From assembly GCA_031763025.1 (NCBI GenBank), contig JASSKH010000032.1:1133001-1197000 (forward strand): 64,000 nt of DNA, read 5' to 3'. A program made the position numbers and the translations under genes. The notes under the pieces are model-generated. The model worked only from the letters and a program-made list of their open reading frames with translations, was not told the origin of the DNA and searched no databases. The stretch's first letter is position 1. Each line of letters starts with the position of its first letter. The stretch comes from Macrocystis pyrifera. Its lineage: Eukaryota > Sar > Phaeophyceae > Laminariales > Laminariaceae. This document shows, piece after piece, positions 1 to 64,000 of the stretch.

Positions 1-580
1 AATTACTGCCTCGTAGGCATAGGTACCATATTGAATACAATAGTACCAGGTAGTATAGTACAGCAGACTGCTGCTCTTGGTTTCTGGTCGGGCTTAATTG
101 TGTCACTGCTTGCTGTGTTCTCGTATCCGGTACGTTGGCATTTCACTTGCTTTACCGATTCATTGCGAACATTTTGGTTTTGGTTCTATAATATGATCTG
201 TCTCACAGCCTGTGAACCAAGTGTGAGCACATAATTAGGACCACTACCAGTATCTCTCACTATAATAGATTGGATGAGGAACGCTATACATACAGCATGT
301 ATTACATTTCATATTAACTAGTACATGCCAGGTAGTAGTACTGCTGCTCTTGGTTTCTGGTCTGGCTTATAATTGTGTCCATCTGTCTGTGTTCTCGTAT
401 GCGGTACGTTGGCATTTCACTTGATTTACCCATTCATTCATTGGCGATTATTTTTGCTTTGGTTCTATAATTTTCTCTGTCTCACAGCCTGTGAACCAAG
501 TGTGAACACATAATTTTTAGTACCACTACCAGTATCTCTCACCAGGATAAGGAACGCTACATACAGCGTGTGCGTACGTA
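1..580. repeat. Tandem duplication, ~281-bp period
   Basis: Units at about 44-300 and 325-572 share CTGCTGCTCTTGGTTTCTGG, GTACGTTGGCATTTCACTTG, CTCACAGCCTGTGAACCAAG and GTATCTCTCAC in the same order. The second unit has small indels. No coding frame is conserved between the units. A further copy may exist left of the window. Confidence 0.8.
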
Positions 581-1506
581 TATGTGTACTGTGGTTAGTC
601 GGGTAGAAACATGTCAGTTTAATGTCAAGACAACACACACTGGTGAAAGCTCCACCACACCCCCATGTGCATGATGTATCATGTATATAATACACAAGCA
701 GTTGTTGTGCCGTGTGTGTTATGCACATTCAATCGTTCCTTCCATCCGTCAACATCGAGCACAACCAGTCAGTCAGTCAGTGTCCGTGCCGATTCTTCAA
801 TAGTCGAGAGATACAAGTTCCGTGGGCATAAAACTACGCCACAGAGATACTACGTTGTTACGTATGCGCAGCAAGCACAGCAGTAGACAATGCAATGCCA
901 TATAATTATAGTGGGTATGTATGATAAGCATGACATACATTTTCTATGAAAGAGAGAAAACGAACGAAAACAAATAATTAATCAAGAGCAAAACAAAGAA
1001 AAATTAAATCAGATCGAAAGAGAAAAAGGAAAAAATAAAAGCAAAAACGGTCGTGCCTCCCCGCAGAGAACGTGGTAGAGACTTAACTAAAGGATGTTGA
1101 AGAAAAAAAAACACCGCTCGACATATAAACAGGGTGAGACTGAGAACCAAGGGAAAATAAGAGGCAAACCAAAGCACAAAGCACCCTCCAGATAGCCGCA
1201 GCAGTTCGTGGTACAAGTAGCATAGCCAGCTTCTCCCTACTGGTCTGCTGGGGACCTTGCTACCCTGTCTGCCGTCTCCGTCCTGCGTTCGTCAACTATA
1301 TGCCCCGCCCCTCGGCGTCAGACAAAATACGAAACAAGCAAAGCAGGCTCGCCATCCACCCACGCCATACGACTCCTTTCTTAAGCCTTATCAATATTAT
1401 TGTGGAAGAAAGGAAGATAACGAAATAAAAAAAGGAGACAAACAAAGACCACGTTCGAACCAGCTGCACCAGTTGGCGGCACGAGTAGCATGGCATGTTC
1501 TACTTC
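581..1506. other. Intergenic, no gene recognised
   Basis: AT-rich sequence with purine runs at 950-1200. Short ORFs on both strands have no recognisable motifs. The right end (about 1240-1500) contains a repeated phrase (GGTACAAGTAGCAT / GGCACGAGTAGCAT, then CCTTGCTACCCTGTCTGCC at 1256 and 1522), which suggests an old ~265-bp tandem duplication. Confidence 0.5.
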
Positions 1507-2600
1507 CTAGTCGACCTGGTGCCTTGCTACCCTGTCTGCCATCTCCTTCCTACTTTCGGCCGCCGCGGTTTCCCTTCCACTCCTCCTGTCCCCCCCTCTC
1601 TCCGCATCCCCTTGGTCGGGTTTCCTTCCACTCCTCCTGTTACCCCCCCTCTCCCCATTCCCTTGGACACCACCCACGGCCGGTGCGCGGCGCTGCCTAC
1701 TCAGCTGTGCCTCAGCCTCGTGCCACCTCACCATGAACAGTCCGGCTGCTTCGAGGACCCCCCGGTTCCACTTCCCCACCTTTTTTGCTGCAATGAACCA
1801 CAGTGCGGTCTCAACTTCAAACACTAAGGGGGCAAGTTCCGTTGACCCTTCGGTGGCTCGGAACTTCCTAACTAAGTAAGGTCTTCGACTCTGCATCTAT
1901 GCCAAATCTTACACTGTCCGCCAGGTCTCGGGTTCTCCCCACCAGCAATCGTCCCGAACATTACTGGGTGATCGCTCCATGCTTTGCCGTGTCGCGGCCT
2001 CCGCGAAGAAGAGCGGATGGTCGTTTCGATGCTCTCGCAACGTGTCATCGTGAGGGCCTGCGCGTACAAGAGGGCGGCGTGGTCAGTATGAAGTCGGCGC
2101 TGGAAGCCAATGACTCGCCAAAGGGCTTGGTGGTGAGCCGTTCGAAGCTTGGCAAAGTGTTTCGCTCTGAGGGTCCACGACACACACTCGTGCAGCAGGG
2201 TCTCAATCACCTCGGCCTTCAGCATTCGGACTTTCAGGCCAAGGGGGGCGGTCGTCCTATCATACAACTCCGGGCCGAACCGTTTGAGGCACATGCCCGC
2301 ATAAGACGGGTCCGTCGGTTGATTTCGAGAGAGAGGTCAGCATTTTCGTGGACAATGCCGCCTACTGTAGGTACGTATAGGAACAGGGCCGTCTGTTTAT
2401 ATACCTCTGGCCTGCTGCTTCGATGACGAGCGGTGGTGCGAGGGTTGTCCGGTCTGGTGTTTGTAAAAGCATTGCTTCTGTCTTCTTTTCCGATACCGTG
2501 AGGCCTGCGGCTTCGGAGACAGCCACGGTGACTGTCATCATTTTCGCGAGCCCTTCAGTCGACTTCCAGACAATTCATCATGCGCCACATCGGCGTACAG
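1507..2600 (-). mobile_element. Degenerate non-LTR retrotransposon C-terminal region
   Basis: Read on the minus strand, several frames together resemble the end of a LINE reverse transcriptase and its C-terminal domain. In order these are AGLTVSEKKTEAMLLQTPDR and PPLVIEAAGQRY (about 2540-2400), ENADLSLEINRRTRLMRAC (about 2350-2290), LKVRMLKAEVIETLLHECVS, RTAHHQALWRVIGFQRR, VMFGTIAGGENPRPGGQ (2240-1900), then FRATEGSTELAPLVFEVETA and GKWNRGVLEAAGLFMVRWHE in a shifted frame (1890-1690). At least three frame changes make it non-functional. The polymerase catalytic motifs are not present. The family call rests on recalled similarity to algal and protist LINE-like ORFs. Confidence 0.75.
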
Positions 2601-3018
2601 CATGCCCCACACAGCCCTTCGCACGCACGCCAACGGCTCCTGCTCCTCTGTTCCGGCTGTGTGTGTCATTTTGACTCTGCTGCCACAGAAACAGTACTAC
2701 AACTCACGACAACCGCAGCGCAAGCTAAGCAAGGCGGCCTCGGGGCGCGTCACTACATCGATCCGATCTCATTTCGAGAGGCTTACCAGTCAGCCTCTTG
2801 TATTGGAAGCGTGGGAATGAATGCGCGAAGTCATCTACTAACCAAAATGTAGGCTGCTACTCGCACGCTGCTTTAGTATAGGCCGTGCTCGGTCCTCTAG
2901 TTTCGGCCCACACACTCTACCCCTTCGTTGGTTCGCTCTTGGTGGTGGCTTGTTGCTGTTGCTGGTGTTCGTTTTGGCCGTTGCTCGTGTTGTTGCTGAT
3001 TTGCTGTTGTTGTTGATA
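2601..3018. other. Spacer between two divergent LINE remnants
   Basis: I see no conserved coding frame. From about 2950 there is a TTG/GTT-rich simple stretch that continues into a diverged MITE. Confidence 0.4.
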
Positions 3019-3135
3019 TTGTGGGGGACCATATTAATAGTAAATAAGACCTACAGTAGGGTACACACAAAACCTATGTACATTTACCTAGTTTTACCTA
3101 CAATGTTTGATCCTATCTACAATGGTTCCCCAAAA
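3019..3135 (+). repeat. Diverged copy of the 105-bp TA-target MITE
   Basis: It starts TTGTGGGGGACCAT, contains AAAACCTATGTACATTTACC internally and ends AATGGTTCCCCAAAATA. It matches the MITE consensus in order, but is enlarged by a short insertion containing TTAATAGTA near the left end. Both termini are eroded. Confidence 0.6.
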
Positions 3136-3494
3136 TAGTGGGTGCTGTTGTTGCCGTGTTGCTGTCCACTCAGTATTTCTCTTCTAGTTTGCTTGGTTGA
3201 TTAACATATGCCGTATATACGCACCAGCAAGCAATGCATTATTTATACGGCAGAAATATAACGGAGTGCTGCTTTATACCCGCAGGTAATGTTTTAGCTG
3301 TTACGTACGGCGGTAGTGTACTGAAAAAACAAGAGCGCATGTAAGTATTACTATTAATAATTGTACTATTTAATTACGTTAAGCGTATCGGCATGTATGT
3401 ATCACACATGTGCGTACGTCATTTTGACCGTTCGCTGCTCGAAGCAGCAGCAGCAGCAGCAGCACGGGTTTCACGGGACCCAAGAAATTAAGTC

Positions 3495-4150
3495 CGCGAC
3501 CGATCGTTGGCCTCATCGCTCGTCATCGAAGCAGCACGGCCAGGCAAAATAGGTATATCGAGACAGCATATCAATAACAATGCAGTTTTCGTGCCTGTTT
3601 GCGGCCTTTTTTCATGCATGGCTATAGAAGTAAGTGTCAATGCAACGCCGACATGTTCCGACTCGCGTGGGCATGCTACAAGCGGTTCAAGCGGGAGCTG
3701 AAATGTACGATAATACTGCTGCATGTAGCCATGTGGGTCGCGCTGTTCATCAGGCTAAAACGGCCGAGGTGTTGGAGACCCTGCTGAACGGGCGGTGGGT
3801 GTGGGTGTGACGTGGGCTTTCAGCCAGGGGTGCTCTCCTCGCAGGCACACCACCATCTTGTTCTCCTCCTTGTGCGAATAATTGCCCTTCCAGCGCCGAC
3901 AACGCACTTGAAACGCACCGATCAGCTCATTCATAATACCGTACGCCAACACCCTCCAAAGAAGGTACAACGCGAGAGAGCATCGAGACGAACATCCGCA
4001 AATACCTAATTGATGATGTCCTCATCCCTTTGTGGGGGGCGTACAGCGGACGAACGGTGAGCGACTGACCCGTCGAAAAATGTGTGGGACGATTGCTTGT
4101 GGGGAAAGTCCGGGACCAGGCCGACCAGAAAAAAAAACTGTAGGCCAAAT
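3495..4150 (+). mobile_element. Second remnant of the same LINE C-terminal family
   Basis: On the plus strand one reads SLVIEAARPGK (about 3515), FRLAWACYKRFKRELKC (about 3655), an HHHLVLLLVRIIALP segment (about 3848), KRTDQLIHN (about 3912) and VQRTNGERLTRRKMCGTIAC with GESPGPGRPEKK (about 4040-4135). The order is the same as in the minus-strand copy at 1.5-2.6 kb. Stops and frame shifts interrupt it throughout. The two remnants are arranged head to head. Confidence 0.7.
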
Positions 4151-4211
4151 ATGTACTACAAATACAACAGTAGCGGGTTCGCCAAAAAAAAAGGTACTTG
4201 GTGTGCCTTTT

Positions 4212-4436
4212 TCTGATCGCGGAAAGCGCGAGAGCGCAAGTTGTGGTTAAATTCGATGGAAATCGACGAGCAGTGTGGGAATGCCGAATGAACTCTGTGC
4301 GTCACAAAAAACGCGGGCAAGTGTATATCGGGTAGGGGGGGGAAGACGAGGAAAGGCGCCTACTACATACAGCTGTGACCGCGGTTCATGTCCAAAAGGC
4401 TGGAACGTAAAAATCGTTTGAAAAAAGGGAAAAGTA
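4212..4436 (+). mobile_element. tRNA-derived SINE family 1, head missing
   Basis: It starts at GCGGAAAGCGCGAGAGCG, followed by AAATCGACGAGCAGTG, GGAATGCCGAA, a GGGGGGGAAGACG block, CTGTGACCGCGG and an A-rich 3' end. These landmarks occur in the same order in the fuller copies at 5593-5942 and 30424-30714. The tRNA-like head is absent. Confidence 0.7.
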
Positions 4437-4718
4437 GTAGCTGAGAGGCACGCAGGCGACCTCAAGGTTTTTTCGAGCTTCTGAGGGATCCATGGAAAGC
4501 TCGCCTTTGTTGTTCGGGGAGGAAGGATAGAGTAGACATTAATAGATAAGTAGATAGATGGCGTTGTGGCCGATACACGGCGGTTAAAAAGGGTAACAAG
4601 TGCTACCGGGGGGTCGTCGGGGCGGCGGGTCGTTTCATGATGCTATGGCATGATGGCGATATAATATGATGAGGCGGCGGAGAGGAGCTACTACTACTGC
4701 AGCAGCTATGCGCTAACA

Positions 4719-4791
4719 GGGGGGGGAAGGGGAAGGGGGGGGGGGGGGGGGGGGGGAGGGGGGGGGAGAGGGGGGGGGGGGGGGGGGGGGG
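4719..4791. repeat. G-rich tract (first of two)
   Basis: About 73 bp of almost pure G with a few A interruptions, ending at GCGTACTC. It is the tail of the adjacent minus-strand LINE 3' fragment. Confidence 0.9.
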
Positions 4792-4860
4792 CGTACTCAT
4801 TTGTTGCTTGCCTTAGTCACTTGACCATTGACCACACATCCCTTTCGAGATGGAGCAGAT
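4792..4860 (-). mobile_element. LINE 3'-terminal fragment
   Basis: GCGTACTCATTTGTTGCTTG and CATTGACCAC are the reverse complement of the last bases of the LINE ORF and its 3' end at 19095-19150 (ends ACAAATGAGTACGCC). Only about 65 bp remain, so the copy is severely 5'-truncated. Confidence 0.75.
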
Positions 4861-5182
<322 letters not shown>

Positions 5183-5592
5183 CGTACTGATACCACTGCG
5201 GTCGGTGTAAAGAGCAAAGGAAAGGGCTGATCGTATACGGTACAACACCAGTTCGATTAGGAAAGTTGGACCTGTCTGTGTCTGATATATTTGATGCCCG
5301 ACCCTACAGTAACTCCAGTGGAACGGAACTTTGTTCTGTTTGTTGTACTGCTGTTTGCTGTTGTTTTGCCGTTTTTCTCTGGGGGGGCGCGACAGCAGCA
5401 AACAATGTGCATACGAAGTACTGCAGCCATTAATAGTAGTACATACATACCTGGTATAGTATTGACATTTTTTCTTGTTTGACACCGCTGTGAACAAGTG
5501 TAGGAAGAAGACGGCAGCTGGTAGTGTGGTATAAGGAACCGGTCTTGATTACGTATAAAGTTTATTTAGCAGAAGCAATAAACAACCAGATT
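5183..5592. other. Intergenic, no gene recognised
   Basis: After the G tract there is unique-looking sequence with a GTACATACATACCTGG phrase near 5440. Short ORFs lack motifs. Confidence 0.4.
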
Positions 5593-5942
5593 TCCTTTTT
5601 TTTCTTTTTTAAAGCATCACTTTTACTTTCCATCCTAACTCGTAGGAAGTTGTACCATCAGCGATCTTCTGGACAAGCGTGGCCACAAGTGTCGTCCCTT
5701 CTCCCCCCCGCTACGTGCCTTCATTTTTTTGTCTGGCATAGGGTTCATCAGCATTCCCACTGCTCGTCGATTTTTGATCGACTGTATGTAGCTAACTCGC
5801 GCTCTCGCGCTTTCCGCTTATCACTTTTTTAATGCAAGAAAAAGTAACTGCGTACGAGCATGCACTCGGTGAGACTCGAACCCATGAAATTGATCTTTGG
5901 TTTAGTCTCACGGACCACCTACCAAGCCACCAGGGACGCCGG
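5593..5942 (-). mobile_element. tRNA-derived SINE family 1, near full length
   Basis: Read on the minus strand, the head GGCGTCCCTGGTGGC, TTGGTAGGTGG and box-B-like GGTTCGAGTCTCACCG (about 5885-5868) resembles a tRNA with A and B boxes. The body follows: GCGGAAAGCGCGAGAGCG, AATCGACGAGCAGTGGGAAT, a GGGGGGAGAAGGGACGACAC block, CAGAAGATCGC. It ends in an A-rich tail (T-rich on the plus strand, 5593-5620). This gives the family layout: tRNA head, about 250-bp body, A tail. Confidence 0.75.
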
Positions 5943-7728
5943 TTTATGTTGGTGTTGCTATGTTGAGTACTCAAGCCTTGATTGAGTACTTATACTATCA
6001 TGTTGTATGATGTGTTTGGTCTGGCATATTGCTTCCCTACGGGTACTCGTATTTGTTTTTTGTTTCGATTTTCCTCTCCGTTCGCCTCCGACGTGTCTTC
6101 TTTCTCTCTGCGTGTGGTTTCGTCCATGCTGCGGTTGGTTCTATTTTTTTATTTTTTTAGTATTGTTCTTGCGTGTTTCTATGGCACCAATCTCGTTTCA
6201 GCCTTGATCTTAACAAATAATGATACCAGCAGGTAGTGCTTCTTGTTCGTTTGTTTGTTTGTTCGGTTGTTTGTTCCCGTTTTCTTGTTCGGCTTGTTTT
6301 TGGTGTGATCATTCGTACCCGGTACATTGTTGATGATCAGTTGTGGCACTTTATTTTTTGCTTGCTTCGGAACCTTCGCGATGATATGACCACACAGTTT
6401 TGTGACCAAAGAGCTTTCGTACTTCCCCGGGAAGAAGAGTCAGGACGGGACACCTGGGCGTGCTCATGTCGTCGAAACAAAACAAAACGCTCACACAACA
6501 CGCACACCGATGATGAGATCACAATTAATACACAACATACATACATGCATATACACTACTTCGAAGTATACTACTTAGTTAAGTGTTCACCGGGATGCAT
6601 AGTCCCCTTTTTCCTTCTCGCATCTTTCCCCTTGCACGTCCCTTTTGGCTCATGCTCGGGGTAAGTATGTGTGTCTGAGCTTTGGCTTCCCATTTTATTT
6701 ATTTATTTGGGATTCTTCTCCTTTTCTTTTTCTTTTTCTTGTTCTTTTTCGGTTTGGTTTTTTCGTTGCTTCTCTTTCTTTATGGTGGATTTTGGTTGCT
6801 GGCGTATGTATGTATGTTGTGTCGGCCGCACCTAATGCAAAGGCATGGTATTACGTAGGCTATTAATGTATTACGGTGTGTTTATCTCTGTGTCGTAGTC
6901 TGTGACCACAGAGCTCGTATCTTTCTAGGGTGAAGAATCAGCACGGACACTGGGCTTGCTGGATGTCGACGAGTAGAAGAACGGTTTAATGTGAAGAACA
7001 CACACGCACACACACTCGCCGTAATCTACGTGCAACCTCCGGAAAATATATTTATGTTATGTTTGTATTATTAGATATTTCCTAAACACACACAGCAACA
7101 AACACACCACAACGTTCCTGCGACCGTTCAACTTCCCCTCCACTGACTCCCTCAAAAGCACGGGCGGGTGGGTGGGAGAGCTCAAACTAATAATCTGTAT
7201 CACACCTCTTACTCTTGTAGCTCTGACTCTTCTTGACAGCATGCTTAGCTCGCTGGTCAGCAACTACGAACTGACTAGGCAAGGTGTGTCTCAAGGCTAT
7301 CCAATTGCTACGTATACTATTAACCGCGTTGATCTGATTGGTTGCCCAAACTTCTTCCGTACGTGTAAAACTCGCATTTTCTCGTGCCTCGATAATACTA
7401 TGCGTAGACGCATCCACTCCTTGGTGTCCGCAGCTTTACAAAATATTTTGGCTTTCTCATACCTGGTGTACGGACTGCTGTACTTCCTGCATGATGGGGC
7501 CTTCAAAACCCGTAGTAGTACAAGCGATCGAAGTATCACACAGCTTGCAAGAATGATGAGTTTCGGCGAATTTTTGGAATTTTTCGATCTCACAGCTGTT
7601 ACAAGTTGTTGTTAAACGGTTATTAATAGTTTGTCGTTGGTGGTTTTAATGTTATTTAAGTTATTACCGCCGGTGATGATATGGTCAATACTGTTGAATA
7701 CTAATTACAGTATTAATACCGTGCAGTA
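5943..7728. other. Intergenic with a dispersed ~115-bp repeat
   Basis: Mostly T-rich sequence. At 6893-7012 lies a repeat (TGTGACCACAGAGCTCGTAT, GGACACTGG, TGCTGGATGTCGACG, ACGGTTTAATGTGAAGAACA) that recurs at 20748-20862. A weaker partial copy is at 6385-6475. The ORF at 7172-7615 (147 codons) has no recognisable domain, and the opposite strand is equally open. I do not call it a gene. Confidence 0.5.
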
Positions 7729-7833
7729 TTACGGGGGTCCATAGTTAACAGGACCACATATTGTTACTAAAAATACCTAAATATATAGGTTTTTATGTAT
7801 GCCATAGGTCCTGTTAACTATAGACCCCCGTAA
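7729..7833 (-). repeat. 105-bp MITE with TA duplication
   Basis: The terminal inverted repeat TTACGGGGGTCCATAGTTAA is at both ends, flanked by TA on each side (7727-7728 and 7834-7835). The internal phrase GGTTTTTATGTAT gives the orientation (called minus). The element is non-coding. Confidence 0.9.
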
Positions 7834-9037
7834 TAGTAACATTCACTACAAAACGTTTATGTAATCTACTACCATTATTATTGCGCTGCCGATTCCCAGT
7901 CAGTGTAGTACTCCTATTAATTAGAGTCTGGTATCACCTGAAAATCGAGAGGGGTATATGATGATATCTGTATGTATATACCCCCCAAAAAAACACGACC
8001 AGTCATGAAAAAAAGTTGATATTTCTTAGTCATGTCCGTATCACGGGAATCATATATATATTGTGCAATATCATATATAATGTTAAACCTGGTATATACA
8101 TCATGTACCTTGTATATGGTGATATGTCACTTCTTATCTGCTGTATATATATCGTGCTCTCGTGCGCTATTATCATCACCTATCTATATATATATACGTA
8201 TGTACGTCACCGCCGTGCCACATCGATCGATACTTGTTCGTGGTTGGGGCCTGTGCCACACTGATGGTAAATCACGGTACTTGGCGATCTGTGCCCGCTA
8301 CGTACTACCCGGTACACCAAATGCATGAATGATGAAACAGCAACCCCTTCTCTACGAGGATATATTGCATGTAGTAGATGTGTGGCGACGCTTGACGATG
8401 TCGAAGGCGACTGCTGTAGCTTTGGCTCGCTTGTGGCCGCAAGCGATGGCGGCGCGTTCGACTCGCTCATCGCTGATCAAACCCGCATGGCAGGAAGACA
8501 CCAGCGGGCACAGACCCCTGGTACGTCCCCTTGCTTGTGTATGCGTCGCACTTCGTACCCGCACTCGTACATACGTACCAGGTACATACCTGGTATACTG
8601 CACGTATTTTACGCCCATAATGTACGCCCGAAAGATGCAAGATATATCGTCAAGACAGCAAGTGGTCATAATATTATGCCACATACCAGGTATCGGATAG
8701 CTATATCACGTATTTCACCTCATATAGGCCGATATATCATCGTATATCACCTTATATAGGCCGATATATCCCTTCATAGCGGATGTATATATCATATACC
8801 AAATATCATGTCATCTTTACGAAGTCACATCGTGCCGAACGCCCTATATATCGCACGTTCCGGCGCAAAAAAAAAAAAGCATGACTAAGTACTATATGGA
8901 AATATCATATCGTATAGGGGGTATATATATATATATATGGTAGCCCTATACTGACACCAGGCTCTACTATTAATAGTACTGCAAAATAACAGCATCGTGC
9001 CAGCAGACGACGAGATCAAAGTGTGGTGTTCAGGTCT
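7834..9037. other. AT-rich intergenic with short tandem repeats
   Basis: TATA-rich runs and a roughly 36-bp tandem at about 8700-8775 (CATATAGGCCGATATATC twice). Several TACCAGGTA/TACCTGGTA copies occur near 8575-8695. No coding region is supported. Confidence 0.5.
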
Positions 9038-9396
9038 TACTAATGTAATAGTCCGTTGGGCTATACTGGTAAAAAAGATTACCGAATCGCCTACCCAATC
9101 TAAGCCTTTTTACGAAGTCGAGTATCGACCGATCGGTTGAACTCACAGCTGACGTGTTTTTTTTAAGTTTTTTGTAAACCCTCTCCCTCCCTGGAACGGA
9201 CCGGATTTACAGGCCGAGATGTGCCACCAACACGCACGCACGCGGTTCCAATTGTTGGTTGGAGATCCAGAAGTATTTTTTCAGGTTCTTGACATGAGGA
9301 AGTTCACTTCTCTATGTAAAGCGATTTCATGGTGGACGTGAGATTCGAACTCACACGACCAACGACCCATGTCGTGCCGTCGATGCCATGATATTA
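9038..9396 (-). mobile_element. tRNA-derived SINE family 2
   Basis: Read on the minus strand, the head contains GACATGGGTCGTTGGTCGTG and box-B-like AGTTCGAATCTCACG, then TCCACCATGAAAT. The body contains ACATCTCGGCC and GATTGGGTAGGCGATT and ends TAGCCCAACGGACTA. The same landmarks in the same order occur at 25551-25865. A 55-bp partial duplicate of the end lies at 9397-9450. Confidence 0.7.
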
Positions 9397-9595
9397 TTAA
9401 TAGTCCGTTGGGATATTATTGGTCAACCCAATTGCAATCTGAGCCTCATAACAGTGGCCTGCTGCAAAATGGTCTCGATGATCGCCGTACACTATCCATG
9501 CCTAATAGACCGTCGAGGGTGTCCAGTTTCTAAGCACCAGCAGTACAGCTTACTATAAGTTAGGGGTCGCCAGAAAGCGCGAAGGAGCCAAGGAG

Positions 9596-9775
9596 GGTGT
9601 ATCTCATTATCATCATGCATGGCCGTTGTCGTATGACAGGGCCGTTGTCGTATGACAGACCATAGATAGATCCTCGCATCCAGACGGTGCCGGGGCAGAG
9701 CGCGTCGGGTTTCCAGCGACCAGGCAGACATTGCAATTTGCTTGCACCAAGGAGCCAGGGGGGGGGGGGTGTGAC
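9596..9775 (-). mobile_element. Copy of the ~500-bp C-tailed element (partial)
   Basis: It contains CATGCATGGCCGTTGTCGTA (with an internal duplication of GGCCGTTGTCGTATGACAG), CGTCGGGTTTCCAGCGACC and GGCAGACATTGC. These are shared with the copies at 15355, 37420, 50305, 50555 and 63415. A 12-bp G tract at about 9759 lies at the inner side. Confidence 0.7.
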
Positions 9776-10461
9776 AGACTCACACCAACGATTATCAATC
9801 AATTTTGAATGGCGTAGACACATGTGGAGCCTGAAGGCGGCCTAGGATTTCAAGAAGGAGTATAGGCGGTAGATATGAGAGGGGAGGATGGCGCAAGGGT
9901 AGCAGATGCACTGCATGCAGGGTTAGGGCGATGCTGTTAGCTAAAAGTTGGCGCTGAGTGGAGTTATACTACAGTTCGTATGTATGTGCATAATAGATAT
10001 ATATATATATATGCCAGGTATAGCTTTAAATTATTCGGGCTTTTTCGTGTTTTGTTTCCCTTTCGTTTCGTTTTTCATTCTGTTAACAAAGTTTAAACAG
10101 CAGTGTCACACTACTACTATACAATACATATAGGTATTGCGAGCATCACAAACAACACGAAGAACCATTTCTCGTGCATACTATTAATAGATAAATATTA
10201 AGTTCCTTTTTCTGTTCCCTCTGGTCCTCCTGTTTTTATCTTTGGGAAGAGTGCTATATATATATTATTATGAGTTACTTTCTTCGTACTTACGGGTGCT
10301 GAGTATTCGACGCTGAAACTACGAGGCGCTGCATCTTGTACAAAGAATGGCAAACGTTTAACATGATCATCATGATCATCATGATCATGATCATAATACA
10401 ACACGGATAGTACCAAGTATGGTATTCAGAGACAAAATAGCAAGCGTTTAATCATGCTCAT
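9776..10461. other. Intergenic, no gene recognised
   Basis: It contains a short TA run at 9990 and an ATGATC microsatellite at about 10363-10392. No supported ORF. Confidence 0.4.
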
Positions 10462-10634
10462 ATGAGCTACATTCGATGAAAATCGACGAGCAGTGGGAAT
10501 GCTGAACCCTATGCGCGATAAAAACTAAAGGCACGTACCGGGGGGGAGAAGGGACGACACCTGTGACCACGGCTTGTCCAGAAGATCGTCGAGGGTAAAA
10601 CCTCCTACGAGTGGGCTGGAAAGTAAAAGTGATG

Positions 10635-10668
<34 letters not shown>
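10462..10668 (+). mobile_element. tRNA-derived SINE family 1, head missing, long A tail
   Basis: The body starts at AGCTACATTCGATG and contains AAATCGACGAGCAGTGGGAA, CCGGGGGGGAGAAGGG, CCAGAAGATCGTCGAGGG and GGGCTGGAAAGTAAAAG. It ends in about 30 A residues (10638-10668). The long unbroken A tail suggests a fairly recent insertion. Confidence 0.75.
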
Positions 10669-10670
<2 letters not shown>

Positions 10671-11439
10671 AGATGAGCGTACAAGAACAATAGACTACGA
10701 GTCAGCAGCAGCAGGTATACAGCGAGGTCCCCTTACAATCTGGGAGAAAAGATCTTTAGGTAATGGTAGGCTGTTCAGGTATTTTGGTTCCTGTTGGGAT
10801 CAAGGTACGCGCAACCCAACCCCTGACCCTTAACCCTAACCCCGACCCTGACCCCAAACCGCAGCCAAAACGGGATAAAAACTGGCCATGAAAGCGGCTG
10901 CGCCGCGTTTGCATCGAAGCAGGAATTTTCTCAATTGCGGACGACGATTCCCAACAGACCGCGCTACGCAATTTTCAAGTCAAAAACACCCCGAAAGCAT
11001 CCTTTCTCCCAGATTACTCAACCTACTCGGTACAGCGTCATACATGTTTCACCTGAGCCGTTTGACGTACTCCACACACCTCACACCGAGCACGTACGTG
11101 AACACGAAACTGGCTCCCTTGGTCCGTCTACCTCTGCATATACTGCTTCTACCTGGCCAATAGAAGCAGTAGTAGATATATGCCCTCAACCGTATATAAT
11201 GCCTAGCCTGTACATCCTGCTAAAGCACTATCAAGAGTAGTCGTAGTTATAATAGTATAGTATCAGCAGTTTGTGGCGTGCATGCTGCTTCTACTAAAAG
11301 TTACCAGGTACCACAGTTAGTAGTAGTACATACATCTGCGTAGCGGTTGTAGTTGTGTACATTAACAGTACCAGTATAGTATTCATGCCCCCAACTCATG
11401 GCACCGCTTGCATATGCTACGTCGCCGTTGTTTCGAAGT
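10669..11439. other. Intergenic with telomere-like patch
   Basis: 10805-10858 is a CCCTAA/CCCTGA-like patch (CCCTTAACCCTAACCCCGAC). A similar patch occurs at 51115-51155. The rest has short ORFs without motifs. Confidence 0.5.
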
Positions 11440-11540
11440 TTTAGTATTGTAATGAGGCGCGCGAAGCGCGCAAAAAGCGGGCGAGCCTTTTTTTTCTTGG
11501 AATTTTCCAAGAAAAAAAAGCCGCTTCATAGCGGCTCGGA
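11440..11540 (+). repeat. Foldback element with three consecutive hairpins
   Basis: There is a GCGCGCGAAGCGCGC hairpin at about 11458-11472. It is followed by a 32-bp palindrome (15-base arms of T-run plus CTTGGAA, 2-base loop) at 11488-11519, then GCCGCTTCATAGCGGC at 11520-11535. A related copy in inverted orientation is at 40941-41005. Confidence 0.75.
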
Positions 11541-12842
11541 TACGAGCGTGGGGTGCCTTGTTTTGAGTTTTTCTGTACCAGGTATGTGTGTGTGTGTGTG
11601 TGTGTGTGTGATTCAACATTTTTTTGGGCAACGTTTGACCACCGCCCTCGACGCACACCGCATCAATTCCAGTCCCGGCGGGCTCTGTGGACGCGCACAC
11701 ACAAAAGAGACCTCCTGGTGCTGGTGCGGTGGTAAGTCGTTCACAGCAGCTCGAGCTAGGTGTGGCAACGTGTGTAGGCACATGTTGGTGCTGGGCCATG
11801 TTGAAAAAACACAGAACCAATAACACATTATATTTTGAAACCCAGCTAGCTCTACGAGTACTCGTAGGTATAGGCAGACTGTGCCTGTCCACAGCAACGA
11901 GCGTTCGGGCCATGTCCCCGAGACATGCTGCAGGCCCACCCTCCTGCTGATGAGGGGACTGAGAAGCAGGAGAGTATCTGCTGTGTGTACTCGTATGTAC
12001 GAAAGATAAAGCACAGAACGGCACAGCAAAACAGCAAAAGCAACGAAAATGAAACCGAAAATTTCTAAAAGAAAAAAATCCCCGTCCCCTTTCGTGTAAT
12101 AATTTAATACCTGAGTCTTACACCAGTCAAAAAAAAAAAAATGAAAAAAAAGAAAAAATGTTACAGCAGAGCTTCTCTCTCAGCCTCGTACACCACCCGC
12201 CCCTCTCGCGACCATCTCGCCACCGATTCAGTCCGGGTAAGGCTTCGCTCCCTCTCTTCCACAGCAAGCCCCGTCGCCCGCCTCGCGTGAAGCCCGGTGC
12301 TCACCGTGGACCTCGACGCAAGCTCGACAATGTTGGTGCTCATTCGGGGTACCTCTCACTTGTGACTCTCAGCCCGGTCGCGAAAATAAGCACCGCTTGA
12401 ATATTATCTTACAATACTGAACGACCCTTAAATACTCGTACGTACTCAATCTAAAATCATAAATGGAGGCCAGGCAGAGCCTATTGATGCATCCCGCGTG
12501 TCTCGAGGCACGCGCGACGCCTAGGCACGAAAGCGGCGACCGCGCTCCTTGCAACTCCCCCTCTACTCGCCAGAATCCGCTGACACCCGCGACGGTGCCG
12601 GGTTCGTCCGCACACCCGCGACGGTGCCGGGTTCGTCCGCGCAACCGTGCTCGGAGTACATGCACGCACACGAAACGAAAGAAGAAAAAGGAAAGAAGGA
12701 CGGAAAGTACGACGAGAAATGGAGAAAATAAAGACTCGCTGGAACGGTCCGGCAAGTAATAAACGGAGGCGATTCCCAAGTGGGAGCTCTGAGAGGCCAG
12801 GGATGTACCAACCGAGCACGCTCAGAGATCGAGATCTAAGTA
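11541..12842. other. Intergenic, includes a TG microsatellite and a 29-bp repeat
   Basis: A TG dinucleotide run lies at 11586-11612. The phrase ACACCCGCGACGGTGCCGGG is repeated back to back at 12583 and 12612. The long minus-strand frame at 11383-12024 spans the TG run and the foldback element, so it is not credible as a gene. Confidence 0.5.
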
Positions 12843-13168
12843 AGTATATCTATGTATCTATGTATGTATCTATGTATCTATGTGTGTATCTATGTATCCA
12901 TGTATGTATCTATGTATCTATGTATCTATGTATATATGTATATATGTATCTACCAGGTATGTATCTATGTATCTATGTATCTACGTATCTATGTGTCTAT
13001 GTATCTATGTATCTATGTATCTATGTATCTATGTATCTATGTATCTATGTATCTATGTATCTATGTATCTATGTATCTATGTATATATATATGTATATAT
13101 ATGTATCTCTATGTATCTATGTATATATGTATCTATGCGTATGTGTATCCATCTATCTATGTATAAAG
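12843..13168. repeat. TATCTATG microsatellite, ~325 bp
   Basis: A long run of TATCTATG units with TATATATG and TGTG variants. All six-frame ORFs here (repeating I-Y-V-S-M-Y-L-C) are repeat artefacts. Weaker continuations appear at 13375-13485. Confidence 0.95.
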
Positions 13169-13654
13169 ACAACACGTAGAGTATCGTAGATAGAGCACAA
13201 AAGGGAGTACACATAGAAGATAGAAGATAGATGGACCTTGTGCATAGGTTTCCTTTGTGTCCGGAGATTTCTTCTTTCAGGAATGTTTTGATTGATCAAC
13301 GGTGAAGCTCAAGCTGCACATTGTCGGATGGCAAGCCTAATAACAATATAATAACAACGTAATAATAAAGTAGGTATATATGTATGTTTCTATGTATCTG
13401 CAGCAGTATGTATATATATATATATCTACAGTGTGTATCAGATGTATTTATTTATCTACCGTATGTATCTATGTATCTATGTATAACTAGGTTCTGTTAG
13501 TTTTCCGTGATTTTTCACAACCCTCCAAAAAAGTGGTTGGAAAGCTTGTTTGTGTCCTTACTGTAAATAAATGTAAAAACAAACCCCGCAAACAAACGTG
13601 CACGATTGTTTGTCTATAGTAAACTATGTTCCGTTAACTTTCCGACGCCTTTCC
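13169..13654. other. Intergenic, no gene recognised
   Basis: A minor TATG-rich continuation, then unique sequence with GTTCTGTTAGTTTTCCG (about 13491) and GTTCCGTTAACTTTCCG (about 13628) as imperfect direct repeats. Confidence 0.4.
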
Positions 13655-13910
13655 GACGCCCCAACGGGTATAGGATGGACCGTAACTGGACCAAGTCCGG
13701 CGGGAAGGCCTCATAGCCTCGGTTTTTGTTAGTGGGTGAGCTTGTGCAAGTCCCACACTACCATCTCTCCCGGGTGGCTATCTCCACCACACCTGCTCCT
13801 CTCGGGGGTCAGGCCGGGTCAACGTGCCCAAACTCCAGGGGTAACAACAGCCTGTTCTGATGTTACAACGGGAGCTATGGGCTAAATTGACACACGACAC
13901 GAAACTGGAA
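13655..13910 (-). repeat. Dispersed repeat, inverted partner at 29296-29528
   Basis: GTAACTGGACCAAGTCCGGC, GGAAGGCCTCATAGCCTCGG, CCCGGGTGGCTATCTCCACC, CCCAAACTCCAGGGGTAACA and GGGCTAAATTGACACACGAC all recur in reverse complement at 29296-29528. It is about 240 bp, non-coding, of unknown class. Confidence 0.8.
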
Positions 13911-15116
13911 CGTGGAAGTGCGGTGAGCTTAAGCTATGTTTTTACCAATCGCCGAAAAAAAAAAACAAAAAAAAAACCTGATCTCTGAAGCCCCCCAAAA
14001 GTGTTTCGAAGGTCTGCCTTTTACGTTCGATCCAATAGGACCTCGATTTTAGGGGGGTCTCGTCCGCCACGCTAAGGCTAATAAAAAAAGTCACTTCCAG
14101 CGAAATTTCCCCCTGCAAACGAAAAGACGGTAAACGAATGATCTGACCCGGAATATAATAACCATTTGGTCTCTGATATGAATATCAAAAGAGCTTATGT
14201 TTCCGGTCAGAGTGGTGTATTGATATTAGCATTGAAGGCGTTCTACGGTAGCGGTATAGTAACGCCTCCGCATAAATAAATAGTATATACATCGGGTACA
14301 TTTGGTGAGGCTCCTGACTTCACTGCAGTATATAGAAGCTCTACTTTCGCACTGATTTTGAGAATAGCTAAAAGTGCAACCCGACGAGCAGTCCCAAAGA
14401 CTATCTGTGTAGTAAAACACCATTATGAATATTCCAACGATATACAGCAGTGGGCTAAGAAATCCGGCCAGCCAGAAGTACACTGGCCAAACCGTGCTAG
14501 CCCTGTCGTATCTCGCTTCAGCTGTCAGTAATACGTGCCAGTTTACGATATCATATACTGCTTTACCTGACGCACACTACAGTTGTAGTATTGCATCCAT
14601 GCGTTCGATAAATGACCCAACCTGAGACCATAAGAAATCGAGTAGACAAAAAAGGAACAAAAACGAGAGCTTCGCGAAACTATGGACCGCAAGGAACTCG
14701 GAAAGCATACGGTACCTACGTAGTGAAATGCCTCGAGCGCTTTGGTGTACTGCCAGAGGGAGTATATACATATGTACACATATATATATATATTGATAGT
14801 ATGGGGGGTCTACGTGGTTGTTGGGCCCTACTGAGATGACAAAAGTCAATGAGAGTTACGCAAGGAATTCGAAAAGAAAACGTGAGCGCAAGAAACAAAA
14901 TACAACAGATTGCGAAAAAACAGAAAGCAGGAACACGGACCGCCGACGTAAGTGTAACACATACTCGATGAGGCGGGTAAGCAAGCGAAAAAAATCAGAG
15001 CAACCCCACGCTAGCCGCAGATGACGGCCACGTGAGGCACAGCACATATCACGACGATGCTGGCCAGAGCGAGGTTTCAGTCGCTTCATTGGGAGGACGC
15101 CCCCTGATGGCCTCTC
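13911..15116. other. Intergenic, no gene recognised
   Basis: It includes A-runs near 13953-13977 and an AT microsatellite near 14782. Short ORFs on both strands have no motifs. The right end (15075-15105) carries GCGAGGTTTCAGTCGCTT, which recurs at about 19724 just before another C-rich tract. Confidence 0.4.
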
Positions 15117-15354
15117 CTCGCCGCGTGCCACCCCACCTCGCCCTCACCCCCCATCTCCGCTTTTCTTTCTCCCCCCTGCCCCCCTCTGTCCATCCCATTC
15201 TCCCACCCTCCAACCCTTCTCCCCTGCGACCCCCTGATCCCACTCCTACTCCACCTCCAATCTCCCCACTCCCCCCCCCCCCCCCTCTCCCCTCTATGCT
15301 CCAACCTGACCCCTCCCCCTATTCCCTCCAGTCCTCACCGCCCCCTTTATATTA
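15117..15354. repeat. C-rich polypyrimidine tract
   Basis: About 230 bp of C with scattered T and A on the plus strand, ending in ATATTATATGCCAGG. It follows GAGGACGCCCCC and so resembles the tail of a third element type. Confidence 0.85.
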
Positions 15355-15860
15355 TATGCCAGGTTTAGGTTGGGTTGGAGTCGGTTGACAGCGACACTGC
15401 AAAACATGTCGCTCTCTACTTGAGCTAGGCAGCAGGGTACCGTTTTTTGTTTTCATGGCGGTCGGTCACAGCTAGCGATCGAGGTATAGATATTCTTGTG
15501 GGGGGTGGAACACCCTCACTCCGCACAAAGGAAATTAGTCGTATGGTAGTGTTTATGGTAAGACACTCACGAGGCAGTTACGTAGCACCCCCATTGCTGT
15601 CTCTGGAGGTGGCTACACCGGGAAATATATTTAATCTTTGAAGCTGTCATCCATGTGCATATCCGCTCCACAAGCAGTTTTTGGTAGGATGCAGCTCACC
15701 CTTCATGCGACTTGCGAACACCTCATGACCCTTTGCGCTTGGTGTACGCAATGTCTGCCTGGTCGATGGAAACCCGACGTCTTCCGTCCCGGCATTGTAG
15801 GGATGCGATGGCCTACGGTCATACGACTACGGTTATGCATGATACCGAGTACACTCCCTC
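15355..15860 (+). mobile_element. Non-coding ~500-bp retroelement ending in a C tail
   Basis: The full unit is defined by comparison with 37420-37945 (reverse complement). Shared landmarks are GGTTGGAGTCGGTTG, ACTGCAAAACATG, CTACTTGAGCTA, GGGTACCG, GTGTTTATGGTAAG, CCATTGCTGTCTCTGGAG, GATGCAGCTCACCCTTCATG, CAATGTCTGCCTGGTCG, CCGTCCCGGCATTGTAGGGA and a final GAGTACACTCCC running into C-rich DNA. There is no ORF. The 3' end matches the LINE 3' end (GAGTAC(G/A)CC plus C run), so it may be mobilised by that LINE. Confidence 0.75.
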
Positions 15861-16261
15861 CCCCCCTTTCCCCCTCCCCCCCGCCCCCCCCCCCCCTACC
15901 GCCTAAATCATCTTCCGCCATCCCGCCAATCCCCCCCCCCCCGTCCCCTCGGCTCCGTCTCCCCCCCCCCTCCCGCCCCCGCTCTCCCCCTCGCCCCACC
16001 CCCCCCTCTCACACTCTCCGCGCCCCTCCCCGCCTCCACCCCCTCCCTCCTCCACATCCTCCCCCTTCCCCTCGCTCCCCCCGTCCCTCTCACCTATCTC
16101 TCCCCCCACCTCCCCCTTCCCCCTGGCTCTCCCGCCTGCCTCTCTCCTGCCCCCTTAGCCTTCCCCGGCCCCTAACCGCCCCCCCCCCCGGGTCTCTCGC
16201 TCCCCCCTCTTGGCTTGCCTCTCTCTCCTTCCCCCCCCCCCATGCCCCCCCCCCCCCCCCG
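15861..16261. repeat. 400-bp C-rich tail
   Basis: Runs of C up to 16 broken by T, G and A. It lies exactly between the C-tailed element and the truncated LINE. Open frames across it are compositional. Confidence 0.9.
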
Positions 16262-19143
16262 CATGTATGCGCAGCGGACATAGGAACTACGGATCACTGC
16301 CTAATATGGACAGAGAGTCAACGGACGAAAGTTATCAAACATAGAAGAGGTAAGAAATTGTATCGATGGAGAATAGATAAACTAGAAGTAAAAGAGAAAC
16401 GGGAAGAGTTCCAAGAAGAGATGGCCAAAAATTCAGAAAAAAATTCCGAGGTGTTGGAAAGAATAGGTACAACAAGGAACGATATAGAAAGGGATGATGC
16501 AGGAGCTAGGATAATAGAAGGATGGGAGCAGTTGGTCAAGACCACAGCAAGTAAAGTAATAGGGAAGAAGTTGATAGTATGCAACAGAGCGGTAAAATGG
16601 TGGGATGAAGAAGTGAAAGAGGCTATAAGAGCAAGGAGAAAGGCACACGCAAGGTATACATCGAGTAAAACTCCGGCAGGGCGGGAGGAATATGCTATAG
16701 CTAGAAAGAAAGTAAAAGAGATGGTAGAGAAGAAGAAGAAAGGGATATGGAAAGACGTAGTAAATAAAACGAATGAAGACTTTGAGGGCGGAATGAAGCA
16801 GATGTGGGTAGGGATAAAAAGGATACTTGGCAAACAAGCAGGAGAGGCAGACACGGGAATAGCTACTCTAAAAGCACAGAACGGTAAATGGTTAGTAGTT
16901 CGAAGGGGAAAAGGGAGGTACTAGTAGAGCATTACCGAAAACTAGGAACACCCACAGCCAACGAAACGTTCGATGCAGAATTCGAGAAGGAAATCAACGC
17001 GTGGGCAGAGGTGAACGTAGATACATCAGAAAGGGAAGACAGTGGTTCGGGAGGGTTACAGAGAGAGTTCACAAGGGAAGAAGTAAAGAAGTGTGTAGCT
17101 ACACTTAAGAATAGAAAGGCAGCAGGGGCAGACCAAATAGTGAATGAATTTATGAAGTACGGGGGAGAAGGAATGCTTACCATGATTGTTATGTTGTATA
17201 ACTGGATATGGAAAAAACGAGTACGCACCTAGGAGGTGGAGAGAAGGAGTAGTAGTAAATTTATTCAAGAAAGGAGATAAGGCTGACCCGGGGAACTACA
17301 GAGGGATAACGCTACTAAGCACAGTAGGCAAAACATTTTGTAAGATTTTGAACGATAGAATGGGAACGATAATGGAGAAGGAAGACAAAATAAGCGAAGG
17401 ACAAGCAGGGTTTAGGCCAAGCCGTAGCTGCGTAGACCATGTGTACACCTTAGGTAAGATTATTCAAGGTAGGAAAGACGCGGGACTAACAACGTACTGT
17501 TTCTTTCTAGATGTGCAGAAAGCCTACGACGCAGTATGGAGAAATAGATTGTGGAAAAAACTGTGGGAAATAGGAATCAGAGGAAAGATGTGGAGAATGA
17601 TGAAAAAGATGACGGAATGTGCGAGAAGTGCTGTGATGCTGGACGGGGAAATATCGAAGTATGTTGATATTTTACAAGGTGTTGCACAGGGATGTACGTT
17701 GTCACCTAACTTATTCAAGATATATATTAACGACCTGATAGTAGCAGTCGAGGGAGCAAGGCAGGGAGTCACGGTAGGGGAAGATACGGTGTCGGGATTG
17801 ATGTTTGCGGATGACTTCGTGGGGATATCAGAAACACCCGAAGGATTGCAGAAACCAATAGAGAAGGCGCTAGAATACACCAGGAAATGGAGGGTGACGG
17901 CGAACGTCAAGAAATGCGCAGTAGTTGTTTGCAACGAAGATAAGGTAAACCCGGTAAATTTCAGTTGGAAGTGGGGAGAAGATGAATTGCCGATCGTAGA
18001 CCAGTATACATACCTTGGCGTAGAGATCTCAAAAGACTGCTCTTGGGATACACATATAGCAAAAGTAATAGGAAAGGGTAAGGCACAAGTAAGCAAGATG
18101 GATGCGATCCTAACAGACCCGAACCTTGACACTAGGATTAAGAGATGTATATTGATGAATGTGATAGTACCAAAGCTAGAATATGCAGGAGAAGTATGGG
18201 AAGGGAACGCGAAACTCGTAAAACAGTTGGAAACAGTACAAATGACAGCAGCTAAAAAAATCCTAAGATGCTCAAGTACGACCAGTAATACAGTATTAAG
18301 AGCAGAACTGGGAATGCGCCCACTCAAGACAAATAGAGACATGAAAAAGTTGAACTGGCAATATAAAGTAAGGAACATGCCAAAAAAGAGGTTGCCAGCC
18401 ATAGTTGACAGAGCTGTATGGGAGAAAGTAACAAAAGGGCGAGCTGGAATAAGGTGGGATGGCGTAGTTGAGAAAGTATGGAAGGATCTAGGGGGAAACC
18501 AAGAGATGATGTCCGCCGGGAAATTTGGGAGGTACAAGGCAGAAGTAGAAGAAAGGACAGAAAGAAGGGAAAGGCTAGCGCTAAGAAACAAGGTGGAATC
18601 GGAAAAAAAACACTTGGAGATATACGGGGGATTGAGGGAAGGAATAGGAATGAAAACGTATATGCATGGCCCAATGGACTTCGCGAAAACGCTGAAACTG
18701 CGCTTTCGTGTAGGGGACCTGGACCTGCCAGAATGAAGAAAGAGGTACACCAGTAGCCGGGAAGAAGAGGAAGTAGACGCACAGATGTGCCCGTGTGGCA
18801 AAGCAATAGAGAGTAGAACTCACATAGTAGGAGAATGTGAAATATACAAGGAGGAACGGGATGTGTTGGAAGAGGAGATGAGGAAAATAGACGAATGTGA
18901 CATGGAGGAGTTTGATACAATGAATAGCAGCGAGAAAACGATCGCTATCCTAGGAGATAGATGGTGGCCACAGGAGGTCAAACAGGAAGGGGATAAGATT
19001 AGCAAAAAGTTTCTATGTAATTTATGGAAACAACGTAATGAGCGCCCAATTGTTGGAGGTGTCTCTACTAGGAGTAGGAACGGTGCTCCGTCTCAAAAGG
19101 GATTCGTGGTCAATGGTCAAATGACTAAGGCAAGCAACAAATG
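16262..19143 (+). mobile_element. 5'-truncated LINE (non-LTR retrotransposon), disrupted ORF2
   Basis: The left end reads DIGTTDHCLIW, the last motif of an APE-type endonuclease, then a lysine-rich linker. Reverse-transcriptase blocks follow: VVNLFKKGDKADPGNYRGIT, SEGQAGFRPSRS, FFLDVQKAYDAVW (motif A, Asp about 17510), GVAQGCTLSPNLFKIYINDL (motif B), LMFADDFVGI (motif C, FADD at 17803-17814) and YTYLGVEIS. The C-terminus has CPCGKAIESRTHIVGEC (a Cys-Cys-His-Cys knuckle) and ends GQMTKASNK-stop at 19141-19143. Three lesions break it: a frame change near 16890, another near 17210 at an A6 run, and a TGA at 18734-18736 with the frame open on both sides. The endonuclease body is missing. A C-rich tail follows directly. 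Confidence 0.92.
17186..18736 (+). pseudogene. LINE reverse transcriptase domain, longest intact frame
   Basis: This 516-codon frame holds all RT palm motifs and most of the thumb and C-terminal region (EYAGEVWEGNAKLVKQLETV, LGMRPLKTNRDM). It stops at a TGA, and the following residues continue RKRYTSSREEEE in the same frame into the Cys-rich knuckle, so a single substitution separates it from the C-terminus. The first methionine is not a genuine start, because the frame enters from upstream through a shift. Confidence 0.9.
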
Positions 19144-19308
19144 AGTACGCCCGCCCCCCCCCCCCTACCTGCGCCTCCCCCCTCCCCCTCCTCCTGCTCC
19201 GCTCTCCGCCCCATCCCCCCCCCCCCTCCTCCCCTCCTCCCCCCTGCCCGGACCATCTCCCCCCCGACCCCCTCTCCCCCTCTTCCCAAGTCATTCGACA
19301 CTGTTGTT
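19144..19308. repeat. C-rich 3' tail of the LINE
   Basis: GAGTACGCCCGCCCCCCC starts at the LINE stop codon region and continues as C with T, G and A interruptions for about 145 bp. No poly(A) is present. Confidence 0.85.
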
Positions 19309-19515
19309 CATATGCAAGAAATACACGCAAAGGGCCGAAGCACGCCTCACAAGCGGTTTTTGATGGGATACAACTAATCCTCAATGCAACTCGCGTTTTG
19401 TGCAAGCAATGCATGTCTTGTCAGTGAAAACCCGACATGCTCCGTCCCGGCATTTTAGATATGTGTGGGGTCTATGGTCGTACGACTACCGCTACGGCGA
19501 TGCATGACATTAGTA
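19309..19515 (+). mobile_element. C-tailed non-coding element, partial copy
   Basis: It contains GCCTCACAAGCGGTTTTTGA, TGCAAGCAATGCATG, GTGAAAACCCGACATGCTCC, CGTACGACTACCG and ends ATTAGTACGCCCCCCGCC. It is the same family as 15355-15860, 5'-truncated. Confidence 0.75.
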
Positions 19516-19890
19516 CGCCCCCCGCCTCGCCCCCCCTACAATCCCTCACCCTCTCACCCTCTTCTTCCCTCCCCCAACCCACTCCCCCCCCGCCCCCTTG
19601 CACCTCCTCTTCCGCTCGCTTCCCTTCTTCCCTCCCGCTTCCGCCCCCCCATCTCCTTCTCTCTCTCCCCCCACCTCTCTTCATCCTTCCCCCCTACCCC
19701 AAGCCACCCCCTCTCCTTCCTCCCGCGAGGTTTCCGTCGCTTGGTTGTCAGGACGGTGCCCCCCCCCCCCCCCCCCCCCCCATCCCACCCGCCGCCCAAC
19801 CCCAACCCCATCCCATCCCGCCCTCCCCCCACGTCCCCCCCCCCCCCCCCCCCCCCCTCCTCCACCTCCTCCCCCCCCCTTCCCTTCTTC
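19516..19890. repeat. C-rich tracts with a short insert
   Basis: C/T-rich DNA to 19720, then GCGAGGTTTCCGTCGCTTGG and AGGACGGTGCC (19724-19759), the phrase also seen at 15070-15100, then C runs of about 24 and 23. This may be a third C-tailed element type reduced to its last 35 bp. Confidence 0.7.
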
Positions 19891-20747
19891 TTCAAATCGA
19901 TCTGGGTGCGACGTGGCCAATGCTTCGTCAGGCGTGCTTGAGGCGTACTTGGAGCGCTCTTAGACAGATATAATCGGACTCAACGGCCGGCGATGACAGT
20001 AGTAGTGGTATCTCGATCGCGACCTCGTGCAGAATATATCATTACAGTCAGCGTGGGATGGCTCCACACCGTACGTACACGCATCTTGGAGCCTAGTGCT
20101 GTAGGATAGTCAAACAAAACGTTGTGATAGAACAATGTCGGGCTACAAAAGCAGCAGCACCACTCATGTAGATGTACACAGCCACTCATGTAGTAGTACG
20201 CAGCAGTAATGTTGCCGTACACATATAATATAACGCAATATTTTCTCGTGAGAAACCGTACCAGTTTCTGTTCTGTGCGCATGCCCGCTCGACACGTACC
20301 AGGCACGTATTAATAGTACTAACACCATCACCGTCATCGATACCACGATCGCACGACATTATAAATAATGCGAGTATACGCTCTACAGTATTATTACCAG
20401 CTAATATGATAGCAAAAACTGATGTTTTTTTTCAGCCGTCCACGCACAGAGAGACAAAGCTTACATACTTGTACGGGCATGTTGCTGCAGAGCATACCTG
20501 GTATTCATATACTTCAAGTAACGAAGACAGTTTTCTTCTTTCCTTTTCTTTTTTCATTTTTCTCTTTCGATTTTGTATTTTTCTTTGTTCTTGTTTTTCT
20601 TTGTTTGCTTTTGTTTTCTCTCTTTCACAGAATAAGTATGTCGTGCCTGTCTTACCCACTATGACGGCATGGCATTGCATTAAATATACTGATGTGCTCA
20701 CTACATACGTAACGATCAATGTAGTATCTCTATGCGGCGTAGTTTTG
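19891..20747. other. Intergenic, no gene recognised
   Basis: 20528-20635 is T-rich with TTTTC runs, as at 6060-6300. Small ORFs have no motifs. Confidence 0.4.
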
Positions 20748-20862
20748 TGACCACAGAACTTGTATCTCTCTCATCAATAGGATTGAAGAATCGGCACGGA
20801 CACTGGCTGTGCTGGATGTCGACGGGTAGAAAGAACGGTTTAATGTGAAGAACACACACAGC
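20748..20862 (+). repeat. Dispersed ~115-bp repeat
   Basis: TGTGACCACAGAACTTGTAT, GAAGAATCGGCACGGACACT, GCTGGATGTCGACGGGTAG and ACGGTTTAATGTGAAGAACA match 6893-7012 at high identity over the whole length. Confidence 0.8.
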
Positions 20863-21047
20863 AGTTACGAAGTACAGCATACCCTGTATATACCAGGTAC
20901 GCATAGAAAACCATGGATAGCACGGACCATACGCGCGCCGTCACCCTAGAAGGGAAAAACTATCGTAAACAAGATAAAACCAAAATGACCACTACGTACG
21001 ATTATCCCCCTTGCGGCATCGGGGTTTGCCTTGCTTGGTAGCGACTA

Positions 21048-21154
21048 TCACGGGGGGCCATAGTAAATAGGAGCTACTGCTGTGCACATAAAAACCAAAA
21101 TATTTAGAATACGTTTGCTAACAATATTTGGTCCTGTTTACTATGTTCACCCGT
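21048..21154 (+). repeat. Diverged MITE copy
   Basis: It begins TCACGGGGGGCCATAGTAAA, has CATAAAAACC internally and ends in a decayed TTTACTATGTTCACCCGTA. It is weaker than the 21304 copy 150 bp away. Confidence 0.6.
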
Positions 21155-21303
21155 ATTAGCACAACGATGACTTCACAGCTATAATAGTAGTGTTGTCAAC
21201 CGTCTACTACGTGCACAGCTTGAGCGCCCAGCAGCATGTATGGGTTAGGGGTATAGGATCGATCATGCTGAGCCCGTGCCATACGACTCCTTGCATCTAA
21301 CTA

Positions 21304-21408
21304 TTACGGGGGTCCATAGTTAACAGGACCTATGGTAAACATAAAAACCTATATATTTACCTAATTTTACTAACAAAATTTGGTCCCGTTAACTACGGAC
21401 CCCCGCAA
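21304..21408 (+). repeat. 105-bp MITE
   Basis: TTACGGGGGTCCATAGTTAA at the left and the complementary arm with one C for T at the right, flanked by TA on both sides. The internal CATAAAAACCTATATATTTA defines the plus orientation. Confidence 0.9.
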
Positions 21409-21520
21409 TATTTAAACTCGGGACACCAATCAGTACCAGCAGGTATGTATCATCGAATAATCTTGCAACAGGCCGTTTTGCTGCAATCGCCACTATTATT
21501 ATATTTTCGTTAGTTTCCCC

Positions 21521-21855
21521 CTTGTGAAGGTGTAGGACGTGGCAGTTAGTTGATCATAGTCGCGCAAATGTCTGATGAATTTTGATCGGCTGAACGGAGC
21601 GATTAACGTGGCTGCAGATTGTCCCGCAGCAGTATGGTGGGCTCTGTGTTTTCCCGAATGGGTTGCATGAAATATATATTTGGATGATTTTCCAGGGTCA
21701 CGGGGAAGAGAGGATGAGAGGCCCCTTGACCTCACAACTATGGTACGTGTTCTACTATGCAACTTTAATTGAGACTTCGCAACACCATATATCTCTTATT
21801 TTGCTCCCGCTCCACATAGCAAGGTCGAGCGGTGCACCACCCGGCGCACGAGTTG
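21521..21855 (+). repeat. Direct repeat, copy 1 (~330 bp)
   Basis: CATAGTCGCGCAAATGTCTG, ATGAATTTTGATCGGCTGAA, TTTTCCAGGGTCACGGGGAA, ACTATGGTACGTGTTCTACT and CACCACCCGGCGCACGAGTT recur in order at 23401-23731. Frames are not conserved between the two copies. The copies are about 1.88 kb apart in direct orientation. Confidence 0.8.
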
Positions 21856-23010
21856 TCCCTGCTCCATCCATGCTTTCGTTGATTGAGTTAAGTCCTTCGG
21901 GAGTGAGCTTTCATGAATTGAGTTTAATAATTTGGGAGCGACACTGCTATCACCCAGGTAGACAAGATGATCTGAGCCGCGGCCGGAGATCAGATTGGAG
22001 AACGAAGGTCGCGGCGAAGGCATCCGTCTCAGATTCGTAGCAAGGGGGGAGAGATGATGCATGCGTACGTACGTACGTACGTACGTACGTGCTTGGAGTC
22101 GAGACCCATGAGTTTGTTTCGGTTTTGCTTACGTAGTATGGCAACCCCCCCCCCCCCCCAACCCGCGCATGCGTGTATGTACGGAAGTATGCAATACTAT
22201 ATTTGTTTGCTTGGCTTTCTCATTTTGTCTGGTGAGTCGAAAAATGTTTGATGTTTCTGTGTGTCCACTGGGTCATCATGTTCGTTCAGAAGTTGTAAGC
22301 TGGGAAAATTATAGTTGGCCGACCTACGATACCTGGTAGTTGGAAGTAACTGAAATGTTTTGCCCCCCCCCCCCCCCCCCCCCCCCCCGGCAATGCAGTG
22401 CTAGTGTTTGGATAATACTTGTTATTGATGTTACTGGGTTATATATGGTCAAGTACGTAGGGAGGAGCTATAAGAAGATTGGCACTACTAGTCTGTTGTT
22501 CATGCGCGTACCTAACTATTGCTTCTTTCTGCTTTACTTTTTAGTGGTATGCAATCATTGCGGGTTTTTTAGTGGTTTGTTTAAAAGGAAGACATAGCTT
22601 TGGTAAGCTATAATACCGTCGAGAGATTCGGGTAGTGTCATACTGACTTGAAGGAGCAAGATATTCTGGACTTAATTGAGTTTTTGAAATCGAAGGGCGA
22701 CGTCTACACAAGCGGGGAGGCGGTTGTGCTTGGGTAGTAGGTTTTGAGCTGATGGCCGTTTGAATATCGCGGACAGAGGTCCGTAGTTACGGCAGTTGTT
22801 GAGTGTCGCAAGCGTTCTACGATAGCGGTTCACCCTAATTTTTCTAATGCTCCTCACTTGACGTTAAGGAGCTCCGTGCCTCACCCGAAAACTGACTTCC
22901 GCACAAATCAAATTGCATTCCGATGAATAATCCCATGGCCCAAGTATACGAAAAGAGAAGTCATTTTTCGAAACAAGATTGGCATTCCGACGATTGTGGG
23001 CAATGTGCTA
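21856..23010. other. Sequence between the direct repeats
   Basis: It holds an ACGT microsatellite (about 22061-22090), C runs at 22146-22159 and 22363-22388, and no recognisable integrase, protease or polymerase motif. An LTR element is therefore not supported. Confidence 0.5.
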
Positions 23011-23115
23011 TTACGGGGGTCCATAGTTAACAGGACCTATGATGTACATAAAAACCTATATATTTGCCTATTTTTACTAAACAAAATTGGTCCCGTTAAC
23101 TATGGACCCCCGTAA
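23011..23115 (+). repeat. 105-bp MITE
   Basis: Both TTACGGGGGTCCATAGTTAA arms are intact, flanked by TA. The internal CATAAAAACCTATATATTTG matches the other plus copies. Confidence 0.92.
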
Positions 23116-23400
23116 TACCTGTATCGTAGAACGCGTCGTTGGGGAGACCGTTGAAGCTTACGCCAGTACAGCAGCACGGTGTAGAAATTTGCATTGAATT
23201 TGAGCGTTTGGATTTTGGATGAATTTGGTGTTTTCTAAGCAGGGAGGCAACTGTCTTACGGGTTTTGGATTTTCTGCGTTCGAATCGATAGCACTACTAC
23301 TTGTAGCGCCAAGACAACATCACCTATGTGTTGGATGATTGTAGACCGAGTGTGGAACGGCGTTGACACTATGATCACGACAGTGTGCCGCGAACAGGGA

Positions 23401-23731
23401 GGCTGTAAGACATAGCAATTAGTTGGCCATAGTCGCGCAACTGTCTGATGAATTTTGATCGGCTGAATGGAGTGATTTACGTAGCTGCAAATTATCCTAC
23501 AGCAGTACGGTGGGCTCTATGTTTTTCGAATGGGTTTTGCATAAAAATATGTTTGGATGATTTTCTAGGGTCACGGGGAAGAGGCATGAGATTCCCCTTG
23601 GCCTCACAACTATGGTACGTGTTCTACTACAACTTTAATTGAGACTTCGCAACAACATCAATCTCTTACATTGCTCCCGCTCCTCATAGCAAGGTCGAGG
23701 GGTGCACCACCCGGCGCACGAGTTGTCCCCT
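23401..23731 (+). repeat. Direct repeat, copy 2 (~330 bp)
   Basis: Partner of 21521-21855. It diverges at its right edge after GCGCACGAGTTGTCCC. A small open frame (23448-23642) in this copy is interrupted in the other copy, so it is unlikely to be coding. Confidence 0.8.
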
Positions 23732-24025
23732 CAGAAGGCTCAAGAGCGCTAAGAAAGGGAAGCATCCCGGGCTGCTGGAGGGGGGATGGGGGATATGTGT
23801 CCGAAAGACAACGAAAAGAGATAGATGTACGACGCTTCTGCAGCGTGGTTATAATGCTTACTTGCACTGTATTTTATTATCATCATCATTATTATTAATA
23901 TTGCTAATATTACTGCTACTTACTATTATTTCGCTTGCCATCCGACAGCAGTGTACAGCATGAGCTTGAACGTTGATCATTCAAAACATTCCTGAAAGAA
24001 GAAATTCCCGAAATTATTATTATTG
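23732..24025. other. Intergenic, AT-rich
   Basis: An ATT/ATC-rich simple stretch at 23875-23935. The phrase GAACGTTGATCATTCAAAAC near 23970 resembles the reverse complement of a segment near 13285. Confidence 0.4.
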
Positions 24026-24130
24026 TTTCGGGGAGCCATAGTAAATAGGACCTACGGTACACTTAAAAAGCTATTTAATTCTCTATTTCTACTAACAATA
24101 TTTGGTCATATTTACTACGATCCCCCGTAA
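24026..24130 (+). repeat. Diverged MITE copy
   Basis: TTTCGGGGAGCCATAGTAAA at the left, TTTGGTCATATTTACTACGA then TCCCCCGTAA at the right. It has the same 105-bp length as the intact copies. Confidence 0.7.
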
Positions 24131-25100
24131 TATTGTTATAATTTGGTTTGCCATCTGACATTGTGTAGAGTGAGTGTCCTAAAACCAAAATGATAATGAT
24201 TCAACAAAACCCCTAGATATTATGGTACTGCTTTGAAGGGGGCTGAAAGCCCGGAAATTACCGTCTGATTGAGAACCGGGTACCTGGTGGCGGGTACCCA
24301 GAACCGTCGGAACCGGAATCGTCCCGGTCCAACTCACGGAACCGCGGGTATTTGCACCCCGGGTACCCGGGTACCCGTCAGTTGTGGTATACGGAGCCCT
24401 CAAGACTGGGGTATGGGTTGATTTATATATACACTGATGTGCCCATAGACTCTCGTCTTTCGCCCCTGTCTGTCGCGGAGGGATTTGTCGCTCTGCTGTA
24501 ATTAACTAAGTTGATTTTAGCTACGCTCGCGAGGTACGGCGGGGCACGGTTGCCTCTCTAGGAAGCGGAGCAACCCTAGCTGCACGATCAAGCCGACTGC
24601 CAGCGCGCGCGCCGCTGGTTTTGACCATTCGATCACATGGGCGTACGTTGCAACCTTGTGAAACATGATACCAGGCGATATAGGACCCACCGCATTTTTT
24701 GCGCGCTCGCGTGGACCTTCCGCGAAAAACGAGTAACAACATAAAAAAAACAGTCAATAAAATAACGACGCTCCTTTATTATTTTTCTTTGTTTCTGAAT
24801 GTGGGTTGTTGTCACATGGTTTAATTGATGCAAGCTAATAAGCTTAATATATTCGAAGGATTTCCCGATGACTTGACCAGCGAAATAATGGTAAGGGTGG
24901 AAAGAAAATGACACCGATGATTGATCGCTTATATTTCGGCTCCCCTCTCCCCACCTCTCCACTCGATCCCACACAGAATATCCTACATGCCTTCTGCCAT
25001 ATTTTTTCAGCATGGTTCATCGAGAGAGACGAAATGAAGTCTTGCCCTCCCACAGCCTTACCACGCTGCTGCTCACAGGCTAAAAAAAGGGGGAGTAAAC
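24131..25100. repeat. GGTACCC-rich repeat, left cluster, then unique sequence
   Basis: 24275-24385 is rich in GGGTACCC/GGGTACCCGG units mixed with GGAACCG. A partner cluster of the same composition is at 25105-25285. Between them I see no gene. Confidence 0.6.
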
Positions 25101-25290
25101 AGTGTATGGTAACCCGGGGACCCGGGTACCCGGGTACTCGGGTACCGGTGTACCGCTCAAAACCTAAAATGGGAGCAAAATAGTGTCTGGTAACCCGGGT
25201 ACCCGGGTACCCGTGTCCGCTGGACCCCCGGGTACCCGGTTCCGGTTCCGTCTGAAACGCCTCCCTCCCGGTCGGGTACCCGGTTCCAAT
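25101..25290. repeat. GGTACCC-rich repeat, right cluster
   Basis: GTAACCCGGGTACCCGGG and related units occur twice, each preceded by AGTAAACAGTGTATG or AGCAAAATAGTGTCTG, so a ~75-bp unit is tandemly repeated. GGTTCCGGTTCCG follows. Confidence 0.75.
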
Positions 25291-25550
25291 TTTTGAGGCC
25301 GGGGTGCAACTCTAAGGCACAGGGATCGTAATTGTAGTACTTGGGAGGCGTATCTTAGATGGGAAACCAGGGGTTTTCCCAGCGAGGCACGAGCCTTGGT
25401 CTCAGTCTCCGCCTTCACAAAATGAATAAAGTTGCTCTTCTTCAGAATCTATCTCTGAGCAAACAACGCACGTGAGTACCAACGACTACCGGCGTAATAG
25501 GCAAACCTGTCCAGGGAAACAACAAGATGCCCCGACCTATGATCTCAACA
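25291..25550. other. Intergenic, no gene recognised
   Basis: Unique sequence between the GGTACCC cluster and SINE family 2. I see nothing coding. Confidence 0.4.
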
Positions 25551-25865
25551 GGTGGCGTCGTCGGCAGGACATGGTTCGTTGGTCGTGAGTTCGAGTCTCA
25601 CGTCCACCATGAAATAGCTTTTTAAAGAAAAGTGAACTCCCTCATGTCAAGAATCTGAAAAAATACTTCTGGGTCTCCAACAATTGGAACCGCGTGAGCG
25701 TGTTGCTGGCACATCGCGACCTGTACATCGTCCGGTTCGCTCCAGGGGGGGGAAAGGGGATGAGAGTGCTATTAGGCTTGGATTGGGTAGGCGATTGCTC
25801 AACCTTTTACCAGTAGCCCAACGGACTAAGACTCTAGCAGACCACCAAAAGCAAAGGCGTGCACT
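25551..25865 (+). mobile_element. tRNA-derived SINE family 2
   Basis: The head is GGTGGCGTCGTCGGCAGGAC, ATGGTTCGTTGGTCGTG, box-B-like AGTTCGAGTCTCACG and TCCACCATGAAAT. The body includes ACTTCTGGGTCTCCAACAAT, GACCTGTA, GGATTGGGTAGGCGATTG and TAGCCCAACGGACTA. It matches the minus-strand copy at 9038-9396. Confidence 0.7.
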
Positions 25866-26383
25866 GCTGTTGAAAAAATAATAAAGTTTTTATTCGTGTT
25901 TGTTCTTCCTGGTCGTAAGAATTCATTATTATCCTTGCCTTCCGACAATATAGATACTTCGAAGTAATATTATTAATATTAATATTATTAATATGCTTGC
26001 CTTCCGACAACATCATAGCGTAGATAAACCGGATATCCTTCCGTAAATCAGTAGTACCCCTCATACGCTTATCTGCCAGTCATAATAATGGTTGTACCGC
26101 CGTGTCGACGCTGTTTAGATCGATATATCAAATCAATGCTTTTACATATATATCAAATCAAATTATGTTGTTTCCGCGCATTTTGATGTACACTATGAAA
26201 CTTTCATGACGTGAGGGTGGAACGTTGACAAGGGGCACGGCAAACGCGAGAGGGTTTGCCAAGGGAGGGATGAAGGTGTACGGAGGAGCCTTCGGGAAGG
26301 GAAAGTTGGATATTTTGTTGGCTCAGAGTGATTGAAGAGAGTCTGCTATACTGCTGCTGCTGTACTACACTACTACAGTAACT
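25866..26383. other. Intergenic, no gene recognised
   Basis: AT-rich, with a TACTTCGAAGTA palindrome at about 25956 and GCTTGCCTTCCGACAA repeated twice (about 25934 and 25993). Confidence 0.4.
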
Positions 26384-26510
26384 ACTCTTTTTTTTTTCTT
26401 TTTTTTTTTCTTTTTTTTTTCATCATCACTTTTACTTTCCAGCCCACTCGTAGGAGGTTTTACTCTCGACGATCTTCTGGACCACCTACCAAGCCACCGG
26501 GGACGCACTC
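26384..26510 (-). mobile_element. SINE family 1, internally deleted
   Basis: The T-rich tail (plus strand) is followed by TTTACTTTCCAGCCCACTCG, GACGATCTTCTGG and then directly ACCACCTACCAAGCCACCGG, which is the tRNA-like head. The central body and B box are missing. Confidence 0.75.
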
Positions 26511-26554
26511 TGCACTACTACTACCACTACCACTAATACCAGTAATAACTATTA

Positions 26555-26658
26555 TTGCGGGGGGCCATAGTAAATAGGACCAAATATTGTAAGTAGATAT
26601 AGGCGAATATATTGGTTTTTGTGTGTACCGTAGGTCTATTTACAATGGTTCCTCGTAA
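26555..26658 (-). repeat. Diverged MITE copy
   Basis: TTGCGGGGGGCCATAGTAAA at the left. The internal GGTTTTTGTGTGTACCG gives the minus orientation, and the right arm decays to TGGTTCCTCGTAA. Flanked by TA. Confidence 0.75.
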
Positions 26659-27276
26659 TAATAAGTAATGATGGTGTACACAATTTATTTATTACACATG
26701 TGCCTTCACAATCCACATAGAGAGAGTAGAGTTTAAGAAATCATACTTCGAAGTATATAGTTTCGGGAACACCGATGCCTGATTTAAGTGCCACCTCGAG
26801 CCATATCAAATAACAGTTATTAATGGGCATCAAAGCAGCAGCAATAACAGCAGCAATAACAGCAGCAGCTCATCCCCGGAAGAATTACTCACATTTAGAA
26901 CCATACCATACTAAAACTCAACAACACTCAATCAATATTTGTAAAATGAAAAGGTTTCGACATCTTGCAACGCCATGTCATTCTCCCTCCTTGTTCGGGT
27001 GATTATTATTTTAATTGCCCTGCTGTTGACCCGGGCAGCATCCAGGGGATCCACTGGCCTATATCTTCGACAGGGGATTACTTGCACATAGAATACGCAC
27101 GCATGTTCGAACAGTCGAACTCACAGCTGACGTATTTCACAGTTTTATGAAAACTAACTCGTACTAAGACTACTACATACATCATCACTACTACATACTA
27201 CTGGTACTACGACTACTATTAATAATATTATGTTGTTATTGCTACTACTGTATCTTCATTATACAGTATATTAGTA
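26659..27276. other. Intergenic, no gene recognised
   Basis: A TACTTCGAAGTA palindrome near 26738, an AGCAGCAATAAC tandem near 26840 and TACTAC-rich DNA near 27160-27240. Confidence 0.4.
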
Positions 27277-27383
27277 TTACGGGGGTCTATAGTTAACAGG
27301 ACCTATGGCGTACATAAAAACCTATATATTGAGGTATATTTTTACTATCAATATTTGGTCCTGTTAACTATGGACCCCCGTAA
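27277..27383 (+). repeat. MITE, 107 bp
   Basis: TTACGGGGGTCTATAGTTAA and its complementary right arm, TA on both sides, internal CATAAAAACCTATATATTGA. Two extra bases compared with the 105-bp copies. Confidence 0.9.
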
Positions 27384-28735
27384 TAGTAGAACTACAACTA
27401 CACTGCTTTTACTTCTGCTGCGGTATTACAGACTGTAGAGGACACTCGATGTATTTGACACGTCGGACGAGGGGTTGAGTAGGTTCCAACAGCATTGCAG
27501 TCGTAGAGACTATTAAGGATGATACAGACTCGTAGTGCTCGGCGCGTCTGTTTTACGTTCGTTTTATTAATAGTTTGTTTAGAAACCCTTCGGAACTTGA
27601 ATATTCTGAATAAGGCACAGCAGCAGTACCACATCATGTTTTATGCCGGAATGACACATCACAGATCACACAAGGTCACAAACAACACACCACAACACAC
27701 TTGGTCATTGAACAACGAACGACAGATTGGAGATATCTTCGATGCACACCACTTTTAGCGCATACAAAAACATCAACATACATACGATAACCTGGTACCA
27801 ATGCTTACAAGTACTATTAATACTGGACCAGTACATAATACGTTACAATCCTATTGATAGTATTCATGATATGATGTACACATACGTACGTACCCATTTC
27901 AGTCAGACAGTTAGTCGTGCTCTCGGGTGTTTTTAAACGGATCAGCCGTGAGAGAGGGCTCAACAACGTAGGACTCGCACCCTACGAAGAGTTCTGTGAT
28001 TTATGATGTGCAACATACATGTACACGCCAGCAGGCAGCAGCAGCACACACAACGGTCAGTATTTCGATACGTTCGATTCATGTACAGTACTGGTACGTT
28101 AGATCGCACCACGGCATTATCATTCTGCTGGAATAACCTGCAAACAAAGTACCACAGCAGTATGACTGTTAACACCGGCATATGTACATTCAATGTGTAC
28201 GCTGTCATATTACAATGTACCAAGGCAAGCAGGCACGAGCCCCAGTAGGTGCTGCTGCTGTGGTGAGGGGGGAGAAGAGCCTGCTATAGTAAATACTAGG
28301 TATGTGGTCCCTAATCTGAGGGTAACGAGAACTATACTATTGATAGTAGCACTAGTAACAAATGCCATTGATCCTACTACAGCAGGGGGGGGGGGGAGAG
28401 AAAATAAGGTCGAAGATAATGAATGGTGGGGGGGGGGGCATGGCGTACATCTCGGTACCTGATATATACGGTTTTTAATGTTGTCAATATAGTTTTCTTA
28501 GGCATTAGACAGCGTGGACTAGTAGTAGTAGTAATAGTGTGCATCAACAACTAGCTGTAATATTTTGACATGCAGTTTGTTTTGTATCAACAGCTAGCTG
28601 TAATATTTTGGTGATAAAGCGGCTTGATCGTGGGCGAGATGACTTCGCTTGCGCTACGTACTACTGTACATAAATACACCCCGAGTGTCGGCTTCAAAGA
28701 TTCCCCACTTCATTGATTATTTCCGAGCAGTTAGA
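27384..28735. other. Intergenic, no gene recognised
   Basis: Small ORFs only. There is a 10-bp G run near 28386 and a second at about 28429. AACAGCTAGCTGTAATATTTTG-like phrases are repeated near 28545 and 28590. Confidence 0.4.
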
Positions 28736-28940
28736 TTCCTCCTGAAATTGATGATCTACCGGTAGCCCACTCCACCGCGTGGCGTATAATCTGCATGATC
28801 TGGCGAATGTTTACAGCGTTGGACCTGTACTATATCCACAGATCCTGCACGGTGTATCATCGCGAACGGTAGGATAAGATCTACTACTGTAGTCATGTCG
28901 ATGATCTAGATCATGATCTGTGCGACCTGTGAAGGTGTCC
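28736..28940 (+). repeat. GATC-rich dispersed repeat, copy outside BRR2
   Basis: TAATCTGCATGATCTGGCGA, CAGATCCTGCACGG and GATCTAGATCATGATCTGTG recur in the BRR2 introns at 33055, 36235, 39437, 45255 and 53530. This copy lies downstream of BRR2. Confidence 0.65.
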
Positions 28941-29295
28941 AACACCGAAGGAAGAATGCTTTTCTTGAACGACATGTCGCTTCTGTCGGCAATAGTAGTA
29001 GCTCTCAAGCCATTATCTATTATTCGTGCGCTTGTAGCCTGGGCAAGCAAAGAATGATGATGCTCAAGGATTATCTATAGTTCTCCATGACACCCCCCCG
29101 CTCAAGCCTATGCAACAACAGCACCTTGCTCGGCATCTTGCTCAATTAAGCCCAAAACCGCAACCACGTGCGTACGTATCCATCACGATTATGTTTGTAT
29201 GTTTTTTCTTTTTCTTGTTCTTTCTTCTTGTTCTTTTTTTCTTTTCATCCCCCGGCGGATTGGTAAAAATAAACCACACTACAACGTTCAAAATT
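28941..29295. other. Intergenic, no gene recognised
   Basis: A T-rich stretch at 29200-29245. No motif. Confidence 0.4.
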
Positions 29296-29528
29296 CGTGT
29301 CGTGTGTCAATTTAGCCCATAGCTCCCGTTGCAACATCAGATCAGGCTGCTGTTACCCCCGGAGTTTGGGCACGTTGACCCGACCTGACCCCCGAGAGGA
29401 GCAGGTGCGGTGGAGATAGCCACCCGGGAGAGTCATCTCATCCGGGTAGTGTGGGACTTGCGCGAGCTCATCGACTAATAAAAAACCGAGGCTATGAGGC
29501 CTTCCCGCCGGACTTGGTCCAGTTACTT
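29296..29528 (+). repeat. Dispersed repeat, inverted partner of 13655-13910
   Basis: CGTGTCGTGTGTCAATTTAG, CCCATAGCTCCCGTTG, GTTACCCCCGGAGTTTGGGC, GGTGGAGATAGCCACCCGGG and GGCTATGAGGCCTTCCCGCC. No coding frame is conserved. Confidence 0.8.
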
Positions 29529-29654
29529 GCTCGTTGGGGCGTTTGTCGCATCCCGTTTATTCCTTTCGCCGTTCTTTTCTCTCTCCCTCCTATTATCAGT
29601 CGTAACTCGGATTCGGGGTCACACAGCAGCGATCTCCCGCATCATTCAAGTTTT

Positions 29655-30960
29655 TAGGTTACTCCCATGGAAGCTCCTATGGACGTAGTTTTTACTTCCA
29701 TGAACGTGTAAAACCATTACTTCCATCGAGGAAGCCATTTTTTTCTTTGGAATTAAAATAGAGAGGCAAGCGTTGCCCTGCTGTTCCCTAGGTGTTACAA
29801 TTTAGTAGAAGGTTGGACGGAGGTATGGAAATTCAGGGATTGGTCGGGCTGAGAAAATTTCAATTCGGCCCAAAAACGGGAACGATGCATTCTTTGGAAT
29901 TAAAAAGAAGTCTCATGCAAGTAAAGGAACACTTCTACGGAAATTGGGTTTCATGGAAGTGAAGAGTAGATTCCATGGAACCTTCCAGCAACTTCCATGG
30001 AAGTTGAAAACTGACATGCAAGCTAAAGTACTTTCATAATAATTGAATTCAATTCCATGGAAGTTGTGTACCTGGTAAGCTTCCATAGAATCTGTGCCTC
30101 CATGGCATGCCTCACCAATTTCCCTACTGCCCTTCTCCCGCTTGGTACCTTGATCCCGCAGTGGACCCTTATCGCTTGGCACCCCACTCCCACCCACAAG
30201 GTGCAGACAAACCGTTAGCCGCCGGCAGGAGCCGCCAGAGACCCACCAGCCATCCTGATCTCAGGAATCATGGAGGAAGTAAACGTACTTCCATGAAAAA
30301 AAAAAAAGCATGGAAGTCGAACACTTACATGGAAGTAAAAAATATTCCGATAGGAGTAAAATCTACGTTTGTGGAAGTAAACAGTTTCTTCCACATTTAC
30401 TTTCATGGAATTAATAAAGCCTATGGCGTCCCAGGTGGCTTGGTAGGTGGCCCGCGTGCCTATCAAGATCGATTTCGTGGGATCGAGTCTCACCGAGCGC
30501 ATGCTCGTAGGGTCTTTTTCTTCCATTAAAACATGATTAGCGGAAAGCGCGAGAGCGTGAGTTAGCAACATCCGATCAAAATCGACGAGCCGTGGGAACG
30601 TTGAACCCCATGCGCGACAAAAACAATAAAAGGCACCTACCGGCGGGGAGAAGGTACGACACCGGTGACCGCTGGAAAGTGAAAAAGTGATGATGAGAAG
30701 AAAAAAAAACAAAATGGAAGGAAGCTGGCGGGAGCAATGGAAGTCGGTGGACTTTCGGGGAAGTTATGGCAGCTTCCACCGAACGTGGTTGTGGAGGCTT
30801 CAGTCGGTAGAAGTTTGTGGGAGCTTTCACTTCCAACAACCGCGAACGTTTCCACGAACCTGCGTACTTCCATGGAAGTAAAAAAAAAAACGTGGAAGTG
30901 AAATTTGAGATCCATGGAGTTAAAATTCACTTCCTCCATAAAAGTACGTGGTAACCACAA
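29655..30960. repeat. Cluster of TTCCATGGAA palindromes
   Basis: More than a dozen TTCCATGGAA, CATGGAAGT or ACTTCCATG units lie in both orientations in 1.3 kb, often next to A runs (for example 29992, 30053, 30286, 30309, 30871). A SINE family 1 copy lies inside the cluster. I cannot assign a class. Confidence 0.7.
30424..30714 (+). mobile_element. tRNA-derived SINE family 1, full-length layout
   Basis: The head is GGCGTCCCAGGTGGCTTGG, TAGGTGGCCCGCGTGCC and box-B-like GGGATCGAGTCTCACCG (30478-30494). The body is GCGGAAAGCGCGAGAGCGTG, AAAATCGACGAGCCGTGGGA, CCCCATGCGCGACAAAAAC, GGCGGGGAGAAGG, and it ends in an A-rich tail. Confidence 0.78.
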
Positions 30961-31753
30961 AAAAAGGAAATGTGGTGGGCCCGACAGCAGGCTCTCCTCC
31001 CCCCTCCCCACTTCGGTTCGTGTCTGCGATTATTATGGCGAAGGAAGAATTTAGCCTTTTATTTCCTCGTCGACTCGCGTCGAACTCATTGCGACTTCCC
31101 GAAGGTGAAGCACTAAGGCCAGCTCCAGAAGTGTTATAGTAGCCGCCCACCCTGCCGAAAAAACATGAACAGCATGTCTGGTCGCCGCAACACAACTCAT
31201 CGGGGAACCCACCCTTATTCGTCGATACGATATTCCTGCCGGCATGAAACATCCTTTTGTTTCAAACTCAAAAACCATCACTGACGACGCGCTGAGTCCA
31301 TCGCTTCACGGATTGTTCACGAATACGGGAAAAGTGCGCGGCGGACCAGTTCCCGCTGCCCCGGTAGGCTTAACACTAAAACGGCACAGCCCATCACAAT
31401 GCTTCCTCCCTGCCCCTGCCAACGTGCCGGTAGCAGTCTCAAGATATTCTCGCCCACGGATAGCTCCATCCGGGTGGATCGAGCGAAGTGACCGCTCGGG
31501 TACACGGGTAGCAGCACCTGAAAGTGACTGACGGACTCAAAACACTTTTTTCCCCAAATTCGAAACACGTCGTTTATTTACCAAATATTGTGTTACTGCC
31601 CAATCCTGGTCGTTCAAGTCATCGCTACTGAGCGTGCTGTGATTGTCGCCCGGGCACAGCGGGGGACACTGGCAGATCAAACTCCTTTTTTTTTCTCTGG
31701 GGGGTGGGGGGATACTTCCTTTTGTTGTTCTATGTCTTTGGCCTATTAATAGT
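30961..31753. other. Region downstream of BRR2, no second gene recognised
   Basis: ORFs of 60-110 codons overlap on both strands (for example 31244-31531 plus) without recognisable motifs. This interval must contain the BRR2 3' UTR and poly(A) site, but I could not identify them. Confidence 0.5.
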
Positions 31754-31876
31754 CTAGTCTTCGTCGCTCTCGTCGTCGCTTCCAGGCGCCCCGACCATGA
31801 GCTCGACTGCGTACTCCTGGTCGCATCCGACGTAGCTGTCGCACATCAGGAACAGCTCCAGCGTGTGTTCTCCAAC
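31754..31876 (-). CDS. BRR2: BRR2 last exon with stop codon
   Basis: It begins [20 protein letters not shown] after a CTCAAG acceptor, continues [12 protein letters not shown] and ends in the acidic tail SDDESDED followed by TAG (31754-31756). Human BRR2 also ends in an acidic Ser/Asp tail. No obvious AATAAA lies directly downstream, and I could not place the poly(A) site. Confidence 0.93.
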   Translation of the reverse strand, partial: VGEHTLELFLMCDSYVGCDQEYAVELMVGAPGSDDESDED

Positions 31877-34800
31877 CTTGAGACGGCCACGGGCATAAAG
31901 AACAACGTCGCACAATGGAAAAGGAGAAAAAAAAAAAAATGAACATTGACGGGGGGGGGGGTTTATCTCGCCAGCGGGTTGGATATTACGTATACACGCA
32001 CTGAATTTACTCTTAGATTATTTCTTGAGGTGTACCATGTGCTGCATCAGTTGCGTTTTGAGTTGTTTTTTTTCGTTTTGTTTTGTTCTGTTTTTTGCTT
32101 TTATTTTTTCCTGCAGGTATTTTTCGACTTGAGAGGCATTGGAGTCTGTCCTGTGACTACCACGGGCTCGGTCTTTGCCGACGAGACAATGTGAGCAAAA
32201 CAACAGCAGCAACAACAACAACAGCAACAACAACAACAACAACAAGTGTTGTATCATAGCACTCGGAACACGCCTGCAGCATCGCAGGGAAAACCTGGGC
32301 AAACCACTGATTTTCGCAGCGGTAGGAACGCTCGAAAAACGCCAGCCGCGAGGCAGTCGAAATTTAGGCAAAATGACGTCTGTAGCAAAGGTCGGAGCAT
32401 CTGAACAGCACCACCCTCACATCTTGGGCAGGGGCATGGTTTGCTTCTTGGAAGGCTCGTAGCATTTGAACAGAACCAGCAATCGAAAACACGGCACGGT
32501 GTATCGGAACTCAGCAAATAAAGCATGAGCATAACTACCACTGCTATGGGGGGACATACTACACCAGTAACCAGGACCAAATATGTCGTTTAAGCATAAA
32601 GGGGATACGTGTTTTTTTGCGTCCATCGTGGGCTATGATTACTATTGTGCAGTATGTAGTATACCCTCCCTCAATACTCGTAGTGTACTCAAGCACCAGC
32701 AAGTCAAAGGCCAGAGGCTCCAACACTATTAAGAGCGTCAAGCACCAGCAGACTAAGCATGAGCTTCTAACCCCAGTGTACTCGAGCACTTGTGACTCAA
32801 ACGCGAGATGCTCCCCCCTACAGGACTTAATCCGCATCGCTATGCATCGTGGCAAACGGTCCCATTATGATATACCAGTATGTGTTACCGTTATCGCTAG
32901 GAGCTCGCGCGGCAACATACTTGTAACTGTCTTCAACTTGGGGGCGTTGGTCGGTCGGTCGGTATGTCGGTCGCTCCAGCCATCTCAAGAGGGGCCCCCA
33001 CGTATTTGCGGAAACTCGACTTCATCAAAAGCTTCACAAGTCGTACAGATCATCTACTGGTACAGTAGATCATCTACATACAGATAGATCAGACAGATCA
33101 TCTAGATCCTAACTTGCCGTAGTGATGTGTTGTGCAGGATCTGCATAGTGCACATCCAATCCAGGAAACATGTCCTAGGTCATGCAGGCCACGGTTCCCA
33201 CCCGGCAACATGAGCTATATCATACACATCATGAATATATATGCCCGGAAGGATCTAGATCACAATCTATCTGCAGATGACCTGTATGACCGGTGCTTGA
33301 AATGTTTGGTCGGAGAGGATAAAATAACATTTGTATACTTCAACAGAGGTCATTCGCCGTTAATTAAACGCGACGGTCGGGGAGGACAAACTATGTATCC
33401 AACCATTATCTAAACAACTAAACGCGGGTGCACCCCCATAAATAAAAATTGTCGTACGTACGTACCTTCAAAATCAGTCACACCTCAACTACTGCAGTCT
33501 GTACCTACCTCGTCGGGGGCAGCGAACTCCAGCTTCGCCCTCGTCTTCCTTTGGAGCGTGACCCTCTTGATGGCCAACAACGTGTTCTTCTTTTTGTCCC
33601 CCACAACCACCCACCAAGCCTCCGTCTTAGACTTGGGGTATAGCGGGGCGCAGACCTGCGCAACAAAAGCAAAAACCCGACAGAAACGGATGAGAAAAAA
33701 AAGAACAAAAAAACGACGAGGAAGATTTGAAGTCTGTGATGAACGGTATCAACACAATAATAAGCGACACGTCTATGCCACGAGTTATTAATAACAGGTG
33801 ACCGATCTGGTAGGGTGCGCCAGGGTCTCTGTTGGCCTTAGTGTTCTAGTTTTAGTGTAGGGAGGCGGACTCTTCCAACTACCAATTTGGCTGGAGACAC
33901 AATCTCCGTTCGACATCGACTACAGGCTAGACTATTGATAGAATTTTCTGGGCTTCAAACCAAACTTTGGGGTACGTACAGTAGCTAGCAACCCCCGAGG
34001 TGTCGTAAAAGTTTTTCCGGAAATGATGAGGATGCAAACAAATCAAAAAACGAAACAAAAAGGATTCACCCCCACCCCCAACCCCAACCCCAACCCCAAC
34101 CCCAACCCCAACCCCACCCCACCCCGACGCAATGCAATGCCCACACAAGACTGCTAGGTCACCTTCCCCCAGCCCCCCTCCGGCTCATCCTCGTCCTCCT
34201 CCCCCTCCCTCTCGAGGGTCACCACCAGGGACACGGGATCACCGGCGGTAATGTCGTCGCTGTCTTCCACGTCGAAGGCCATCTCCACGTTAGGGAAGGC
34301 GTTGCAGAAGTTCGCCACGTCTCCCATCTGATCAACGCCGCGACATGGGGTGCAGGGGGGGAGTGGGGTTCACGGTCAAGGGCGTGGGATTTTGAATACC
34401 TCCTGATTCGACCCGACCCGACCCGACCCGACCCGACCCGACCCGACCCGACCCGACCCCCGCGAGTGTTGACCCGACCCGTGAACAGCCCTGATGTTAC
34501 CGTAACTATTAAAGAACGTCATGGGGGTGTGGGATGGTCGACATGATGGCGTGGGATAATCGAGGTGATGGTGTGCGCCGTTATCGGACATGTCATGTGT
34601 CCATACCTGCTACGCTGGGCGCGTCGTGGGTGGTGTGACACGATCGGCATGCCAACGTGAGATTACCGTCACGGTTGGCGTAATACGATTTTTCGTAGAA
34701 GTGCGAGATCGTCGTCGTGGCGGTGATGTATCGTCGTCGTGCGAGTAAATGCGAGTAAATAGCAGCAGCAGCAGCAGCTAGCAGCAGAAAGAGGCAGAAC

Positions 34801-37800
34801 AAGCAAAAACAACCGCAACAGGAACAAGAGCATCACCATACCGACAACGGTAACGATGGAAGCACGGCGGCAACTCACGCCGAACGCAGTCGGCATCGGC
34901 TGACCTTGCTTTGTGGCATGTCCAGAAGACGGTCCCTCTCCTCGTCCTCGAGGCCCATGATATCGAACGGTGTCTCAACCCCGGCACCTTCGCATCTCTG
35001 AAGCCGAAAAAAAATACACGCAGAGAACAAAACCCGAAACAAACAAGGACGAAAAAGGGACAGAACACCATCGATATATTCGCGATCGTAGGGGAAGAGG
35101 GTGGGTTCGGCTTAAAAGTGTCATTATAACAGGGGTGGGAGTGGGGGAGGGGTGCGGGCTGGGAGGGTAGCGTAGGCGTTCCAGTGTCTTAAAAGAAGGA
35201 GCGGAGCGTAACGCGGGTACGTGTATGTTTCAGTGATCAAGGCCGGAGCAATCGTGTATCGCCTGATTTTGATGGAGGTGGATGGTGAACATGTATCCAA
35301 TGCTATGGCCATGAAGCAAAGAATGATGCAGGGGATGAAGCAAGCAAGCACGACATCAAGCTCACACATGCACAAGCTTACAAGCAAGCGACCAACCCAG
35401 GCAACAAAGCGACCAAGCAAGCAAACAAGCAAGTGACCAACCCAGCAAGCAAGCGACCAAAACCGGCGCAAGTAAGCGATCAACCAAGCAGCGAAAAATA
35501 AAACAAGCAAAGCAGCTGGGTCCTCACCAGAATGACTTCAGGCGAGAAGTGTGGGATCTGGCGCAGGTAGCTGTCCCTGGCCCACACACCCTGCACGATC
35601 ATCTGAGACAGTTCCATGGCCTCTAGGGCAGGCTTGAGCCAACCATTGGAAGAGATCACGTCCACGACGGCTTGCAGCAGCCGCACCCCGTCCAGAAGGA
35701 CCACCTGAGACCGATAATAAATTGATTATATTGGTTCATTCATCTTATTGGTTAATTCATCTGATTGATTCATTTGACTACTGTATAATAGTTGGTCAAT
35801 ATAATTGGTTGATATGGTTTGATTGAAATGTTGGTTTATTCGATTGATAGAATGATCGATTGTTTGATGTAGCATCATTGATGTGTTGTTTTGATTGGTA
35901 GAAGTTGATTGATTTGATTTGGATAGTCTGGCTGATTGATTTGGCTCGCTGATTTTCGCTTTGACTGGTTTGGTTGATTGACTGATTGATGTGATACATT
36001 AATTTGCCGGATAAGTAAAATATCGGTGGAAAAGGCATATTCGCTTTGGGGCCAAACTATTCATGAAATAGATGTGTAATCCTCTTTGAGCGTAGTATGC
36101 TAGAGTGTAATCCTAAATGCAGTAGCAAAACCTTTTTCAATACCTGGAAGTCGTTTTTCAACCCATACAAAAAAGCAACCCCAATTCCCGAGACAAAAAA
36201 TTATAATGTCATCATGATTCACACGCCGGACAGATAACATCATGATCTAGATACTTCAGGGCAGACAGATAGATGGATCTCTGATCTGTAAGATTTGTAC
36301 GATCTAGCTCATGTTGCCGGGTGAGAGCCGTGGAATCTGCCTGATCTAGGAGATATTTCCTGGGTTAGTGATGCACAGACTGCACAATACTTAACAGCGG
36401 CAGGTCGGGATCTAGATGGCCAACTGTAGATAGATAGATCATGATATGTCCGTCATATGAACGTTTTACCTCTAGACTACAGTAACCCTATACACAAACG
36501 CAACCCCAACCCGTCGCAGTTTGGCGAACAATTGCTTCAAACTCGAGTGGGATCACATTCTGCAGAGGAGAAAAAAACGTCAACTCCTTCACCAATCTAC
36601 TATACCAGGTATTATTGAGCGGCACTATTTAGCCGAAACGAAAAGGGGTACATCGTGAACTCGTGACACCTTGCCGCACCTTTTGGTCCGCTCTTAAGTC
36701 CGTTGAGAGAGCCGTTCGGCTGAAGTGGCTCTGAAGCAAGACGTGGGCCTTCGCGTTCGTGTCGGAGAACTGCCACTCGTTCGGAAGCTTAGAAGAAATT
36801 GAGATGGCAGACAAGCACATTCACGGCAACAACACATCATGGGGGAAAAGGGGGGAAATAAAAAAACGAATCACAGAAATGAACACAAAAGGGAATGCAA
36901 AAATCACAAAAAGCACGAAAGAAGCACAAAAACAGCACAAAAGAGTGAAACAACAACCCGCAAATCTCAGAAACGTTGCACCTGGTACACAATAGCAACA
37001 CACAACTCCGAACATACACAAACAAAAAACAAAGTACTTCGAAGTACCACACAAAATATACAACAACAACAAAAAAAAAAAAAAAACTCAAATATACCTG
37101 GTGTGAAAACACACAACAGGCAGACAAGACAATTAAAAAAAAAAAAACACGACACACTCAAAAAAAGAAGGCAAGCAAAAAAGAAAATTCGTAGTACAGC
37201 CGGGGCAACAAAAAACATTCCAATACCGCCGGGCCACTGAACTTTCGCATTACAATCGCTGTCGCACCTTCTGGGGGAGGTGTTGCGCGATCATCTTGAG
37301 CGCTTTTTCTTCCTGTTGCCTCACCGGGAGTTCGTTGAACTCCGAGGCCGAAGCGACAATATCCAGCAAGCCCCTGCCACACATCGAACACGAAACGCCC
37401 ACAACAAACGTAGGAAAAGGAGGGGGGGGGGGGGTTCTTACGTTCATGCATGGCCGGCCTTAGTCGTACGACTATAGACCCTCGCCTCCCTACAATGCCG
37501 GGACGGAGCACGTCGGGTTTTCACCGACCAGGCAGACATTGCTTGCACCAAGCGCGGCGCCGTGAGGTGTCCGGCGAGTCGCATGAAGGGTGAGCTGCAT
37601 CGTACTAAGAACCGCTTGTGAGGCGCATTCGCATATGGATGACAGCTTCAATGAGTCAATTGAATCTCCGGCGTGGCCACTCCAGAGACAGCAATGGGAG
37701 TACTATGTAACTGCCTCTTGGGTGCCTTACCATAAACACTACCTGGTACGTGATACGACCATTCCCACTTGTGGGCAGTAAAGGTTGTTCACCTCGCATT

Positions 37801-40800
37801 AATGATCTAACTCGACAACCAGCTGTGATTGACCGCCAAAAAAAAAAAAAAAAAAAGCGGTACCCTGGTTGTCGTAGCTCAAGTAGTGAGCGGCATGTTT
37901 TGCAGTATCGTTGCCAACCGACGCCAACCCAAACTATACAATGGGGGGGTGGGGGGCTATGTCCTAGCCACCTCCGAACTCCACGTTCGCTTCGGGGTGA
38001 AATTAGATGGGACACGAGCTATAACAGGGGTATACTATGAATACAAGTAACGCAGCACTTTCCAGCCAAACCGTCACCGGGACTGACGATGCTTCTCAGC
38101 TCAGGATGTCGGCAATAAGGCATTAAAATTAAGGCATGCCTTATCGGTGGTTTTTTTCAACAAATTTTGCAACATTTTTCGATGAGGAATCTACAGCAGC
38201 CCATAATAGGATCGCTTAAACAAGCATCCTTTTAGCATAAACTGTGGTCCCGTCTTGGGGACAAACCAGTCAAATTCCAAGTAGTTTGTCCCGAAAACGG
38301 GACTGCAGTACTAAAAGGGTTAAAGCCGTTCTTTATTACTTGCTAGTAGTATAGAGCGCCTTCAGTCAGGAAGGAGCCTAACGACAGTTGCGGGTGCGCC
38401 CCTCTACCCCTAGCGTGCGTTTAACAGCCTCAAGCCCAAGACTTGGGGTACGTTTTGCAGGGGGGGGGGGGGGTCTGATCTGATCTGTCTGACGAGAGAT
38501 AACAAACTAGGCTTGATGTGCTCAAGCCGCACAAGCAAAAAGACAATCACGCCGCACACACAGCGGGGGCTGGAGTTTGACTGACCTGAGCTTGGTCTTG
38601 GCAGTCACCGAATTGGCGAAAAGCTCGATGGTGGTGTACTGGATGTAGTAGTAAGCCGCGATCATGCCGAGGTTGAGAGCCGCCAGGTTCATGTCGTCCT
38701 CCACTCCGACGGCCCGTGCCTCTTCCAGGTCGCCCACCACACGCTCAACCTGTACGGCGAGAAGACCGTACAATGCCGTGGTTACAGTCACGACGGTACG
38801 CGGGTGTGGCGTGCGGTGGAGACCGTACACAGACGTGGTGTACGGCCAACACCGTACACACGGACGTCGTGTACGGCAAACACCGTACACACGGACGTCG
38901 TGTACGGCGAACACCGTACAAGGACGGGGTGTGCAGTGAGTAGATCATAGAGACGGGTGCGGTAGGGATGGCCTTGAAAGAGACGCGTGCTACTGTAAGG
39001 GGTGACATCTACAGTGCCATGCTGGAAACGTTTCTGAGACGTGTCACTTGACCCTCATCGGGACTTAAGATGAAAAAAAAAAAAACTTGACCACAAAAAA
39101 GTCACGGTTTTTAGCAACGGCAGCTGTGCGCTTGGGGGGTGGTGCAACTATGGTATCCGAGTCACAAAGCAAGCAGTCGTACGGCACAGGCGCAGCTAGG
39201 ATGCTACCGGCGATTCTGGGCCCTCAAGATACATGCTCGTAGACAGTTGATAACACTTAGGTTACCAACCATTGTATCAATAGTTTGGTCGCTATCTAAA
39301 AGTCCCGCAGGGGTTGACGAGCTGTAGGTACACCTCTCACTCAAAAACAGATTATGATTTAGGAAAACGAGTGTTCGACCCGATGAACGAAAGGTTGGGG
39401 TGAAACTGCACACCTCCAAGAGATCATGGATCCCCACAGTTCATGATCTAGATCTTTCAAGGCAGATCTGTATGATCTGTATGATCTAGCTCATGTTGCC
39501 GGGCGGGACCCGCATAATCTGGATGGTGAAGCACACGTTTCTTGGAATGGAACTGTACCATGCAGATCCTGCACAACCTCTCGCAGCGGCAGGTGAGGAA
39601 CTAGATCATCTACTGTATATATAGATCACATAGATAGATCATGATCTGTCTATCCGAGGTGTGTGAAACTGTAAAATACAAACAACAGTTCTGCAACTAT
39701 ATAACTGTATTGGGTACTTCCTCTGTCGAGAACCCAGTCGGCTTTTTTTGGGGGGGGCGAAAAAATCATGCCCCTGTAGTAGCGTATAGGGATGCGGTGT
39801 ACGGGCTTACCAGCTCGCTCAAGTGGTCGCTCAGATGCCTATGCGAGCTTCCCCCCATGTCATAGTAATTGGGGTTTTGCGTGAGACGCCGGTAGTAGAA
39901 GGTCCACGTCAAGTAGTCCACGGCGTCTTGCTTGTTCTCGATCGTCTTGGTTACCACCTACGAAAATATAAAAAAAAATCATAGAATCCGTCGTCATGTC
40001 ATGATCATCGTCAGCAACATCATCGTCAACATCAACCCGATCGCCATTACAATCACCATCTATCACCATCACTGCCGTCATTCTCGTAGCAACCACCATA
40101 ACCGTTCTCGAAACAAGCCAAAACCGCTATTATGGATCATAGTCACTGTCACAATCATCACGCCGTCATCAAAACAATCATCATCCGCATCCTCCTAGCA
40201 ATCAACATCGCCATGATGGTGAAAACGAGAATCATCATCAAAATCATCATCCTCATCCTCCTCATGGTCATCGTCACCATCATCACTCACAGTCGAGGGG
40301 TGGCGAGAGACCTACCGCGCCGTGAACAAAATACAGCTGATAAGCCTAACCTAAAGCAGAACCCTTCGTTCGCGCAACGCAAAAAACGAACTAACTTATC
40401 GCGGCTAACCTCAGCGTTCATGTGTTCCGCCATCACATGGTCCAAGTGGCTCTCGATAGGCAGAGGCTCGTAGAGCAGCTTCCTGAGGTACTCCCTCTTG
40501 GGGTTGTGGCAAAGCAGTACCGCGCGCCCGCTGGTGTCGAGTAGGGGTCTGAAAAGAGGCGTGTTTGCAGAGCAGAATAACAGGGGTAGGGGTGGCGGAT
40601 GGGGGGTGGGTGGGTGCGGTGGGTGGGTGGGCGGGTATCTACAGCAGTACAGTATGCGACCTCGTGCATACAAGCACTTGGCGACAGGCAAATCTGCAGC
40701 AATAGGCAAGCGATGAATCTATAGGCGAGCGATGATCCATGTATCCACAGCCCCGATATACACGATGAATCCTGACATTTTTATTGCCCTCGACGAAATG

Positions 40801-43800
40801 CATTCGAGCGCTCTTCTCAGTTTGCTCGTTTTGTTTTTGTGAAGTCGCAGATGGAGTTGGTGCAAGTGTCGATAGAGACCAGTCAGCACCGGCACAGACG
40901 GCACCCCAGCAGGCGGGGCTTGGCTCAGACTGAACGTCTGCTTTTCTTCCTTGGAAAACCAAGAAAAAAAGACTCGCGCTTCGCGCTTGCGCGCGTCATT
41001 GTTAAATCCGAAGGATTACTTTGTTACGGGACAGAGTGATATGACAGTACAGCAGTACGATAGCACGGCGGGACCAGGACGCCCCACCCCCCAACAGCCA
41101 CCAATAGGTTGTGGCTTGCCTAGTCCATACGGCGGTAGTGTATACGGGAAACCACGTCTGCCGGCATCTGAATATCGCAGAATGTCTCCCTTCGCCCCTA
41201 AGAAGAGCCCACGGCTCACGGCTCCGGTTACGAGCGACCGAGCGACGATGGAAGCCCGACGTCTACTCGTCCCTACGTACGGAAAGACACACTCCTTTCA
41301 CGAAGCATGCTATCAAAACGTCATGCAGAGTCCAGGAGGTGGTGGATCAGTAGGTACAGCTTGCAAGAAATAATATTTACCAGGTATTTATTTTCTGAAA
41401 TCGGGGAGACGAAATATACGACGGTAACAAAGCGATCGACAGACGATTACACAGAACGCACATGTCTGTACCACACAGAGGATTGGAAAGTAAAACCGAA
41501 TTATTTTTGAAGTTGATACTGCGGCTGCGGCGTGCTTTACTATAAAGCAAACGACAGATTGACAAGAGATCTCTGTACCGCAAAATATACGACGGTCACC
41601 AAGTAATCGACAGACAAAATAGACAGAACATGTCTGTACCACACAGAGGATCGCAAAATAAAAAGCGAAATATAAGGTCCCCAACAAGCAGTTACAAAGT
41701 AATCGACAGACGACCGAATATAGACAGAAGATGTCTGCACCACACAGAAAGCGAATTAGACTCTTTGCTGCTGTTAGTAGTAGTGATGCACCAGACTCTT
41801 TCACAGCCCACAGCCTATTACTACAAGAGTGGGAAAGACGAAAGTGACATATCTACGGCGGCACAGTGGTCTGCAGCGGGGTTTCTTGACATTTATTGCG
41901 CTTGTACGCACGACGGTTACAAAGCAATCGACACTATTCGTGGTCGTACTATACTAGACACATTTAAGACCACGAATATGTACTTGATTAGAGAAAAAAG
42001 CACCTACGTATCGAGTCTTATAAGATGCCAAAAATGTGTAACGACCAGCGTGAAATATGTTTTTTCCCAAAATATGTACATGGGCACTTTTCCGACCAAG
42101 TACATACAATATTGTTTGGTATTACGGGGGTCCATAGTTAACGGGACCAAATTCTGTTAGTAAAAATAGACAAATATATAGGTTTTTATGTATACCATAG
42201 GTCCTATTGACTATGGACCCCCGTAATAGCAAGCTTTTCTGGGCACTTTTTTTTTTCATCGTGTGGCACATCGTACAGCACACAGCACAGCTCTGCCGCA
42301 ACATGCAGCAGTAGCAGCCACAGCTCCGCAGCAACAACGCACACAAAGCACCGCCATACGATCCAAACCCCCCCCCCAAGTACAACCCGCTTCTCGGTGA
42401 AGTATGAACTCGCACCTATCACCCTACAACAGCGGCAATGTCGGCGGCATGGAGGGGCACCCCGATCCAGCACGCGTGACCCAACCGACACCCTCTCGTA
42501 GCAGCTGGAATTGATCGACCACAATATTTCCCCGTTTATATCGAGCACACGCAGCACAACAAACAACCACCACACTGCACAGCACAACCAGGCACACAGG
42601 CCGTAATGCCAACGCCCAAACCTAAAGATCAACTGGCGGGTAGTAAGCGCTTACACGATGGCGATCCGCCCGGTGAACTCTGCGACCCCAGACCGCGAAA
42701 CATAGATATCCCTAACAAGCGGTCAGAGAGCTGACGACGCTCTGTTGGTATATGAAAAACACGTCGGTTGCTTGCACAAACGACATATTGACATGTATTT
42801 TCAACAGCGGGGTTATTTACGAGAGTACCGAAACATACGACGAGGATCGCAAAATGAAGGTGAAGTAAAAAGTAATCGACTGTAAAGTCGTGGTAAAGTT
42901 ACTAAAAAAAAATAGCTCCTCCAGTTCTGTCGCCCTCAAGGAATGCTCATGTTGTGTACTTGTGGTCGTGTTGCTCGTCGCGCGCTCGCATGCTCTTGTG
43001 TACTTGCCCTGTGGGAACAGCAGTATGGCATCTATACTCGGTCCTGCTGTGTCGCTCTGAAGGCATAATATGCTCTTGTGCACTTGACGCTCTGCCATCG
43101 CTCGTCATATAAGAGATCCCCAACAAGCGTTTTGGTACAGCAGTATCTATACTCGTTCCTGCTCTGTTGCCCTGAAGGCATATGCTCTTGTGCGCTTGAC
43201 GCTCCGCCATCGCTCCTCATATAAGAGATCCCCAACAAGCGTTTTGGTACAGCAGTATGATATCTAGCGAGCGATAGCATGCTCTTGTTGTTGCTGCTGT
43301 TGTTCTTCCGGGCGATCGTCGCAAGCGCTTAGCGGACCCACTTGGTCCTGCTGCTACTGTTCAGACGTGGCTGCTGGGGCTGCTGTTGCCGTTGCGGCTG
43401 CTGCCGCTCCCTGGCGCCATCGCTCTCCCTTTGCACCTTCACCTCCTTACATCTCACCTCACCACCTTGCACCTTCACTCACTTATCACCTCATCACTTT
43501 GTACCTTCAACGTATGCTCTTCTTGTGTACTCGATGTGATATCGTATGTTGGTATGCGGTATGATGGTAATACGGTTCGATATCCTATATGGAATAAAAC
43601 ACGGTATGTGATATGGTATGGTACGATGGTAAGGTTTGATATACCACATGGAAAAAACACGGTATGTGATATGGTATGTTGGTGGTACGGTATATGGCAA
43701 AAACACGGCATGTGGTATGGTATGTTGGTGGTATGGTACGATGGTACGGTATCGTGGATGTATCATCTGGCTAATTTTGCCTGGCGGTATGGTATGTTTC

Positions 43801-46529
43801 AGTATGAGGTCTTAGGGGTCGAATACGTCGTACGAATATGACCTGTAACGACCTTATATATCGACCATTGGAAAGTGTTCGAAAATATAAACCATGGGGA
43901 CAGATTGACAGACAGATTTGCAATTACCGCAACTGAGATTCCGTTTTACAAACTGAGAGTACAATAGTACGGAATTAATCTACAACCGCACCGCCGTACA
44001 CCACAACGCTACCCGCAAACAAAACATGCTCAAATATGACCCTCCGTCGAACCTGCTGAGCCAAAAAAAAAGTTCTGCATCCACTGAACCACGAGAGAGA
44101 TGGGATTGGCCCTGCTGAACCACACGAGGTTTTGGAACTATCACTAGGGCTGTGTTTGCCCAACCAGCACTTGGAGATACTGACACTACTGTCAAAAAAA
44201 CTACCTGGTACCTGGTGATGATAAATCGACCACAAAATAGAGCAACTGAGTCCACTGCGCCCGCCGAACCATAAAACCAGTGCCGCACAACCTACCCTTT
44301 ATTTTGTCTGGCGTAACCTAGTGGAGCATGAAATGGAGCTATTATACAACCAGGGCCTACCAACAGTGTGCCTACTTAACCATAAAATAGAGCTACTGAG
44401 CCTGAATTCGCCTTTTGGCCAGTACATTAGAACACCGCCGTACGTAGAAAACCAACGCCCGATGAACCTAACCTTCTTGGGACGTCAGGGATCAAACCAA
44501 GTGACGATTGCGGAATCGACCACTGGCCATATCAAGCAACTTGGGTTGCTCCGGGTGATACACAGCATGGCACATTTCAGTGTCCACCACAGCACTTCGT
44601 CTACAGTGCCGGGTGAATAGTGCCGGCATCCCGCCACAATGCCTGTGAAGTCTCTTGGCACCGATGAGATTCGCCACAGTGTGGTGATGTGTCAAGTAGT
44701 GCCGGTGCCGGTGTCGTTGGGCGGCGCATACACATCTGCACTAGAGCGGAACTCTTACGGCACCATCGGTACAATGTCAGGAGTCCCACAAGACGCGGAC
44801 GGACAACGCGGAACTAATCGCACTGCCGAACATCGGACACCAGACTGTATACCGCTCTGGCCGGAAATACAGCCCCCGTTTCCAGTCCACACCAAATTAG
44901 AAACGGTGACTATATTCCCGGTCATCACAGTGGTATGAATTATTCCTGCCCCAGGAAAGGGACAATGCCGAAGAATCGCGCGCGAGGGTCGCCGGATTTT
45001 TTGTGCGAACTTCTTGAAAAAAAATGTTCGCATCACCTGTGAGTTAGACTGATCAAGCATTCGATACTTAGTCGTGTGAGTGCCATGTGAGATTATGTGA
45101 TCGGACACAACACTTGCAGCAGTTCAAGTATATCTGGGCCCGCACAGGTACAATACCGAATCGCGCACGAAAGAGTATCTCTAAAACGAAAAAAGAAACC
45201 TTTGTAAATATAACTGGGTGTATATTCCACAAATCGGTTAGATAATCGATTCTCACTTCAAGGTCTAAATCTTTTCAGGGCATGAAATACGCCTGATCTT
45301 GTGCGATCTAGCTCCACCTTACGTTACCACGTGTGAACCGCGTAATCAGCATGACCTACTGTAGCACCTAGCACACATTTCTGGGCCGGGTCCGTACGAC
45401 ACAGATCCTTCCAAGCGTATCACAGTTACCGGCAGGCTGGGATCCAGACTACCGGTATCTAGATCGTGATCTGTCCGACGTGCGCTATGTACAGTATACT
45501 GATAGTATCGTGACACAATATCGTGTCCCCGAATCTCGAAAAAAAATACCGGATATGATTACGTAACTAGAGGAGCTCTTCACGGGTCGTGACCCGACCC
45601 GTGCGTCGGGTCAGAATGTGTTTGAAAACTCACGGGTCGGATCGGGTCGGGTCGAGAGGCTTTCAGACTCTCGCGGGTCTAGTTGCCCTTTTATCCCGAC
45701 CCAATACGACCTGACCCGCAAAGTTTGACCAGACCCTCCCTGGAAATCATTAACCGACCACCCCCCACACTACCATAGTGCTTCATCTCGAAAGAAATGC
45801 GTGGTCAATGGTCAAATGACTAAGGCAAGCTACAAACGAGTACGCCCCCTCCCCGCACATCACCATACATAGCATTATTATTTCACAGAATGCCAAGGTC
45901 ATTGGCGTACAGTACCTGGAGGCGAGGCCAGTCATGTGCAGGAGGTCGGTGACGGGGTAGTCGACGTACTTGTGCTCCCTTCCGTCATAGCTCTCCGTTC
46001 CCATCACCACCACCAGGCTAGCTGACACGTCCAAGCTCCAGCACATGCCGAACGGTACCACAAGCGCCTTCGTTTCCAGAGGAGGTACAAGAAAGCACCA
46101 ACACACGCGTACACATTATGACGGGGAGGTAACGCGAGAATAACAAAACAACAAAACAACACCACCAAAACACCAACAACAGCGTACGTCATCCACCTCA
46201 ACAAAAAAAAAACAACACCTACAGATCCAAACGGCTATTCGTAAAAACAGTTGCAATGCTTGGTGATAGATCCGTTGAAGGCTTAGAAAAAAGCGGGACT
46301 GCCTTCGTGCGCTATTAATAGGCGGTTCGCGCAGGAACACGCGAGAGGAAAATATCGTCAGCGATCGTTCACTGGGAAGCCTAGCGGTACCCAACATGAC
46401 ACATGACAACGTCTCATGTTTTTCACGTACTTGGGTGCGCTATCAGTGCGCTAGCCGGTAAACTCCCGACCCAGCTCTCAAAAAGCCCGGCCGACGGGAG
46501 CAGCCTATCATACAAAGACAGTGCTGCCT

Positions 46530-46578
<49 letters not shown>

Positions 46579-48124
46579 ACTCGACGAAAACTCTGTGCGC
46601 GGCAGAATGCAACCAGCGACTCCACACCGCTACCTCTCTCTCCGGTCAGCCCCGCTCTACCCTCCCCCCCCGTTAAATCACTCAACAATCTTACGACCTA
46701 CCCGCTAAGCAGTCAACGATCACCCTACCCTTCAGTCAACCCCGCTCCCCTCCCTCCTCCCCCACCTCCCTCCCCTCCTCCACCCTTCCCTTCCCGCCCA
46801 TTTATCGCTACCCCTCCCGCTCCCCTCCCATCCTCTCATCCCCTATTATTCACAGTGATCTTCCCTCCCATTCTCGCTTCCTCCCCCTCCCCCTCCTGTC
46901 CTCCCCCTTCCCCCCCCCGCCTCCCTCCCTCCCTCCCTCCCACCTTGATAATGCCATCCCTGTACAGCCCCTCCACCCTCTTCCTGTCGGCTTCCGCCAT
47001 CCCCTGGTGGATGAAACCCACACCATGGGACACCGTTTGCTGGAGGGCAGGCTCCCTCAGAGTCTCCACCACCGGCCTTATTTCTTCCTCGGCCACCGTA
47101 AGGAATCGATCCGGCTGCCCCTCCGCTGCGGCGTACGTCATCATGTCGATCGCCGTGAGCTGGCTCTGCTTACGGGAGGGCACGAACACGATCGCTGGCT
47201 TGTTGCCCGGCGCTGTGGGGTGGGACGGGGAGGCGGGAGAGGGGGGGGGGGGGAAGCTATATCATTTACTACCTGCAGTTTCTGGAGGGCGTCTGCCAGG
47301 TATGGCCTGTTCATGGCAGAATATGAGTAGCTTTACTACCGTATCACCGAATATTTACAGCACTAGCTGGACTAAACTAGCTCTGCAAATACTCGTAGCT
47401 TTGCAGTAGCTTTGCTGTAAAGTAGCTCAACAACAGTAGTTCAACAGCAGTATTTCAGCAGCAGTAGCTCAACAGCAGTAGCTCAGCAGCAGTAGCTCAG
47501 CAGCAGTAGCTCGAGAGCAGTAGCTCGAGAGCAGTAGCTCGACAGCAGCAGCTCGACAGCAGTAGCTCAACAGCCGCTAGACGGAATACCTCAAAAGCAC
47601 ATCAGTTCAACAGCAGCTCAACACTACTGCAGCCCAACAAATGCTCAAACAAGTACCGCAACAGCAGCCCCTCCTCTTAACAACCACACGCGCGCAAACA
47701 GAGAACAAACCAATGCAAAACGCCTCAGAAACACCTACAACACCGCCAACAACACCAGCACAAATTGCGACACATACGTACCTGCGCAGCCCAAAGCCAC
47801 ATAGTTGTAGGCCGGCTTGGCCATGGCCAGCATACGAGACCCGAAGTGGTTGACGTCGAATCCGTGCAGCTTCAGCTCCAGGGGGACGGGCCTCACATCC
47901 GGCCTGAAGCTGACGAGAGAGTGGGCCGTGGCCCCGATCCAGTCACCGACGTCCTTGGCATTCGCCAGCGATGCTGATAGGCCAACGATTCGGCACTGTT
48001 CCGCGCGACGGCAAGAGGGAGATAAGCCGCAAGGTTGGGATAAGAGTGCACTGGGAGGGGAGGTGCGGACGGTATGCTTTGTCTCGCCGAAGCAGCACAT
48101 ACATACGACGTCCCACTTTTGCGA

Positions 48125-48157
<33 letters not shown>

Positions 48158-51100
48158 CCCCGCTCCCCGAGCTTCCCATTAGTATCAGATTCAGTTTGAG
48201 TAGTTTTCTGTTGTAAGGAACATCTACCGGGTACCGGGTAGGCTTGTAAAATATTACGAGTATGTGCTTCCAGTGCTCGTACAGTATGCACTTCCTGCAA
48301 GTCTACCAGCCGTTCCGTGACTACACGGGGGTGGAAAAATTTGTGTGGGTGGATCGCATCAGCGCGACGGCGACTTGATTTTTTCCAGTACGCATCGCTT
48401 TTTTGGTTTCGAAGCTACTGTAGTGGCTAATTTACCCGGGCGCCCAACAAAAAAAACAATATACAAAGGGGCTCCTTTCGAGCTGCGGTGGGAAACCTGA
48501 GATTGGCGCCGCTCGACCGAAAACTCCCCCAAAAAAGAACTGTGAATTTTGCAGAGTTGTTCACGGGTCAAGTCAAACCTCGCGGGTCGGGTCGGGTCGG
48601 GTCAGGGTGACCTGGCCCGACCCGTGAGAATATGAAGACCGCCTGAACTCGACCCGCGGCTTGGATCATGACCCGTCAAGAACTCTGGAAATTTCCTATG
48701 GCATGACCCGTCATGAGCTTCGGAAATTTCCTATGCCTTCCACGGCGTGTACACAATATACGACAGTTAACACTAAAACCGCCAGAGAAACGAGTTCCTA
48801 GCCAGAACTACACCGTAGACTAACGTTTTTTTCAGATGGTTTTGGGTACGTATTTGTAGCTTTTACACCTGGTATGTGAGACGTGGGTTACTCGTTGATA
48901 GCGAATAGTTTACGCAGGATTATGGGGTTGGCGCATAAAAACGACTCTCCTACCCGAACCTTCACGCGAACCTATGGTAGTGGTCAGTGCTTGGACGATG
49001 TGCTCGATAATGATCTAGGCTGCTTCCGCGGGCTTGGGTGTTGTGCTTGGGGCGAATCTGGCTTTTGACTCGGTCGGCTCGGGACGCTGTGGTGTGGAAA
49101 TACTCAACGAAGAATGAGTCGCTCACACTATATCTGATGTGTTAGCCAATCAGAATGCGTAAATAGCTATGTAACTTGTGATTGTGTTCTACGCCAACCT
49201 CGTAATGAAGGCAACCGCATCCTAGATAACTTTCGGAGGAAAAGCAACAGGCACCCTACCTACACTCATCCATGTCAACGACCAAATCGACGTGAATCAC
49301 AGCACAAAATACATCTTCCGGCGAAACGTGCCAGTTGAAACACTCGAGACTATTATCCTATCGACCAACACCACCGCGAGGTATATACACCCACCCACCT
49401 TCTTCTCGAGCTGGCTGCTGATGTACCTCATGCGGCTCACCACCACCTCAAGCGTAGGCCCCTCAGGCCCGCCCAAGAGATGCAGCTCGTCGGCGATGAG
49501 CAGAGCCACGTTCTGCCCAGAGGCGGTGACGACGATGACGATGGCAAGAAGAGCGAAAGCAATGGCAGCGGTATAAACGAGACAAGTCAGCGCATAGCAA
49601 CGACAGCGGCAGTGACGGCAACGATAGCAACGACAAACCGCCAATCCGCCGCCACCCGCACCCCACCCCACCTCCACCTCCATGGTTTAGGGTTAGGGCT
49701 AGGCTTTCACCTCCACCTCTACCAACTCCCGGTGCACAAGAGCAACATTGTGCTCTACAACCGAGGAAACATTGGCACGACACAGATGCGAAAGTGTGGT
49801 GAGCGCAAAGCCAAACTTTTACCCGCCCGACGGAGAATCAACCCCGCCCTCCTACCCCTTCATCTCTCTTACGTAGGAAGATCAGACAAATATGCTCGAG
49901 GATTAACCCCAGTGTGCTATTAATATCAACATTAATAACTGCATGCTTTCTAAGAAATGCCCAATTGTGGCGAGCGAAATACGATAAAAAAGGAGAAAAC
50001 CGTACCTCTCTCTCTCGCTCCGTCCCTTCCTTCCCCTCTTCTCACCTGTACGTTCTTGCGCTGCTTCCACCTCCGACTGAGCGCGTCCCAGTGCTGAGCC
50101 GTGGCGACGATCACCGTCCCCCTCTCCAGCAGCTTTAGGTCTGCGGCTGCCTCCCCGGTCAGCTCGACCACCGCCTTCCCCAGACCCTCCCCCAAGCTCT
50201 TGGACCAGTCCCTGAACCGCAGAGAGGCAATCTAGGGAGTCCCATCGAGGAGGTACATGCGGAAAAAAAACGAGGAGGGGTGTGCGGGACGCGGGGTGGG
50301 GGGGGGGTGTACTCGATAGGAGAGATGTACTCGATCTCATGCATGGCCGTAGTCGTATGACCATAGACCCTCGCATCCCTACAATGCCGGGACGGAGCAT
50401 GTCGGGTTTTCACCGACCAGGCAGACATTGCCTGCACCAAGCGCGAAGCGCCGTGAGGTGTCCGGCGAGTCGTATGAAGGGTGAACTGCATCCTACTAAG
50501 GACGCGGGGTGGGGGGGGATCAACGGAGATTTTGCTCTCCGAGCCGAGTGCAGAAAGCGCGGGTGGGGGTGGGGTGTACTCACGCCATGCATGGCCGTAG
50601 TCGTATGACCATAGACCCTCGCGTCCCTACACTGCCGAGATCGAGCATGTCGGGTTTTCACCGACCAGGCAGACATTGCTTGCACCAAGCGCGAAGCGCC
50701 GTGAGGTGTCCGGTGAGTCGCATCAAAAGGGTGAGCGGCATCCTACTGATAACCGCTTGTGAGGCGGACTTGCATATGGATGACAGCGTCGAATGGTGTC
50801 GTCAGCGGCGTGTACGGTTGGGGAAAGGGAGAAATGCGGTCGGAGGCATGCGCGGTAGGGGGCTAGGGGCAAGGGTAAGATTCTCATGTCATCGACATTA
50901 TACTGTCGTTACGGTAGCCTTCGGTATATAGCCTCCAATACCGGTCTTGACCTGTATCTCGGGACGCATTATGTAAAAGTGCCACAAAACATGTGCTTGC
51001 AAAAAAAAACAGCAGGAGGGCCCACAAACACTAGGTGCCGGCTATGTGCAGCTGAATCCTGCACAAAACTTTGTGCAGGACTTGTGTCGTCAACTTCAAC

Positions 51101-54100
51101 CTTGCACGTGAACCCAGACCAACCCGACCCCAGGCCTGACCCTAACCCTAACCGGAACCCTTCGGGGGGTTCGAGGTCGGCAGGGGCAGTCACGCGGCTC
51201 CGCTGCGTGCTTTGGTGGTGTTTTTCCAAAAAAAAGCCGGGCGGCCGGAAGACCCGCCTTGACCAATAAGAGTCGCATCCTGCACAAATGTTTCGTGCAC
51301 GATGCAGCTGCAAAACGCTCGCGTCGCAAACACTGCATTATTTTTACGTCACACGTGATTCGCATATTGATCTGTCAAGTGGAAAATTTCATTCCACACA
51401 CGTGGGTACCAGGCCGCTAGGTCGCCACAGGGTTACCGCAATAAAAAACCTCACACCACATCGAAAACACCAGAAGGATACATATCCACAGCATAAAATC
51501 TCGCACCGCATCGAATTATCTCCAACGAGTATCAAACGAATATGATCTATTCTAAAATGCATCAACTCTGTATTGCAGCATGCCGGCTTCACACCAGATA
51601 ATGCATGCGCACGAGACGTACGAACGTATCATGTACTGTAGGAGGCCTGACGTACGACAGGTACTGCTTTATGCAGCAAAGGTACCTCGCGTATCATCAA
51701 CAAGGCGTATCACACAAGACGATGTGGTTCCGTACCATCCCGTAAAGACACCCTACCAAAGTGATCTCACATCAAACGCCATCAAGGCCCTTCAACCTGT
51801 TCGCCGTAGACCACACAATTTTACATCAGAAAAAAATGCCGAACAACACGATACAACGTCCGACTCGTGACATCACACAATACGCGTCACACAACACGCA
51901 TCGCAAACAAGGGCTCATGACACTATAGGATACTACCATTTAGGATTATATCATACAATTGGTTGCCAGAATCAGACGCTATGCATCACACACACGAGAT
52001 ACGCAAATGGGTACACCGTACAGAACAAACCATCCCACACATGACGGCAACCACAAAAACCTGTAGTTTATCAAATCGCGCCATGCAATGCCAACTCATC
52101 CGACATCGCAGCCTTGACTAGACTCATTCCGCCTCCCCGAGTTCGGAAACCAAATAATTCCCTCTATATTATCAGTACGAGTTCATAAAATTGAAATTGC
52201 GTTTTTGTCACATTTTACCCATCATTTTCTGGTACGATTTGATACATCGACACCCCAACACCATCAACAGCGACAGCAAGCAGCAGCAACAAATAACAAA
52301 CTTCAACAACAGCAGCAGCAGCAGCAGAAGCAGGAGTGAAACAAGTACTCCATCTGCTCATACAATTCAAACGTTCGTCTCCCCGAATGCTCCTGCCAGG
52401 CCTGTGTGACAGGTCGTCATCCCTACATGCTGCAGTCCCTTGAGATCACTTGTGGGAACAAACTACTCAGAATTTGAGTGATATGTCCTCAAGAAGGAAC
52501 CGCAGTCCTAACAGTCTTAAATGCGCCAACACTCGTGAGTCCATGACACGGAAGCCCATAGCAAACAGGCCCAAAACAAGCCCAAAGCAAAACCCACTTT
52601 GGTGCGTTGTATCTCCATATCTACCGCGCGAATCGAAAACGCTGCCTGCCTTGAGAAAAGCGATTGATGGTAAGGCTTCCCATCGGCGCGAAGTTTGTAT
52701 TCTTCAGGAATACATTGAGAAGCCTCTCTCTCCCCGTACTTGGGCCTGTATATTAGGGGCCACCGTGATAGCAGAAAAGGTCAAATTGCATCACGTCGTG
52801 ACACGTTCGCCCCTCAGATCTTAGATATCACGAGATACACTTGGTCAGACACCGTCAGTCACATCAACTTGAGACGCATCAGACCATCATAAACAAGAGG
52901 CACATCAAGCACGTGGCGTACCAAAGCATCGCACACACAACGCAAAATCATCACACAACAATGCATTGCCCCACGCGGGCGCTATAGAACCCCGCATCCC
53001 ATCCCCCGATCATACGATCGAAATAATCAAAACCCCATCCATGCTATTCGCCCTGCATATGTGTAAACCGCACAATTTTCACGCCAGATCATACACAGCA
53101 GAAGCGTCGAAACCGACAAACACACCATGCTGCCATTAATGTGTACTCAAAACATTCATCAACCCATCCCGCAAAACAAACCACGCGAGAAAAAAAAACT
53201 AGGCATACATACTATTACGGGGGTCCATAGTTAACGGGACCAAATATTGTTAGTAAAAATAGGTAAATATATAGGTTTTTATGTATACCATAGGTTCTAT
53301 TAACTATGGACCCCCGTAATACATACATTGCGCCGTGAACGCCACATGACCGTCACGCGCCGGAGAGATTATCGATTCCCACCGCACGCCCACATCCCAC
53401 ACTGTTTTAAAGACGTCGACCCTACTGGCCGAACCATTTTTGTGGTTGTCACTTTGATTATTACGCCTATCATAGCCCTCAAAAAGGGCAAAACAGGTTT
53501 CGCGCGTGGGACAGCATGACGATCTACTATTAATAGTAGATCACGTTAATCGGCAGATCCTGTAGGTCCTCTAAGCTGCACTTAAGATGTGTTGTTCCGG
53601 ATCTGTAGAGTGCAGGTCCAACCCAGGAACTACGTGCTAGACTATGCAGAATATACGGCCCCCACCCGGCAACATGAGCTATCTATACATCACACAGAGC
53701 ATACAAATCATACAGATCACACAGATCATACAGATCTTACATATCACACAGATCATATAGATCATACAGATCATGCATAGCACACAGATCATACAGATCA
53801 CACAGATCATACAGATCACACAGATCATATGGATCATACAGATCATACAGATCACATACATCATACAGGTCATACAAATCATAGATCATACGGATGACAC
53901 AGATCAGGAATATGTTCGCCTTTGAATACCTAGCCAATGAAGTGGGGATCAAACGTATGTCTGACTTATCTTCCCTGAATAAAAACAAGACCATGAAGCG
54001 CGGATCAATCAGTAATCTGTCTGGTCCATCTTTCGCTGAAAGACCTAGATCCTGATGTGCGAATCAATCAGTGATACGTCTGAGCGATCTTCCACGAGAT

Positions 54101-57100
54101 ACCTAGATCCTGAAGTGGCGATCGCTCAGTGATCTGTCTGACCTACTTCCACACAAGACATTGATGATGAAGTGGGGATCGGTGAGCTGTCTGTCAGTGG
54201 TCTTACCTCAGCCTTGGGCGCGATGTACACAGCCCTCGCGGTGGGGTTAGTGGTGAACAGTCGCATCAGAGCCAGCTCGGCGCACATGGTCTTGCCGCTG
54301 CCGGTGGGTGCGCAGACCAGGACGTTCGCGTCTCCGTCGTGGAGCTCTTGGAAAACCTGCAACATCATCATCACCATCACAATTATCACAATCATCACAA
54401 TCATCACAATCATCACAATCATCATAATAATCAAAGTCATCATCATAATCATAAATAAAATCATGACCATCATCATCCTCATCAATAGAGTGTTAGCGTA
54501 AAACGGGGGGGGAGGGGGGGGGGGGGGGGGGGGGGTGGGCACAATAAAATCACGACCCACGATCGATCAAAAAAAGGATTTTTGAGCATGTATCCTCTTA
54601 CTGCTGTAGATTATGGCGATGAGTTCACCTGAGAACAATCGCAACACCACAAAAAAACACACATTACCCTTACACTCCTGCTCACTACAAAAAGCACCAT
54701 TGTCGTGCCGTACACCATGTACACCTCTACACCGTATCGTTTTATATGTCTAATTCGTATTCCGTATAAAAACATCAACACTGCCGGGTAACTTGTTTGT
54801 TATTTTCCTGTCAATTTCCTCCTCCTCCTCCTCCTCCTCCTCCTCCTCCTCCTCCTCTTCCGACGGGCGGGTAACTACATAAAACTGAAGCAAACCCTAA
54901 AGCTCGCCCCACCAACTAATGCGAACATTCCTAATACCTTCGTCGGAGACGTGTAGATGTATGAAGGTATTCGTCAACCGGGGATACTACAAACATGAAC
55001 GCTACCCCTGTCCGTTTCTTCTTTGCTCCTCCGGCGGATGGCTAAAGTTGTAAAAATACCAAGCTCGCCACAAATGAACACGAACATTCATTTACTCGTC
55101 GGAGTTGCAGATGTATATAGGGGGTGGCACCCTATCCTCCCCAGATGCTGCGGAACCGGGGATCCCGCCGAGAGCCCGGCGCCCCTCCATTGGGCGAGGG
55201 CGGTCAAGGGGACCCCATCGACCAATCGCGTGCCCGGAAAATTGGGGCTCTGAAAACGCTGGATATTGTTACAAGTAGTGTATCGCAGGTACTATTAATA
55301 TACAGCATTGCATACACTATGCACGCATCGTTCCATACAATGATCGTGGGCTATCCATAAAACACGAATGTTCGCATTAATATGTACACTATTTCCTACA
55401 CGATGCCCACGCTATCATAGGACTAGGACTAGGACTATTCCATGTTATCACCCTTACGTAACTATCCCCACAAACACACAAAATCCGAACACGCAACAAA
55501 GCATTTCATACCATGCAATCATATATGCACTGGTACACATATCAAGCAACATTTGATGCATACCCTATTACGGGGGTCCATAGTTAACGGGACCAAATTT
55601 TGTTAGTAAAAATAGTCAAATATATAGGTTTTTATGTATACCATAGGTCCTATTAACTATGGACCCGCGTACTATTTTAATAGTACGATTTTACATACCC
55701 TTATACACCAGTTTTCATGTATCATACATAGCAGGAATATACAATCATATATTCACGCCCCTCCCCCCCCCCCCCCTCTCCCCCCTACCCCTCTCCCCCC
55801 TACCCCTCTCACCCCCACCACCGCAACTCCCCGCCACTCCCAACCACAAGGTACAATACATCCCAGGTACCAGCTATGAGTATTGCGTCCCTCGTGCGCG
55901 AAAAAAAAAAAATCAACAACCCCCCTCTCCCCCCCACCGACAAACCCAAAAATAACGCCTCCCCCCGGCTACCTGAGTCTGAATGGGGTTGAAGAAGTTG
56001 ATGCCCCGGTCGAAGTACACCCTCTCGAAGGGAGGATTCTTCAGAGCCGACACCGGCAAAGGCTGGAGGTCAAGCAGCTCGCTGTGCGGCGGGTACTTGG
56101 CCGGCAGGATGAGGTTTCGGAAGCTGACCGGCAGAACGGCCTCGCTGTGCATCCACCTGTATGCCATGTATATTTGGGTGTACGTACAAGCACACACGTT
56201 GTGTCGGACGGATAAAATCAGATCAGATCAGATCAGATCCCCGTCATTTCATCATCCGTGTAGATATTTCGAGGCAGACGTATCCCTGATCTACGCGATC
56301 TAGAACTGTCGAGAGAAATAGACCCCTGACTTGCATTGTCTGTGTTATATACACGATCTGTAAGTAGCTCTTCTGGGCATACAGATCCCTGATTAATACT
56401 TTTAATACTGTATCTCATACTGGTATACATATGCACTATAGACGATCTAAATCATTCGGGGTGTACATATATCCCCGACTTTTACGATCTACACGCATGC
56501 AGACTTTTCGAGGCAGACCTATCTCTGGTTAAATAATCTCAAGTATATACCCAAAACGATCTATATCCTTCGGGGAATTAATGCCCGATTTATAGTATCT
56601 ACATGATCTGCTTGTAGATCATCCGAGGCAGATAAATCTGACATACGAACTATACTAGTATGATCTACCAGGCTACATCATATCGATCATGTTTACCGGT
56701 GGGATCTGTATGATATGTACGATCTGTATGATCTGTATGATATGGCTCTTGCACAAACACACAATACATTAAACCTTCAGAATACATTTTTTTTAATATA
56801 CGCAATCTACTGTAGATTGTCATCACCAACCCAACCCAACCCACCGCATGAACAAACCAACCTAACCCACGAACCTACCAAACCAAACCAACCTGCACCC
56901 AACCGCACCCAACCACCCAACAACCAGCCACACTAACCAACCAACCAACCACACCCAATCAACAAACCAAACCAATCAACCAACCAACAACACACAACAA
57001 ACCAAACCGACCAATCAACCAAACAACCAACCACCGCACCCAACCAGCCAATCAAACCAACCAAAACCAAACCAAACTGCACCCAACCGCCCAACAACCA

Positions 57101-60100
57101 GTCACACCCAAGCAACCCACCAACCAACCAGAACCAATCAACAAACCAATCCAAACCAACCAACCAACAAACAACACACAACAAACTAAACCGACCAATC
57201 AACCAACCGACCAACCACCGCACCCGACCAGCCAATCAAACCAAACAAACAAACCAACCAAACACCACCCAACCAACCACACCAACCAACCAACCAAGCA
57301 AAAAAAAAAGGATCGATAGGCTCACCGGTCGGAGATGACCTTGATGAAGTAGTTGGGCGGGAGGGGGTCCTTGATGGGCACGGTGAAAGACACGGTGTGC
57401 TCTTTCTCCGCGTACTGCTGCTTCAGCAGGAACGGCTCGTGGTGAAGAATCTTCTCCCCGTCCACATCTTCCACCAAGATCCAGAATAGCACGGCATAGT
57501 CATGCACCTGAAGGGAGATAATGACCGATCGGCGGGGGGGGGGGGGGGGAGTTGTACTCGGCATCATGCAGGGCGTACTCATTTGCTGCTTGCCTTAGTT
57601 CGTTCGACCATTGACCACCCATCCCTTCAGAGACGCGGAGCACCGCTCCTAGTCTCGATAGACACCTCCAGCATTTGGGCGCTCAGAACATGTTTTCAGG
57701 AAGTATACCGGTATTACATATTTTTGGTTTTGCCTACCTTGTGCCCTTCGTGTTTTTAGCCTTTGGTGGCCACTACCTATCGCCCAGGAGTAGCGGCGTC
57801 ATGTGATACGAGACAAAGTCTTGACGCGCCGAGGAAAATAAATGACGACTGAGCTACCTGTACAAAACCACATGTCAAAGAAAAAAAAAAGGTACACAAA
57901 ACATGGAAAAGAAGAAAAAGACCACAAGGTACAGCAGGGTACAAATAATAATAATGTACAAATAATAATAATAGTCTACAGTACTGGTCTACCGCCCAAA
58001 AAAAAAGCAAAAACACGTAGTTTTTCAGGCATGCATGCAAACCTTCTGGTCAAACAGGAAGTCCGGGGTGATCGTCAGCTCCACTCTTAGCAGCCCCCTC
58101 GTGATGGGCTGGACGCTGGCCGCCAGCTCGACGCGCGGGAACTGGTGCACCAGCCGGTGCAACGTCTTGCCCATCCGAGGAAGCTTAACCAGCTCTCCCA
58201 GGTCGGCCGCCTTTAGGTCGTAGTACCTGGGAAGGCGGGGAGGGGTGCGCCGCGCGCCATCAACACCCATGAGCAGGGCCATCAATGGACGCATGGACGA
58301 ATGGGGAAGGGGTAAAGCACACGTCATTGAAAATAGCACGATCGAGAGCAGTAGGTCATTTATCGCGCGCCGCGCCATCAAGCCATGAGCGAAGCCATGA
58401 TCGAACGAACGGGGAAAAGGGGGAAGGAAGCAAAAGCACACGTTGTTGAATGGATCGCGACCTAGAGTGTCATCACTCAGATTCCCTACGATTGTCGGTA
58501 ATGAGGCGCAGCCACGAGCGAAGCCATGCACGAACGGAGAAAGGGAGGAAAGTAAGCACACATGATTGAACAAATCACGATCTACCTACAACTATTGCGG
58601 GGGACCATAGTTAATAGGACCGAATATTGTCAGTAAAAAAAGGGAAACATATATGATTTTGTGTGTACCGTAGGTTCTGTTTACTATGGTCCCCCGTAAT
58701 AGGGGATCTAGGTTCTATATTTCCCGTTGTGAGATATAAAATACTGTGCTAAAAGCCGTACCATACAGATCATACAGATAACACCAGGCAAACGTGTGCG
58801 AAAGAGCTGCGCGATATAGATCGCACAGATCTATCCCCTGTGCGAAACGTTGCAAAGGTGGAGGGTGGAAGGGCACAAGGGGCTCCACCTGTACTTCAGG
58901 GGGTCTAGGTGAGATTTGGCAAGGTTACCTGTCCCACGCGATCTCCTTGCGCTCGAGTTTGCGGACGATGACTTCAGGGAGGAGACGGAACTGCCGAAGG
59001 GGGCTCTGGCTTAGCCAACACCTGAGGGGAGAACAGAGAAAACAGCCACACCAAAGACATAAGAACTCGACGAATAAGAACTCGACAAATAAGAAATCAC
59101 CAAATAAGAAACCGACAAATAAAAACTCGCCAAATACGAAATCGACAAATAAGAACTCGCCACATAAGAATTTGCCGAATAAGTGCGTGGCAGATATGAG
59201 CGAGATTATTCAAGATAGGGAACAGACGAACAGACCTGCCACGAGAAATCTAAACAATGAGATTGAGAATCGACAATCTGCTCAAGGTGTGCGAAATCGT
59301 TTTACCTGCGCTCCACCATCTTGCAGAGGTCGAGCGTCTTCTCCGCGAGCGCCGCCCAGCCCCTCTTAAGGGCTACCTCGAAGAGAGCACGGCAGAGACG
59401 AGCCGCCGACTGCTGGACGTAGGTCATGTCCGCGACCAAGGCATACCCCTCAAGCTTGAGCTGGCTGATGTACGACTGAAGGAGAGCGTTCACCTAAAGG
59501 AGGCATTACAATACAGCAGCCAGATGATATACCGGTACAGCTAGGTTCCGTGAACGTGCAAGAATGGAGTAGAGGTATCATATAGAAGAGGCCTTGTCAA
59601 TACCAGTACCATACTACTAAACGTCTCTATTAGAGGTGGTTGAAGTGTGGGTGGAGACTGAGACAGGAGCAGGTGCACAGGCGCGGTAGAAGCGGGGCTA
59701 CAGTAGCCTGAGCTTGCTGATTCCGGCTGGAGGACGGCGTTCACCTCGAGGACAGAGGCATTGCGAATAGCAGCATTACGGTACAGCCAGGTTCCGTGAA
59801 CGTCAAGACGATAAGAGGTGGCGGAAATAGAAGAAACATTCAAAGGTAGATCGATACCGCACAGGTCACCTGACAGAGAACAAGCAGGAAAGCCGGTCTG
59901 GAAAGAATGGATTTCTCAGTTGAGAATGGGTGCGTTCTCCCAAAGCTTCAGTGAAACGACCTCAAGAGTGGTAATTTTCCTCTGTATTCCGGCCTGCCTT
60001 TCTCGCTGCTCCTTTCCGTAGCCCCGTCCGGACGCAATTCGTGTAGACCAGCACAATCATAATTTAAATCGTTTAGGAGCAGCGTGAACCCACATCAATA

Positions 60101-63100
60101 CGGGTAGGATGCTGCTGCGCCCCGCGCCTGTACCACTCCTTCTATTCTGTAACTCGGCAGACGCATATGTATCGGATCATCTCTCAATCACGCAGTGGGT
60201 GTTGCTGCAATCGTCGACGTGCATCGTCAATTTTCGATTACGAGCTCCCAATAGGGGTGTAACGAAGGTGTCCTGTACCTCAACCACGAAGCCAATCATG
60301 CAGAGGCTCTCGCTCTAGTCTCTCGAGGTGGCCTGTATTGCAATCCAATCAACATGCCAACAGCCACTCAACCATCCAATCAGGTACCTTCGCGGTGGGC
60401 TCCTCGACGCTTTCCTTGATGGGGATGGGCACCCTGTTCGCCAACCGACCCAGCTCAAGCTTCTCCTCGTCCTTCACCACGATGTGTGAGAACTCTCCGG
60501 ACAGCGAGAACAGCCTGCGTTGGGGTTTGCAGTCGTATCGAGGCGGGCGTACATGCCATTAAAAAAAAAGGGACGGGTTAAGCGATAGAGCCAAAGTTAT
60601 GGCTTGCAAGCAAGAAACAACTTAAAACATAAGACCATAAATATCGAGCTTGCACCCATCCAATCACAGCTATCAGTTTTATTACGAGTTGCACAATGGC
60701 CGTGATTGGCCAGAATGCACGTTACTACTACCGCTGCGCACAGAGTGCACTGAGCGTGCGACGAGTACAACAGGCAGGCTGCTAAACATCGCTGCGACCG
60801 TGCCGCCCAGTAGCAGGAGCAGGCGACACCGTGCGGGTGAGGTGGCACACCCGCGGTGAATTATGGCTACTTGCATGTACGTATCGGAGCCTACGATGCA
60901 TCACCGAGGATAGATAGGTAGAGCTGAGGATGCCGGCGCATATAAGTCATCCCGACTCCCGGCCATACCCACCATGATGACCAACCGCCACCAGACAAGC
61001 TACTCCTCCTCTGCTGTTATGTTGCAGCAGCAGCAATGCAATTTCACAGCCAGTCGAGAGGACCGCAGTACGCACGTGCCTTCGGTCGTCACCGATTGCC
61101 TACACTCCCACCAACCACGCATCGCCGTCTCAGCTGTTAGGCCTGCGCTGTTGGCATATTTTTTGCTACCACCGATGTACTGTAAGTTAATGTGTAATAC
61201 GCTGCTGCTGCCTGCTGCTGCCGCAGTGCAGCAGCGTAATTTCCACACCCAGCCGACAGGGCAGCAGCAGGAGCAAGTTCCTGTTGTTCCTGTTCCTGTT
61301 CCTGTTATCATCGCTTCTGCCTACATCACGCACTTTGCTGTGTACCTCGTATGCCTCTTGCTGCGCAAAGAAGCACTACGTACCAGTCAGTCCGTGAATA
61401 AAACAACCGCTTGTTTAACATAATGGATAATCAAACGTTTTGCAATTTGGGACACATCGACACAAGAAAAAAGGGTTCGAAAAGCTCTCAACATTTCGCA
61501 TTGACGTAGTGGACCCAAAAGTTGTGGCACAGCAGCAGGGCGTCCCCTGCAACCAACCGAGAGGGCAACAGCATTGTTAATTGTAGCAGTATACCTCCTG
61601 CGGTCGTCTTGTGCCTCTACAACACACACTGCCTATATATTGATGTGCAAAAAGTTGCTGAGTACACCGTACAAAGGTGGACCGAAACGCCTCAAAACCT
61701 TTCAATTCACTATAACGTACCCCATCCCCGAGATGTGAAACTCAAATCAACATAAAAACGACACGTATTCTATATACGTGGAACTGTGGCGAGCGTGAGT
61801 CTTAATTTAAACCTAATCATTTCGCCGGAGGATATTGATTTTCTTTTTTGAGAACAAACAAAAATATTAAAGGAGAGAACAGTCAGGGTTCAGACAGGGT
61901 TCGGGATTCAAACAGCATACCAACCAACTCGCCAAAACGATCAAGCAGCCAATAACTATATTCAATAAATCAACCAACCCACGCACTAATCAACCAACCA
62001 ACCACCCCACCTGAATATCTCGATGTCGCTCATTGTCGGCTTGAGGTACTCGTTGTAGCGCGCCATCGTCTGGTGCGTGACGTAGAAGTAGCTGGCCACC
62101 CTTCCGAGGGCTGTGGGTTGAAACGTTCCTCCGCTCCTGTCGTACTTGATGAGGTTCGTCTTGTCCAGGATGGAAGCCGCTGTGTGGACCTGCAATATCA
62201 CATCGACACATTGAAATATTGGACTTCAATACCTGGTATTACTTAGTGTTCGATATCGTATCGAAAGTTCGCTATATCGTAATATCGGATTCCGATATAA
62301 CTTAAGTGTTGGATATCGTATAGAAATTTTCGATATACCGGGAAATCGACATTCGATTATACTAAGTGTTGGATGTAGTATCGAATTTTTCGATGTATCA
62401 GAATATCGAACTTCGATATTACTTCGTGTTGGATATTGTATGGAAAAATTCAATATATCGGAGTGTAAAACTTCGATATTACTTCGTGTTGGATATCGTA
62501 TCGTTTTTTGCGACATACAGGAATAGCGAACCTTGATATATAGCAGTGTTGGATATGGTATCGAAGGTTTCGATAAGAAGGTTTCGACATGTCGGAGTAT
62601 TGAACTTTGACATACAGTAGTGCTGGATATCGCACCGATTTTTCTTCATATATCGGGATATCGAACTTCGACATTAGTGTTGAAAAAAAGTGGGGGGGAC
62701 AGGGTGAGAAAAAACAAACATTTACATTTGTTTATCCGAAGAAACACTCACGGACTCCCCTAGACAGCATTGCAACAGTTTGATTTTCATGGAAGTAGAA
62801 GAAAAAAAAGAGGGGGGGAAGGAAAAAAAGGGAAAAAATATTATACCATAGAAGCAAAAAAAAAGGAGAAAAACAGGGGGGCACGGGGGAGGAGAGGGGT
62901 CCAGAGGATCAAGACTTTGAACTTTCACAGATACTCTGAACACTCACCAAGTCCACCCTGAACTGAAGCAGGACGGGGTCCGTATCGAGCTGGTCGTGCG
63001 GCACAGAGTAGACCGCGGGGTTCTGAAGCATCCTCACGTACAGGTACGTGTAGCCCAACCACTGGGCGGCGTCCGCCACGCTCTGAACGGTGCCCTGCAC

Positions 63101-63139
63101 GATCTCGGCATTGAGGTTGTCAGCGAGCTTCACCACGTA
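31754..63139 (-). CDS. BRR2: BRR2 (SNRNP200) spliceosomal RNA helicase, 3' two-thirds, 24 exons
   Basis: BRR2 unwinds the U4/U6 duplex during spliceosome activation as part of the U5 snRNP in the nucleus. The readable part runs from the winged helix of the first helicase cassette, through the first Sec63 unit, to the complete second cassette (RecA1, RecA2, winged helix, second Sec63 unit) and an acidic C-terminus. Visible signatures are [15 protein letters not shown] and FNPIQTQ before the second cassette, Walker A APTGSGKT (partial-protein residues about 459-466), motif II DELH (about 563-566), SAS motif III (about 600-602) and [11 protein letters not shown]. Human and plant BRR2 proteins are about 2100-2200 residues, so roughly the first 800 residues lie past position 64000. 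Coding exons are joined at complement(62948..63139, 62011..62189, 60388..60514, 59306..59493, 58929..59021, 58043..58226, 57326..57507, 55973..56156, 54207..54356, 50046..50231, 49399..49512, 47782..47995, 46944..47212, 45916..46067, 40410..40548, 39811..39957, 38586..38749, 37268..37373, 36680..36787, 35528..35704, 34905..34997, 34163..34327, 33509..33655, 31754..31876). Motif VI of the second cassette is degenerate (HMTGLASR), as in other BRR2 proteins whose C-terminal cassette is catalytically inactive. The paralogue ASCC3/Slh1 is excluded by the BRR2-specific [11 protein letters not shown] and RRWKQRKNV blocks. Confidence 0.96.
33047..33300 (-). repeat. GATC-rich dispersed repeat in BRR2 intron
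   Basis: A run of AGATCATCTACAT-type units is followed by GTGCAGGATCTGCATAGTGC, CCCACCCGGCAACATGAGCT and GGATCTAGATCAC. It is the reverse complement of the copies at 36235 and 39437. Confidence 0.7.
33509..33655 (-). CDS. BRR2: BRR2 visible exon 23: C-terminal Ig-like domain
   Basis: The exon has 49 codons: [39 protein letters not shown], ending AAPDE. The acceptor is CGCAG and the donor GTAGGT. WWVVVGD and KRVTLQ are hallmark residues of the BRR2 C-terminus. Confidence 0.95.
34063..34123. repeat. CCCCAA repeat in BRR2 intron
   Basis: About eight CCCCAA/CCCAAC units on the plus strand, 36 bp beyond the donor end of exon 22. They resemble a ciliate-type telomere unit but are internal. Confidence 0.85.
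34163..34327 (-). CDS. BRR2: BRR2 visible exon 22: start of C-terminal Ig-like domain
   Basis: The exon has 55 codons. [29 protein letters not shown] and an acidic stretch [12 protein letters not shown]. The ATG here is internal, not a start. The acceptor is ATCAG and the donor GTGACC. A stop two codons past the donor confirms that the exon must end there. Confidence 0.92.
34405..34490. repeat. GACCC pentamer repeat with TTCACGGGTC edge
   Basis: About ten GACCC units in tandem, then CGCGAGTGTTGACCCGACCC and GTGAACAGCC. The same pieces (TTCACGGGTC, GTCGGGTC runs) occur at 45575-45735 and 48555-48700, also in BRR2 introns. Confidence 0.8.
34905..34997 (-). CDS. BRR2: BRR2 visible exon 21: helix-loop-helix
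   Basis: The exon has 31 codons. [20 protein letters not shown] and [11 protein letters not shown] match the human RC...GVES.FDIMEMEDEER block. The acceptor is TTCAG and the donor GTCAGC. Confidence 0.93.
35385..35500. repeat. AAGCAAGCGACC-type minisatellite
   Basis: Imperfect 12-bp units within the BRR2 intron next to exon 20. Confidence 0.75.
35528..35704 (-). CDS. BRR2: BRR2 visible exon 20
   Basis: The exon has 59 codons in phase 0. [35 protein letters not shown] and [13 protein letters not shown] match the most conserved part of the second ratchet. The acceptor is CTCAG and the donor GTGAGG. Confidence 0.96.
35705..36005. repeat. TTGATT-rich degenerate simple repeat
   Basis: TTGGTTGAT/TTGATTGAT units fill the start of the intron upstream of exon 20. 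Confidence 0.7.
36235..36450 (+). repeat. GATC-rich dispersed repeat in BRR2 intron
   Basis: CATCATGATCTAGATACTTC, GATCTAGCTCATGTTGCCGG, CTGCCTGATCTAGGAGATAT and CGGCAGGTCGGGATCTAGAT. It is closely collinear with 39437-39650 and 45255-45475. Confidence 0.75.
36680..36787 (-). CDS. BRR2: BRR2 visible exon 19
   Basis: The exon has 36 codons in phase 0: [36 protein letters not shown]. The acceptor is CTAAG and the donor GTGCGG. Joining to exon 20 keeps the same spacing as the human block ending in RLIQ, which excludes the in-frame run-on past the donor. Confidence 0.92.
37268..37373 (-). CDS. BRR2: BRR2 visible exon 18: ratchet helices of second Sec63 unit
   Basis: The exon has one base plus 35 codons. 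It completes Arg, then [20 protein letters not shown] and [12 protein letters not shown]. The acceptor is GGCAG and the donor GTGCGA. The length agrees with the human and plant proteins. Confidence 0.93.
37420..37945 (-). mobile_element. C-tailed ~500-bp non-coding element in BRR2 intron
   Basis: Reverse-complement copy of 15355-15860. A G run at 37421-37434 (its tail), CATGCATGGCC, CGTCGGGTTTTCACCGACC, CCACTCCAGAGACAGCAATG, CTTACCATAAAC, TGCAGTATCGTTGCCAACCG. An A18 run at 37839-37856 corresponds to a T-rich point in the other copy. Confidence 0.78.
38228..38319. repeat. Double-hairpin foldback, possibly piggyBac-like end
   Basis: Arms GTCCCGTCTTGGGGACAAAC (38247-38266) and GTTTGTCCCGAAAACGGGAC (38284-38303) are inverted to each other, and each is itself a hairpin. 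The outer ends are CCTTTTAG and CTAAAAGGG, the latter followed directly by TTAA. A CCC..TTTTA terminus at TTAA fits piggyBac-type elements, but the left TTAA is not adjacent. Confidence 0.55.
38586..38749 (-). CDS. BRR2: BRR2 visible exon 17: second Sec63 unit start
   Basis: It reads [36 protein letters not shown] and TAKTKL, ending in two bases of an Arg codon before GTCAGT. The acceptor is TACAG. The upstream intron begins within 70 bp with a ~33-bp GTGTACGG/CCGTACAC minisatellite. Confidence 0.96.
38812..38937. repeat. ~33-bp minisatellite beside BRR2 exon 17
   Basis: Units of CGTGTACGGC..ACACCGTACACACGGA repeated about four times. Each unit contains the inverted pair GTGTACGG/CCGTACAC. 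Confidence 0.85.
39437..39650 (+). repeat. GATC-rich dispersed repeat in BRR2 intron
   Basis: TTCATGATCTAGATCTTTCA, GATCTAGCTCATGTTGCCGG, CAGATCCTGCACAACC, CGGCAGGTGAGGAACTAG, then AGATAGATCATGATCTGTC. Confidence 0.75.
39811..39957 (-). CDS. BRR2: BRR2 visible exon 16: second winged helix
   Basis: The exon has 49 codons in phase 0. [33 protein letters not shown] and [12 protein letters not shown] are almost identical in order to human and plant BRR2. The acceptor is CGTAG and the donor GTAAGC. Confidence 0.97.
40410..40548 (-). CDS. BRR2: BRR2 visible exon 15: start of second winged helix
   Basis: It completes the split Arg codon, then reads [39 protein letters not shown] and EHMNAE. The acceptor is TTCAG and the donor GTTAGC. 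It is separated from exon 14 by the largest intron in the window (5367 bp). Confidence 0.95.
40941..41005 (-). repeat. Foldback element, second copy, in BRR2 intron
   Basis: CTTCCTTGGAAAACCAAGAA hairpin followed by CTCGCGCTTCGCGCTTGCGC. It is related in reverse orientation to 11440-11540, including the neighbouring GCGCG hairpin and the GTCATTG/CTCATTA edge. Confidence 0.6.
41395..41760. repeat. Imperfect tandem repeat, ~130 bp units
   Basis: ATACGACGGT, AATCGACAGAC, CATGTCTGTACCACACAGAG recur at about 41413-41480, 41585-41650 and 41690-41750. Confidence 0.7.
42122..42226 (-). repeat. 105-bp MITE in BRR2 intron
   Basis: TTACGGGGGTCCATAGTTAA and its complementary arm, TA on both sides, internal GGTTTTTATGTATACC. 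Confidence 0.92.
42980..43275. repeat. Tandem repeat, ~118 bp units
   Basis: GCTCTTGTGCACTTGACGCT, CATCGCTCGTCATATAAGAG and ATCCCCAACAAGCGTTTTGG occur twice with small changes (about 43071 and 43188), with a third partial unit to the left. Confidence 0.8.
45255..45475 (+). repeat. GATC-rich dispersed repeat in BRR2 intron
   Basis: CAAGGTCTAAATCTTTTCAG, CGATCTAGCTCCACC, CACGTGTGAACCGCGTAATC, ACACAGATCCTTCC and GGCAGGCTGGGATCCAG. A diverged member of the family. Confidence 0.65.
45575..45735. repeat. GGGTC-rich repeat with TTCACGGGTC edge
   Basis: CTCTTCACGGGTCGTGACCC, GGATCGGGTCGGGTCGAG and CCCGACCCAATACGACC. Related to 34405-34490 and 48555-48700. Confidence 0.75.
45780..45858 (+). mobile_element. 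LINE 3'-terminal fragment in BRR2 intron
   Basis: GTGGTCAATGGTCAAATGAC, TAAGGCAAGCTACAAACGAG and TACGCCCCCTCCCC match the end of the LINE at 19100-19160, including the GAGTACGCC terminus and a short C-rich tail. Confidence 0.8.
45916..46067 (-). CDS. BRR2: BRR2 visible exon 14: motifs V and VI (degenerate)
   Basis: It reads [46 protein letters not shown]. The motif VI position (QMxGRAGR in active Ski2-like helicases) is HMTGLASR across the junction. This agrees with an inactive C-terminal cassette. The acceptor is GAAG, which lacks a pyrimidine before AG and is weaker than its neighbours. The donor is GTACTG. Confidence 0.9.
46526..46576. repeat. CAG trinucleotide repeat (about 15 units)
   Basis: Uninterrupted CAG run in the BRR2 intron between exons 13 and 14. 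Non-coding there. Confidence 0.95.
46944..47212 (-). CDS. BRR2: BRR2 visible exon 13: RecA2 of cassette 2
   Basis: At 269 bases this is the longest visible exon. [12 protein letters not shown] is the conserved RecA2 entry (motif IV region), followed by [24 protein letters not shown] and YRDGIIK. The donor is GTGGGA, whose intron side continues as a GGGA repeat. The acceptor is CACAG. Confidence 0.94.
47430..47640. repeat. CAGCAGTAGCTC minisatellite
   Basis: About twelve imperfect 12-bp units in the intron between exons 12 and 13. Confidence 0.85.
47782..47995 (-). CDS. BRR2: BRR2 visible exon 12: motif III and start of RecA2
   Basis: It begins [22 protein letters not shown] occupies the position of the SAT motif III, as in cassette 2 of other BRR2 proteins. 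[15 protein letters not shown] and [14 protein letters not shown] follow. It ends with one base of an Ala codon. The acceptor is AACAG and the donor GTACGT. Confidence 0.95.
48126..48158. repeat. CAA repeat
   Basis: About ten CAA units in the intron between exons 11 and 12. A similar run occurs at 32198-32245. Confidence 0.9.
48555..48700. repeat. GGGTC-rich repeat with TTCACGGGTC edge
   Basis: GTTGTTCACGGGTCAAGTC, GCGGGTCGGGTCGGGTC and CCTGGCCCGACCCGTGAG, then TCATGACCCGTCAAGA. Third member of the intronic group. Confidence 0.75.
49399..49512 (-). CDS. BRR2: BRR2 visible exon 11: motif II (DELH)
   Basis: The exon has 38 codons in phase 0. [19 protein letters not shown] holds the DExH-box motif II as DELH. 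It continues [16 protein letters not shown]. The acceptor is GGCAG and the donor GTGGGT. Confidence 0.96.
50046..50231 (-). CDS. BRR2: BRR2 visible exon 10: RecA1 of cassette 2
   Basis: I chose acceptor CCTAG at 50232-50233 because the resulting IASLRFRDW restores the nine residues expected between the preceding A-E and D-W. A competing TTCAG acceptor 21 bp downstream would delete them. The exon reads on to [18 protein letters not shown] and [15 protein letters not shown]. The donor is GTGAGA. Confidence 0.92.
50297..50500 (-). mobile_element. C-tailed element, 3' part, tandem copy 1
   Basis: A G run then TGTACTCGATAGG, CATGCATGGCCGTAGTCGTA, GGGACGGAGCATGTCGGG, GACCAGGCAGACATTGCC, GGTGTCCGGCGAGTCG, ending in ACTGCATCCTACTAAGG. 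A second copy follows within 60 bp. Confidence 0.8.
50555..50800 (-). mobile_element. C-tailed element, 3' part, tandem copy 2
   Basis: GGTGTACTCACGCCATGCAT, GAGCATGTCGGGTTTTCACC, GCGAAGCGCCGTGAGGTGTC, then ACCGCTTGTGAGGCG and CATATGGATGACAGC. It is longer at the 5' side than copy 1. Confidence 0.8.
51033..51310. repeat. Hairpins and telomere-like patch in BRR2 intron
   Basis: TCCTGCACAAAACTTTGTGCAGGA is a near-perfect inverted repeat at 51057-51080. CCTGACCCTAACCCTAACC lies at 51134-51152. TCCTGCACAAATGTTTCGTG follows at 51278. The telomere-like phrase also occurs at 10808-10858. Confidence 0.6.
53215..53319 (-). repeat. 105-bp MITE in BRR2 intron
   Basis: TTACGGGGGTCCATAGTTAA and its complementary arm, TA on both sides, internal GGTTTTTATGTATACC. 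Confidence 0.92.
53530..53905 (-). repeat. GATC-rich dispersed repeat followed by ACAGATCAT array
   Basis: GTTCCGGATCTGTAGAGTGC, CCCACCCGGCAACATGAGCT, then about twenty ACAGATCAC/ACAGATCAT units to 53905. Open frames here (repeating I-C-M-I) are artefacts. Confidence 0.8.
53940..54206. repeat. ~57-bp minisatellite touching the exon 9 donor
   Basis: GTGGGGATC, AATCAGTGATCTGTCTGA, ATCTTCC and GACCTAGATCCTGAAGTG recur at about 53948, 54004, 54063, 54120 and 54177. The last unit merges into the GTAAGA donor of exon 9 (read on the minus strand). Confidence 0.75.
54207..54356 (-). CDS. BRR2: BRR2 visible exon 9: RecA1 of cassette 2 with Walker A
   Basis: Exactly 50 codons in phase 0. [15 protein letters not shown] leads into APTGSGKT (Walker A, motif I), followed by [11 protein letters not shown] and AVYIAPKAE. 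The acceptor is TTGCAG and the donor GTAAGA. A ~57-bp minisatellite runs up to the donor from the intron side (53940-54206). Confidence 0.97.
54360..54540. repeat. ATCATCACA array and G tract beside exon 9
   Basis: Imperfect ATCATCACA/ATCATAATC units, then a G-rich run at 54506-54535. They lie in the acceptor-side intron of exon 9. Confidence 0.85.
54890..55115. repeat. ~165-bp tandem duplication
   Basis: AAGCTCGCC..AC..AATG..CGAACATTC and TCGTCGGAG..GTAGATGTAT occur at about 54900-54960 and 55062-55115. Confidence 0.65.
55568..55672 (-). repeat. 105-bp MITE in BRR2 intron
   Basis: The left arm TTACGGGGGTCCATAGTTAA is intact. The right arm ends GGACCCGCGTAC with two changes. Flanked by TA. 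Confidence 0.9.
55973..56156 (-). CDS. BRR2: BRR2 visible exon 8: linker into second helicase cassette
   Basis: It contains [31 protein letters not shown] and [15 protein letters not shown] carries the Q-motif-like element that precedes RecA1 of cassette 2. The acceptor is TACAG and the donor GTAGCC. Confidence 0.96.
56215..56745. repeat. GATC-rich degenerate array in BRR2 intron
   Basis: (GATCA)4 at 56220, then GAGGCAGAC..ATC..TGATCTA..GATCTA units spaced about 100-120 bp. Related in words to the dispersed GATC repeat. Confidence 0.65.
56820..57300. repeat. AACC/ACCAACC satellite-like array
   Basis: About 480 bp of CCAACC/CAACCAAC units containing a higher-order duplication of roughly 180 bp (AACAACACACAACAAAC.., ACCGACCAATCAACCAA, CCACCGCACCCAACCAGCC twice). 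Confidence 0.85.
57326..57507 (-). CDS. BRR2: BRR2 visible exon 7: Ig/FN3-like domain of first Sec63 unit
   Basis: It begins VHDYAVLFW after a TTCAG acceptor and contains [19 protein letters not shown] and [13 protein letters not shown]. It ends with two bases of an Arg codon before GTGAGC. The block is diagnostic of BRR2. Confidence 0.95.
57533..57690 (-). mobile_element. LINE 3' fragment next to a G-tailed stub
   Basis: A G run (57533-57551) leads to GTTGTACTCGGCATCATGCA, the first bases of a C-tailed element, then directly GGCGTACTCATTTGCTGCTT, GTTCGACCATTGACCACCC and CATTTGGGCGCTCA, the reverse complement of the LINE end at 19040-19150. Confidence 0.78.
58043..58226 (-). CDS. BRR2: BRR2 visible exon 6: Sec63 helix-loop-helix and Ig-like start
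   Basis: It starts by completing an Arg codon, then [32 protein letters not shown] and [15 protein letters not shown]. The donor is GTTTGC and the acceptor CCCAG. Plant BRR2 has the equivalent ERYYDL at the same junction, which supports the splice join. Confidence 0.94.
58238..58590. repeat. ~115-140-bp tandem repeat in BRR2 intron
   Basis: CCATGAGCGAAGCCATG, GAACGGGGAAAAGGGGGAAG, AAGCACACGTTGTTGAATGG and CGATCTAG recur three times (about 58262, 58380, 58517). Confidence 0.75.
58595..58699 (-). repeat. MITE, moderately diverged, in BRR2 intron
   Basis: TTGCGGGGGACCATAGTTAA at the left and TTACTATGGTCCCCCGTAA at the right. Length is kept at 105 bp and TA flanks are present. Confidence 0.85.
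58929..59021 (-). CDS. BRR2: BRR2 visible exon 5
   Basis: This short 93-base exon has both ends inside Arg codons. It reads [11 protein letters not shown] then [16 protein letters not shown], matching the conserved W..PLRQF block. The acceptor is CCTCAG and the donor GTAACC. The upstream intron holds a 15-bp minisatellite (59062-59185). Confidence 0.93.
59062..59185. repeat. 15-bp minisatellite in BRR2 intron
   Basis: About eight units of AAGAACTCGACAAAT with substitutions. The unit length is a multiple of three, so a repeating N-S-P-N-K frame appears open, but it lies in an intron. Confidence 0.85.
59306..59493 (-). CDS. BRR2: BRR2 visible exon 4: Sec63 ratchet helices
   Basis: The exon begins VNALLQ after a TTTAG acceptor (59494-59495) and contains [29 protein letters not shown] and CKMVER. 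It ends with two bases of an Arg codon before GTAAAA. A degraded copy of its first bases and acceptor lies about 240 bp upstream in the intron (59729-59815). Confidence 0.95.
59729..59815 (-). repeat. Degenerate copy of the exon 4 acceptor edge
   Basis: GGCGTTCACCTCGAGGA, GGCATT..ATAGCAGCATTACGG, TACAGCCAGGTTCCGTGAAC parallels the exon 4 edge at 59485-59556 (GCGTTCACCTAAAGGAGGCA, GTACAGCTAGGTTCCGTGAA). On the minus strand the copy reads VNAVLQP after an AG, versus VNALLQ in the true exon. Confidence 0.75.
60388..60514 (-). CDS. BRR2: BRR2 visible exon 3: Sec63 ratchet helices
   Basis: The exon has one base plus 42 codons. It completes the split Arg codon, then reads LFSLSGEF and [18 protein letters not shown], ending EEPTAK before donor GTACCT. 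The acceptor is CGCAG. The segment matches the first Sec63 domain of BRR2 without gaps. Confidence 0.94.
62011..62189 (-). CDS. BRR2: BRR2 visible exon 2: end of winged helix, start of Sec63 unit
   Basis: It starts at V-H-T-A in phase 0 after a GCAG acceptor and ends with two bases of an Arg codon before [23 protein letters not shown] and [14 protein letters not shown] are nearly collinear with the human and plant proteins. It then enters the ratchet helices with [11 protein letters not shown]. The intron upstream of it carries a 60-bp minisatellite. Confidence 0.94.
62246..62680. repeat. 60-bp minisatellite in BRR2 intron
   Basis: AGTGTT/CGTGTTGGATATCGTATCG starts at 62246, 62306, 62366, 62426, 62486 and 62546, exactly 60 bp apart, with a seventh shifted unit near 62620. 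Each unit has palindrome-rich TCGATAT words. Confidence 0.92.
62948..63139 (-). CDS. BRR2: BRR2 visible exon 1: winged helix of first cassette
   Basis: This exon has 64 codons in phase 0. The acceptor AG is at 63140-63141 and the donor is GTGAGT. It encodes [13 protein letters not shown] and [12 protein letters not shown], the winged-helix segment that follows RecA2 of the first cassette. In other BRR2 proteins the residue before the acceptor is the Q of an ESQ motif, so the next upstream exon must lie beyond position 64000. Degenerate copies of this exon's 5' edge lie immediately upstream (63335-63935). Confidence 0.93.
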
Positions 63140-63194
63140 CTGCTCGGTTTCATAACATCCGGAATGGTGTCAACAAAGTGGGGATAGGGGGAGC

Positions 63195-63230
63195 GCGGGG
63201 GGGGGGGGGGGGGGGGGGGGGGGGAGGAGA
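63195..63230. repeat. G tract
   Basis: About 26 G residues within AGCGCGGGG..GGAGGAGAGG, 56 bp upstream of BRR2 visible exon 1 in transcript direction. Confidence 0.9.
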
Positions 63231-63334
63231 GGGTTATCTTCGCGTACTTCTTGCTCACTAGTGATAGCACCAGGAGTAGTTTTGATAAAACAGAACAAGT
63301 ATCAGCAAGGCTAAGCTAACAACGGGTGGTACCC

Positions 63335-63410
63335 TAAACGATCTCCGCATTAAGGTTGGCGGCGGTATATACTGTTTTGTTCGTGTTCATAACATCCGGA
63401 AGGCGTGAGC
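63335..63410 (-). repeat. Degenerate copy of exon 1 edge, copy A
   Basis: GATCTCCGCATTAAGGTTG and TTCATAACATCCGGAAGGCG match the true edge (GATCTCGGCATTGAGGTTG, TTTCATAACATCCGGAATGG). On the minus strand ANLNAEIV is followed by a stop. Confidence 0.75.
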
Positions 63411-63624
63411 ACAGAGGGGGAAGGGTACTCGATATCACATATGGCCGTAGTCGTACGACTATAGACCCTCGCCTCCCTACAATGCCGGGACGGAGCACGT
63501 CGAGTATTCACCGACCAGGCAGACATTGCTTGCGGTGAGCGCGAAGCGCCGTGAGGTGCTCGGCGAGTCGCATGAAGAGTGAGGTGCATTCTACTAGTAC
63601 CGCTTTTGAGGCGGGCTTTCTTGG

Positions 63625-63628
<4 letters not shown>
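63411..63628 (-). mobile_element. C-tailed element, 3' part
   Basis: AAGGGTACTCGATATC, TATGGCCGTAGTCGTACGAC, GGGACGGAGCACGTCGAG, GACCAGGCAGACATTGCTTG, GCGAAGCGCCGTGAGGTGCT and GTGAGGTGCATTCTACTAG. It sits between two copies of the exon 1 edge. Confidence 0.8.

Positions 63629-63656
<28 letters not shown>
63629..63656. repeat. G tract
   Basis: About 27 G residues following CTTTCTTGGATT. Confidence 0.9.
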
Positions 63657-63657
<1 letters not shown>

Positions 63658-63935
63658 GGGGCAGCGAGCTCCATCATGTACTTCTCACTAATAGCAGTTA
63701 CATCAACCGTAACAGTATGCGGAAGGCATACATAGAAGTGCTCTGCACCATCTCCGCACTAAGGTTGTCGAGCTTCAGCACGTACTGCTCGATTTCATAG
63801 TAGCCGCAAGGCGTGCAGGTAGAGGGGGATAGGGGGAGGGGGGGCTTTCAGCGAGCTTCATCACGTGCAGTTCACAATGATGGTACCCGAAACACAAAAC
63901 ATATTCCGAAAGGCGTGCACGGAGAGGGTACGACG
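63657..63935 (-). repeat. Degenerate copies of exon 1 edge, copies B-D
   Basis: Three further copies: CAGCGAGCTCCATCATGTAC (63662), TTGTCGAGCTTCAGCACGTA (63767) and CAGCGAGCTTCATCACGTGC (63850). They correspond to the true edge CAGCGAGCTTCACCACGTAC at 63121-63140. Minus-strand readings are KYMMELA, QYVLKLDNLSAE and HVMKLAE against [13 protein letters not shown]. Each is followed by a GCGGAAGGC/CGAAAGGCGTGC phrase. Confidence 0.78.
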
Positions 63936-64000
63936 GGAGAAGATGAGGACTATCAGCGACCGACACAGCGTACTGCTTACTATTTACGTCGTGAATAGTA

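Follow-up and report, generated by a model that had tools for sequence, protein, structure and literature searches.

Between 15.1 and 19.9 kb of the window (the whole 64-kb stretch of kelp DNA that was analysed), copies of two retroelements alternate with C-rich tracts, all on the forward strand. A C-rich tract (15109–15349, 60% C) is followed by a full-length copy of a short element that ends in CGAGTACA (15357–15853), a second tract (15856–16266; 65% C over 15841–16277), a 5'-truncated LINE (16268–19149, start approximate), a third tract (19150–19290; 65% C over 19140–19299), a 5'-truncated short-element copy ending in TTAGTACG (19291–19516, start approximate) and a last tract (19517–19898; 63% C over 19511–19898). 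The LINE was delimited by its open reading frames, a reverse transcriptase profile and 324 homologues, and the short element, about 500–520 bp in length, by a blastn family and alignment.

The LINE holds the end of an endonuclease region (...TTDHCLIW..., all that is left of this region in the window, with what we take to be an SDH-like motif), a reverse transcriptase and a C-terminal part, and is disrupted by frameshifts. Its reverse transcriptase matches PF00078 (RVT_1) at 17189–18733 with E=2.5e-31 and also the R2 and L1 ORF2p chains. With a LINE-type reverse transcriptase, 5' truncation and duplications in a minority of copies, it is a non-LTR retrotransposon. Among relatives whose organism is named, the closest are Ectocarpus proteins, one of which (P0057) carries both PF03372 (Exo_endo_phos endonuclease) and PF00078. 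From these relatives and from PMC12477816, the LINE is probably of the APE-endonuclease kind and of clade RTE-X. In a prokaryote collection, 34 pattern matches to the LINE protein included no relative and a DNA word had 0 matches. A scan of IMG/VR for GAGTACNCCCCCCCCC returned 26 stretches, which were taken as chance.

The short element is not a canonical SINE, as neither a Pol III promoter nor a small-RNA-derived 5' part was identified. A consensus of 19 copies gave no match to the Pol III B box and, close to its 3' end, a single weak A-box-like match; it also contains an internal T run of 23. Rfam gave no match at the gathering threshold in the 64-kb window.

Further copies are scattered over the window. 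The reverse strand carries a full-length short element with C runs on both sides (37417–37939), a 5'-truncated copy with a clean duplication (50308–50499), and copies ending in GAGTACACC (50565–50793) and GAGTACCC (63416–63614). At 57549–57697, also reverse, a LINE 3' end is followed by CCC, a 5'-truncated short-element end of about 18 nt and a long C run. Two LINE copies are very short: one of 67 nt on the forward strand (45778–45844), which starts near the boundary of the module described below and is flanked by CCCCCCACACTACCATA on the 5' side and CCCCCTCCCCGCACATCACCATA on the 3' side, and one of 66 nt on the reverse strand (4792–4857) between long C/G tracts (4704–4791 and about 4861–5182). 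The latter tract is the one of 322 bp reported in the initial annotation; it is present as runs of 82, 162 and 76, homopolymer lengths being uncertain in an assembly of PacBio Sequel II reads by Canu.

The junction word and the 3' module

Exact matches to the word GAGTACRCC number seven in the window; 0.91 would be expected, and none of 100 shuffles reached seven. Six of these matches (4790, 19143, 45838, 50306, 50573 and 57572) fall at junctions listed in the initial annotation, which had counted about twelve; the seventh (61660) lacks a C tract and looks like a chance match. The other six junctions carry variants: GAGTACACTCCC at 15850, TTAGTACGCC at 19508, GAGTACAACT at 57549, GAGTACCCTT at 63426, the weak GAGATACACC at 9590, and CAGTACGCC at 5183, where the upstream sequence could be assigned to neither the LINE nor the short element. 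The assignment of four sites to LINE ends (4792, 19142, 45838 and 57569) was correct.

The association extends far beyond the window. The 537-Mb genome contains 11,680 copies of GAGTACRCC followed by seven more Cs (5,808 and 5,872), as compared to 15 (10 and 5) for a reversed control word. For 20 LINE ends picked with a word lying wholly upstream of the tail, the next 40 nt contained at least four consecutive Cs in all 20 and at least seven in 19. Both elements have C tracts on their 3' side genome-wide, and the common word at the junction of retroelement and tract is real.

The similarity of the two elements is not limited to nine nucleotides. The LINE (19084–19151, forward strand, TGCTCCGTC...GAGTACGCC) and the short element (15779–15855, forward strand) end in a common 3' module of 68–76 nt, in which 56 of 68 LINE positions are identical. 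The alignment scored 71, the maximum among 5,000 shuffles being 29, and still scored 56 against 21.5 in shuffles after removal of the GAGTAC end; the shuffles permuted single letters of the short-element sequence only, and the sequences aligned and folded were the common form among the copies seen and not computed consensuses. The 3' end first described as shared is thus confirmed, while the description of the ~500-bp element as unrelated was rejected. Judged from this alignment, the two are a LINE and a non-autonomous partner with a shared 3' end of the LINE/SINE type. The LINE stop codon TGA (19142–19144) overlaps GAGTAC. In RNA folding, the module alone was no better than shuffles (z of -0.68 for the LINE and -0.14 for the short element), and 97 nt of the LINE gave z of -2.5. 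A UGGUC....GACUA hairpin appeared in the folds of both modules; no structural claim rests on it.

C runs, duplications and an empty site

A C run is also found on the 5' side of most copies, on the same strand. Across the genome, the exact 5' word of the short element was located 925 times on the reverse strand, the only strand counted because overlapping starts inflate forward counts; CCCCC lies in the 30 nt before the word in 826 cases and is missing there in 99, while GGGGG is present in 2. Among 94 non-redundant copies, a 5' run of at least five C lies within 45 nt in 75 and one of at least five G in 1, whereas random 45-mers contain such runs at 4.7% and 5.8%, respectively. Loci chosen without regard to the tail agree, with C runs of at least 5 within 60 nt in 22 of 27 copies and G runs in none. 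For the nine LINE ends, out of 20 fetched, whose 5' end fell inside the fetched stretch, an upstream C run of at least 4 was seen by eye in every case. Over the 60 nt surveyed on the 5' side, runs are up to 57 long, and in 15/94 copies the run directly abuts the element; 18/94 copies, for example L004 2070 and L017 4335, have no run of at least 5 within 60 nt. Most insertions lie in one type of sequence, a C tract, the pattern of a target-specific non-LTR element.

A clean duplication flanks the short-element copy at 50308–50499. A perfect repeat of 19 nt that begins with a C run, CCCCCCCCACCCCGCGTCC, is present on the reverse strand at 50500–50518 on the 5' side and at 50287–50305 on the 3' side, where it follows GAGTACA and two more C. 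A test on C-run-anchored suffixes of 103 copies, the third version of the test and one in which row L091 could hardly score owing to a wrong start index, found duplications that begin with the C run in 7 of 103 at a score of at least 5, where mismatched pairs predict 0.55, and in 5 at a score of at least 7, where 0.12 are expected; none reached 8. A stricter anchored test gave 7 against 2.6 expected at a score of at least 4. A loose local-alignment test gave a mean of 10.6, inside the permutation range (maximum 11.3), and 32 of 94 copies reaching a score of 12 against 16.2 expected, with a null that is inflated by nested repeats. Only a minority of copies have a readable duplication. Those that are readable contain the C run, so that the tracts lie inside the duplications and not outside them, the latter position being one that the initial annotation had named as grounds for refutation. 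In the window copy at 50308–50499 and in L097, L103, L049 and L050, a stretch containing letters other than C separates the element from its 5' run and recurs after the 3' run, as a duplicated target gives. L097 is an insertion into the C run of another element, with the duplication CCCCCCCTCCCCGCGG.

An empty site was found in a host repeat. At the point where L093 carries a LINE copy, L022 reads GAACTCTG-C16-TTCCCCCTTCCCCGCC, a comparison of one pair in which the empty site is a paralogue and not an allele. At the insertion point, 487 of 572 uninterrupted copies of this host repeat have CCCCC. When the fetched loci were searched systematically for empty sites, most of the matches listed were self-matches or nested copies.

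Probable insertion into C tracts and its alternatives

Taken together, the 5' C run, the duplications that hold the run and the C16 at the empty site point to the C tract as the target. We regard it as very probable that most insertions of the LINE and its ~520-bp partner go into C tracts that were already there, the sense strand being the one that bears the Cs. Presumably, the LINE reverse transcriptase recognises the 68–76-nt module ending GAGTAC(G/A) that is common to both elements. Nicking of the G strand by the endonuclease, inside a C:G tract or at its margin, would free a 3' end consisting of a short G run; annealed to the C-rich RNA 3' terminus, this end would prime reverse transcription. 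A second nick would follow within the tract or some 5–12 nt past it, and a duplication composed of the C run and a short additional stretch is seen in a minority of copies. Copies are often truncated at the 5' end (69/94 are other than full-length short elements, 30 LINE copies included). Each insertion would leave two C runs open to the next element, so that arrays such as that at 15.1–19.9 kb could grow by serial insertion.

With target-primed insertion and priming on the G strand, the 3' C "tail" would be mainly duplicated target. The initial annotation had instead suggested that retrotransposition itself produces a poly(C) tail, templated by the RNA or added without a template; slippage would be a further way to make one. 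The C runs at 20/20 LINE ends picked without regard to the tail are what such a tail would give, and slippage at initiation is suggested by the tandem 3' ends GAGTACGTACG (L102) and GAGTACACCAGTACACC (L024). Moreover, the 3' run is the longer of the two in 8 of 22 copies from the tail-unselected loci, and in L103 measures 13 against 8 on the 5' side; however, the 5' run is longer in 14/22. A tail cannot explain a C run on the same strand at the 5' end (826/925, 75/94 and 22/27 in the three counts), nor duplications that begin with the run, nor C16 at the empty site. A tail-only reading was rejected on these grounds and, as the account of these elements, tail addition is unlikely. Within the target reading, the 8 of 22 copies leave room for some C addition, and the 3' run may have been lengthened by slippage or by a short templated C end.

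Certain reverse transcriptases extend the end of the cDNA by nucleotides that have no template, and G residues added in this way at integration might account for the 5' run, with the 3' run as a tail. The 15/94 copies in which the run abuts the element fit this origin; the intervening stretch repeated after the 3' run in L097, L103, L049, L050 and 50308–50499 does not, nor do 5' runs of up to 57 and a run that is already present at the empty site, and G addition is very improbable. It is harder still to credit that noisy long reads created the tracts during assembly, even with PacBio Sequel II data, Canu and one tract holding a run of 162. Such errors could alter lengths but not create an association of tract and element that is strand-specific relative to two families at thousands of sites. 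In addition, the relative P0079, from a separate ENA record, continues past the LINE end as MSTPSPPPSP, the kind of sequence that a C-rich extension would encode.

A broader form of the target reading is that the pair specifically targets C:G homopolymers, primes on the G strand and, by multiplying its own landing sites, is a principal origin of the long C tracts in the kelp; each insertion would duplicate or lengthen a tract open to a following copy. We lean towards this form. In 160 kb of other loci, 17 of 32 C runs of at least 14 adjoin one of the two elements and 15 adjoin neither; among runs of at least 7, neither element was detected alongside 84 of 114. Many C tracts are therefore unoccupied.

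Comparison with other systems

A mechanistic parallel is with mammalian L1 and Alu, where a homopolymer matching the RNA 3' end opens the duplication and a LINE mobilises a shorter partner. The kelp pair would work in the same manner but with C:G in place of A:T, and with a common 3' module in place of poly(A) alone. The R1-clade elements Waldo, Kibi and Koshi are APE-type and target di- to tetranucleotide repeats; they share the simple-repeat target, and probably the endonuclease type, with the kelp LINE and differ in the repeat unit. To our knowledge, no non-LTR element targets a C homopolymer together with a non-autonomous partner.

In the part of PMC3747384 consulted, SINE/LINE pairs with stringent 3'-end recognition are described in which the non-autonomous partner carries the LINE 3' end, presumably the recognition site. 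The kelp partner likewise carries the LINE 3' end, yet its repeat is (C)n, on both sides, and its consensus has no B box match. The ends given there are (TTG)n or (TTGATG)n for plant RTE and poly(A), TAA, TGTAA or poly(T) for others. Microsatellites are targeted by Togen, in (TG)n, and by some HERO families, according to the sections covered of PMC4640811; these share a simple-repeat target with the kelp pair, a choice by which insertion spares genes, and belong to the restriction-like-endonuclease side, unlike the putatively APE-type kelp LINE. The closest pair by description is from another brown alga. In Ectocarpus, the RTE-X elements RTEX-1 and RTEX-2_Ec32 share 3' ends with RTEX-N1_Ec32 of about 600 bp (PMC12477816, from the text available). 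As in the kelp, an abundant LINE and a short non-autonomous element have a common 3' end, and the 5' part of the short element has no recognised origin. The terms poly-C and G-tract are absent from the available main text of that paper, and the two pairs are compared by description.

In the literature searched, neither a C-tract target for a LINE/partner pair nor a C tail on a retrotransposon was found; in the portions covered, one poly-C in a non-LTR context lay in a DNA transposon end. Simple-repeat targeting by non-LTR elements is known, and a C-homopolymer target is apparently new.

Some of the long C/G tracts in this genome may have arisen through the two elements, given the 17/32 runs of at least 14 that lie alongside them. 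The LINE and its partner occupy one type of site in thousands of copies and so offer a natural experiment on the match between target sequence and RNA 3' end in target-primed reverse transcription, the issue that L1 raises with poly(A)/T runs.

The LINE, the short element and their common 3' module

The LINE at about 16268–19149 (+ strand) codes for a reverse transcriptase. Among 7,993 scored candidates, 324 homologues were identified at E ≤ 0.001, and Ectocarpus supplied most of the organism-named entries in the best 120 of these 324. One homologue, P0056, is a LINE fragment (89% identity over 37% of the query) on a 17-kb contig from a Parasphingorhabdus (bacterial) metagenome bin and is probably algal contamination. 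Since the stop codon TGA overlaps GAGTAC, the 3' untranslated part of the LINE is only a few bases long. The short element has a consensus of ~520 bp (19 copies) with an internal T run of 23; a B box was not found in this consensus.

The initial annotation described two unrelated elements with a common GAGTAC(G/A)CC end followed by C. The junction is well supported: the window contains 7 matches to GAGTACRCC where 0.91 would be expected, and the word extended by seven more Cs has 11,680 matches in the genome (537,376,219 bases, 223 contigs) compared to 15 for the reversed word. The giant kelp (Macrocystis pyrifera) assembly is described as 537 Mb in 223 contigs (35 scaffolds and 188 contigs), produced with PacBio Sequel II and Canu (PMC10498591). 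The identical length of six unplaced contigs (C25–C30), exactly 125,001 bases each, suggests that the assembly was artificially cut here.

The two elements are not unrelated, as the homology extends well beyond the nine-letter word. The LINE module (TGCTCCGTC...GAGTACGCC, 68 nt) and the short-element module (TGCTCCGTC...GAGTACACC, 76 nt), each typed by hand as the common form of the copies seen, align with 56 identities and a score of 71, compared to a maximum of 29 in 5,000 shuffles. With the last 11 nt removed, the score is 56 versus 21.5 in shuffles. Within the LINE the module is coding (16 protein letters, as in homologue P0001); since it is not known to be so in the short element, recognition of the module as RNA is suggested. 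The Ectocarpus protein P0087 continues past the LINE end as ...ACKTEEYVPP, in agreement with GAGTACGTACC in that species. The 3' word may therefore have been conserved between orders of brown algae.

Many truncated LINE copies share a start at TGCTCCGTC, the point from which the LINE is homologous to the short element (LINE reference 2805–2811, window 19082–19088). This start was found in 13 of 30 LINE copies in one set and, by eye, in 6 of 9 in another. Such copies, at window positions 4857 and 45778 and at the outside loci L090–L093, L097 and L098, resemble a 66–68-nt mini-element. A reverse transcriptase barrier or a processed RNA could lie behind the common start.

C tracts flanking the copies

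From the window and other loci of the genome, 131 3' ends were gathered by similarity to the element bodies. Eleven had an ambiguous start, another 11 lay close to the edge of a locus and 15 were redundant; without these, 94 remained (30 LINE, 64 short element). Within 45 nt at the 5' junction, a run of at least five Cs was present in 75 of 94 copies and a run of at least five Gs in one. The corresponding frequencies for random 45-mers (160 kb, L009–L024) were 4.7% and 5.8%. Many loci (L001–L008 and L025–L084) had been picked by their 3' C run, and the 27 copies from the window and L009–L024 were analysed apart. Upstream of these tail-unselected copies, within 60 nt, at least five Cs were found in 22/27 and at least five Gs in 0/27.

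A 28-letter LINE-end word that stops before the tail has 2,589 genome matches. All 20 ends examined, picked without reference to the tail, are followed by a C run, and all nine with a 5' end inside the 360-base stretch are preceded by a run of at least four, as judged by eye. For the short element, the word TGGGTTGGGTTGGCGTCGGTTGGC near its 5' end matched 888 forward and 925 reverse sites. For the reverse matches, in which no site is counted twice, CCCCC lies within 30 nt upstream in 826/925 and GGGGG in 2/925; the forward C count (6,298) was left out because overlapping starts inflate it.

Target versus tail

The initial annotation attributed the C tracts to a poly(C) tail. If retrotransposition made the tail, the run at the 3' end should be the longer of the two. 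Of the 22 tail-unselected copies that have a run on the 5' side, this holds in 8; in the other 14 the 5' run exceeds the 3' one. The comparison is biased toward the 5' side, since a run counted there has at least five Cs by definition.

Where target-site duplications can be read, the C run lies inside them, not outside. The short-element copy at 50308–50499 (−) has CCCCCCCCACCCCGCGTCC on each side, with GAGTACA and two more Cs coming first on the 3' side. Duplications were also read at L103 (C run plus TTCCACGT), L097 (CCCCCCCTCCCCGCGG), L024 (C run plus TGTCTGT), L018 (2 mismatches) and L049 (C run plus GCCCCAACT). For 103 copies (94 plus 9 LINE ends), 7 have a duplication score of 5 or more versus 0.55 expected from mismatched 5'/3' flanks, and 5 have a score of 7 or more versus 0.12. 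Most of the 103 have no readable duplication. The C run is at distance 0 from the element in 15/94 copies and within 3 nt in 27/94; in copies with such an abutting run, a duplication confined to the run could not be seen.

Filled and empty sites point to tracts that precede insertion. An empty-site paralogue at L022 (minus strand) reads GAACTCTG-C16-TTCCCCCTTCCCCGCCATTCCCTGCACGCC, and at L093 the same repeat is filled by a LINE copy: GAACTCTG-C11-TCT-[LINE]-C run-GCCCCGCTCTTCCCCCTCCCCCGCCATTCCCTGCACGCC. This separate repeat (near 1023 in L022) has 572 uninterrupted exact-flank genome copies (280 + 292, 5–35 nt between flank words), of which 233 + 254 have CCCCC right after CTCTG. It is a ready-made target for both elements. 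At L097, a LINE copy has inserted into a C run that belongs to an older copy of the short element, and the run's own continuation is duplicated.

The interval 15109–19898 is composed of a C tract, a short element, a C tract, the truncated LINE, a C tract, a truncated short element and a C tract. Order of events aside, the array can be read from its sequence as serial insertion into C tracts, which at 60–65% C with T next commonest are as decayed C runs would be. In 160 kb of L009–L024, 30 of 114 runs of at least 7 (either strand sense) and 17 of 32 runs of at least 14 lie beside a detected element copy; the other 84 and 15 do not, so an origin of every long tract from the elements cannot be demonstrated. 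A minisatellite-like array in L019 (minus strand, 4064–4570) has C runs every ~145 bp, so C runs also occur away from the two elements.

A ~110-bp repeat is present in about 11 window copies (7727–7835, 21046–21158, 21301–21410, 23009–23117, 24026–24132, 26553–26660, 27275–27385, 42120–42228, 53213–53321, 55566–55674 and 58593–58702). Several of them also match themselves in reverse complement, like a palindromic MITE.

Most of the run is explicable by a C target, and further Cs can come from slippage or from a short templated end. Repeated 3' ends occur as GAGTACGTACG, GAGTACACCAGTACACC and, in a subfamily, GAGTACATCTCTCCTATCGAGTACACC, a pattern suggestive of slippage or jumping when reverse transcription begins. 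The poly(C) tail is set aside for most of the run and kept as a possible C addition.

Relation to known retrotransposons

No LINE that targets or ends in a C homopolymer was seen among the papers listed by the literature searches. Microsatellite-targeting elements are known, Togen in (TG)n among them (PMC4640811), and the LINE and SINE ends named in one review are poly(A), TAA, TGTAA, (TTG)n and poly(T) (PMC3747384). In Ectocarpus, RTEX-N1_Ec32 is a non-autonomous element of ~600 bp with more than 6,000 copies, a 3' end in common with RTE-X LINEs and a 5' part whose origin could not be determined (PMC12477816); the main text of that paper has no match to poly-C or G-tract. Judged from this description, the kelp pair is very likely the counterpart of RTEX-N1_Ec32 and the RTE-X LINEs.
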